Positions 1-47,142 are shown, counted from the stretch's first letter. The stretch: 47,142 bases of DNA from Verrucomicrobiales bacterium (GCA_028281705.1 JANQJH010000103.1:1-47142); one strand, 5' to 3'. Numbers and translations: made by a program. Notes: generated from the sequence alone by a model not told the origin.

Positions 1-1264
1 GGATGAAGACGTGTTCACCGGCTTCGACCATGCGTTTGGCGCGTTCGATCGTCAGTTGAGCGACACGCATGTGGGTTCGCGTGTCATTGTCATTGCTGCT
101 CGCCATGATCTCGGCGTTGGGCAGGGCGCGTTTGAGTTCCGTCACCTCTTCAGGACGTTCATCGATGAGGAGGAGGATGACCTTGGTATCCGGATAGTTG
201 GTATCCAGCGCCTGGGCGATATGCTCTAGCAGAGTGGTCTTGCCCGTCCTTGGCGGGGCCACGATGAGTCCGCGCTGTCCCCGTCCCACGGGTGAGATCA
301 TATCGATGATACGCGTGGTGTGGCGCTTGGGATCGGTCTCGAGGATCCAGCGCTTGTTGGGATTGATGGCGGTGAGTTCCTCGAAGATGGGGAGGTTCTG
401 ATAGACCGAGGGGTCTTTCTCGTTGATTGTGTGAATCGCGGTGAGTTGGGGACCGCGCGGGCCCTTGCGCACCTCGCCCTGGATAATCATCCCGTCGCGC
501 AGACCATAGTCCCGGACAAAATCGGGCGGGATGAAGGTGTCGCGGTTGGTCTGGTAGAAGTGCCGATCGACCTGGCGGAGAAATCCGAAGCCCTTGGGAC
601 TGAGTTCGACAAAGCCACCGCCATCGGTGGGCGGGCCCAGCTCGACTTCTTTCCGGGGTTTGCGTTCCCGCTCCTCCCCGTCTTCGTCGTGATCGCGGTG
701 GCGGTCGCGATGGCGACCCCGATGACGGCGTCCCTTTCGCGAGCGACGTTCATCGTGGCGGTCCTGGGGTGGGCCTTGCCTTCCCTTCGAGCCGTCGTTT
801 TCTCCGCCCGAGGGCGTGGTGGATGGGGCCTCACTCTTGGCCGCGGCTGTGGTCTCGGCCCCGTCACTCTTGGCGTCGGCTTCGGCTCCATCGCTCTTGG
901 CCGTCTCGCCCGGCTCCGAACTGGTGTCGACGCTGGAAGCTTTCTTCTTGGGCTTGACGGATCGGGCCGGCGCTATGGCCTCTTGGGTGGCGACGTTTTC
1001 GTTCTTCTCCTCGGCGACGGCGCTCTTTTTTGCGGCGGTCTTCTTCTTGGCGGCGGTCTTCTTCTTGGCGGCGGTCTTCTTCTTGGCCGCGGTCTTCTTC
1101 TTGGCGGCGGCCTTCTTCACGGCCTTCTTTTTGGCGGTGGCCTTTTTCTTGGCAGCAGTCTTCTTCTTGGCCGCTGCTTTCTTCTTGCCGGTAGCCTTTA
1201 CTCTGGTAGTGGCGATGGCTTCGTCTTCAAACAGCGTGGGCTCGTATTCGGGAGGGGTGCTCAT
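1..1264 (-). CDS. rho: Transcription termination factor Rho with long Lys/Ala- and Arg/Asp-rich N-terminal extension (3' end outside window)
   Basis: Reverse-strand translation: MSTPPEYEPTLFEDEA...AAKKKTAAKKK... then GFGFLRQ, ...RGQRGLIVAPPRTGKTTLLEHIAQ (Rho P-loop), ILLLIDERPEEVTE, ASSNDNDTRTHMRVAQLTIERAKRMVEAGEHVFI. Not listed in the ORF track because it runs off the window. Confidence 0.95.
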   Translation of the reverse strand, partial: MSTPPEYEPTLFEDEAIATTRVKATGKKKAAAKKKTAAKKKATAKKKAVKKAAAKKKTAAKKKTAAKKKTAAKKKTAAKKSAVAEEKNENVATQEAIAPARSVKPKKKASSVDTSSEPGETAKSDGAEADAKSDGAETTAAAKSEAPSTTPSGGENDGSKGRQGPPQDRHDERRSRKGRRHRGRHRDRHRDHDEDGEERERKPRKEVELGPPTDGGGFVELSPKGFGFLRQVDRHFYQTNRDTFIPPDFVRDYGLRDGMIIQGEVRKGPRGPQLTAIHTINEKDPSVYQNLPIFEELTAINPNKRWILETDPKRHTTRIIDMISPVGRGQRGLIVAPPRTGKTTLLEHIAQALDTNYPDTKVILLLIDERPEEVTELKRALPNAEIMASSNDNDTRTHMRVAQLTIERAKRMVEAGEHVFI

Positions 1265-1290
1265 GGGCACGGGGATGTTTTTACCAAGAA

Positions 1291-2049
1291 TTAGAGATTG
1301 ATTTGCGCCATCACGTCATCCGCGATGTCAAAATTGGAAAAGACGTTGACCGTATCGTCTTCATCATCAAGGGCTTCATACAGGCGAAGCACTTTCGCCG
1401 CCGTGGAGGAGTCCTCGATGGCGACGGATGTCTTGGGGACGTAGATCAGCTTCTGGGAAGCGACCTCAAGCCCGGCCTGGCGAACGTTTTCCGCCACCGC
1501 AGCAAGGTTCTCGTGGGCCGTGAGCAAGACGTGGACCTCGCCGTCGGCGTCCATTGAGGCGTCATCGGCTCCCGCTTCGAGGGCGACATCGAGCATTTGA
1601 TCCTCCGAGGCCTCGGCCAAGGGCACTTGGATTTCCCCCCGCCGATCGAAGAGGTAGGCGACGCTCCCGGCATTCCCCATGCTCCCGTTGTGTTTGTTGA
1701 AGGCGCTGCGGATAGCCGCGGCGGTCCGGTTCTTGTTGTCCGTCGCAGTCTCCACCAGCATGGCGATACCGCCCGCGGCGTAGCCTTCGTAGGTGATTTC
1801 GTCGTAGGACACGCCTTCGATTTCGCCGGCGCCCTTCTTGATGGCGCGCTGGATATTGTCGTTGGGCATGTTCTGATTTTTCGCCGCCGCGATGGCGTGG
1901 CGAAGCCTCGGATTGAGATCGGGGTCCTTGCCTCCCTCCTTGGTCGCGATGGCGATCTCGTGAGACAATTTGCTGAAGGCACGTCCTCTCTTGGCGTCGA
2001 CGACGCCCTTGATGTGCTTGACCTTACTCCATTTGTTATGACCTGCCAT
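1291..2049 (-). CDS. yebC: YebC/PmpR family transcriptional regulator / translation factor
   Basis: MAGHNKWSKVKHIKGVVDAKRGRAFSKLSHEIAIATKEGGKDPDLNPRLRHAIAAAKNQNMPNDNIQRAIKKGAG is the canonical YebC N-terminus; start placed at the internal Met of the longer ORF. Confidence 0.95.
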   Translation of the reverse strand: MAGHNKWSKVKHIKGVVDAKRGRAFSKLSHEIAIATKEGGKDPDLNPRLRHAIAAAKNQNMPNDNIQRAIKKGAGEIEGVSYDEITYEGYAAGGIAMLVETATDNKNRTAAAIRSAFNKHNGSMGNAGSVAYLFDRRGEIQVPLAEASEDQMLDVALEAGADDASMDADGEVHVLLTAHENLAAVAENVRQAGLEVASQKLIYVPKTSVAIEDSSTAAKVLRLYEALDDEDDTVNVFSNFDIADDVMAQINL

Positions 2050-2432
2050 AGATCGGGGTGTTGCGATCGTTCTGAGTCGAGATGATGGGGATAGGAGAGT
2101 ACGGATGGATGGTGAAACGGGTCCAGAGCACCACTTGGTGACAGACACGCCATCGTTTGGTTAGTCGAAGCTTTCGTCCTTCAGACGATCAACGGTGGGA
2201 GTGCGTTTAATAGGTGATCTCAGCCAAAAAGTGACCGAATCGGATGACTTTGCGGGAATGGAACCTCGCTCAGTACGTATGACCTCGGCTGTATCGGGGC
2301 AAGATCGGAATGGGTCAAGCGTTTTTCTGCGGGAAATATAAGGGACATTTATCTCTAGAACAATCGAAATTGTCACATGGCGTGGATTTCGCTTGCCCCC
2401 GACCGATCCAATCCAGGATGTTGTCCCCCGAC

Positions 2433-2870
2433 ATGGGAAAACAGTATAACAAGCTAATCAAGAGGCGGAAACGCCGCCAGTATCTCGCGCGAAAACGCCA
2501 GCGAACGGCTGCCTCAGGCGCCGCGGGCAAGAAGGCGGCGAAGAAGGCGCCGGTGAAGAAAAAAGCGGTGAAAAAGGCGGCGAAGAAAGCGGCGGCGAAG
2601 AAGGCAGCGCCGAAGAAAGCCGCGGCGCCCAAGGAGGAGGCCGCCGCCAAGGCGGAACCCGCGCCGAAGAAAGCCGCTGCACCGAAGAAAGCCGCGGCGC
2701 CCAAGGAGGAAGCTGCGCCCAAGGAGGAAGTTGCACCTAAGGAGGAAGTTGCACCTAAGGAGGAAGCTGCACCCAAGGAGGAAGCCGCACCTAAGGAGGA
2801 AGCCGCACCCAAGGAGGAAGCCGCACCTAAGGAGGAAGCCGCACCCAAGGAAGAGGCCGCGGAAAGCTGA
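2433..2870 (+). CDS. Basic N-terminus + Lys/Ala/Pro/Glu low-complexity protein
   Basis: MGKQYNKLIKRRKRRQYLARKRQRT... followed by KKAAAKK and repeated PKEEAA/PKEEVA units; start moved to the internal ATG at 2433. Confidence 0.7.
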   Translation: MGKQYNKLIKRRKRRQYLARKRQRTAASGAAGKKAAKKAPVKKKAVKKAAKKAAAKKAAPKKAAAPKEEAAAKAEPAPKKAAAPKKAAAPKEEAAPKEEVAPKEEVAPKEEAAPKEEAAPKEEAAPKEEAAPKEEAAPKEEAAES

Positions 2871-2930
2871 GAGAATCGCGTTCTCCTCTCGACTTGGGAG
2901 CGGTACGAGCCGAAGATGTGAGGATTCTTC

Positions 2931-3296
2931 ATGGCATCCTCGGGAAACGGCTCCTCCAGTTGGATTCAGCTCGCGTTGCGCGTTGGGATATTCAGCCTGC
3001 GTTACCGCCCTTGGCGTCGCAAGCTGATGTTTTATCTGACACTCGGAGCCATGGGACAATTGGCTCTGGGGATGATCCTGCTCGAGGGCCTTGCGGAGTC
3101 CATTCCCTTGTTTGTCTGCTATTGGGGCTTCTGCGGCATGGTGGTTTGCACCATGCTCCTGCTCGCCGTTTACGACATGCTGGCCGTGCGGCAGGAACAG
3201 CGGATGGAACTGCAAAAGCTTCGCGAACGCATGTTTGTCGATCAACGGGAAACTCTGGCTCATGCCGACGATTCGGAAGACGCTGGAAAGACGTGA
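2931..3296 (+). CDS. Small hypothetical membrane protein (about 2 TM segments)
   Basis: ORF with two hydrophobic stretches (LMFYLTLGAMGQLALGMILLEGL; IPLFVCYWGFCGMVVCTMLLLAVYDML) directly upstream of and overlapping the dGTPase gene. Confidence 0.6.
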   Translation: MASSGNGSSSWIQLALRVGIFSLRYRPWRRKLMFYLTLGAMGQLALGMILLEGLAESIPLFVCYWGFCGMVVCTMLLLAVYDMLAVRQEQRMELQKLRERMFVDQRETLAHADDSEDAGKT

Positions 3297-4410
3297 GCTG
3301 GAGTCCCTGGCCCCGTACGCGCAGCGGGTGGCGGAATCCGTGGGGCGCACCCATTTCGAACCGCAGCACGACTACCGCACGGCCTACCAGCGGGATCGGG
3401 CGCGGATCATTCACTCCCGGGCATTTCGACGCCTGGAGGGAAAGACCCAGGTCTTTCTCAATCGGACGGGTGACCATCTCCGGACCCGGTTGACCCATAC
3501 GATCGAGGTCTCCTCCATCAGCCGTGCCCTCGCCTGCGCGCTCTCCCTGAACGAGGATCTGGCGGAGACCATCGCGCTGGCCCATGACCTCGGGCACGCT
3601 CCCTTTGGTCATGCGGGAGAAAAGAAGCTCAACGAGCTGATGCGCGATCACGGCGGATTCGAGCACAATGTGCAAAGCCTGCGCCTCGTCGAAATCATCG
3701 AATCGAAGTATCCCGAGTTCCCCGGGCTCAATCTTTCCTACGAAGTGCTGGAGGGACTGCGCAAGCACGACGAGGGCTACCTCCGGCCAGAGGGGAAGGC
3801 CACCTCGGCGGAGACATTTCTCCAGCCGTCGTTGGAAGGCCAGGTGGCGAATCTCGCGGATGAGATCACCTATTACAGTCACGATCTCGACGACGGATTG
3901 GATTCCGGACTCATCTCGGCGGATCAGTTAGGCGAACTGGAAGCCTGGCGCGCGTGCTGCGATCGGGTGCAGGCTGAGTTTCCCCAACTGGAGGGTGACC
4001 TCTACCTCCGCTACGTCATACGCATTCTCATCGATACTCAGGTGGAGCGCTTGGTGGCGGAGACGCGCCGCCGGATCGCGGAGGCCAAGGTGGAGACGGC
4101 CGATGATGTGCGGCGGCATCCCTGTCCCTTGGTGGCCTACGATCCCGATTGGAAACGAGCCAATCTGCAATTGAGAGCCTTTCTCTACGAGAACCTCTAC
4201 TACCATCAGGAGGTCGATGGGGCGAATCTCGAAGCGACGTCGAAGATGGATGCCGTCTTCAACCACTATGTGAATCATCCGGAGCTGCTGGGCCGTGAAG
4301 CTGCCAATCGATTGGAGTCGGAAGGGCTCTACCGAACGGTGTGCGATTACATCGCCGGCATGACGGATCGCTTTCTCGAAGATGAGTATGATAGGATTGT
4401 TTCCGCTTGA
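3262..4410 (+). CDS. dgt: Deoxyguanosinetriphosphate triphosphohydrolase (HD superfamily)
   Basis: [64 protein letters not shown]: dGTPase/HD motifs; start at ATG 3262. Confidence 0.92.
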
Positions 4411-5387
4411 TGAAGAATTTCTTGGCGGAGAAGCCGGGGCTCTGGCAGCATTTCGACATGGCACGCAAACGAAGTTCACTCGCGCCCGACTGGTGGGATT
4501 ACACGACGCTCGATCCTGAGATCATTCGGGACGCGGCTGCTCTAACGGTCTCCGACATGCAGCAGCTTTCACGGCCCGGGTTTGAGGTAATCCTTCATGA
4601 TACCCTGGAGGATTTCTATCTGGCGGAGGCCTTGGAATACGTCGTGGCCTGGCGGCGAGCGACGGCGGACAATCCCGTTGGCATCTGTGGTCCCATCGGT
4701 CCCACCGAGCAGCTGCCCTTGGTAGCCCGGCTGGTCAGTGAGCTTGGGCTGTCACTGGCTCACGGGCATTTTTGGGGCATGGACGAATGGGTATTGGATG
4801 GTGCTGAAGTGCCAGTGAGTCATCCGCTGTCGTTTGAGAGGGCGGACCGGGAGCTGTGTTTTGACCGGATCGAGAAGGGATTGGCCATGCCGGAGGAGAA
4901 CCTGCACTTTCCCAAGGCGGATGTGAGTTCCTTCGTTTCGAGTTGGGAGGGGGTGCATTGTGCGGTCATGCAGGGTGGGCAGGGGGATATCAAGCACTGG
5001 GCCTTCAACGACCCCTTGCCGCGGGAGGGGGATTATCTCGAGGCTCCGCCGTCTCCGGAAGAGTACCGAAAGCTTGGCACGCGTGTCGTCGATCTCCATC
5101 CGGTGACGATTAGTCAGAATGCGAGGACCTCCGGTGGCGGGAATGTATCTCTCGTTCCCACCCAGGCGGTGACCGTGGGGCCGAGGGAAACCTGGCTGGC
5201 GGAGAAGGTATCGATTTGGCAAGCGGGGACCCATGACAACCCGTTTGGCATGCGTCTCACCACCTTCATGATATCCAAGGGGCTGGCGGATTCCTCCGTG
5301 CCCATGTCATTGCTGGCAGATCATCCGCAGGTGGAATTCCACTTTTATCGCGGCGGGATTGGCGATTGTGCCATTGAGATGCATTGA
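4407..5387 (+). CDS. Glucosamine-6-phosphate deaminase-like (NagB/isomerase-fold) protein
   Basis: [41 protein letters not shown]...[11 protein letters not shown]...[15 protein letters not shown] resembles NagB-like sugar-phosphate isomerases; overlaps dgt stop by 4 nt. Confidence 0.75.
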
Positions 5388-6502
5388 GGTTGTTGATGGA
5401 AACGCGACTGGCCTACATTGAAAAACCGGGCGGACCGGTGCGGGTCGACGTGCGGCCGCTGCCGGACCTGGAACCGGGGGCGGTTCTCCTGCGCACGCGC
5501 TACAGCGAGGTTTGCGGGACTGACTGTCATTTGTTCCACGGGCGATTGCCAGGTGTACCTTATCCCTTGACGCCAGGGCATGTGAATGTGGGGGAGATCG
5601 AGGCGATGAACGGGGTGGTGTTGGATGTGGAGGGGCGGCCATTTGCCGAAGGCGACGTGGTCACCTTTCTCGATGTGCATGAGACCTGCGGTGCGTGCTG
5701 GCATTGTCTCGTGGCCAAGGCATCGACCCGGTGCCCGTCGCGGCGCGTTTACGGAATCACCTATGGCACTGATGAGGGACTGTTAGGTGGTTGGAGCCGG
5801 CACCTTTATCTCAAGCCGGGGGTGCGCATCATGCGGCTGCCTCAAGCGTTGGATCCAAGGCAGTTCATTGCCGGCGGATGCGGGATGGCGACGGCTTTTC
5901 ATGCCGTGGAACGATCGGAGATCCGGCTTGGTGATACGGTGGTGGTGCAGGGAAGTGGTCCCGTGGGATTGAGCGCGGTGGCTTTCGCCCGGCTTGCGGG
6001 TGCGGGCGACATCATCTTGATCGGCGCTCCGGAGAGCCGATTGGCATTGGGGCGGGAATTTGGTGCCGATGTGAGTGTCGATATCACGCAACGGGCTCCT
6101 GCTCAGAGGGTGGAGGCGGTCTTGGAGCGAACCCAGGGCCGCGGGGCTGATGTCGTCATCGAGGCTAGCGGCGCTCCCTCGGCCGTGGCTGAAGGCGTGC
6201 AAATGGCGCGTGATGCTGGGCGCTATGTCATCGTGGGGCAGTATACGGACAATGGCGATGTGACCCTGAACCCGCATCGGGACATCAACAAGAAGCATCT
6301 CGATATCCGGGGATGCTGGGGGGCGGAGTTCACGCATGTGTATCGCGGTCTCTCGATGATGGCTCGATCTGGGGCGCGATTTCCGTGGGGCGCGATGATC
6401 TCGCGGGACTATGGTTTGCACGAAGCCGCGCAAGCGCTCGATGATGTGGAGAATCTTCGGGTGATCAAAGCGGTCATTGACCCATGGCGAGAGAAGGCGT
6501 GA
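5384..6502 (+). CDS. Zinc-binding medium-chain dehydrogenase
   Basis: [58 protein letters not shown] (structural Zn Cys), [35 protein letters not shown]. Start could be ATG 5396. Confidence 0.88.
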
Positions 6503-6506
6503 CGCC

Positions 6507-8315
6507 TCAGGAGGCGTCTTCCATGGCCTTCTGCATCAGGAGTGCCGCGAGTTCCTGAGTCGCTTCATCAAGGGCGTTGTTCGCCGTTTTCAGGGCCTGA
6601 GCGTCGCTTCCGTCGAGGGCTCTTCTGACACGGGCAGCCGCGTCGAGAATGCTTGCTCGTTCTTCTTCCGCTAACTGATCACCCACAAGGTTGAGCGCTT
6701 GATCGACCGCGGGCAGGAGTTCCTCGCTCTTGAGTCGTGCTTCTGTGAAGACGCGCTCATTCATGTCGTCGAAGGCGTGGTCGACGGATTCGGAGATCAT
6801 CGCCTCGACCCGGTGGTCGTCGACATCGACGGCGGCGTTCTGGATCTCGAGAAGGAGGTCCTTTCCCGTTTTGGTGTTGCGTGTCAGGACTTCGAGGATC
6901 CCGTTCTCGTCGATGTGGAATTGCACGCCGATGCGAGCGCTTCCCTTGGGGCCGGGATCGAACGGGACTTCGATCTTCCCGAGTTCCCAGTTGTCCCGCG
7001 CCATCTCGCGTTCCCCTTGGAGCACGCGGACGAGCATGGATTGCTGATCCGGGACGGCGTTGGTGAACATCTCGCCGGCTTTGGCGGGAATGGTCGTGTT
7101 TCGCGGGATGATGACGTTCATGAGACCGCCGAAGCTCTCGATGCCGAGAGAGAGAGGGGTGACATCGAGGAGGACCATGTTTCGCAGGGAGCCCGAGAGG
7201 ATCCCGCTCTGCACGGTAGCTCCCATGGCAACGGTTTCATCGGGATGTTGCGAGGTGTTGGCCTCGCGCCCAAAGAGATCGGTGACGAACCGCCTAACAA
7301 GGGGCATGCGCGTGCTGCCGCCGACGAGGAGGACTTCGTCTAACTGTTCCTCCTGCAGCTGGGCATCGTGTAGTGCCCGGAGACAGAGAGGTCGCGTGCG
7401 TTCAATGATGGGGAGCGCCAGCTTCTCCAGGTCTTCGCGGGTGATGTGATGTTCAAAGTGCTCTTCGCCTTCGACGAAGGGCAGGCGGACGATGTACTCC
7501 GACTGTTCGGAGAGTGCGATCTTGGCGGCTTCCGAAGCTTGGCGGAACTTGATTTGAATGGCGGCCGATTGGGCGGCGAGAGGGGGATGGTTCGGCCGAA
7601 AGCGTTGCCAGAGGTGTTGGGCGAGGACGTCATCGATGTCGTCACCCCCCAGGAAGGTGTCCCCGTTGGTGGCCAGCACCTGGAACACACCATCACGGAT
7701 CTCGAGTACGGAGATATCAAAGGTGCCGCCTCCGAGATCGTAGACGGCGATCTTGGTTCTCTCTTTGGAGCGGTGGAGACCAAAGGCGAGGGCGGCCGCC
7801 GTGGGTTCGTTGACGATGCGGTCCACGGCGAGGCCGGCCAGGGTTCCGGCGCGCTTGGTGGCCTGCCGCTGGGCGTCGTTGAAATAGGCGGGTACCGTGA
7901 TGACGGCCTGTTCGACCGAATGGCCCATGGCGGTTTCGGCCGTAGTTTTGAGTTCCTTGAGAATAAGGGCGGAAATTTCCTCCGGGCTCAAGCTCTCTTG
8001 CCCGCGGTGGGGAATCGCGATCCTGACAAAGCCATCCCGGTCCGCGGTCAGGGGAAAGGCGTGCCGGGTGGGATCGACTTCGCTGAGCCGTTTGCCCATC
8101 AGCCGCTTGACCGAGGTGACGACGCGCTCGGGGGCGAGGGCGCGTTGGCGCAGAGCCGTGATCCCGACTTCAGCGGGGCCGTCCCCCTGGGGAAGATGGA
8201 CGGCGGAGGGGATGGAACGCTGTCCCTCCTGGTTGGCTAACAAGATGGGAAACCCAGAGTCGACCGTGCCGACGAGCGAGTTGGTGGTGCCGAGATCGAT
8301 ACCGAGAATGGCCAT
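6507..8315 (-). CDS. Hsp70 family (DnaK/HscA-like) chaperone
   Basis: [84 protein letters not shown]. Confidence 0.95.
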
Positions 8316-8372
8316 ACGAAGTGCTTTACGCGGGATTGAGCGTTGGACAATGTGGAACCGTATTATCCTTCT

Positions 8373-9482
8373 ATGAAGATCACACGTTTACGAGTTTATC
8401 AGGTCGATCTCCCGCTGCACGAGGGGAGTTATCAATGGTCGGGCGGCAAGTCTGTCAGCGTTTTTGACAGCACGGTGGTGGCCCTGGAGACTGACAGTGG
8501 GCTGGTGGGGCACGGGGAGGTTTGTCCCTTGGGTCCCGTCTATTTGCCCTCCTACGCTGCCGGTGTGCGCGCCGGCATTGGCGAAATGGCCTCCCACGTC
8601 TTGGGGCTCGATCCGCGCCAGCCGGCGGTGGTGTACCGGGCGATGGATCGCGCGATCAAGGGGCATCCCTATGCGAAATCGGGCATCGACATGGCGTGCT
8701 GGGATCTCTTGGGGCAGGCGTCGAGTCAACCGCTGTGCCATCTCCTGGGCGGCCGGTTTGGCGAGGATCATGTACTCTACCGGGCCATTTCTCAGGAGGC
8801 TCCCGAGGTCATGGCGCGCAAGGTGGCGGGATATCGTGAGGAAGGCTACCGGCGCTTTCAGCTCAAGGTCGGGGGCGATCCAGAGGTCGACATTGATCGG
8901 ATCCACGCCGTGGCCGATTTGATGCAGGCGGGCGACGTCTTGGTCGCCGATGCCAACACGGGCTGGTTGATGAAGGATGCGATGCGGGTCGTTCGCGGAG
9001 TCAAAGACCTCGACGTCTTCATCGAGCAGCCCTGCGAGACCTACGAGGAGTGTCTCTCGATTCGCCGGAAGTCGGACCATCCCTTCGTGCTCGACGAGAG
9101 CATCTACAACATTCCCGAACTCATTCGCGCGGTGAATGATCAGGCGATGGATGCAATCAATGTGAAGATCTCCAAGCTCGGAGGGCTGACGAAGGCCCGT
9201 GAGATTCGCGATGTGTGTGTGGCCATGGGGATTGCGATGACCATTGAAGACACCTGGGGCGGGGACATCGTGACGGCGGCGATCTCTCACCTGGCGCACA
9301 GCACGCCGCCAGAGCTGCTCTTCACCTCGACGGACTTCAACAGCTATGTCACGGTCTCCATCGCCGAGGGTGCACCACAGCGCGTTCAAGGACGCATGGC
9401 CGCCTCGACGGCGCCGGGACTGGGGATTCAACCGCGGATGGAAGTGCTGGGTGATCCGGTTTTCGAATTGGCCCTGGATTGA
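8373..9482 (+). CDS. Mandelate racemase/muconate lactonizing enzyme family protein (possible hydroxyproline dehydratase/epimerase-type)
   Basis: [15 protein letters not shown]...[24 protein letters not shown]...[16 protein letters not shown]...VADANTGW...FIEQPC...VLDESI...[17 protein letters not shown]: enolase-superfamily motifs. Confidence 0.9.
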
Positions 9483-9589
9483 GCTCGAGGCGCCGATGGA
9501 GGATTAAATTAAACAAATAGGGACCGATGGGACGCCGGTCTCACGTTGGGGGAACGTGAAAATGTGGGGCACCTCTTTCACCAAAACAA

Positions 9590-9619
9590 AACCCCCGGGG
9601 GCCGAGGCTCCCGGGGGTT
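9590..9619 (-). terminator. Intrinsic terminator of the sigma-factor gene
   Basis: aacccccggg-ggccgaggct-cccgggggtt hairpin; on the minus strand followed by GGTTTTGTTTTGG T-rich tract, just downstream of the 9654 stop. Confidence 0.85.
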
Positions 9620-9653
9620 CTGAAAATATGTTGAACGTCTAAGGGAGAAAACC

Positions 9654-10568
9654 TTAGTCGATGGTCTCCGCGAAGGGAGACGGCTTCTTCGTCACCAGAT
9701 CTGGCAGGTTTTTCGGACGAAGACCGCGTGCAGGACGGGGACCGGGATCTTCTTTCTTCTGCAGGGCACGGCGCAATTTCTTCAGAGCGATGTTCTGCAA
9801 CTGACGGATACGCTCACGGGTGACACCGAATTCCTGACCGACCTCTTCAAGCGTCTTCGGCTTCTGCCCATTGAGCCCGAAGCGAGCGTCAATGATGGAA
9901 CGCTCACGGTCGTCGAGGACGCTCAAGAGCCCCTCGAGTTGGCCGTGCATGTTCTTGTGGCTCAGCAGCTCGAATGGCGTGTCCGCGGCGTCGTCACCGA
10001 CGATCTCGCCGAACTCAGTGCTATCGTCATCGCTGATCGGAGCATCGAGGGAAGCCGGGCGAAGCGAGGCGGCTTTCAGCTGGGAAAGCTTGCCGCGATC
10101 GATTCCGATCTCTTCGGCCAGTTCGTCATCGGTGGGCTCGCGTCCAAGCTCTTCGCTCATGGACATGGCCACGCGCCGCATCTTGGAGATCTTGTCCACC
10201 ATGTGGACGGGAAGGCGAATGGTCTTACTCTGATTGGCCAGGGCACGCTTGATGGACTGTTTGATCCACCAGGCGGCGTAGGTGCTCAGCTTGCCTCCCT
10301 TGTTGGGGTCAAAGCGCTCCACGGCCTTCATCAGGCCGATGTTGCCTTCGGAGATCAGGTCGAGCAGCGGGAGGCCGTAGTTGGCGTAATCCTGGGCGAT
10401 CTTGACGACCAAGCGGAGATTCGCACGGATCATGTGCGAACGAGCTTCTTTGTCGCCGACCTTAATGCGGTCAGCCAATTCAATCTCCTGTTCGGGGGTC
10501 AAGAGATCGGTCTTACCGATCTCGCGGAGGTAAATTTTGATGCCGCCGTCTAATTCTAAGTTAGCCAT
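9654..10568 (-). CDS. Sigma-70 family RNA polymerase sigma factor (primary/RpoS-type, no large N-terminal region)
   Basis: GGIKIYLREIGKTDLLTPEQEIELADRI, NLRLVVKIAQDYANYGLPLLDLISEGNIGLMKAVERFDP, STYAAWWIKQSIKRAL, TLEEVGQEFGVTRERIRQLQNIALKKLR. Confidence 0.95.
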   Translation of the reverse strand: MANLELDGGIKIYLREIGKTDLLTPEQEIELADRIKVGDKEARSHMIRANLRLVVKIAQDYANYGLPLLDLISEGNIGLMKAVERFDPNKGGKLSTYAAWWIKQSIKRALANQSKTIRLPVHMVDKISKMRRVAMSMSEELGREPTDDELAEEIGIDRGKLSQLKAASLRPASLDAPISDDDSTEFGEIVGDDAADTPFELLSHKNMHGQLEGLLSVLDDRERSIIDARFGLNGQKPKTLEEVGQEFGVTRERIRQLQNIALKKLRRALQKKEDPGPRPARGLRPKNLPDLVTKKPSPFAETID

Positions 10569-11002
10569 AGTACTTATTCAGGTTTTCCGTTCGATGGTTT
10601 TGGCATGGGGTCGAATGGCGCTCAGATGGTGGTGGCGGCTCTTGCTGCTCTGGAGTGGGGTTAGCCCAAGGGTCTGAGTGCGATTAATTACCTAAAGGTC
10701 TCTGACATCGAAACGGGTTGGGAGTTCAAGCAAGATAATTGAAGCTGTCAATCAGTGAAATACGGTATTTTCCGAAAAATGCAATAATATTTGGTAGCTT
10801 TCTGGGATTTTTAGAATCAGAAGCTTCAATATAAGACGGAAAAGTGAGGTTTTATCACCTGTAAAACGTAATTTGGACGGGAATGTTTCTGGGAAGAGTC
10901 GAAATTTTTCAGAGTCTTTTTCCACAAGTCTTGGACTCATGGAGGGCGTGAATTCGCCACCAAATGGTGCCTTCTGTCGTTTAGGGGTGTTTCTCGAAGA
11001 TG

Positions 11003-11018
11003 TGGCATAGGAGTTGCT
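11003..11018 (+). promoter_or_regulatory. Candidate sigma-54 (-24/-12) promoter of amtB
   Basis: TGGCAT-AGGAG-TTGCT; GG/GC dinucleotides 10 nt apart as in the RpoN consensus TGGCAY-N5-TTGCW, 61 nt upstream of the amtB ATG. Confidence 0.6.
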
Positions 11019-11078
11019 TGCGCATTCGTTCCAGTCCCAGGCCCGCACAGCCTGCGACCAACCAACTCTATTCCTTCT

Positions 11079-12383
11079 ATGACGAATAATCTACTCACTC
11101 GAAAATCTCTCCTCTGTCTTTTTCTCTCCGGCCTGCCCATGGTGGCCTCGGCGCAGGAGGAGGCGGAGTCGGCCCTGAACTCCGGGGACACCGCCTGGAT
11201 GATTGTCGCCACGGTCCTGGTGCTTTTCATGACCTTACCCGGACTGGCCCTCTTTTACGGGGGGCTGGTGCGCTCGAAGAACGTGCTCTCGGTGCTCGTG
11301 CAGTGTCTCGTGATCGCCAGTGTGATGTCGATTCTCTGGATCATTTACGGATTCAGCTTTGCGGTCACGGAGGGAAATGCCTTCATCGGAGGCGGAAGCG
11401 AGGTCTTTCTCAAAGGGACTACGGTCGACACGCTCGAAGGGACGATTCCGAAGTCGGTTTTCATCATGTTCCAGATGACCTTCGCCATCATCACGCCCGC
11501 GCTGATCATCGGTGCGTTTGCCGAGCGGATGAAATTCAGCGCCGTGATGATCTTCACCAGTCTTTGGTTCACCTTGAGCTATCTGCCGGTGTGGCACATG
11601 GCGTGGAACGGTGACGGACTCTTCGCCGGATGGGGCGTCGAGGATTTTGCCGGAGGTACCGTGGTGCACATCAACGCGGGGATCGCCGGTTTGCTTGCCT
11701 GCATCATGGTCGGGCCGCGCCGGGGCTATGGGAAGGTGATCATGGCGCCGCACAGTGTGCCCATGACGGTGATCGGAGCGTGCATGCTTTGGGTTGGCTG
11801 GTTTGGGTTCAATGCGGGAAGCGCGGTGACGGCTGACGGAACCGCCGGCATGGCCATGTTGGTTACGCAGGTGGCCACGGCGGCGGCCGTTCTGGGCTGG
11901 CTCGCGGTGGAATCGATCATTTCAGGAAAGCCGACCGCAGTGGGAGCGGCCACCGGAGCGGTTGCGGGACTGGTGGCAATCACGCCGGCCTCGGGAAGCT
12001 GCGGTCCCATGGGGGCCCTCTTGATCGGGGTTGCATCCGGCGTGGTCTGTTACTTTTGCGCCACCACCTTGAAGCGGGCGCTGGGCTACGATGACAGCCT
12101 CGATGTCTTTGGGGTTCACGGCGTCGGCGGCATCGTCGGTGCGGTCCTCACCGGTGTCTGCATGGCCCCGGCCCTGGGCGGCTCGGGCGGGGATGACTTC
12201 AACATGGTGAGCCAGGTGGTCGTCCAGGTGAAGAGTATCCTCGTCACGATTCTCTGGAGCGGCGTGGTTTCCGCCGTGGTGCTTGCAGCCCTCAAGGCGA
12301 CCATTGGACTGCGGGCCAGCGAGTCCGATGAAGAGCGCGGCCTGGACCAGACGGCGCACAGCGAGAGCGCCTACGAGCATTAG
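11079..12383 (+). CDS. amtB: Ammonium transporter
   Basis: GDTAWMIVATVLVLFMTLPGLALFYGGLVRSKNVLS, FAGGTVVHINAGIAGL, WVGWFGFNAGSAVTADG, FGVHGVGGIVGAVLTGV: Amt family signature. Confidence 0.95.
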   Translation: MTNNLLTRKSLLCLFLSGLPMVASAQEEAESALNSGDTAWMIVATVLVLFMTLPGLALFYGGLVRSKNVLSVLVQCLVIASVMSILWIIYGFSFAVTEGNAFIGGGSEVFLKGTTVDTLEGTIPKSVFIMFQMTFAIITPALIIGAFAERMKFSAVMIFTSLWFTLSYLPVWHMAWNGDGLFAGWGVEDFAGGTVVHINAGIAGLLACIMVGPRRGYGKVIMAPHSVPMTVIGACMLWVGWFGFNAGSAVTADGTAGMAMLVTQVATAAAVLGWLAVESIISGKPTAVGAATGAVAGLVAITPASGSCGPMGALLIGVASGVVCYFCATTLKRALGYDDSLDVFGVHGVGGIVGAVLTGVCMAPALGGSGGDDFNMVSQVVVQVKSILVTILWSGVVSAVVLAALKATIGLRASESDEERGLDQTAHSESAYEH

Positions 12384-12415
12384 AACATCTTTATTTGTAA
12401 TCACGGAGTCTGTGA

Positions 12416-12458
12416 GACGCCGCCTGTGGGACGTTTGTCCCTGGGCGGCGTTTTCTTT
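12416..12458 (+). terminator. Intrinsic terminator downstream of amtB
   Basis: acgccgcc...gggacgtttgtccc...ggcggcgt followed by ttttctttt. Confidence 0.8.
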
Positions 12459-12497
12459 TCCGCTTGTCGGCTGGGCCTGGGTATAGAAGCTCTCCCA

Positions 12498-14486
12498 ATG
12501 AGAATTTTGCTGTTTCTTTTCGGATGCATGGCGGCGGTGTCGCCCATGCTCACGGCGCAACAGTCGACTGGAATTCAGACGTCCCGGCCGGGCAAGGCGC
12601 TGGCTCTTCCCAAAGGTGATGACATGTTTCATTTCGTCATCTTTGCCGATCGCACGGGCGGACCCGCCGAGGGCATCGAGATTCTGGAACAAGCGGTGAC
12701 AGACACGAATCTACTGGATCCCGATCTCGTGATGACCGTGGGCGATTTGATCAACGGTTACAATGAAGCCCCGCAGTGGATGGAGCAGATGGAAGAGTTT
12801 CACGGCGTGATGGATGGTCTCAAGATGCCGTGGTTTCCCGTGGCGGGGAATCATGACGTGTATTGGCGGGGCAAGGATCCCAAAGATCGGCCGCTACGTG
12901 AGCACGAGGAGAACTATGAAAAGCATTTTGGCCCTCTGTGGTACTGGTTTGAGCACAAGGAGCGAGGGTTTCTCGTGCTCTACACGGATGAGACGGGAAA
13001 TCTGGATAAGCCGAAGAACTTCAACGATGCCGAGCAGATCCAGATGAGTGAAGAGCAACTGACCTGGCTCAGTAAATCACTCGGGGCGATGAAGCATTTG
13101 AAACAAGTGTTTGTCTTTCTCCACCACCCACGATGGCTGGCCAGGTACCGGGAGAGCAACTGGGATGAGGTGCATCAGCGATTGGCTGAAGCCGGGAATG
13201 TCCGGGCGGTCTTTGCCGGACATATCCACCGTCTCAATTACGGCGGGTTCCAGGACGGCATCGAGTACTTTGCCCTCGCCACCACCGGCGGATCCATGCC
13301 CGGTCACATGCCGCAAATCGGCTATGTTCACCATCTCAACATCGTTACGGTGCGGGAAGACTCCATGGCGGTGGCGATTCTGCCAGTGGGGAGCACCATC
13401 GATCCGACGCTGTATTCCAAGGAGCGCCTTGGTGAACTCGACGCCCTCCGCAATCTCGGCCTGGCATCCGCCTACGGCCCCTTGCGCGTCGATGAGGAAG
13501 GGTCGATCAATGCCGAGTATGGGGCGCGGTGTTCGAACCCGACTTCTCAGCCGATCGAACTTACTCTGAGCGTGGACTCCCCGCCCGGGTCCTGGCGCAT
13601 CCTGCCGAGTCATCGTCATCTTCGATTGGAACCCAGTGAAAGCAAGACACTGAGTTTTCGCGTGCAACGATCCGGAGGGAGTATGGATGCCGACTCCTTC
13701 AGCCTTCCCCGGATGTCGCTCGATATCGATTACCTCGAGGGATCGGGAACTCGCGTGAGCCTGCCCACGCGAAGCCACGAAGTTCCCGTCACCTTGAGCA
13801 GCGCGCTACCGGAGTCCCTCTTTGAGGGTGAGGACAATCAGGTTTTGTCGGTTTCGGAGAAGAGCGCGGTGAGAGTGGATTCGAAGAATCTGGACTTGCC
13901 GGCGGACGCTGCCTTCACGCTCGAAGCATGGATTCAGTTAGACAAGGAGGTGGAGCAGAGCCCGGTGATTGCCAAGACGGAGAGTTCGGAGTTCGGCCTT
14001 TGGATTCAGGAGGGCCGCTTGCAGTTTGATGTGCACGTGGCGGGATCCTACCATTCGGTGAAAATGACTGACAAACTGGCTACGGGAGAGTGGTATCATG
14101 TGGCCGGCGTCTACGATCTGGAAGAAATGCGTTTCTATGTGGACGGGCAATTGGTGGGTGAACCCTTGGCCGTCTCGGGGCCTCGGACGATCAACGAGCA
14201 TCCCCTCTACGTGGGAGGCGATCCAGATAGCCGCGGGCGGGCGAGCCGGTTTTTTCAGGGCAAGATCGACGAAGTGCGCCTCAGCCGCGGGGTGCGCTAT
14301 ACCGGGGAAGCCTTTGAGCGCGCCCACCGCCACGAGCCGGATGCCGAGACCTTGCTCCTCCTGCATTTTGATCACGCCTTGGGCGTTTTTCATCCCGACC
14401 ACAGCGATCAGGCGGCGCACGCGGTCTCCACCGGTGGCGGGGCCGTTCTGGTGGAGGATGATTTGCCTCCCCTGGACACAGACTAG
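12498..14486 (+). CDS. Secreted metallophosphoesterase with C-terminal LamG/concanavalin-like domain
   Basis: Signal peptide MRILLFLFGCMAAVSPMLTAQQ; VMTVGDLINGYN, VAGNHDVYWRG, FLHHPRWL, VFAGHIHRLNYGG (metallophosphoesterase); AFTLEAWIQLDKE...GEWYHVAGVYDLEEMRFYVDGQLVGEP...GKIDEVRLSRGVRY (LamG). Confidence 0.9.
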   Translation: MRILLFLFGCMAAVSPMLTAQQSTGIQTSRPGKALALPKGDDMFHFVIFADRTGGPAEGIEILEQAVTDTNLLDPDLVMTVGDLINGYNEAPQWMEQMEEFHGVMDGLKMPWFPVAGNHDVYWRGKDPKDRPLREHEENYEKHFGPLWYWFEHKERGFLVLYTDETGNLDKPKNFNDAEQIQMSEEQLTWLSKSLGAMKHLKQVFVFLHHPRWLARYRESNWDEVHQRLAEAGNVRAVFAGHIHRLNYGGFQDGIEYFALATTGGSMPGHMPQIGYVHHLNIVTVREDSMAVAILPVGSTIDPTLYSKERLGELDALRNLGLASAYGPLRVDEEGSINAEYGARCSNPTSQPIELTLSVDSPPGSWRILPSHRHLRLEPSESKTLSFRVQRSGGSMDADSFSLPRMSLDIDYLEGSGTRVSLPTRSHEVPVTLSSALPESLFEGEDNQVLSVSEKSAVRVDSKNLDLPADAAFTLEAWIQLDKEVEQSPVIAKTESSEFGLWIQEGRLQFDVHVAGSYHSVKMTDKLATGEWYHVAGVYDLEEMRFYVDGQLVGEPLAVSGPRTINEHPLYVGGDPDSRGRASRFFQGKIDEVRLSRGVRYTGEAFERAHRHEPDAETLLLLHFDHALGVFHPDHSDQAAHAVSTGGGAVLVEDDLPPLDTD

Positions 14487-14557
14487 AATGAGGCTTTTCG
14501 AGTGGGATTTGACAAGAATTGCCAAATCGCGTTGGTTTGGGCGATGGAGGCAAGCTT

Positions 14558-14833
14558 ATGAGCACCCTGAAAATCTCCCTGCCCGACTCGATGCGAGCCA
14601 GTGTGGAAGCGGTGGTCAGAGAAGGCGGATACAGCACTGCGAGTGAGTACGTTCGGGAACTCATTCGAAATGATCAGAATCGCAAGGGTCGAGAGAAGCT
14701 TGAGGCGCTCCTGGTGGAAGGAGTTGGATCCGGAGAATCATTGCCAGTGGATCAGGCGTTTTGGACTGACATGAGGGCAGACTTGACCGCTCGTTTGAAA
14801 CAGGCTGGCGGTGAAGAAAAGGCTTCAGATTAG
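14558..14833 (+). CDS. parD: ParD-family antitoxin (ribbon-helix-helix)
   Basis: MSTLKISLPDSMRASVEAVVREGGYSTASEYVRELIRNDQNR; followed by overlapping ParE-like ORF. Confidence 0.88.
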   Translation: MSTLKISLPDSMRASVEAVVREGGYSTASEYVRELIRNDQNRKGREKLEALLVEGVGSGESLPVDQAFWTDMRADLTARLKQAGGEEKASD

Positions 14834-15134
14834 GCCTTTGGCCAAAGAGGACGTGCATGAGCACTTTCTCCGAATTGCGGGTGAGAACTCGGTGGTCGCC
14901 TTCCGATTTCTCGAGGCGGCTGAGCAGGCATTCAATCGGATTCAGGGCGAGCCAGGAGTGGGCTCCTCACGATATTCCCAGACCCGGGGGTTTCCCGGCC
15001 TTCGAATGTGGCCGATCCGGGGGTTTGAGAAATACTTAATCTTCTATCTCGACGCGGACAATGCCATCGACATCATCCGCGTTCTTCATGGAGCGAGAGA
15101 TCTGCCACAGATCCTTTCGGATTCCGACGGCTGA
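14811..15134 (+). CDS. parE: ParE-family toxin (RelE/ParE superfamily)
   Basis: IRPLAKEDVHEHFLRIAGENSVVAFRFLEAAEQAFNRI...PGLRMWPIRGFEKYLIFYLDADNAIDIIRVLHGARDLPQIL. Confidence 0.9.
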   Translation: MKKRLQIRPLAKEDVHEHFLRIAGENSVVAFRFLEAAEQAFNRIQGEPGVGSSRYSQTRGFPGLRMWPIRGFEKYLIFYLDADNAIDIIRVLHGARDLPQILSDSDG

Positions 15135-15308
15135 TCCCCAGTCCATGGATCACCTCCATGCGCGCGTTTCCCGTAGAGGATTAGGGATCCTAGGCCGTGC
15201 GTGCGGGCGGAAGTCTGCGATCACTCGGGTGGGATCAGCGGCCATCGAAGATGTGTTCCGGGGCGCATAACGCTTGCAAGCGCATCGATTGGACGTTGGA
15301 TTCACTTC

Positions 15309-16448
15309 GTGAATTTGAATCCCAAGGAATTGGAGCGCTACGCGCGGCATATCACCCTGCCGCAGGTGGGTCTGGAAGGTCAGGAGCGGCTGAAGGAGGC
15401 AAGGGTCTTGTGCATCGGAGCCGGCGGGCTGGGGTCTCCGGTCACGATGTACCTGGCGGCCGCCGGGGTGGGGCATCTGGGGGTGGTGGACGCCGATACG
15501 GTCGACGCCTCGAATCTTCACCGCCAACTCCTCCATGGCGAGTCTGACATAGGAGCGAAGAAACTCGACTCGGCCAAACGGACCCTGAGTGAGATCAATC
15601 CGCATGTCGAGTTGGCCTGCCATGACGCCCTCTTCCAGGCGAGCAACGCCGTGGAACTGGCCCGCGGGTATGACTTGATCATTGATGGGACTGACAATTT
15701 CCCCACGCGTTATCTGAGTAACGACGTGGCCTTCTTTTTGGGGATCCCCAACGTTTACGGGTCGATCTACCAGTTTGAAGGCCAGGTGAGTTTTTTTGCC
15801 CCGCGGGACGGAGGCCCCTGTTATCGCTGTCTCTTCCCCACGCCTCCCAAGCCGGGCATGGTGCCTAGCTGCGCGGAAGGTGGCGTGTTTGGCGTTCTCC
15901 CTGGCTTGGTCGGGTCCTTGCAGGCCACCGAAGCGATCAAGTGGATCCTCCAGATAGGCAAACCCCTCACGGGCAGGTTGGTCCACGTCGACACGCTAAG
16001 CATGCGGGTGCGAAGCTTTGATCTGAGAAAGGATCCTCAGTGTCCCTTGTGTGGCGATGAGCCTTCCATTACTGAGTTGATTGATTACGAGGCTTTCTGC
16101 GGCTTGCCCCAGGGAGACGAAGCCGAGGTGCCCGAGGTGACAGCGGCGGAACTCGCGGAACTCTTGCAGTCGTCGCCGGAAGAAATTCTGCTTGTCGATG
16201 TGCGTGAGGAGTTTGAACGGGCCATTTGCAAGATCGATGCGGCGAGGCATGTGCGCCTGGCGGATCTGTCAGATCAGTTAGGCGATCTGCCGCGGGACAA
16301 GCGTGTCATCTTTCATTGCAAGTCGGGAGTGCGGAGTGAGCGGGCCCTGCGGCAGGCGCAGGAAGCTGGACTGGAGCAGGTGGCGCACCTCGCGGGGGGC
16401 ATTCTGGCCTGGGGTGAGCAGGTGGATCCTGAGATGGCGGCGTATTGA
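15309..16448 (+). CDS. moeB: Molybdopterin-synthase/ThiS adenylyltransferase with C-terminal rhodanese domain (MoeB/ThiF family)
   Basis: ERYARHITLPQVGLEGQERLKEARVLCIGAGGLGSPVTMYLAAAGVGHLGVVDADTVDASNLHRQLLH; C-terminal EILLVDVREEFERA...VIFHCKSGVRSERAL (rhodanese). GTG start at 15309 preferred over the upstream in-frame start. Confidence 0.92.
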   Translation: MNLNPKELERYARHITLPQVGLEGQERLKEARVLCIGAGGLGSPVTMYLAAAGVGHLGVVDADTVDASNLHRQLLHGESDIGAKKLDSAKRTLSEINPHVELACHDALFQASNAVELARGYDLIIDGTDNFPTRYLSNDVAFFLGIPNVYGSIYQFEGQVSFFAPRDGGPCYRCLFPTPPKPGMVPSCAEGGVFGVLPGLVGSLQATEAIKWILQIGKPLTGRLVHVDTLSMRVRSFDLRKDPQCPLCGDEPSITELIDYEAFCGLPQGDEAEVPEVTAAELAELLQSSPEEILLVDVREEFERAICKIDAARHVRLADLSDQLGDLPRDKRVIFHCKSGVRSERALRQAQEAGLEQVAHLAGGILAWGEQVDPEMAAY

Positions 16449-16503
16449 CAAGTTTTTCTTATCACGACTTGATTGAGCGGATAGATCTTGATCCTGATGA
16501 CCC

Positions 16504-16983
16504 GTGGCCGAATCAATCTACATCGAAACCACCGTTCCGAGTCTCCACGTGGCGAGATCATCCTCGTTCTTGCTTGAAGCTGCTCGTCAACAAGTGACGC
16601 GAGACTGGTGGGACAACTATCGCAGAGATTTTGATTTGGTTTGTTCGCAGACTGTTCTGGATGAATGCGCGCGAGGCGAAGCTGAGATGGCTGCCAGGCG
16701 CCTCAAGCTTCTCGATTCGGTGCCGTTGCTCGAATTGAGCGACGGCGTCCTGGCAATAGCGCAGGATCTCGTGGCTAGGGGCATCATCCCTACAAGAGCC
16801 GCGGATGATGCTGTTCACATTGCAGTTGCTTCACTTCACGAAGTCGACTATCTTTTAACTTGGAATTGCAAACATATCGCGAATCCTCGCAATTGGCGTA
16901 GGATATCAGACTGCTTGGCCGCTCACGGTCTGCGTTCACCTGTCATTTGCACGCCAGAAGACCTCATTGGAGATGATCACTAA
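16504..16983 (+). CDS. PIN-domain protein (VapC-like toxin)
   Basis: MAESIYIETTVPSLHVARSS...RRDFDLVCSQTVLDECARGE...RAADDAVHIAVASLHEVDYLLTWNCKHIANP: PIN-domain acidic residues; GTG start. Confidence 0.8.
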   Translation: MAESIYIETTVPSLHVARSSSFLLEAARQQVTRDWWDNYRRDFDLVCSQTVLDECARGEAEMAARRLKLLDSVPLLELSDGVLAIAQDLVARGIIPTRAADDAVHIAVASLHEVDYLLTWNCKHIANPRNWRRISDCLAAHGLRSPVICTPEDLIGDDH

Positions 16984-17167
16984 GACAAAAGAAACGATAC
17001 TCCAACACATTCGTTCCTTGAAGGAAGAGAATGCGGCAGAATATGAGTTTTCGCTTGAGGCAATCATTGAATCTGCACGTCAGCGACAGGAGGCTTCTTC
17101 TCATCCCGTTATCCGGCTCAGGAAGCGAGAACAGCGTGTTGAGCGCAAGCGCGAAGATCGTTTTTGA
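16973..17167 (+). CDS. Small ORF overlapping the PIN gene; candidate antitoxin
   Basis: MITKTKETILQHIRSLKEENAAEYEFSLEAIIESARQRQEASSHPVIRLRKREQRVERKREDRF; 11-nt overlap with the upstream PIN gene. Confidence 0.5.
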   Translation: MITKTKETILQHIRSLKEENAAEYEFSLEAIIESARQRQEASSHPVIRLRKREQRVERKREDRF

Positions 17168-17278
17168 TTGAATAGGTCGAGGTAGATTGGAACAGTCGTT
17201 TCCATTTTTTTGGCACCTCGATCTTGTAAATGACCTCCGGCAATCAAGATGCAGACTGGGCTGACAAGAGTGTCCGCA

Positions 17279-18175
17279 TCACTTGGCTCCGGTTATCGAT
17301 AGAAGTGAACGAATCGTCTCTTGTGCTTGAATACCGTAGTAGCCTCCGAAGAGGTTGTAGTGGTTGAGGATGTGATAGAGATTGTAGAGGTCACGCCGTT
17401 TTTCGTAGCCGGAGTCCATGGGATAGGCTTCATGGTAGGCTCGGTAGAAGGCCGGGCTGAGGCCGCCGAACATTTCGGTGAAGGCGATGTCCGTCTCGCG
17501 ATCTCCGAAGTAGACGGCGGGGTCGTACAATACGGGGCGTGCCTCTTCATCGAAGGCGATGTTCCCCGTCCAGAGATCGCCGTGGAGAAGTGAGGGGCCG
17601 GGCTGGTAGTGGGAGAAGAAGGCATCGAGGGAGTCTAACAAGGCGGTGGCACGAGGGAGTTGCAGGCCCTTGCGGGCGGCGAGGTCGACCTGATAGCGCA
17701 GTCGATGCTCGCGGTAGAAGGCGACCCAGTGGTCCTCTTCGGTGTTGATTTGCGGCGTGTCTCCAATCACGTTGTGCCGATTCCAGCCGAATCGCTTTCC
17801 CCGGACGCGGTGGAGGGCGGCGAGATCGCGTCCAAGATGCTCTTCTGCGGCCACGCGATCTCGGGGAGATTGCAGATCGAGCGCTTGGAGAACGAGAAAG
17901 GCGTGCGCATCCGTCGCGCCGTGAAGCAGGGGACGAGGGACGCGAATGGTCTCCGTGGCCATGATCTCCTCGAGTCCAGCGGTCTCGGCTTCAAAGTTAG
18001 GCAGACGATCGGCACGGTGGAGCTTGAGGAACGCGCGGTAGCCGCTCTCGGGGTCGGTGATGAACCCCGTCTGGTTGATGCACCCGCTGCCAACGGGGTG
18101 AAAGACCAGCCGGCCGAGCGAGCGTTGCTCGCGCTCCTCGAGGGCGGGTCTGATCTGGGCGAGAACGGCTTCCAT
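17279..18175 (-). CDS. Fructosamine/ketosamine-3-kinase family protein
   Basis: PVGSGCINQTGFI...YRAFLKLHRADRLPNFEAETAGLEEI...PSLLHGDLWTGNIAFDEEARPVLYDPAVYFGDRETDIAFTEMFGGLSPAFYRAYHEAYP. Confidence 0.93.
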   Translation of the reverse strand: MEAVLAQIRPALEEREQRSLGRLVFHPVGSGCINQTGFITDPESGYRAFLKLHRADRLPNFEAETAGLEEIMATETIRVPRPLLHGATDAHAFLVLQALDLQSPRDRVAAEEHLGRDLAALHRVRGKRFGWNRHNVIGDTPQINTEEDHWVAFYREHRLRYQVDLAARKGLQLPRATALLDSLDAFFSHYQPGPSLLHGDLWTGNIAFDEEARPVLYDPAVYFGDRETDIAFTEMFGGLSPAFYRAYHEAYPMDSGYEKRRDLYNLYHILNHYNLFGGYYGIQAQETIRSLLSITGAK

Positions 18176-18228
18176 GCCAGAGTTTTTACCGGGGTTCGGT
18201 TGACAAGGTAAAGCTGCAAGGCTGAGTC

Positions 18229-21186
18229 TTGCGGATGCATGCTTTGATGGCCCCTCGAGTCTTGGCGATCGCAAGCGTCATGATCTGGGTGTTAGGAGGC
18301 GAGACCCGAGCCGGGCTGAGGATTACGGAGGTCATGGCTGACGCCGTCACGATGGCGGAGGGTGATCCGGGGCATGATTGGATCGAGATCCACAATGCGG
18401 GGGAATCGACGGTGGATCTGGAGGGATATTTCCTCACGGACGATTCCGAGGCATTGCAGAAATGGTCCTTTCCCCAAGCGAAATTGCATCCGGGGGAATT
18501 CCTCGTAGTTTGGGCGACGAACGATGACTCCTCGCGAGATGCGAGGAGGCTGCGGGTTCCGTTTCAGCTCAAGGCCAGGGGCGAATCCGTTTTGCTCGTC
18601 GCTCCTGATGGGGTGACGACCCTTCACAAAATCACCTTTCCTCGGCAACGGCCCGGTCTGTCCTATGGCATGGCTCGTGCGGGCTGGGCTGGGGATGCGG
18701 AGGCTGCCGCTGAGTGGGGCACTCTCAGATGGCCCACACCGGGAGCCGCCAACGCGGGGTGTTTAGATGGGTTTGTTAGGGCGATTCACATGAGTACCCG
18801 TCATGGGTATTTCGAAGATCCTTTCACCTTGCGAATGGAAACCTCGACTGAGGGCGCGGTCATTCGCTACACCACGGACGGATCGCAGCCTGAGCCTTTC
18901 ACCGGCAGAGAGTACATGGGCCCGATCGAGATCGACCGGACGACGACGTTGCGCGCGCGGGCCTTTGCTGACGGCTTGCATCCCAGTCCTGTGGTGACCC
19001 AGACCTATCTCTTTCTCCAGGACGTGGTGCGCCAGTCGCCCGGCGGCGAGGCGCCTCCCGGCTGGCCTAGCCGACGGGCGAATCGTCAGGTGCTCGACTA
19101 CGGTATGGACCCCGATATCGTGAACAAGGAGCACACACCTGACGAAGTGGTGGCCTCGTTGCGATCCCTACCCAGCCTCTCCATTGTGACGTCGATTGAG
19201 AACTTGTTTGATCGCCGCATTGGCATTTATGCCAATCCGCGAAACAAGGGGCGCGCCTGGGAGCGGCGGGCTTCCTTTGAGCTGCTCGATCCCGAGGGTG
19301 GTGCGACGTTTCAGCTCGAGGCGGGCCTGCGCGTTCGCGGTGCCTGGAGCCGTCAGCCGGACAATCCGAAACACGCCCTCCGCCTCGTGTTTCGCAAAGC
19401 TTATGGGAGTGGCAAACTTCGTTTTCCCTTGTTTGGAGAGGAAGGAGTGAAGGAGTTCGACCACATTGATTTGCGGACGAGTTTGAACTACGCCTGGGTC
19501 AATCGGGCGAGTTCGAGAAACACGCTCCTGCGAGATATATTTTGCCGGGACAGCCAGAGAGACATGGGGCAGCCTTACACGCGGAGCCGCTACTATCACC
19601 TGTATCTCAACGGGCATTATTGGGGGGTCTACATGACTCAGGAGCGGGCCGTGGGGCCCTATGCCGCGAGCTACATGGGCGGCGATCCCGAGGATTATGA
19701 CGTGGTGAAATCGCGGGGCGAACTCACCGAGGGTACCTGGGATGCGCATCGCGCCTATTTCTACCTCGCCGTCCAGGGATTCGGTGACGATGCGAATTAC
19801 TTCCGTGTCCAGGGATTGAATCCTGACGGAAGTCGCAATCGGGCTTTTCCCCGCTATCTCGATGTGGACAATGTGATCGATTACATGATCCTGACCTATT
19901 ACTCGGGAAACCAAGATGGACCGGGCGGCCGGTTTACCAATTTTCCGAACAATTTCTATGCCAATTTCAACCGGGAGAACCCGGATGGGTGGAAATACTA
20001 CGCCCATGACATGGAACACACCTTTGATGTGGGGTCGCCCAACATCGAAGTGCGTGATCGCGGCATCCCGTGGAAGCACTTCAATGTGCACTGGCTGCAC
20101 GAGCAGCTGATCGATAATCCGCACTATCTGAGGCGATACAAGGAGCGCGTGGGCAAGCATCTCTTCGGCGATGGGGCGCTCACGGTGGAAAACGCTTTGG
20201 CGAGGCTGGATGCGCGGAAGGCGGAGATTCACGAGGCCATGATTGCCCACTCGGCCCGATGGGGCGATGCGGGCAATGGCAGGGCGAATCGGCCTTACAC
20301 GCGGAAGACGTGGTTGATCGCGGTGGGCCGTTTGCGCGATTTCATTGCCAACCGGAATGAGAGGTTGGTGGAAGACTTTATTCGGTTAGGCTGGTATCGC
20401 GGGGTGAAGCCACCGGAGTTGATCGAGACCCGGCGAGGTCTGGCGATCACAGCGGAGGAGGGACGCATCTACTACACCTTGGACGGGAGCGACCCCAAGG
20501 GAGTGAACGAGGCGCCGGCGAGACAGGCGGAAGTGGCCCAGGCGGCGACCTTGAGGCGTCACGTGCTGATTGACCAAAATACGAGGATGCGCGCCTGGCC
20601 GGCGACCCATGGACGCTTTGATCGGCAATGGCGGGCGATCGGGTTCGACGACAGCGACTGGAAGACGGGCTTGCCGGGACTGGGCTACGATGACGATGGC
20701 GATTATTTTGAGGCGCGTCTGATTCGCTTCGACGTGACGAAGACCATGCGAGGCAAGACCAACAGTGTATACATGCGGGTGCCGTTTGAGCTACCCGAGG
20801 TGGGAGCTCTTGCCGTCTTGGATTTGGAGATGAAGTGTGACGACGGGTTCGCCGCCTTTCTCAACGGTTCCACGATGGTGGCCTCCTCCGGAGCCCCCCG
20901 ATCGCTCTCCTGGCGTTCGGTGTCCGCGGAGAAACCGAGCGACGGCGTGGCGACTTCATTCCAGCGCTATCGCTTGCCGCTGGAAGCGCCTAGGCTTTTG
21001 CGCAGCGGTCAGAATGTCCTGGCCATTCATGGATTGAATGTCGGCCTGGACAGTTCGGATCTCATCATGATTCCCCGGCTGACGGGAACGACCGTTTCGG
21101 GCGGGACGGTGTTTCCCAGAAGGGCGAGGATCCGCGCGCGAGCGCATTTTGAAGGTGAATGGTCGCCCTTGACGACGTGGCCCTGA
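18229..21186 (+). CDS. Secreted CotH kinase-family protein with lamin-tail (LTD) and chitobiase-type (CHB_HEX_C) domains
   Basis: LRITEVMADA...HDWIEIHNAGESTVDLEGYFLTDD (LTD); GAVIRYTTDGSQPEPFTG (CHB_HEX_C); SLPSLSIVTSIENLFD...GLRVRGAWSRQPDNPKHALRLVFRKAYG...NYFRVQ (CotH). Confidence 0.88.
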   Translation: MRMHALMAPRVLAIASVMIWVLGGETRAGLRITEVMADAVTMAEGDPGHDWIEIHNAGESTVDLEGYFLTDDSEALQKWSFPQAKLHPGEFLVVWATNDDSSRDARRLRVPFQLKARGESVLLVAPDGVTTLHKITFPRQRPGLSYGMARAGWAGDAEAAAEWGTLRWPTPGAANAGCLDGFVRAIHMSTRHGYFEDPFTLRMETSTEGAVIRYTTDGSQPEPFTGREYMGPIEIDRTTTLRARAFADGLHPSPVVTQTYLFLQDVVRQSPGGEAPPGWPSRRANRQVLDYGMDPDIVNKEHTPDEVVASLRSLPSLSIVTSIENLFDRRIGIYANPRNKGRAWERRASFELLDPEGGATFQLEAGLRVRGAWSRQPDNPKHALRLVFRKAYGSGKLRFPLFGEEGVKEFDHIDLRTSLNYAWVNRASSRNTLLRDIFCRDSQRDMGQPYTRSRYYHLYLNGHYWGVYMTQERAVGPYAASYMGGDPEDYDVVKSRGELTEGTWDAHRAYFYLAVQGFGDDANYFRVQGLNPDGSRNRAFPRYLDVDNVIDYMILTYYSGNQDGPGGRFTNFPNNFYANFNRENPDGWKYYAHDMEHTFDVGSPNIEVRDRGIPWKHFNVHWLHEQLIDNPHYLRRYKERVGKHLFGDGALTVENALARLDARKAEIHEAMIAHSARWGDAGNGRANRPYTRKTWLIAVGRLRDFIANRNERLVEDFIRLGWYRGVKPPELIETRRGLAITAEEGRIYYTLDGSDPKGVNEAPARQAEVAQAATLRRHVLIDQNTRMRAWPATHGRFDRQWRAIGFDDSDWKTGLPGLGYDDDGDYFEARLIRFDVTKTMRGKTNSVYMRVPFELPEVGALAVLDLEMKCDDGFAAFLNGSTMVASSGAPRSLSWRSVSAEKPSDGVATSFQRYRLPLEAPRLLRSGQNVLAIHGLNVGLDSSDLIMIPRLTGTTVSGGTVFPRRARIRARAHFEGEWSPLTTWP

Positions 21187-21205
21187 TTGTTTGGGGTCGG
21201 ATTGA

Positions 21206-22582
21206 TTGATGGACGCCTTGATGCCACCGGAGTTCTGGGCCTCATTCGCCCGGGCGGTTTCCCTGAGCGTTTGCGCCGTCGTCCTGAGCCGCAGCCTCTT
21301 GCCGGCGTTGGCGTCGTGGCGTTCGTCGTCATTCCGGCTGGGCATGCTTTGGCTCGTCATCATGGCGCCCTTTCTCATGCCGCCCTTGCTGACCGCTTAC
21401 GGTTACACCAAGGTCTTCCTCCACCTCAATCGCCATCCCTTCCTGGAGGAGTTGGCCTACGATCTGCTTTTGTTCTTTCGGGTGTTTCCCCTGACACTCT
21501 TGGTAGGGCACTGTCTTCCGCGACGCCTCTCTCGTGAGGGCTTCTTCGTTTGGAGAACGATGGGAGACCGAGGCAGCGACGGTTTTTGGCGATTTCGCTG
21601 GTGTCACTGGGAGCCCGTCCACGTCGTGGGAGGATTGCTCGTGTTTCTCTATGTCTTTCACGAGTTCGAAATGGCTTCCCTTTTGCAGCGGCCCGCATGG
21701 ACGGTGGCCATCTTTGATGCGCAGGCCCAGGGGTATGCCTTGAGCGCAACGTGGCGCCGGTTGTGGCTTCTCGCTCTCATGCAGGCGGCGGTTGTGATTT
21801 GGGCTCTGGGATTGGTGCATCGGCGAGATGACCTTGCATTTTCCCTGTCCGGATCGGAGAGTGGAAGCCATGGCTTGCTGAAGTTGACGATTTGCGCTGG
21901 GCTGGGGACGCTTGTCATGGTTTTGATCCCCCTGGGAATCATCGCACTCGATGGCCTGAAGGGTTTCGGTCGTTTGCCTCAGGCTTTTTCCTTGCAGGGC
22001 GAGATGCGGCAGAGTCTCACGGTCGCCTTTGTCGCGGCGACTTTGGCGCACCTGGCGGCTCGTCAACTCGCCCGGGACCGGATGCCGCGTACGCTCGTGC
22101 TTGCCGCCTTGTTGCCAGGCCTCTTGGGGACGCTGTTGCTCAGTCTCAGCCTCCATGGCCTCATCCAGTGGCGGGTCCTCGAAGGATTGCGAGACCGTCC
22201 CTTGGCACTCGTGGCTGGATTGGTCTTTCTCATTTTGCCTCCGGTGACCTTGCTCGTATTCCTGGCCCGGCGACGGGAATTTTCAGAGGCGGGCTGGCTC
22301 GTGACCCTGTCGAACGCGAAGCCATTGCGTTGGGCGTATTTGCGAGGGCCGCATCTGGGAATCTGGGGCTGTGGATTTTACCTGGCCTACTTTGAGGTGA
22401 CGGCCTCAGCCATACTCGCTCCGGCATCGATGACTCCGGTGATGGTCCGGCTCTACAATTTAATGCACTACGGGCGTGACACGATGCTCTCTGCCTATGT
22501 TCTCGTCGTGGTCGGCGTGCCCTTGGTACTCCTTGCACTTGCCGTGCTCGTGGGTCGCGGGCTAACATCTCTTCGTGGCTGA
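21206..22582 (+). CDS. ABC transporter permease (iron/thiamine-type, FbpB-like), multi-TM
   Basis: Many hydrophobic segments; overlaps the following ATPase gene by 8 nt. Confidence 0.75.
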   Translation: MMDALMPPEFWASFARAVSLSVCAVVLSRSLLPALASWRSSSFRLGMLWLVIMAPFLMPPLLTAYGYTKVFLHLNRHPFLEELAYDLLLFFRVFPLTLLVGHCLPRRLSREGFFVWRTMGDRGSDGFWRFRWCHWEPVHVVGGLLVFLYVFHEFEMASLLQRPAWTVAIFDAQAQGYALSATWRRLWLLALMQAAVVIWALGLVHRRDDLAFSLSGSESGSHGLLKLTICAGLGTLVMVLIPLGIIALDGLKGFGRLPQAFSLQGEMRQSLTVAFVAATLAHLAARQLARDRMPRTLVLAALLPGLLGTLLLSLSLHGLIQWRVLEGLRDRPLALVAGLVFLILPPVTLLVFLARRREFSEAGWLVTLSNAKPLRWAYLRGPHLGIWGCGFYLAYFEVTASAILAPASMTPVMVRLYNLMHYGRDTMLSAYVLVVVGVPLVLLALAVLVGRGLTSLRG

Positions 22583-24422
22583 TATGGAAAAACAGGTGCC
22601 GGCAGTGGCAGCGTTAGAAATGGTGACTCTGAGGGGACGCCGGGGTCATCGTCATCGTCTGAGCGAGGTGACGTTGCAGATTCCCTCGGAACCGACAGCT
22701 GTGATGGGACTCTCCGGCGCGGGGAAAACGTCCCTTTTGAATCTGCTGGTCGGTTTCGAGAGTGCGGATGCGGGGACGGTGGAGCGGCCGGGGTCCGTCG
22801 CCTGGGTGCCGAGCGGCCTGGGGCTGTGGCCTGGCTATCGGGTGCGACAGCATCTGGAAACCGTGGGCCAGGCGAATCCCGATGCCCTTCTGGAATCGTT
22901 TGGGCTCGGCGATTTGGCCGAGGAGTTTCCCCATCGGCTTTCACTGGGACAACAGTCCCGATTGGCCGTGGCGCGGGCCCTGGCCACACCGAGCGATGTC
23001 CTAGTGATGGATGAACCCTTGGCTCACGTCGATGCCTGCCGTCGCCCGGACTACTGGCGGGTGATCCGCGAAGCCGTGGCGCAGGATGGGCGCGCGCTCA
23101 TCTTTTCCACCCATGAACCGGGGACCGTGCTCTCCGAAGCGTCACAGGTCTGTTGCCTCATCAATGGCCGGGTGGCTTATTTTGGGGATGTCGAGACACT
23201 CTACAAGTCTCCCGAATCCGAGGCGCTGGCTCGATTCATGGGGCCGGTCAATTGGCTTGGTGATGAGGAGAGCCGCTTTTGGTTAGGGAATCACGGAGCC
23301 GAGACCCCGCCCTCACTTCGTCCTGAGTCTCTGGATCTCGAGATTTCGCAGACAAGCGAGTTTCGCTGTGTGGACTATCGGAATCACGGTGCCGTTTGCG
23401 AATCGACGATCTGCCACGCCCCCTCGGGGAAGCGCCGCGTGTTTTGGCATCGGCCCCATGCCGCCGGGAAGCCGGGTGAGTCCGCCCGGGTATGCCTGCA
23501 ATGGTTAGGCCTTTTCCTCATCGCCTTGCTCCTGATTGCCTGCGAGAAAGCTCCGGGCTTGCCGGCGCTGGAGGTGGCGCAGGTGAAGGCCTGGCGCTTG
23601 CCCATTGACGGTCCCAAACTGCCGGCGCCGCGGAGCGTGGCTGCAGGGCCAGACGACGAGATGGTGATTCTCGATGATGCCGGGCGAGTCATCGTCTTCA
23701 ATCGGGAGGGAGAAGTGCAACGACGTTGGAGAATGCCTGACGTCAGTGTGGGGCGTCCCGAAGGCGTGGTCGTTCTCGACAACGGGGACATCGTGGTGTG
23801 CGACACGCACTATCATCGTGTGGTGATCTTTGATGGCGAAGGCGCGCTGATAAAGACCTTCGGCGAGAGCGGGCGTGACGCGGGTGAGTTTATTTATCCG
23901 GTGGCCATTGCCGTGGACTCCGAGGAGCATCTCTACGTGGGCGAGTACGGTTCCAATGACCGGATTCAGAAATTCACCCGTGCCGGAGAGCACGTCTTGA
24001 CCTTTGGCAGCTTCGGCATGGAGCCGGGTCAGTTTCAGAGGCCTTCGGGCATCGTCTGGCACGAGGGGCTGGTCTATGTGGCCGATGCGGTGAACAATCG
24101 CATTCAGGCTTTCAAGGATGACGGGACCTTTGTCAAGGTCATCCCCTTGACTCACAGAGGAGAGAACGTGCCCTTACATTTGCCCTACGATCTCACGATG
24201 GATCGGGAGGCGCATTTGATCCTCGTGGAATATGGCGCGGGGCGTATTTTGCGGTGTACCCGGGAGGGGGTGTTGTTAGGCGCGTTTGGCGAACAGGGCT
24301 CGGGGACGGGCCGGTTCCACACCCCCTGGGGGGTTGAGGTGGATTCGCGTGGGCATCTTCGCGTGGCCGACACGGGCAACCGCCGGCTGGTGGCACTGCA
24401 AGTGACGCCGGAGCGAAGGTGA
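22575..24422 (+). CDS. ABC ATPase (FbpC-like, TOBE-like region) fused to TM/lipobox segment and NHL-repeat beta-propeller
   Basis: AVMGLSGAGKTSLLNLLVGF (Walker A), HRLSLGQQSRLAVARALATPSDVLVMDEPLAHVD (signature/Walker B), LQWLGLFLIALLLIAC, then NHL repeats (GRPEGVVVLDNGDIVVCDTHYHRVVIFDGEG, GEFIYPVAIAVDSEEHLYVGEYGSNDRIQKF...). Confidence 0.85.
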   Translation: MADMEKQVPAVAALEMVTLRGRRGHRHRLSEVTLQIPSEPTAVMGLSGAGKTSLLNLLVGFESADAGTVERPGSVAWVPSGLGLWPGYRVRQHLETVGQANPDALLESFGLGDLAEEFPHRLSLGQQSRLAVARALATPSDVLVMDEPLAHVDACRRPDYWRVIREAVAQDGRALIFSTHEPGTVLSEASQVCCLINGRVAYFGDVETLYKSPESEALARFMGPVNWLGDEESRFWLGNHGAETPPSLRPESLDLEISQTSEFRCVDYRNHGAVCESTICHAPSGKRRVFWHRPHAAGKPGESARVCLQWLGLFLIALLLIACEKAPGLPALEVAQVKAWRLPIDGPKLPAPRSVAAGPDDEMVILDDAGRVIVFNREGEVQRRWRMPDVSVGRPEGVVVLDNGDIVVCDTHYHRVVIFDGEGALIKTFGESGRDAGEFIYPVAIAVDSEEHLYVGEYGSNDRIQKFTRAGEHVLTFGSFGMEPGQFQRPSGIVWHEGLVYVADAVNNRIQAFKDDGTFVKVIPLTHRGENVPLHLPYDLTMDREAHLILVEYGAGRILRCTREGVLLGAFGEQGSGTGRFHTPWGVEVDSRGHLRVADTGNRRLVALQVTPERR

Positions 24423-24431
24423 ACGGGCGCG

Positions 24432-27400
24432 TCACCGGGATCCGCGCCACCGGAGAGATTCTTGAGGGGTGGGCTCGGTCACCTCGGAATGGACCACTCC
24501 CGCGTCCATCTTCAAGCGCAACGGACCCTCCACAGCCTCGAGATTCCTTTCTGGATCCTCCGGGACGCTCACTTGTCCGTCGAGGGTTTCCCCATTGGCC
24601 GAGAGGTTGCCGGCGAAAGTGGCTCGCCGTGATTCATCGTAGGGAAACGAACTGGAAACCGCATTGTCGAGTTCCGAGATGGTGAGCGTCATCGTTCCTG
24701 TCATGTCTTCATGCCATTCGTTTCCCCGATAGACGGATCGCACCAGGTTCCAGTCGCCCGCCCAAAGGTAGCGCACCCGGGCCACCTCGAGATTCCAGCG
24801 CTTGATAAGCGGATCAGGCCTCTCCTGTAGCGCATACTGCCAAAACTCCGCTTCTGCCATCGCTGGGGGGATCTCCGGGTTTACTTCGGCGCTCCAACTG
24901 AGCAAATCGGTGGGACTGATGAGCCGTAGCCCCCGAACCGGTCCCGAGTGCGCCCAGATTATCAGGTCCCGGCTTGGATCGCTCAGGTTACTCAGATTCC
25001 ACCCTTCGATCCGCCCATCCTCTCCTCCGAGAACTAGGAACTGATCTCCCCAAACCACATCAAGGATACGCCCCTTGAGGTCCGTCGGCAGAGAAGCCAG
25101 AGCCCGTGGATAATGTTCATAATCAGTGGGGAGATATTTCGATACATTTTGGATATCCCAAATCAGGCATCGCCCATCTGACCCAACGGACGCGAGCGAC
25201 TGTCCGTCCGGTGAGAAAGCCACGCCGTTCACCCCTCCCAGATGACCGTCTCCAGCGTTTCTTTCGTCGAAGAGGAAGAGCCATTTTTTGTCGGTATTCA
25301 CGACCGCTACTTTGTTACCCGCACCGCCTGCGAGAATGTGTGCGTCGACAGGCGAGAATCGACAGTTCCTCGTGATCGCCTTTCCATCGAAAGCGCCCAA
25401 CTGCTCGCCGGTCGCCGGGGCCCAGACTTGAATCGATTCGTCTTTGGCCGAGGTCACGATCCGTGTTCCTAGTTTGTCGAACCGGAGTTCGGTCACTGAT
25501 GCTTTGGCAACGCGTATCTTTTGCGATTTGGGAAGGTTCTCCTTTGAAATCTCCGGCACGAAAGGCCAGACGGTAACGAAACCGTCGGCTGACGCTGTTG
25601 CCATGAACTCACTCGACGCACGAATATCGCGAATGGCATCACGATGAAAGGGCAGGCGAACGGTCTCCTCCCCACCGGGGACATTGAAGACCGGAAGTCG
25701 GTCGCCTGAGCTGCCGGCGAGGATCTGCTTGCTGTCAGGGGTGAATCCGACGGCGATCACACCGCCCTTGCTTGAACTGGCATTCTTCGCGAACTCGAGC
25801 GTCCCCTCGATGCTCCACACGCGAACCGATTTGTCATCCCCGGCAGCTCCCACGAAGCCTCCGTCCGGAGAGACGTCGACATCCCAAACTCCGGATCTAT
25901 TGCCAGCGTAGGCCGTAGTCAGAAGCCGGGGGAGCTGTTCGAACTGCGGTTCGATCTCTCCAAGATCCTCCCCGGTCAGATTAGCCAACTCGTTGAGCGC
26001 ATCACTCGAACGGGTGGAGCGAATGACCTGAAGAGCCTGATTCCACCGCGTACTCAAGAGATCCCGCTCGCTTCTGATTTGCGTGTTTTGATCTTGGAGA
26101 GAGCTGCGTAAACCATCGATTCTTTCAACCTTTTCCAGGGCAACTTCCAAGTCGTCGTTCGCACGCAGGGCTTGGTTTTTCAGATCCGACTGCATCCAAC
26201 CAAAGACCGTCATGGCCAGGAGAACGATCAAGCCAATCGCTCCACCAATCAGTGCTTGCTTTAGACTTCGCCGACGGAGGTGCTCCTTCTCCAATCGATT
26301 CTTTCGTTCATGAATCCAGGGAACGAGAAACTCGCTCACAATTTCGCAAAGGCGAGTCTCGCCGCGGAGTTCGTCGCGGATGAGGTGCAGGTCGCTCGTC
26401 AGCCGGTCGAGTGACTGCTCGATGCGTTCCCGGGGAATGCGTGAGGTATTCTCAACGCGTTGCACTAACTCTGATCGCGATAGGACCTCCCTGGTTCCGA
26501 ACGGAGTCAGGAGGTTGGAGAGCAGATGGGTCATGGCTTCGCGTTCGACCACACCGACCGAGGCGAGCGCGCCCTCCAAACTCGCCTCCATGACTCCCTG
26601 TATCGACTTCTCTTGCAGGAGGACTTCTCTGTCATCCGACAGATACAGTTCCAGGCACACGGTCTGGACCTCAGACAAGTTGAGTCTTCCACCAGGGAAG
26701 GCGTTCTCGAAGTTGGCGATGAGATTACTGCTGAGGGAATCCGAAAAGGCCTCCCGTTCGTACTCAAAAGCCTGAAATGGCCCCCGCACGATATCATCGA
26801 GATTCTCCACCGAGACGGGCAGGAGTCGCATGGCCTGATCCCGAAGCTCAGGGACATCGGCCAGCAGCGTTTGGATTTTGGCCAAATAATCCTCCCGGAA
26901 AACCAGCAGGAGTTTTACTTTGAGATCGGTTTGGACGCGCAAGATTTCGAAGATGGCGCTGACAATTCGTCGCTGAGCACTTCGTATCTCTTCCATTTCG
27001 CCTCCATCACGTCCTGTGGGCTCAAAGAGAGTCACCAGTTCTTCAAACTGGTCGAGGACAAGAATCAGCGGAGGCGAGTTTGTCCGATCTTGTTGGGGCT
27101 TGAGAACTTCTCGACAGCGATCAATCAAGTTGTCGGCGGCGATCGCCTCTCGGAGCTGTTCCGTCTTCGCCAGGAGAGAATCGTCGCTCGGCTCTCCTAA
27201 CTGATTGGGTTCCCGGAAGAGCATGAACTCTTGATTCCTCGTCCGCTGAACCCGCAGGCGCTCGACGACCCAGCCTCTTTTCATCAATTCAGGGGCGAGA
27301 CCCGCGTTCACCAGGGATGATTTTCCGCTACCGGACTCTCCAAAGAGAAAGGATCCCCGGTAAACGGTGATGAGCCGGTGCGCCTCCGCGACCTCGGAAG

Positions 27401-27497
27401 CGCGACCGAAGAACACCTCCTTGTCCACCATGCGATAGGAATCAAACCCACGGAACGGTAGTTCAGGTGGATTCTCCAAATGGCTGTTCTTTTTCAT
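24432..27497 (-). CDS. nSTAND-type P-loop ATPase with TM/coiled-coil and C-terminal WD40 repeats
   Basis: FRGFDSYRMVDKEVFFGRASEVAEAHRLI...SFLFGESGSGKSSLVNAGL (Walker A), PLILVLDQFEELVTLFEP (Walker B), TM QALIGGAIGLIVLLAMTVFGWM, WD40 repeats (GVWDVDVSPDGGFVGAAGDDKSVRVWSI; HLGGVNGVAFSPDGQSLASVGSDGRCLIWDI). Confidence 0.9.
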   Translation of the reverse strand: MKKNSHLENPPELPFRGFDSYRMVDKEVFFGRASEVAEAHRLITVYRGSFLFGESGSGKSSLVNAGLAPELMKRGWVVERLRVQRTRNQEFMLFREPNQLGEPSDDSLLAKTEQLREAIAADNLIDRCREVLKPQQDRTNSPPLILVLDQFEELVTLFEPTGRDGGEMEEIRSAQRRIVSAIFEILRVQTDLKVKLLLVFREDYLAKIQTLLADVPELRDQAMRLLPVSVENLDDIVRGPFQAFEYEREAFSDSLSSNLIANFENAFPGGRLNLSEVQTVCLELYLSDDREVLLQEKSIQGVMEASLEGALASVGVVEREAMTHLLSNLLTPFGTREVLSRSELVQRVENTSRIPRERIEQSLDRLTSDLHLIRDELRGETRLCEIVSEFLVPWIHERKNRLEKEHLRRRSLKQALIGGAIGLIVLLAMTVFGWMQSDLKNQALRANDDLEVALEKVERIDGLRSSLQDQNTQIRSERDLLSTRWNQALQVIRSTRSSDALNELANLTGEDLGEIEPQFEQLPRLLTTAYAGNRSGVWDVDVSPDGGFVGAAGDDKSVRVWSIEGTLEFAKNASSSKGGVIAVGFTPDSKQILAGSSGDRLPVFNVPGGEETVRLPFHRDAIRDIRASSEFMATASADGFVTVWPFVPEISKENLPKSQKIRVAKASVTELRFDKLGTRIVTSAKDESIQVWAPATGEQLGAFDGKAITRNCRFSPVDAHILAGGAGNKVAVVNTDKKWLFLFDERNAGDGHLGGVNGVAFSPDGQSLASVGSDGRCLIWDIQNVSKYLPTDYEHYPRALASLPTDLKGRILDVVWGDQFLVLGGEDGRIEGWNLSNLSDPSRDLIIWAHSGPVRGLRLISPTDLLSWSAEVNPEIPPAMAEAEFWQYALQERPDPLIKRWNLEVARVRYLWAGDWNLVRSVYRGNEWHEDMTGTMTLTISELDNAVSSSFPYDESRRATFAGNLSANGETLDGQVSVPEDPERNLEAVEGPLRLKMDAGVVHSEVTEPTPQESLRWRGSR

Positions 27498-28414
27498 CTT
27501 GCGATCTCCCTTCCGACGGGCATGTCTTCGCCCATCACTTGCTGATAGAGTTCAGGCACGACATCCCAGGCGCTCTTGGCCACGAAGACGACCTGTTGGT
27601 CTCTCAGACTCACCTTCACCACAGGGTCGACCGACGGTCCCACAACGGCAAAGGATTCCGCCACATGGGCTTCGTCCACACCCCATCGCATCGTTTTGAG
27701 GATGAGTCGAAAGTTGATGTCGGCCAGGCTGTAACCGATGAAGAGGATGGGCCACGACATGAGCCGAAACTCGAAGAGACTCGGGATCACTTTGTAGGGG
27801 CTCGGGTCCCGCATCCTCAAGATGAATTGGATGTAATCATCTTCGGTGATGACCAGGGAATCGGCCCGGTCGACATCGCCGTGCATTTTGAAGAGGCGCG
27901 GGCTATCCGGCTCGGGCTCTTCCATACTCGGATTGCTCTTGAACGTGGCATCCGGGTTGTAGATGTCTGCGATCTCCCGCTTTCCGTGAAACCCGAGTGC
28001 CAATTCGTAGAGCTGATCGTAGTTGGTGGTGACCGCCAGGCGGAAGGGAAGCCGTGCCAGGGCTTGGACAACGGCTGAGGGTTGTCTACGTTGGCCACGC
28101 CCCCCGGTCTTCACTTCCCGGGCAATGAGATCGACGAGATTCTTTCGGCCATGCGAGATCTCGTAAAGCGCTGCCATGCGTTGGAGATTCCCTATCTGGC
28201 TTTCGAGTCCGCGAAGGTCGGCGTGTGATCTGAGGAGATCTCCCTCTTCGGCAATCGTCTTTGAAAGTTGGTCACCGAGGGGAGGTTGAACTTCAGGCGG
28301 GTAACTTGAAGCGAACACGGAATCCTGTTCTGGAGGGTAATTCACACCCGCTCCGGTGAAGAGGATGCACTCCCCATCAGCTACGGACTCAATGAGACTG
28401 TGAGGTAAACCCAT
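27494..28414 (-). CDS. SIR2-like domain protein (putative NADase effector)
   Basis: GECILFTGAGVNYP, LAVTTNYDQLYELAL, RLFKMHGDVDRADSLVITEDDY, PILFIGYSLADINFRLIL: SIR2-like family motifs with GAG, TTN-D and HG; overlaps nSTAND gene by 4 nt. Confidence 0.9.
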   Translation of the reverse strand: MGLPHSLIESVADGECILFTGAGVNYPPEQDSVFASSYPPEVQPPLGDQLSKTIAEEGDLLRSHADLRGLESQIGNLQRMAALYEISHGRKNLVDLIAREVKTGGRGQRRQPSAVVQALARLPFRLAVTTNYDQLYELALGFHGKREIADIYNPDATFKSNPSMEEPEPDSPRLFKMHGDVDRADSLVITEDDYIQFILRMRDPSPYKVIPSLFEFRLMSWPILFIGYSLADINFRLILKTMRWGVDEAHVAESFAVVGPSVDPVVKVSLRDQQVVFVAKSAWDVVPELYQQVMGEDMPVGREIAR

Positions 28415-28586
28415 GGTCTTCGCACGATTTCCTCCTCACATAAGTGCTAGAAAATAAGCCGGATCGTATCAAGAAAAAAATGGGAAAATCTGGAGTCGAG
28501 TTTTCCCGGTTGGAGCGGGGGCCCAAGGCAGCACAATGAGTGACGCCTTGTTAGCGTTGAAATGAGCGGAGCCAAGTGCTCGCTCG

Positions 28587-29516
28587 CTAATGACAGAGGC
28601 CCGCGTCGGTGAACTGGCTGAGATAGCGGTAGCTCTGGGCGAGGGAACCCTTTCTCCCTTCGAGCGATTGCTCGTAGGGGCGGTCTTCCACTTCGACGCA
28701 GACCGGGCCCCGGTAGCTGGTTTCGCTGAGGACGGAGAAGAATTTTCCCCAATCGACATCGCCGAGACCGGGGAGTTTGGGAGTGTGAAACTGCAAGGGC
28801 GTGCCCAGAATGCCGACGTCGTCCAAGCCATCGCGGTCGACACGGGCGTCCTTGGCGTGGACGTGGACGAATCTTCCGCTGAATTCGCGGATGGCTTTGA
28901 CGTAATCCATCTGCATCCAGATGAGATGGGAGGGATCAAAGTTGAGGCCGAAGGAGTCGCTGGGAACCGCGTCGAACATGCGCCGCCAGATGGCGGGGGC
29001 ATAGGCGAGGTTTTTTCCGCTGGGCCATTCGTCGTCGGTGAAATACATGGGGCAGTTTTCGATGCCGATGCGGACGCCGTGAGATTCGGCATGCTTGATG
29101 AGCGGTTTCCAGACTTCGAGGAAGCGCGGCCAGTTGCCTTCGATCGACTTCGAAGGATCGCGTCCGATGAAGGTATTGACGACGTCGAGTCCTAACTTGG
29201 GCGCGGCTTCGATGAGGCGGAGAAGATGATCGATGTAGGTTTGCGCCTCGTCGTGATCCGGCGTCAGGGGATTGGGGTAATAGCCGAGCCCGCTGATGGC
29301 GATGCCGGACTCGTCCACTTGAGCGCGGATCTCCGAGGCGCGGGAGTCGGTGAGGTCGGTGACATCGATATGGGTCACGCCGGCGTAGCGGCGCTCAGCC
29401 TTGCCGACGGGCCAGCACATGACTTCGACGCATTGGTAACCGGTTTCAGAGGCAAAAGCGAGGACCTCAGTGAGATTGAGGTCCGGGAGAATGGCGGTGA
29501 CGAATCCTAGCTTCAT
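28587..29516 (-). CDS. Sugar phosphate isomerase/epimerase (xylose-isomerase-like TIM barrel)
   Basis: [36 protein letters not shown]...[13 protein letters not shown]...[20 protein letters not shown]...[12 protein letters not shown]. Confidence 0.92.
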
Positions 29517-29589
29517 GGGTGGTGCCGAGCATTGCAGCAGGTTCGCCGGTCAAGTAAACACAAAAGCCAAGGGGCTGTCTCAGCGCTTG

Positions 29590-30600
29590 CTACTCGCTTG
29601 AACGCAGGCGTTTGAGGAAGCGCGTCAGCTTGGAGGCGTTGGGATCTTCGGGGAGCTTCCCGGCGAGAAAGTGTTCGAACACGGTGTCGGCACTCGTCTG
29701 TGTCTGCTCGCTGATGGAGTAGGGCGCCTCATGGGTGAAGGCAATGGCCTGGCGTCCGGCGCGGAGAGAAAAGAAACTCTCCCGGCGCGGCGGGCCGACG
29801 ATGATGTCGATGAGTTCTCCTGTGGGCGATCGGACTAACAAGATCAAGGTATCGCGGCCGAGAGTGGTTTGGAGAAGGGTGCGCCAGAGTTCGAAGATGT
29901 GATCCTCCTCGAGACCCGCAATGATCGGCAGGCGAAGCTGGAAGCGAGCCTCCTGTTTGCCGTAGGCAGTGGCGGCAAAGATGAAGTGGAGGATGCGGTA
30001 GAATCCCTGCCGCTCGGGACCCATCTCTTGGGCATCGAGAAAGGCGCGGCGCTCTTTCTCGGTGGTCACGGTTGCCGGTTCAGGGGGAGAACCCTCCGCA
30101 GCGGTTTCTTCGTTCAGCTTGCGGAACCGGCCTTGGATGCCTTGGACGAGGCGCTTGGCGATATCGCGGCTCTGGGTGGCTTGGAGCCGCGGAATGGAGG
30201 CTTTGATTTCGGTGAGCACGGGGCGGGTGATGGCGCCAAGGCGATGGCCGCGCGCGTGGCAGACGGCGACGAGAGGGTAGTGGCCGCGTCCCCGAGCGTC
30301 CCTGGAGGCAGCTAGGGCTCCGATCACGGCGTCTTCTCGTCGAGACCAGACAAACTCGTGATCGAAGGGAAGGGCGTTTCCCTCTTTCTCCAATGGAGTC
30401 CAGCTTCCCCGGCTGATGACCGCACCGATGCCCTGAACGTAAAGGGACTGTTTGACTGTGAGGATTGATTGAGTCTCGGCACCGAGATGTTCCATGTGAT
30501 CGTCCCAGGCGGAATGCTTCCCGAAATGCGCGATCTCCAGCGATGGTTCAGCGCCTCTGGGCGATGCGTCACGCAAAAGGAATTCGGGTCCGGTGGGCAT
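29590..30600 (-). CDS. TagF-like / T6SS-associated hypothetical protein
   Basis: EIAHFGKHSAWDDHMEHLGAET... resembles the FGK-x-x-x-x-D-F start of TagF domains; adjacent to the tssM-like gene. Confidence 0.45.
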   Translation of the reverse strand: MPTGPEFLLRDASPRGAEPSLEIAHFGKHSAWDDHMEHLGAETQSILTVKQSLYVQGIGAVISRGSWTPLEKEGNALPFDHEFVWSRREDAVIGALAASRDARGRGHYPLVAVCHARGHRLGAITRPVLTEIKASIPRLQATQSRDIAKRLVQGIQGRFRKLNEETAAEGSPPEPATVTTEKERRAFLDAQEMGPERQGFYRILHFIFAATAYGKQEARFQLRLPIIAGLEEDHIFELWRTLLQTTLGRDTLILLVRSPTGELIDIIVGPPRRESFFSLRAGRQAIAFTHEAPYSISEQTQTSADTVFEHFLAGKLPEDPNASKLTRFLKRLRSSE

Positions 30601-30633
30601 CTGAGAGGATTGGAACGTGGAGTGGCCTGAGTG

Positions 30634-33600
30634 CTAGTTATTGAAGGCAGCGTCTAACTCTTCTTTGGTGATCCAGTGATCGGGATCATAGATCCCTTCG
30701 AGCTGGACCGTGAGAAAGAGGCTGCTTCGGGGGAACTCCGGTGTGGGTATCTCAATCACAGGATCCTGGCCCCGGCGCGTGCGGGAGAATCACAGAGCTC
30801 TGAGAACGCCCCAAAGACCCTTGTAGTCGCCGCACTGACCGTTGGCCGGACCGGTGGCGCCGCGGGGCCATCCGGCATAATCGACGAAGATGCCGGAATC
30901 AAAGGAGGCCAGGTTGCCATCGAATTGGCTGCCGGCGCGCCCGTTGAGATCACGGTAAATGGTGCAATCCTCGATATTGAACCCGGTCTTGACGGTGGTC
31001 GGCGGGGCCGGTGTGGGGTCGTCTTCTGCACCCGGAAGCCTGGGACGCTCGCTGGGGACTTCCTGCGTGCCGGGTCGCGAAGCCGAGAGGCTCAATTGTA
31101 CTTTGGCGATTTTACCGTTTTGATAGAGTAGCTTGACGACATCGGTGATCTTCCTCGCCTTCTGGACTGCATTCTTGACTTCGCCCTTGAGCGGGACGGA
31201 GGCATCCAGCCCCTCGAGAGGATCCAAATCAAGCGATACCTTAGACCACTCTTTGGCCATGGTGATGAAGGCCTTGGGTTCGAGGAACGGGGTGCGTCGT
31301 GGCGCGATGACGAGGGGATAGCGTCCGCTTTGGGCGGCGATGCGGCCGACATCGAGATACCATTGGTCAATCAGATTCGCCGTGGTTCTCGCCAGCCCGA
31401 TCTCCGCCAGGTTGCGGCAGAGGCGTTTGAACTCGCTGCTCATGGGGCCTTCGTAAGCGGGAGCCGGCCTGGCCTTACCTTCGAGGTTCTGCATCTCCTG
31501 AGCCAGATTCCCGACGAGGTCGCCCGCCTCGATGGCTGATGGCTGCAACATGGACTCGTAGGCATCGTAGCGAAAGGCATAGAGTGGTTTGCCCGATTCG
31601 TGCATGCTGAGGTAGGGATCTTCGACGATGGCACCCTCAGCTTCTGCTCCTTGACCTTGGTCGGCCGGCGCCGCAGAGGTGGAGAGGCCAAGGTTGGGCG
31701 GTTGGTTGCGGCCTCCCAATTCGCGAAGGACGCGCCGGAACTCGGCATCCTCGGGCACGAGCATGCAGACGCGTTTCATCTCTTCCCAGGTTTCGCCGTA
31801 GGCCTGGATGTCGACCTTGTTAGAACCGGTCAGTTGATCCAGAGTCTGCTTCACGTTGCCCAGTTCGCTGATTAGCTCGAGGGCGTTGCCTGGCAGCTCA
31901 CTGTTCTTCAGCAAGTTGTCTTCGATGGCTTTGAAGGCATCCTTGGCCGCGGTCTTTTCGGCCTCGCGTTCGTCATCGCTGTCTCTCTTGAGGCGAAATC
32001 GTTTGAAGCCCAAGCTGAAGGCGGAGGCGTAGTCTTCGCGCCACATCCAGTTCTGATCTGTCCAGTGGAAGCCGCGCATGAAGTCACCCAGGGGAGCGAG
32101 ATCAGCGTTAGAGATGTTGGCCTCGCCGATGACGAACTGCATCAGGGGCCAAACGAAATCGTCGATGGGATCTTGAAAGACCTCGGCGGCTTTCCCAAAG
32201 GTGGCAGCCTTGACCTTCATCATGGTGACGAGGGCCCGCATTTCGTAGCGATTGGGAATGGCGTCCGGGGGCGTTTGCAGGAGCTGTTGCCTCGTGGCAT
32301 CGAGCAATGGTTTGATGACGCTTCCGGCGATGACGATCTGGCGGCTTTGGGGCCGGCGGTGTTTGAGGTCGTGTTCGTAGAACACTTCCAGTGGCCTGAA
32401 GAAGGTGAAGCCGGGCAGGGGATCCAAGGGCGCCGAACCCTGGATGAGCTGACTTTGCTGGACGCGGCTGTAGGACCAGTTCCCCTCCGCATCTTGTTCG
32501 ACGATGGGGGCGTAGGTCCCGTTGATGAACTTCTCGTGAGCGTATTGGATCCGCGGCGACTCAATCTTGATTTGCTTGATGATCCGGGCATGAAAGAGCA
32601 AGCCGAGGCCCAGGAAGAGGACGAGAAGCGAGGCGGTGACGACGTAGTAGAAGACGAGCCGTTTGCGGAGGAGAGATCCGAGATCTCGGATGCGGGTGAC
32701 GAGTCCCTTCTCGCGGAAGATCTTTCCGAGGAAGAGTTCGCGGAGGTACATCGACTTTTCCCGTGCCCAGATGCCGCCCTCTGGAAGTTGACTCGGGGCC
32801 ATGTTCAAGGCCTGGGCCAGCTGCTGATCGAGGGCAGCGCCTTCGCGCTTGGAACTCGTAAAGTAGACGCCGCGAAAGAAGGGCGGCATCTCGGACCACT
32901 CACTATCACTGAAGACGATCTCGAGATAGCGGGAGAGGCGTTTCACCACTTGGGAAACGGCGTCGGGGAACGTGAAGAGGGCGTCGACTTCGTTGATGCG
33001 CCGGCCGTCGCGTTCCTTGGGAACGGGGTCTTGCAGAATGGTCCATCGGCGGTAGCGGAGATGGGTCACCATCTGCTCTAGTTCGGCACAAACTTCGGAC
33101 GGTTTGATGGGCGTGTCGAGGTCGTGAGGGTTCGACCAGCCAAAGCACTGCCTCTCATAGTTCGCATTGACCGGAGCGTCGCAAAACTCCTTGAATCCCG
33201 TGATCAAGTCAGCCTTGGTGATCATGAGATAGATGCTGAAACGCAGTCCCAGCGTCTTCTGGATCATGGAGAGTTGCCGCGCTAGATTGAGGCCCTTGGC
33301 ATCGGCGCTCTCCACGTCGTCGAGAAGGAGGCTCTCGACCGAGATGGCGATGATCATCCCGTTGATGGGGCAGTCGGGCCGATGCATCTTGAGCATCTTG
33401 AGAAACTCTTCGAAGCGAGCTGCGCTATCGGATTCTGTTAGGAGAGCCCCGGCGGTGTCTAACAAGATGGCGCGGTCGGTGAACCACCAGTCCATGCTGT
33501 AGGTGCCGCCGACGCCCTGCTGTTTCTCTTGCAGTCCTTCGGGGAAATTGATCGAACTGTTGCGGATGGCCTCTGTTTTTCCGGCGCCAGGCTCGCCCAC

Positions 33601-34062
33601 CATGACATACCAGGGAAAATCGTAAACGCTCTTGCCATACTGGCGGAAGACGTCGACCCCGCGCTGGAACTTCTGACGCATCTCATCGACCCGGGCCGCT
33701 TCGGCGGGATCGGAAACGGGTCCGGCTCCCTGGGCGGCCTCGGCTTTGAGGTTTTCTTCGAAGGCGGCGGCGCGCCGGCGATCCCGGCGTTTCTTGATCA
33801 TGCGGAAGAGGAAGAAGAGGCCTCCGAGAGCAAGGAGAACGACCGCGCCGACGATCAAGGCGGTGGTCCCCAGATGCCGTCCACGGACGGCATAGGTCCC
33901 CAGGTAAAAGAGTCCCGCGGCCAATCCCATGGTGGGGATGATCATGATGAGGTACATCTTGGGCGGGATGGCCTGCAACATGGTCTGCTTCCCCGCTGAC
34001 TTCACAGCCATCCCCGGCAGGCTCGTGGAACCGGGAATTCGTTTTGGAAGCTTCTTCTTCAT
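30634..34062 (-). CDS. tssM: TssM/IcmF-like inner-membrane ATPase; in-frame TGA at 30790-30792, coding continues to TAG at 30634-30636
   Basis: Two N-terminal TM segments, YDFPWYVMVGEPGAGKTEAIRNSSINFP (Walker A), DWWFTDRAILLDTAGALL, C-terminal TM LVFYYVVTASLLVLFLGLGLLF. After GLWGVLRAL-TGA the same frame reads FSRTRRGQDPVIEIPTPEFPRSSLFLTVQLEGIYDPDHWITKEELDAAFNN-TAG. Confidence 0.88.
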
Positions 34063-34086
34063 GGTGTCGGGCGTTGGGGGATCGGT

Positions 34087-34821
34087 CTAGCCGGTTTGGT
34101 TAGGCGCCGGTTGGTCGCTTTGATAGGATTCCAGTATGTATCGCATCTCCTTGGGGACCTGTTTGCGGATGCTCTTATAAAGGAGAAAATAACAGCAGAA
34201 ACCGGAGAGGAGGAGGCAGCAAAGGGCGCTGAGAATGGCGAAGGGCCTCGCTTTGGGGGGATTGACCAGATCCCGTTCGTCGAGGCCTTGATAGGCTTGG
34301 GGGGTGAGATAGGGTTCGTCGTTGGGCGGGATCAAATGCTGGACCTTGTCGCGAAGGGAGGAGGCATAGTGGCGGAGTTCATCCGGCTTGTTGAAATAAC
34401 GTCCTTCGAATCCCAGGCCGATGCAGGTGTAAAAAACGACCAAGCGATCGGCCAAAGCTTCCGAGGGTGATGTTCGAGCCTCCTCCAGGGCGGGATCGAG
34501 GTAGTAGTCAAAGAAGGCTTCGTCACCGGCCAGGCCCTCGGTATCGGCGCCGAGCTTGTTCCTGCTCCATTGCTCGGCAAAGGCCAGTTGGCTCTTGGGC
34601 TCCATGATGAGGTAATCGATGAAGTAACGGATGGGATTGTCCAGGTTCCGCACTTGCTCGCGGAGGTAGGGGTCCTGTTCCGCGTAAGCGTTGATTTGCT
34701 TGATGAGATCGACGATGGCGCCGCGGACGTTGTCATACCCCAGGTGAGCCCCGTTTCGCGCCAGGCGATTCAACTGGCACATGTAGAGGAAGATGGGCTC
34801 GTAGAGTTGGTAAGCCGTCAT
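34087..34821 (-). CDS. tssL: TssL/DotU-like protein with C-terminal TM anchor
   Basis: LYEPIFLYMCQLNRLAR...NPIRYFIDYLIMEPKSQLAFAEQW...FFDYYLDPALEEARTSPSEALADRLVVFYTCIGLGFEGRYFNKPDELRHYASSLRDKV + TM AILSALCCLLLSGFCCYFLLY. Confidence 0.88.
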   Translation of the reverse strand: MTAYQLYEPIFLYMCQLNRLARNGAHLGYDNVRGAIVDLIKQINAYAEQDPYLREQVRNLDNPIRYFIDYLIMEPKSQLAFAEQWSRNKLGADTEGLAGDEAFFDYYLDPALEEARTSPSEALADRLVVFYTCIGLGFEGRYFNKPDELRHYASSLRDKVQHLIPPNDEPYLTPQAYQGLDERDLVNPPKARPFAILSALCCLLLSGFCCYFLLYKSIRKQVPKEMRYILESYQSDQPAPNQTG

Positions 34822-34836
34822 GACTTCGATGATTGC

Positions 34837-36216
34837 CTATTCGGTCTGCGCGGGGGCGAGGATGTAGAGAGCGATCTTGTGCTCATCCGATCTCCCGGAT
34901 TTGAGTTCGATGATGGCCACCGGTTCTTGCAACAGTTGTTCCCAGGCAGAGCTGTTCTGTGCCGTATCGATGCGATAGTAGTAGCGTTGGGCCTTGGCCG
35001 GCAATTGTACCGGCGGGTGGCGGTCCTCTTTGAGCACGGCTCCCCGAAGGGCGCGGCGGGCGAAGCTCATGGGAACGAGTTTAAAGAGATCAGAGTTCTC
35101 GATCAAATTCGTGAGCGCGCTGGGATCGCTTTCGGATTCGACGGCGAGGAAGTAGCCCGTGGCCCCTTCGAAATCTTCTGAGCGGATCTCCGCTTGATAG
35201 AACTGCTCGTCGACCGGTTCGAACTCCACGATGCGGTATTGGGGAGCCAGCGTACCTTCGAGATACTGTCGAATCTTGCGGTTGAGGGTGTCGAAGGCGG
35301 GGTAGGGATCATCGTGATCGTAGTCCGGGATCTCCCAGTTGTTGTCCTGGGGGTACATGGACACGAGTTCGGCGAAGAGATCCCGCCACTCCAGGTAGGC
35401 GGCAAAGGGCGTGAGATTGTCGACCCGAGAAAGCGCGTTCAGGCGGGCGTCGAAGCGCGAGAGGATGCGGAGCCGCATGAACTGTTCAAAACGGTGTCCT
35501 CCCTGGATGGTCTTGATATCGAAATTGCTGCTCCCCAGGTGCTCCTCCAACTCCGTCCGCACGGCGCCGACTTGACTCGCGAGATCCGCGAAGAGGTTGT
35601 TCAGGGTGGCCGAGCCTTTGAGCCAGAGGGTCGGTGGAATGTAGTAGGGATCGAGTCGCGGGCGTCCCGCGCCTTCCGCGGTGGTTTCTCGTCGGATCTT
35701 GAGCAGCGGGATGACTTCGAGATCGCTCTGATCTTCGTCCTGGAAGAGGATCATTGCATTGTACTTGCGGATCTGGACAACTTGATCGTTGTCGCCGGTG
35801 TTTTCGTCGGCGACCTCGGAATCGTCTGCGTGATAGAGTAACTTGATCCGCTGGGCGACCTCGTTGGGGTTCTCTAGCAGATTGCCGCGCTTGGCGGTCC
35901 ACACAGGAAGCGCGAGGTAGGCGGTGAAGCCCTCCGCATGGGTCTGGAAGGCCTGGCGAAAGTTGATCGCGGGGAGGGCGGCGGTTTCGGGAAAATCGAT
36001 GATGGCACCACTGGGCATGACAGCCTGGAGCCGTGTGAAACGGATTTGGAAATCGTCCAGATCGTCGACCGCGAGGGAAGCGGAGAGCACTCCGTAGGGA
36101 TGGGACACCGCAAAGGTTCGCTCTTGTGCCAGGGCGAGCCCGGTTTCACGTTGGAGCAATTGAAAGTGTTGCGGCTGAAGGAACTGACCTTCGTGCCAAT
36201 GAATGTGTTTTGGCAT
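34837..36216 (-). CDS. tssK: TssK-like baseplate protein
   Basis: MPKHIHWHEGQFLQPQHFQLLQRETGLALAQERTFAVSHPYGVLSASLAVDDLDDFQIRFTRLQAVMPSGAIIDFP: characteristic TssK N-terminus. Confidence 0.9.
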   Translation of the reverse strand: MPKHIHWHEGQFLQPQHFQLLQRETGLALAQERTFAVSHPYGVLSASLAVDDLDDFQIRFTRLQAVMPSGAIIDFPETAALPAINFRQAFQTHAEGFTAYLALPVWTAKRGNLLENPNEVAQRIKLLYHADDSEVADENTGDNDQVVQIRKYNAMILFQDEDQSDLEVIPLLKIRRETTAEGAGRPRLDPYYIPPTLWLKGSATLNNLFADLASQVGAVRTELEEHLGSSNFDIKTIQGGHRFEQFMRLRILSRFDARLNALSRVDNLTPFAAYLEWRDLFAELVSMYPQDNNWEIPDYDHDDPYPAFDTLNRKIRQYLEGTLAPQYRIVEFEPVDEQFYQAEIRSEDFEGATGYFLAVESESDPSALTNLIENSDLFKLVPMSFARRALRGAVLKEDRHPPVQLPAKAQRYYYRIDTAQNSSAWEQLLQEPVAIIELKSGRSDEHKIALYILAPAQTE

Positions 36217-36302
36217 GGTGGTGTGGAAGCGGCGATCGTTAAGAGATCATCGGAATTGGGTTTGAAAGGGTCAAGCTCACAGGGGAGAGAAGGAGCGGGC
36301 GA

Positions 36303-37289
36303 TCAGGCGTTCTCTTGTTCACAGCGGAACCATTCTTCGGCGATTTCGGCAATGCGGTTGCGCAGCCACTGCTCAAGATAGGACGGGTCGATTTGATCAA
36401 AGAGCTTGACGTACTCATCCCAGCATCGCGAGCCCTCGCCTTGAAAGGCGATGAATCCGCCGCCGCTCTTCTGGGTATCTTTGACCAAGGTTTCGGGCGA
36501 GAGATAGTGAAAGAGTTCGTCACAAAAGTTCTTGCCTCCTCGGCCGAGCCCGTTGGTGATGGATTTGGCCAGCCACGCAGTGCCTTCGATGGCCTCGCGG
36601 CACACATCGGGATCGGCCTCCCCGTCGGCGGCGACGTACTGGCCGATGGCATCGCGGAGCGATTTGCGGCCGGGGCGGAGCTGCGAGGTCGGAGCGATCT
36701 CTCCCCAGGCGCGCCACACCAGATCCTCCAGACCGGTGAAGGATTCGAACATCCAGCGGAGCACGCGCAAGAGCCGATGGAGATTGATGGGCTGTTCGAG
36801 GTCGAGGTTCAGCGAAAGTTTGAGGGATTCGAGGATGAGCTGGATACTGGCGACATCGGCGTCGTCGAGTTCAATTTGGTTTTCAAGCTGTGCCAGAGGA
36901 GAGGCGGCTTGCGGCGGCGGCTTTTGCACGAGGCCGACGTCTTCGAGATAAGCCATGAAGGATTCGCGTTGCTCCGCCGGGAGATTGGCGCAGCAGATGA
37001 CGAAGTCGTTGAGGATTTTGTCAGGGGTGTCGCCGTCCTCTGCCTTCTCGATGGGGGCCGGATCTTGGGGAAGGGGCATTCCCGCGGGAAACCGCCTCGT
37101 CAGTTCCCGGAGATACTCGCCCCGGCGGGTTGCGGGAACGTCCTTGAGCAAGAGATCAAATTCTTGAACGAGAGCCGTGCGGCGTTGATCGGCTGGCCAG
37201 TCGCGGCAACTTGCCTGGACGAGCTTGAGCCGGGCTCCTGCTTGATACGACCACCGCCGCGGTTCGGGCAACTCACTCATGGATTCCAT
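36303..37289 (-). CDS. T6SS-associated hypothetical protein (possible relative of the Fha C-terminal domain)
   Basis: Co-directional upstream of tssK-like; C-terminal IAFQGEGSRCWDEYVKLFDQIDPSYLEQWLRNRIAEIAEEWFR loosely resembles the C-terminal helical domain of T6SS FHA proteins. Confidence 0.55.
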   Translation of the reverse strand: MESMSELPEPRRWSYQAGARLKLVQASCRDWPADQRRTALVQEFDLLLKDVPATRRGEYLRELTRRFPAGMPLPQDPAPIEKAEDGDTPDKILNDFVICCANLPAEQRESFMAYLEDVGLVQKPPPQAASPLAQLENQIELDDADVASIQLILESLKLSLNLDLEQPINLHRLLRVLRWMFESFTGLEDLVWRAWGEIAPTSQLRPGRKSLRDAIGQYVAADGEADPDVCREAIEGTAWLAKSITNGLGRGGKNFCDELFHYLSPETLVKDTQKSGGGFIAFQGEGSRCWDEYVKLFDQIDPSYLEQWLRNRIAEIAEEWFRCEQENA

Positions 37290-37364
37290 TCTTGCATTCC
37301 TGCCTCGCGGCGGGGAAAGTCTACACGATCCACTTCGGCGATCCAGTCCATTCATCCACGAGGC

Positions 37365-38534
37365 ATGCGCCAGCAGAGTTGTCAGATTTTCCCTCTATTG
37401 ATCGCCGTCATGGTCACTGCGATGGCCGGTGTGGTGATGGCGCAGAACGAACGTGGCTGGTTGCGGCGGGATGTGGCTGTTCTAGTCGACGTCTCGGCCT
37501 CGGTGATTCAGCAGGACTGGAAGAATGACGACAAGGAGATCGTGAGAAAGGTGATCATGGGGCTTCGGCGCGACAGTGATCTCGGGAGTGATTGGGTGAT
37601 CAACACCGAACTCGGTGAGGAGGTGGTGGCTCCGTATTATCGCGAGGGGCTGGCAGATGGCAGCATGCCCTTGTTGGAATCAGGTAACTCGCTGATTATC
37701 ATGAGATTCGGGGATCTAAAGACGATTCGTGAAAGCGTCATGGAATCCCGGCCGATCACGAATGTCGAGGCGGATACCAGGGCTTATTTTGAAGACCCCA
37801 ACCGGGGGTATCCGAGGTACTCGAGCATTCGGCAGAACAATGAGTTCACCGATCAGAAAACCAACATCACGCTGGCCAAGGCGAAGGTGCATCGGCTCAT
37901 GGCTCGGGAGGAGGGCTATTATCTGATTGTGGTCTCCGACGAAGATCCTGACGAGGAGCTGGAGAAGCTCACGGCTGACGAACTCACCATGATTCGGGAG
38001 TGGGAAGGCCGTACCGGAGTGACGAACATCGTTACGTTGAGGCGCCGGACGTCGCAGCTCAAGATTAGCTTGCGGGCCGTCGGCTTTGACCCCGATCCGA
38101 ATGTGCAGATCAAGCGCGCTCAACGGTACACCCCGCCGGAACCCAAGCTTGCCATCGAATTTCTCGGGGCCCTGGGGGAGTCAACGGAAACGTTTCCCCA
38201 CCGGCCCCTGACGGATCCGCCCTACCTGGCCTGGCAGGTGAACGAGGACCGGGAAGCCCCGCGTGAGTTCATGGTCAAGTTGGAACCGATCGAGGGTCAG
38301 AACACACCCCCTGCCATGGTGGCCAAGGCCTCTTTTGTCGTCTATGATCGGGCGGAGTTGGACGGGAAATACCGCGTCAAAGTGGAGTCCGTGGCCTCGG
38401 GCGTGGCACCGCCGCGTGACGCCTACATTGAGATTCGTCGGCGATGGGACTTCCTCCCTTATCTCGCGCTGGTCACGGGCATTCTTTCGGTGACAGTCTT
38501 TATCTATACATGGTGGACGTTGCGACAGAGCTGA
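37365..38534 (+). CDS. Membrane protein with signal peptide, VWA-like domain and C-terminal TM
   Basis: MRQQSCQIFPLLIAVMVTAMAGVVMAQ; RRDVAVLVDVSASVIQQDW (DxSxS MIDAS-like); TM FLPYLALVTGILSVTVFIYTWW. Start set to ATG 37365; the preceding ORF portion is antisense to the neighbouring gene. Confidence 0.65.
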   Translation: MRQQSCQIFPLLIAVMVTAMAGVVMAQNERGWLRRDVAVLVDVSASVIQQDWKNDDKEIVRKVIMGLRRDSDLGSDWVINTELGEEVVAPYYREGLADGSMPLLESGNSLIIMRFGDLKTIRESVMESRPITNVEADTRAYFEDPNRGYPRYSSIRQNNEFTDQKTNITLAKAKVHRLMAREEGYYLIVVSDEDPDEELEKLTADELTMIREWEGRTGVTNIVTLRRRTSQLKISLRAVGFDPDPNVQIKRAQRYTPPEPKLAIEFLGALGESTETFPHRPLTDPPYLAWQVNEDREAPREFMVKLEPIEGQNTPPAMVAKASFVVYDRAELDGKYRVKVESVASGVAPPRDAYIEIRRRWDFLPYLALVTGILSVTVFIYTWWTLRQS

Positions 38535-38577
38535 CCCGGCCGTCACTGTTCGGACCTTCGACGAGGATGATGGTTTC

Positions 38578-40293
38578 ATGATCGGAAAGGGCCCTCTCTC
38601 GTCGACCGTCCTTCCCGGCTGGGAAGTTTGCCCGCTCTGGGGGCATCAGGGTGAGGAAGAGACCGCGTCATCGCCTCTTCGTCTGGGTCCGTTGGTGCGT
38701 GCCGAATCCGCCCGCGGCGTTGCCGGCCAGTCCGACTTCGTCGTCCTGCGGACGCTGGCCCAGGCGACGGTCTTTCTCGGCGCGCTCGTCGATCAGGCGG
38801 AGGTGGTCCACGAATGGTTGGAGATCTGGGTCGAGGACGAGGCGAACAAGCTGGAAGAGGGGGGCGGCCATGCGGATCTTTGGGCGGATCAAGTGGCGGC
38901 GATGGCGGCGATCAGCGGGCACGATCTCATGGCCTCGGACTGGCCGTCGAGCACCGCGGCCTTGGAAGCCCTGGGATTCAACACGCATGGGGGTCGGGTG
39001 CAGGTGAGGAAGTACGCGGCCTTTGATCTCATCCGTTACTCCGAATTGATCTCGCGGGCGGCCGTGCGGGAGCCGGTGTTGGAAACGGAGTTACTGGCGA
39101 GCGTTTGTCAGGTGGCTTTGGGAGCGGAGGAGCACATTCGGTTTGGTGAAGGATTCTATCTTCTCTCACGCCGCGGAAGCGCGGGACTCTTTGGCGAGAG
39201 TCTCTTTCTCAAGCTGAACCTTCTGCATCAGATTCTAACGCTTTGTGAGGGGAGCACCGTAGCCCTGGGCCGGCCCTTGCTCAATCTGGCGTCGGCTGGA
39301 TTCGGCGTGGATTTCAAGAGCGGCTCCGGGATGCTTCCGGCGGCCTGGACGGCCAAGGTGGTTCTGCGAGACCCGGGGGCGCCAGTTTCCCGATTCTTGG
39401 AACTGGAGGAGGCGACTTATTTTGCCCTCGACGCTCCGGCGACCGATTCCATTTATCAGTCGCGCGCGGTCAAGCCGCCCGTGGAAGGATCAGGGACGGT
39501 GCGGATTCGCAAGGCGGAAGAACGCGGTGAGGATTTGGTCGTGGAAGGCACGCTGGCCAGTGCCGAGGCCTTGCCGGAGGACGGCTTGCTCGAGCTTGAC
39601 CTCGAACTGCCTTCCGGGCGGACAGAGATCAGGGCACGTCTGACTCCGGGAGGGGCGGTCGATGGGGAGCGCCGTTTTGTCGCCCTGGCACGAATGAGTC
39701 CGGAGGAACGTCTTCACTTGGCTGAGCCCAAGCGCCTGGCACCGTTCCCCAACGCGGCCTTCCGGCTGCGGCCGCCTCTATCGAGTGCCTGTGATCTCTA
39801 TTCCATGGCGGTCATGGGAATGGAGCTATTGTTAGTCGATGGGCAGCAGACCCTCAGTGTCGTCCTGGATGAGATGATTTCGTTAGGGGATTTTTTGCGG
39901 ACCGTGCCGGTGAGTGATGAAGTGCCTCTCATCATCGAGACCGCCGTGCGGGAGCAGGAATCGGGAAGCTGGGGCCGAACGTTGGGACCGCAGCGCTTGA
40001 TCCAGGATGTCGATGGGCGTCCGTTTGCCTACGAGGAAGCTCTTGGGTTCATCCCTTCGGAGATCTGGTGGCGGACGATTTATCTGCTCTTGAGGATGTT
40101 GACCAACGGCTGGCATTTCAATTTTTGCAAGCATCTCAACGACGCCCCGAGTTTGGCCCTGCACACGGTCTACCGGCAGCCGCGTTCTCAGTTGGAAATG
40201 ACGCTCGATCAGCTGCGGAGTTTGATTCTCCTGGATTGGGATCTGAATCAGGAGGTGAGGTCGCTCGTCGAGGGGAGGTTGGCTGCCCTCTAG
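38578..40293 (+). CDS. Uncharacterised 571-aa protein of the T6SS-like locus
   Basis: Long ORF between VWA-like and STAS-OmpA genes; ORF intact and co-directional. Confidence 0.7.
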   Translation: MIGKGPLSSTVLPGWEVCPLWGHQGEEETASSPLRLGPLVRAESARGVAGQSDFVVLRTLAQATVFLGALVDQAEVVHEWLEIWVEDEANKLEEGGGHADLWADQVAAMAAISGHDLMASDWPSSTAALEALGFNTHGGRVQVRKYAAFDLIRYSELISRAAVREPVLETELLASVCQVALGAEEHIRFGEGFYLLSRRGSAGLFGESLFLKLNLLHQILTLCEGSTVALGRPLLNLASAGFGVDFKSGSGMLPAAWTAKVVLRDPGAPVSRFLELEEATYFALDAPATDSIYQSRAVKPPVEGSGTVRIRKAEERGEDLVVEGTLASAEALPEDGLLELDLELPSGRTEIRARLTPGGAVDGERRFVALARMSPEERLHLAEPKRLAPFPNAAFRLRPPLSSACDLYSMAVMGMELLLVDGQQTLSVVLDEMISLGDFLRTVPVSDEVPLIIETAVREQESGSWGRTLGPQRLIQDVDGRPFAYEEALGFIPSEIWWRTIYLLLRMLTNGWHFNFCKHLNDAPSLALHTVYRQPRSQLEMTLDQLRSLILLDWDLNQEVRSLVEGRLAAL

Positions 40294-40587
40294 GCGGAGG
40301 GTATCCAAAGAAGGTTCAGTTCTCCTACTCGATGGAATCGCATGATCGGCCCCTTAGGTATCACGCTGCCCACGTGATTCACCTTTCATCGCCGATCGAG
40401 AGGTCCTCGCCCGACTCTTTCGAGGACGAGTAAGAGAACGAGTTGTTTTACGTGAACGAGCGGATTGCCTCGGTCCCGTAGGGCTGCGGGCTGCCTGCGA
40501 GGCAGAGTAGGCTTGATTGAATGCGGGAATCCTTTAAAGCTTGGTGCGGCCTGCCATGCACGGAATCACTATTCATTTCAGGGAAAG

Positions 40588-42615
40588 ATGCTCAATATCG
40601 ATTTAGAGACCACGGGAGGCGCCATTTTGGCGCGGCTTTCGGGTGAGTTGGATCGCTCTGCTCGGGAACCACTTCTCAAAGCGGTGCGGACGGAGGCGGA
40701 GGCCAGTGGGGGCAAGGTGGTGCTCGACTGCGCCAATCTCAGCGCGCTGGATAGCGAGGGTGTCAGGGCGCTGCTGGCCTTGCAGACCTGGTTGAGGATC
40801 AAGGACAGCGAGATGGCAATTGCCGCCCTGCCCGCCCGGTTGGAAGAGACGATCAAGAGTGACCCCGGAGTGGACCAGTTTCTCACGCGGCATCCCTCGG
40901 TGGATGAGGCCTTGCAGGGTCTCGGATTGCCACCTCAGGGGGGAGCGGGATCTGGTGCTGCACCACCTGCTGCCGCGTTTCCACCTTCTTCGTCCACGCC
41001 GCCACCGGCGAGGCCGGCGACTCCTCCTCCTGTGAGTGCTGGCCCACCGGCGACTCCGCCTCCGGCGGCCGCTTCGCCTCCGGCAGCGGATGTGGGGGGC
41101 TGGGGATCGCCTCCAGCGGCCGTGCCGGAATCGAGCCCGCCGACGCCATCGGATCCTCCGGCATCTCGACCCGCCTCCGATCCACCGGCGGGTGAAGCGC
41201 GTGGCGGTGGGGCTTGGGAAACGCCCATCGCGACACCGGAGCCCGTGGCTGGTGGCGGCGCCAAGCCAGAACCGAAACCGGAAGAGCCCGCGATTTCTGC
41301 TCCCGCGGGAGCTTGGGGGGCGCCGGTGGCTGAACCCGAATCTCCAGCCCAGCCCGCGGCGGCGAATAAGGAGCCGACTGCCTGGGCCAAAGGGCCTCCG
41401 CCGAGAGACGAGAAGCCTCCAGGGAAGAAGAGCAAGAAAGGGATCATCATTGGCGCGCTCGTCGGCCTGATTGTCGTCGGAGTGATCGCTTCGTTTTTCA
41501 TCAAACCGACCAAGGCGCTGCCGCCGACGATTGGACCGGAGATCAGTCACGACCTCGTGGGCAAGGTGGGCGAAGTGCCCACCCCCAAAGAGGTCGTCTT
41601 TCGCCTAACCAATGTGGATCTCGTGCAGGATATCACCACGATACCTGGCGAGGATGCCTTGGAAAAATGGATCGAGATGGAAGTCTCGGGGACGAACGAA
41701 AACTGTCAGGTGACGTTCACATTTTCAACGGTTGATGCCATCCCCGAACACCAGAGCATCATCCTCGAGGCTCAGGGCCTGGACAAGACCCCGGTCAATG
41801 GGTTCATCAACTTTGCGATTCAGGAACCGAACGCGAAGTTAGTGATCCTGGACGAGCCGTTGAAGGAGGGCGAGGTAGGCAATGTCTACAGTGACTGGAT
41901 TGCTTTGAACGACCGCAGCCAGGGGGTCTTTCGTCTCGACGATGGAAGTCAGGTCCCCAAGGGCCTCAACCTCTTGGAGAGCGGCAAGCTGACGGGCACG
42001 CCGGAAGAGGCAGGTTCCTTTGAGTTCACCGTGAGGGCGACACGCGGTGAGGACGAGCCGGCGAGCAAGGTTTTCACCCTGACCATCGCTGAGCCGCCAA
42101 CGGAAGAGGAAGAGTCCGTGGATGCGATGAAGCTTCTGCAAGACATCAAGAAGCGGGTGGGCAATATTGATATGCGCCATTTGCGAGACGAGGCCTTGAA
42201 CGAGTACCAACGCTTTGCCGGCTATCTCTTCCACCTCAACGAGAAGAATGCCGTTGAATACGTCAAGCCCGTCGTCACGGTGACCTTTGCCCTGGGGAAA
42301 GTGGATGTGGAGAAAGCGGAAGTGGAGAGTCAGCTCAACGCCATGGATCTCGACGACTGGGTGACGAACCAGGACGTGCGCTTTGTCGTCGCCGGCTTTG
42401 CCGACAAGATCGGTGGTGATGAAGCGAATCGGGTGATCATCAGGGAACGGGCCAAAAGTCTCAAGGCGGTGGTGGAAGACTGGTTGATCAAGGAGTGGAA
42501 CATTTCACCGGCCTTGGCGCGCAAGAGAGTTGTCGTGATTCCCAACAAGCCTTCCGACGATTTTGAAACGGCTCGAGCTGCCGAGTGTTGGCTCTTCAAA
42601 CCGCCGAACCCTTGA
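40588..42615 (+). CDS. STAS domain + Pro/Ala-rich linker + TM + putative Ig-like domain + OmpA-like C-terminus
   Basis: MLNIDLETTGGAILARLSGELDRSAREPLLKAV...VVLDCANLSALDSEGVRALLALQ (STAS); TM GIIIGALVGLIVVGVIASFFI; DGSQVPKGLNLLESGKLTGTPEEAGSFEFTVRATRG (Ig-like); FVVAGFADKIGGDEANRVIIRERAKSLKAVVEDWLI (OmpA-like). Confidence 0.8.
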   Translation: MLNIDLETTGGAILARLSGELDRSAREPLLKAVRTEAEASGGKVVLDCANLSALDSEGVRALLALQTWLRIKDSEMAIAALPARLEETIKSDPGVDQFLTRHPSVDEALQGLGLPPQGGAGSGAAPPAAAFPPSSSTPPPARPATPPPVSAGPPATPPPAAASPPAADVGGWGSPPAAVPESSPPTPSDPPASRPASDPPAGEARGGGAWETPIATPEPVAGGGAKPEPKPEEPAISAPAGAWGAPVAEPESPAQPAAANKEPTAWAKGPPPRDEKPPGKKSKKGIIIGALVGLIVVGVIASFFIKPTKALPPTIGPEISHDLVGKVGEVPTPKEVVFRLTNVDLVQDITTIPGEDALEKWIEMEVSGTNENCQVTFTFSTVDAIPEHQSIILEAQGLDKTPVNGFINFAIQEPNAKLVILDEPLKEGEVGNVYSDWIALNDRSQGVFRLDDGSQVPKGLNLLESGKLTGTPEEAGSFEFTVRATRGEDEPASKVFTLTIAEPPTEEEESVDAMKLLQDIKKRVGNIDMRHLRDEALNEYQRFAGYLFHLNEKNAVEYVKPVVTVTFALGKVDVEKAEVESQLNAMDLDDWVTNQDVRFVVAGFADKIGGDEANRVIIRERAKSLKAVVEDWLIKEWNISPALARKRVVVIPNKPSDDFETARAAECWLFKPPNP

Positions 42616-42681
42616 TGATCGCGCCGGCGCCCTGCTCAGTATCGGGAAGCATTGTTTGATTGACAGGTATCAGGTATCACG

Positions 42682-45153
42682 ATGTCGGCGCAGCCAAAGA
42701 TCGTCTTTCTTCACGATCAAGCGACCTATCCGCTTGTCCGTGGCATCCCCTTGACCTTGGGGCGCAGCCACGAGGGTCCCGTCGAGCACGCGCAGCACGT
42801 TCGGTTGGCCCACAGGGAGATGGCGCCGCATCATTGTCAGGTTTCCTGGGACGGCATCGCCGTGATATTTGCCCCGTTGCAGGCGGAGTTTCCCTGTTAT
42901 ATCAATGGTCAGGTGGTGACCGAGGCCGTTCCCGTTGACCACGGGGATATCCTGACATTTGGGCCCTTCAACATCGAGTTGGATGCGCCCGAGCACGAAC
43001 TCTTTCCCGCCGAGGCGGAGCCCATGTTGCCGCCTTCATTGGTGGGGACCATCCCGTTGGAGGATGGGCTCACCATTGGCTGCGGGCCCTCCTGCAGTGT
43101 GCCCCTGGAGAGCGAGGAGTTTGCCGACTATCCGGACGGCGCCTTTCAGGTTTTGGTCGAGGAGGCTCCCGAGGGATTTCGTGTCGGCGATCGCGGCACC
43201 GAACCGTCGTGGTTGAACGGGCAGCTTTTTTCGGACGAGGACCTCATCATTGGTGATTACCTGCAGATCGGGTCTCAGAATCTGCGCTTTGATGGCCGCT
43301 CCTTCGTCGGTGTGTCGCGCACCCTGGGGGCGGAGCTCCATGCCACCGGCATCTACAAGGCTTACGGAGAGACGAAAGTGCTCCAGGACGCCTCCTTCGA
43401 TGCGCCCTCGGGGCAATTCATCGGCATCCTGGGGCCCAGTGGATCCGGCAAGACGACCTTGCTCAAAGTCATCAGCGGCATTGAGAATCTCCAAGGGGGG
43501 CAGGTGCTGGTCAATGGCGTCGATCTCTTCGAGAATTTGAGCTACTGCCGGTCGCTCATGGGTTACGTGCCCCAGGACGACATCGTGCACGAGGAACTCA
43601 CCGTGTGGGAGGCGATGGCTTACAGCGCCTATCTGCGGCTTCCCGATTGGACCAGTGACCGGGAGATCCACAAGCTCATTGTCAAGATTCTGGAGAGCCT
43701 GGGTCTCTATCGGCCGGAGAAGAATATCGACCACACGCGCAAGCGTCTCACCGAGTTGTCAGGGGGACAGCGGAAACGTGTCAGTGTGGCGGTGGAGCTT
43801 CTCAACCGGCCGCAGATTCTTTTCCTCGACGAGCCGACCTCGGGGCTCGATCCCGGCATGGAGTTTGAGCTCATGAGCACGCTGCGCAGCCTGACGCAGT
43901 CCGGCTGTACCGTGATTTGTACGACGCACGTTCTGGAGAACGTTTTTCTCATGGATAGCGTTGCCGTCATCTACCACGGGTGCCGAGTCTTTCAGGGAGA
44001 TTCCACCCGCGCCCGATCCCATTTTGATGTCGACCGGCTGAGCGAGGTTTACACCACGTTGGACGAAGAGGGGCAAAAATGGGTGCAATCCGCCGCCTTG
44101 GCCCTCGCTGATTCCCCGATGGGTGAGTCGGCCGAAGCGAATGCTGCGCTGGAGGAGCGCGAGGCGGCGAAGAAAAGTACGGTCCGGGCGATCAAGCATC
44201 TCCTGTCGCGCCAGATAGCGATTCTGTTAGCGGACCCGAAGAACCTGATGCTCCTCTTGGGGCAGCCCTTCATCATCGGCTTGCTCATCACGCTGGCCGC
44301 GGTGGATGAGGGAGCGGCCATCACAAAGTTGTTTCTCGCCCACGTGGCCACCTTCTGGTTTGGATGCAGCAATGCCGCCCAGGAAATTGTGAGGGAGCGG
44401 GCGATCTTCTCCCGGGAGAAGATGGTGGGTCTGGGAGTGAACGCCTATTTGTTAGGCAAAGTGGTAGCGGCCGGGGGCATCTCGTGTCTCCAGGCGCTCC
44501 TGCTCTTTGGCGTGCTGCGCCTCAATGTCCATGAGATCACGCGAAGCATCAAGGCGCCTCCCTCCGCGGACGGAGACACGGGCACGGGCACGGCCGAGGC
44601 GGCGTCCGGTCTGGCGCTCTACTGGGATGGGCTGCCGGGCTCCGTGCCGTGGCAGTTGATCGCCATGTTGCTCACGGCACTGGCGTCGAGCCTGATCGGT
44701 CTAGCCCTTTCCTCGTGGGCCAAGCGGCCGGCGCAGGCCGCCCTCGCCGTGCCTCTCATCATCATTCCGCAGATCCTCTTGGCCGGCTACGTGTTTCCCC
44801 TTCAAGATTGGCGGCCGGAGGACGAAGGCGCCCTCAGCGCCGGGGTGAAGCGGATGGTGGGCGCTTTCTCGGCGATCACCCCCAGCGGGGCGGCGCAGAA
44901 GATCGTCGATACCAGTTTCTACTGGCAGATGGAGTCACTCAATTCCGGGACCGCCTTTGCCACGCCGTTCGAGAACCTGCGGATCAAGGATTGGAAAAAG
45001 GACATTCCTCCGATCGAACCGGGGGCCGGGACGAGCCGGAAAATCGAGCCCGCCTACAAGGATGTGCGGCCCGCTTCGTTTGGGATGGCGATCTTGTTCC
45101 TTTGGTGCGTGGTGAGTTATGGCTTTGCCTGGACGCAGCTGCGGAAGACGTGA
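42682..45153 (+). CDS. FHA-domain ABC transporter: tandem FHA-like domains + ABC ATPase + ABC-2 permease in one polypeptide
   Basis: LTLGRSHEG...LAHREMAPHHCQV...FPCYINGQVVTEAVPVDHGDILTFG (FHA); second FHA-like region 43030-43300; GILGPSGSGKTTLLKVISG, LSGGQRKRVSVAVELLNRPQILFLDEPTSGLDP; multi-TM C-terminus. Confidence 0.9.
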   Translation: MSAQPKIVFLHDQATYPLVRGIPLTLGRSHEGPVEHAQHVRLAHREMAPHHCQVSWDGIAVIFAPLQAEFPCYINGQVVTEAVPVDHGDILTFGPFNIELDAPEHELFPAEAEPMLPPSLVGTIPLEDGLTIGCGPSCSVPLESEEFADYPDGAFQVLVEEAPEGFRVGDRGTEPSWLNGQLFSDEDLIIGDYLQIGSQNLRFDGRSFVGVSRTLGAELHATGIYKAYGETKVLQDASFDAPSGQFIGILGPSGSGKTTLLKVISGIENLQGGQVLVNGVDLFENLSYCRSLMGYVPQDDIVHEELTVWEAMAYSAYLRLPDWTSDREIHKLIVKILESLGLYRPEKNIDHTRKRLTELSGGQRKRVSVAVELLNRPQILFLDEPTSGLDPGMEFELMSTLRSLTQSGCTVICTTHVLENVFLMDSVAVIYHGCRVFQGDSTRARSHFDVDRLSEVYTTLDEEGQKWVQSAALALADSPMGESAEANAALEEREAAKKSTVRAIKHLLSRQIAILLADPKNLMLLLGQPFIIGLLITLAAVDEGAAITKLFLAHVATFWFGCSNAAQEIVRERAIFSREKMVGLGVNAYLLGKVVAAGGISCLQALLLFGVLRLNVHEITRSIKAPPSADGDTGTGTAEAASGLALYWDGLPGSVPWQLIAMLLTALASSLIGLALSSWAKRPAQAALAVPLIIIPQILLAGYVFPLQDWRPEDEGALSAGVKRMVGAFSAITPSGAAQKIVDTSFYWQMESLNSGTAFATPFENLRIKDWKKDIPPIEPGAGTSRKIEPAYKDVRPASFGMAILFLWCVVSYGFAWTQLRKT

Positions 45154-45200
45154 GTTCTGATTGCCTTCTCTAACGCTCCACTCAAGTGGACAGTGGAGCC

Positions 45201-45338
45201 TCACGCAAAGCCGCAAAGTCGCAAAGGTTTCGTTCGTTTGCGTGAAATTGGACTGGTGGCCCGTTGTTATTGGGCCCCAGCGATTTCGTAAAGTCGTAAA
45301 GAGGTTGGAACTTTGCGGCTTGGCGACTTGGCGAGAGG
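45201..45338. repeat. CGCAAAG-type interspersed/inverted repeat cluster
   Basis: TCACGCAAAGCCGCAAAGTCGCAAAGG (45201-45227), TTTGCGTGA (45237-45245, inverted), TCGTAAAGTCGTAAAG and CTTTGCGGCTTGGCGACTTGGCGAGAG (45311-45337). Confidence 0.65.
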
Positions 45339-45423
45339 CCCCTTCGACGCTGCTGAAATGCCGTCCCCTTCTTCCTCAATAGTCGACGGGTTCTCTGCCT
45401 GTGGGTTTCCTATGGCTCGCGGA

Positions 45424-45841
45424 ATTTACCTTGTCCCATTCAGGTTGCCTCTTGAGAATAAAATGCCTCAACAAATCGCTCAAAGGAAACTCGCCACTCC
45501 GAAATCTCGTGTCCATCGTCCGACTTTGTATCCCGCGGTCCAATCAATCCCAACAGGCTGCCGGACAATATCGATGACTCATTGCCCTGACAAAACGCGA
45601 TTTAATTCTGAACGAAGATGTTGTTTCCTTCGCGATACAAGGAGTAAACCGCAATAAACTCGGCCACATGAGGATCTCTCATGGCTGAGAGAAGGTGCCC
45701 GTTAGGGTGACCATCAATCATTGATCTGATCGTGCTGCCCCATTGTCGCTCATAGTCAGCAATGCCCCAGTAATCAATCGGGGCGGCGAAACGCTCCGAA
45801 CTCGTCAATCTCGATCCGGCACCATTGGCAGTGTTCTCCAT
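45424..45841 (-). pseudogene. Immunity-like protein gene interrupted by one in-frame TAA
   Basis: MENTANGAGSRLTSSERFAAPIDYWGIADYERQWG...VYSLYREGNNIFVQN-TAA(45602-45604)-IAFCQGNESSILSGSLLGLIGPRDTKSDDGHEISEWRVSFERFVEAFYSQEAT-TGA in the same frame. Confidence 0.6.
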
Positions 45842-46110
45842 AGATCAGCGTTGGTGTGTCTGGAAGCGCGGATATTCTAAATCCCATCATCTGGCAATAC
45901 GATCAAGATTCGCGTCAAATTACCAAGCGGCGTTCTTTTTGATCAAGCATCTTCCCGGGAGCATAGTATATGTTAGTCTAGTCTAAACCCGAATTGGAAA
46001 ATCTATTTCCTTTCAGGATGTGAATATATTCTATCAAATTCCTAGATTTTCCATGTGTATTTGATTGCATTTGGGTAGAGTTCTAGTGGTATCGCCACCA
46101 ATCAGGCGCG

Positions 46111-46506
46111 CTACTGCGCAATCCAACGTTTCGTCTTCACGGCTTTTACGAGTGTACTTACGGAAATCGGTTTCAATCCATCAGGCTTTCGCGCCTCTCG
46201 ACCAAGTATTCGCAGGATTAATAGGAGCGGCAGCGCCAATATGGTTCCGCCGGGATAGCCTTCTCCGCCAAAATGCAGGCTGAGATCAAGCTCATCGAGA
46301 GCAACCGAAAAGCTCCTTCCAAATTCTACGAAGAATTCTTCAGCATCTTCTCCGTCGATACCTACATCTTGTAGTAGCGTTGTGTCCATACTCACACGCT
46401 CCTTTGGATACTTTGTTACTCTTTCAATAAAGTCGGCTACTGCTCTAAAGTCCGAATCACACAAATCATTCATTTCTGTCCATATATTCATCAACACAAT
46501 CTCCAA
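46111..46506 (-). CDS. DUF1493-like (acyl-carrier-protein-like) protein, putative immunity protein
   Basis: VSMDTTLLQDVGIDGEDAEEFFVEFGRSFSVALDELDLSLHFGGEGY; overlaps the 3' end of the Rhs gene. Start could be ATG 46491. Confidence 0.65.
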   Translation of the reverse strand: MEIVLMNIWTEMNDLCDSDFRAVADFIERVTKYPKERVSMDTTLLQDVGIDGEDAEEFFVEFGRSFSVALDELDLSLHFGGEGYPGGTILALPLLLILRILGREARKPDGLKPISVSTLVKAVKTKRWIAQ

Positions 46507-47142
46507 ACTCCTTCACGTCATTGAGCAAGAGAAGCCACCCAACGATAGGCGTCCACCTGCCCGCAAGGCGCGCTACGCTTCGAGTCCGGGCAACTGGATT
46601 GTTATTCGTCGGCGCCCAGAGACGAAGATTGCCTGGAAATCGTCTGTTGCCAAGGACTCTATTGTAAAACCTTGCGCTTGGCGATGTGGCGTGTGAGCCT
46701 CCAAGCACTCTTGGCTTTTTGAGGAGCGGCTGACCGGATACAACTAGGCCTATACCGGCTCCAGTTTCTATTCCAAATGCCCGTTGCGCTGCATAGCGAA
46801 GCGCGGCCGCACCTCTTGGATCTGGCCTCGTTTGTTCATGCACCCATCGACCGTTCTTTTTGTGAACCTCCCACCCAACCTCAGCGAATCCCCATCCTGT
46901 TCGTCCATCAGGATCGATAGCATTCGTGGGCTGATTTGCTACGTAGCTATATAGATTGGGACCTTCAGGCAACAACTCTGCGCCGCTGATCGGATCCGTA
47001 CTCAGCCACCGGCCTAAAGTCGAATCATACGCCCGATACACCGCCAGGTTCAGCCCGCTCTCGTCGTGGTGCCAGTGTCCCGTGAATCCGAAATCCACGT
47101 CCAGGCTTCCCGCGATCTTGGTCCTCGTCCCGTAGGGTGTGT
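46466..47142 (-). CDS. Rhs-repeat protein C-terminus with variable toxin-like tip (5' end outside window)
   Basis: ...TPYGTRTKIAGSLDVDFGFTGHWHHDESGLNLAVYRAYDSTLGRWLSTDPISGAELLPEGPNLYSYVANQPTNAIDPDGRTG (Rhs core end), then a ~145-aa unique tip. Confidence 0.9.
   Translation of the reverse strand, partial: TPYGTRTKIAGSLDVDFGFTGHWHHDESGLNLAVYRAYDSTLGRWLSTDPISGAELLPEGPNLYSYVANQPTNAIDPDGRTGWGFAEVGWEVHKKNGRWVHEQTRPDPRGAAALRYAAQRAFGIETGAGIGLVVSGQPLLKKPRVLGGSHATSPSARFYNRVLGNRRFPGNLRLWAPTNNNPVARTRSVARLAGRWTPIVGWLLLLNDVKEFGDCVDEYMDRNE

What the first reader, a model, noticed from the sequence alone, without database searches (positions are those of the whole stretch)
29590..45153. Non-canonical T6SS-derived locus: TssK/TssL/TssM with STAS-OmpA, VWA-like protein and a tandem-FHA ABC exporter
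Seen: two divergent gene sets from a ~75-bp intergenic region. Minus strand: Fha-C-like protein, TssK-like, TssL/DotU-like, TssM/IcmF-like, TagF-like. Plus strand: VWA-like membrane protein, 571-aa orphan, STAS-OmpA fusion, FHA-FHA-ABC-ABC2 exporter. Established: canonical T6SS needs TssB/C sheath, Hcp, VgrG, TssE/F/G, ClpV. None of these is in the window, and the operons are bounded by an unrelated isomerase and by a repeat/Rhs region. Inference: either the rest of the T6SS is elsewhere, or the membrane complex plus TssK has been recruited to a phospho-signal-gated (FHA) ABC export or envelope machine. This is my leading candidate for an undescribed system.
Basis: partly seen in the sequence, partly recalled or inferred. 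Interest (0 to 1): 0.85.

Follow-up and report, generated by a model that had tools for sequence, protein, structure and literature searches.

The report
Membrane half of a split T6SS
The locus is the wall-anchoring half of an otherwise standard bacterial spear gun (type VI secretion system) whose firing half lies elsewhere in the same genome, with a set of unusual phospho-signalling neighbours that look like an undescribed regulatory variant rather than a new machine.

Summary
The genes are real: TagF-like, TssM, TssL, TssK and an FHA-less TagH-like gene on one strand; VWA-like, a 571-aa protein, STAS-OmpA and FHA-FHA-ABC-ABC2 on the other. The main inference (a sheath-less machine) fails. 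The same genome holds TssA/B/C/E/F/G, Hcp, ClpV and VgrG on contig C634, which has no TssK/L/M; the window carries the genome's only TssK and TssM. In 188 genomes of the class, TssK and TssC hit exactly the same 10; 48 of 50 PVC genomes with a related tssK have a sheath gene. Relative G139 carries the two halves as one cluster that includes STAS-OmpA, VWA and FHA-ABC homologues. So this is a T6SS split between TagF and TssA. What remains unusual is the accessory set. The 571-aa orphan is a T6SS-linked family with a pseudokinase-like predicted fold. OmpA + FHA-ABC is a two-gene cassette that also occurs without T6SS. I propose that these genes form a phospho-signalling, envelope-sensing module analogous to TagQRST-PpkA-Fha. 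That function is inferred, not shown.

The parts
29590..30600 (-). TagF-like T6SS regulator (336 aa); last gene of the minus operon
   Evidence: PF09867 E=0.006; homologues directly after tssM in G139 (5e-21) and in 43 of 80 named tssK loci
30790..34062 (-). TssM/IcmF inner-membrane ATPase-like component (1090 aa)
   Evidence: PF14331 E=7e-50; only copy in the genome
34087..34821 (-). TssL/DotU (244 aa), C-terminal TM, no peptidoglycan-binding domain
   Evidence: PF09850 E=2.6e-18; one TM at 191-218
34837..36216 (-). TssK baseplate adaptor (459 aa)
   Evidence: PF05936 E=3e-63; TIGR03353 over its cutoff; only copy in the genome
36303..37355 (-). TagH-like protein with T6SS_FHA_C but no FHA domain (start probably 37289)
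   Evidence: PF20232 E=0.002; 9 of 27 family members hit T6SS_FHA_C and none hits FHA
37365..38534 (+). VWA-like periplasmic protein: signal peptide, DxSxS motif, C-terminal TM
   Evidence: homologue next to clpV in G139; none in the 178 genomes without TssK
38578..40293 (+). 571-aa T6SS-linked protein with a pseudokinase-like predicted fold
40588..42615 (+). STAS - Pro-rich linker - TM - Ig-like - OmpA-like protein (start ATG 40588; the long ORF opens at 40465)
   Evidence: homologue directly upstream of FHAC-tssK in G139
42682..45153 (+). FHA-FHA(degenerate)-ABC-ABC2 half-transporter, Rv1747-like architecture

Best explanation
This is the membrane-complex half (TagH-like, TssK, TssL, TssM, TagF) of a contractile T6SS of a verrucomicrobial bacterium. 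The tail half (TssA/B/C, Hcp, TagJ/ImpE, TssE/F/G, ClpV, VgrG) lies at a second locus, contig C634. The ancestral cluster was broken between tagF and tssA. TssM/TssL span the inner membrane and TssK docks the baseplate made from C634 genes, as in known T6SSs (inferred from homology). The divergent plus-strand genes are accessory. The OmpA end of STAS-OmpA probably anchors the complex to the wall in place of TagL or a PG-binding TssL. The 571-aa pseudokinase-like protein, the VWA protein and the FHA-ABC transporter probably form a trans-envelope phospho-signalling module that licenses assembly, in the role of TagQRST-PpkA-Fha, with the FHA function moved from TagH onto the transporter. The split T6SS is shown by sequence; the accessory roles are inference. 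The confidence given is for the split T6SS; for the accessory signalling role it is about 0.4.
For: Own genome: TssC E=5e-126 on C634 with TssB, Hcp, TssA/E/F/G, ImpE, ClpV and VgrG; the only TssK and TssM are in the window. TssK and TssC hit the same 10 of 188 class genomes (hypergeometric p=8e-17); 48 of 50 PVC tssK genomes have TssC over cutoff. TssK and TssC distances correlate (Mantel r=0.74, 0 of 2000 permutations as high). G139 has one contiguous run kinase..VgrG..STAS-OmpA-FHAC-TssK-L-M-TagF-TssA-B-C-Hcp-ImpE-E-F-G-ClpV-VWA-FHA-ABC. L175 has FHAC-K-L-M-TagF-OmpA-FHA-ABC-MT508-TssA-B-C-Hcp, and C634 has the same MT508/TssA junction. The 571-aa family lies in 21 of 28 FHAC-type tssK loci with enough upstream sequence, 0 of 12 others (p=9e-6), and inside complete clusters (G216, G217). 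Its model (pLDDT 79) matches mostly kinases, and the HRD and DFG aspartates are gone. FGE domains (TagR-like) and kinase-like fusions occur in sister loci. The TagQRST-PpkA-Fha module and PG anchoring by TagL are published (PMC12607579, PMC8253398).
Against: The halves are on different contigs with no shared ends, so the distance between them is unknown. No TssJ was found (PF12790), although PF12790 also misses the lipoproteins in tssJ position in sister loci. OmpA + FHA-ABC also occurs in T6SS-negative genomes, so that pair is not T6SS-dedicated. Kinase fold matches are weak (best E 0.013). VWA is by motif only. The T6SS is in 1 of 75 genomes of its family.
Confidence: 0.88

Rival explanations
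1. The plus-strand STAS-OmpA/FHA-ABC pair is an independent envelope ABC cassette, perhaps exporting lipid or polysaccharide under Ser/Thr-kinase control, that merely lies beside the T6SS genes and does not act on the T6SS.
For: OmpA + FHA-ABC is a two-gene unit in G059, G114, G165 and G170, which lack TssK and TssC. FHA-ABC presence is only weakly enriched in T6SS genomes (3 of 13, p=0.024). Rv1747, with the same architecture, affects envelope lipids without a T6SS (PMC5549992).
Against: The STAS fusion and VWA forms were found only in T6SS genomes. In L056/L175 the pair lies inside the T6SS cluster, between tagF and tssA. In G139 the two genes are at different ends of one T6SS cluster, so a shared operon alone does not explain the linkage.
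Confidence: 0.35
2. One reading: TssKLM was recruited to a sheath-less phospho-gated ABC export machine.
For: No sheath, tube or baseplate gene lies in the window; the locus is flanked by unrelated genes.
Against: A complete tail set lacking TssKLM is in the same genome, the window has the only TssK and TssM, and TssK and TssC co-occur strictly.
Confidence: 0.03
3. Binning artefact: C634 (or the window) comes from a second organism, so the two halves do not belong together.
For: The genome is a 678-contig assembly with 3% contamination, and no other of 75 genomes of the family has TssK.
Against: GC is nearly the same (window T6SS locus 0.60, C634 0.58-0.59). The halves are exactly complementary, without overlap, and the break point between tagF and tssA fits the relatives. 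The congeners also lack TssK, so its absence does not single out C634.
Confidence: 0.07

Closest known systems
Type VI secretion system (contractile, TssA-M)
   Same: All core genes except a recognisable TssJ are in the genome; order and operon content match contiguous clusters in relatives
   Different: Split over two contigs; TagH lacks its FHA domain; no PG-binding domain on TssL; unusual accessory genes
TagQRST-PpkA-PppA-Fha threonine-phosphorylation pathway of P. aeruginosa H1-T6SS (PMC12607579)
   Same: Kinase-like, FHA, ABC-transporter, FGE (TagR-like, in sister loci) and envelope-protein themes around the membrane-complex genes
   Different: The kinase-like protein lacks catalytic motifs; FHA is fused to an ABC2-type half-transporter; VWA and STAS-OmpA are separate proteins; no TagQ or PppA identified
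Rv1747 FHA-FHA-ABC-ABC2 transporter of M. tuberculosis (PMC5549992)
   Same: Same domain order: two FHA domains, then ATPase, then transmembrane domain
   Different: Linked here to T6SS genes and an OmpA-like partner; second FHA degenerate
TagL / specialised TssL peptidoglycan anchors (PMC8253398)
   Same: TM followed by a periplasmic OmpA-like domain, encoded with a TssL that lacks one
   Different: N-terminal cytoplasmic STAS domain and Ig-like linker

Membership tests
Type VI secretion system | Contractile sheath TssB/TssC and tube Hcp | tested here: met
   C634: VipA 1.4e-52, VipB 9e-126, Hcp 1e-43
Type VI secretion system | Baseplate TssE/F/G/K, spike VgrG, ATPase ClpV | tested here: met
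   TssE, F, G, ClpV and VgrG on C634; TssK in the window
Type VI secretion system | Membrane complex TssL, TssM | tested here: met
   TssM is the single copy
Type VI secretion system | Outer-membrane lipoprotein TssJ | tested here: inconclusive
   PF12790 has no match in the genome, but it also misses lipoproteins in tssJ position in sister loci
Type VI secretion system | Contraction-dependent effector secretion | not testable with these tools
   Needs experiment
TagQRST-PpkA-Fha pathway | Catalytic Ser/Thr kinase encoded with the T6SS | tested here: inconclusive
   Canonical kinase motifs in the G139 cluster; in G000 only degenerate kinase-like ORFs (571-aa protein, two on C634) were found near T6SS genes; the rest of the genome was not searched
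TagQRST-PpkA-Fha pathway | Fha protein with an FHA domain | tested here: not met
   The TagH-like protein has no FHA; 0 of 27 family members do. FHA is on the ABC protein
TagQRST-PpkA-Fha pathway | TagR FGE-like protein | tested here: not met
   No FGE hit among the window locus or C634 proteins scanned; FGE fusions are present in sister loci
Rv1747-like FHA-ABC transporter | FHA-FHA-ABC-ABC2 in one chain | tested here: met
   FHA 3.6e-9, ABC 3e-30, ABC2 4.5e-18; second FHA by alignment
TagL-type PG anchor | Periplasmic OmpA-like domain after a TM | tested here: inconclusive
   TM present; OmpA by hhalign E=5.5e-6, below the Pfam cutoff in the window protein
VWA domain protein | Significant match to a VWA profile | tested here: not met
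   No Pfam VWA hit at E<=10; conserved DxSxS motif only

The most novel reading that the evidence does not exclude
PVC bacteria use a previously undescribed trans-envelope phospho-sensor for T6SS firing: a pseudokinase (the 571-aa family) plus an OmpA-anchored FHA-ABC transporter and, here, VWA and STAS modules, replacing TagQRST and the FHA domain of TagH, and built from an envelope ABC cassette that also works without a T6SS.
Probability: 0.35. Interest if true: 0.6.

Novelty: new variant of a known kind. Interest (0 to 1): 0.42.

Why it matters
It removes a tempting but wrong claim of a sheath-less TssKLM machine. It maps T6SS clusters across Verrucomicrobiota and Phycisphaerae, where the held literature says little, and it points to a T6SS-linked pseudokinase-like family and a portable OmpA + FHA-ABC cassette that can be tested as firing sensors.

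Tried and rejected
Sheath-less recruitment: rejected. FHA-ABC as a T6SS-only part: rejected, since it also occurs in T6SS-negative genomes. Joining C634 to the window: no shared contig ends, so linkage stays open. A second VWA-like gene on C656 was checked and is not T6SS-linked. AlphaFold of STAS-OmpA without an alignment failed (pLDDT 39). PDB sequence search with the VWA pair gave nothing. VWA and STAS-OmpA searches used profiles built from G000 and G139 themselves, so the hypergeometric value for that pair is circular; only their absence from T6SS-negative genomes counts. For the 571-aa family the search used the window sequence alone, so its hits in two other T6SS genomes are independent. 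Laying the whole genome in the Python box was not available.

Full report
WHAT IS THERE. The window is contig C610 of an 8.3-Mb, 678-contig genome. Two divergent gene sets flank a short gap near 37.3 kb. Minus strand: a TagH-like protein with only the FHA_C domain, TssK, TssL, TssM and a TagF-like protein. Plus strand: a signal-peptide/TM protein with a VWA-like DxSxS motif, a 571-aa protein without any Pfam or NCBIfam hit, a STAS-TM-Ig-OmpA protein, and an FHA-FHA-ABC-ABC2 half-transporter. The VWA and OmpA labels rest on weaker evidence than it implied, and the VWA gene starts at 37365.

WHERE THE REST IS. A search of the same genome for the sheath found TssC at E=5e-126 on contig C634. That contig encodes TssA, TssB, TssC, Hcp, ImpE/TagJ, TssE, TssF, TssG, ClpV and VgrG, and no TssK, TssL or TssM. 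The only TssK and TssM of the genome are in the window. The two contigs are complementary with no overlap, and their GC contents are close. They share no end sequence, so the distance between them is unknown.

CO-OCCURRENCE. In 188 genomes of the class, TssK and TssC each hit 10 genomes, and they are the same 10 (hypergeometric p about 8e-17). Of 50 named PVC genomes drawn by a related tssK, 48 have TssC over the curated cutoff. TssK and TssC distances correlate across 39 genomes (Mantel r=0.74, 0 of 2000 permutations as high). A TssK recruited away from the sheath would not behave this way.

ANCESTRAL ORDER. In G139 (same order) one run reads kinase, Sel1 protein, VgrG, two unknowns, STAS-OmpA, FHAC, TssK, TssL, TssM, TagF, TssA, TssB, TssC, Hcp, ImpE, TssE, TssF, TssG, ClpV, VWA, and FHA-ABC on the other strand. 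In L175 the order is FHAC-TssK-TssL-TssM-TagF-OmpA-FHA-ABC-MT508-TssA-TssB-TssC-Hcp-ImpE. C634 shows the same MT508/TssA junction. The window locus therefore looks like a cluster broken between tagF and tssA. Within the family the T6SS is found in only 1 of 75 genomes, so it is patchy.

THE ACCESSORY GENES. (a) The 571-aa family lies in 21 of 28 FHAC-type tssK loci that have enough upstream sequence and in 0 of 12 other tssK loci. In the class search its only hits besides the window were in two other T6SS genomes, and it sits inside complete clusters in G216 and G217. Its AlphaFold model (22 sequences, pLDDT 79) matches mainly protein kinases in the PDB, although no match passes E 0.001 (best 0.013). 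The alignment keeps the kinase-like DLYxxxVL segment but has no HRD or DFG aspartate. 'Pseudokinase-like' is my reading. (b) Sister loci carry kinase-like/FGE fusions between the 571-aa gene and FHAC, and FGE domains on the long TagF fusions. These recall PpkA and TagR. (c) The FHA_C protein has no FHA domain in any of 27 members tested, so FHA function, if used, must come from another protein such as the ABC transporter. (d) OmpA + FHA-ABC is a two-gene cassette that also occurs in T6SS-negative Verrucomicrobiae G059, G114, G165 and G170. It is thus not a dedicated T6SS part, though it lies inside the T6SS clusters of L056 and L175. (e) The full STAS-OmpA fusion and the VWA protein were found only in G000 and G139 among 188 genomes; because the profiles were built from those two, only the absence elsewhere is informative.

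HOW IT PROBABLY WORKS. Shown by sequence: a T6SS with all core parts except a recognisable TssJ, encoded in two places. Inferred from known T6SSs: TssM/TssL form the trans-envelope base and TssK docks the C634-encoded baseplate and tail. Inferred here: STAS-OmpA supplies the wall anchor that TssL lacks, as TagL does elsewhere (PMC8253398), and the pseudokinase-like, VWA and FHA-ABC proteins relay an envelope or phospho-signal that licenses firing, in the role that TagQRST, PpkA and Fha play in Pseudomonas (PMC12607579). The main rival for this last step is that STAS-OmpA/FHA-ABC is an independent, Rv1747-like envelope transporter (PMC5549992) that is only a neighbour.

VERDICT. This is a new regulatory variant of a known system. 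Literature searches in the held library found no description of this accessory set, but that library is incomplete.

Noticed in passing
G000:C51 = L006:1807-3252; also L036:3878-5875 (G069): A fused TssB-TssC-like sheath protein (VipA + VipB in one 480-670 aa chain), separate from the main T6SS; additional, weaker PF05943 hits away from the main tssC recur in many of the 50 PVC genomes. Possible second sheath-like protein family.
   Followed up: partly
C634 = L005:7288-8814 (MT508) and L004:1724-3199 (MTS): Two methyltransferase genes beside the T6SS tail genes; homologues recur next to tssA in other PVC T6SS loci (L175; L097, L101, L111), suggesting T6SS-linked methyltransferases.
   Followed up: partly
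L059/L175, L056, L197-L200, L202: OmpA-like gene followed by an FHA-(FHA-)ABC-ABC2 gene as a conserved two-gene cassette, with and without T6SS in the genome.
   Followed up: yes
window 24432-28414: SIR2-like gene (PF13289) next to an nSTAND1-WD40 gene (PF20703), a pair resembling a defence or conflict system, just downstream of the T6SS locus.
   Followed up: partly
sister loci, e.g. L084:4624-8310 and L079:16433-20977: Very long kinase-like/FGE fusions and TagF fusions with FGE domains flanking tssK-L-M in Phycisphaerae.
   Followed up: partly
window 45160-47142: Gene-poor stretch with a short inverted repeat, followed by an Rhs-like C-terminal fragment running off the contig end.
   Followed up: partly
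G000 family (75 genomes): TssK present in only this one genome of the family, none of three congeners: patchy gain or loss.
   Followed up: no
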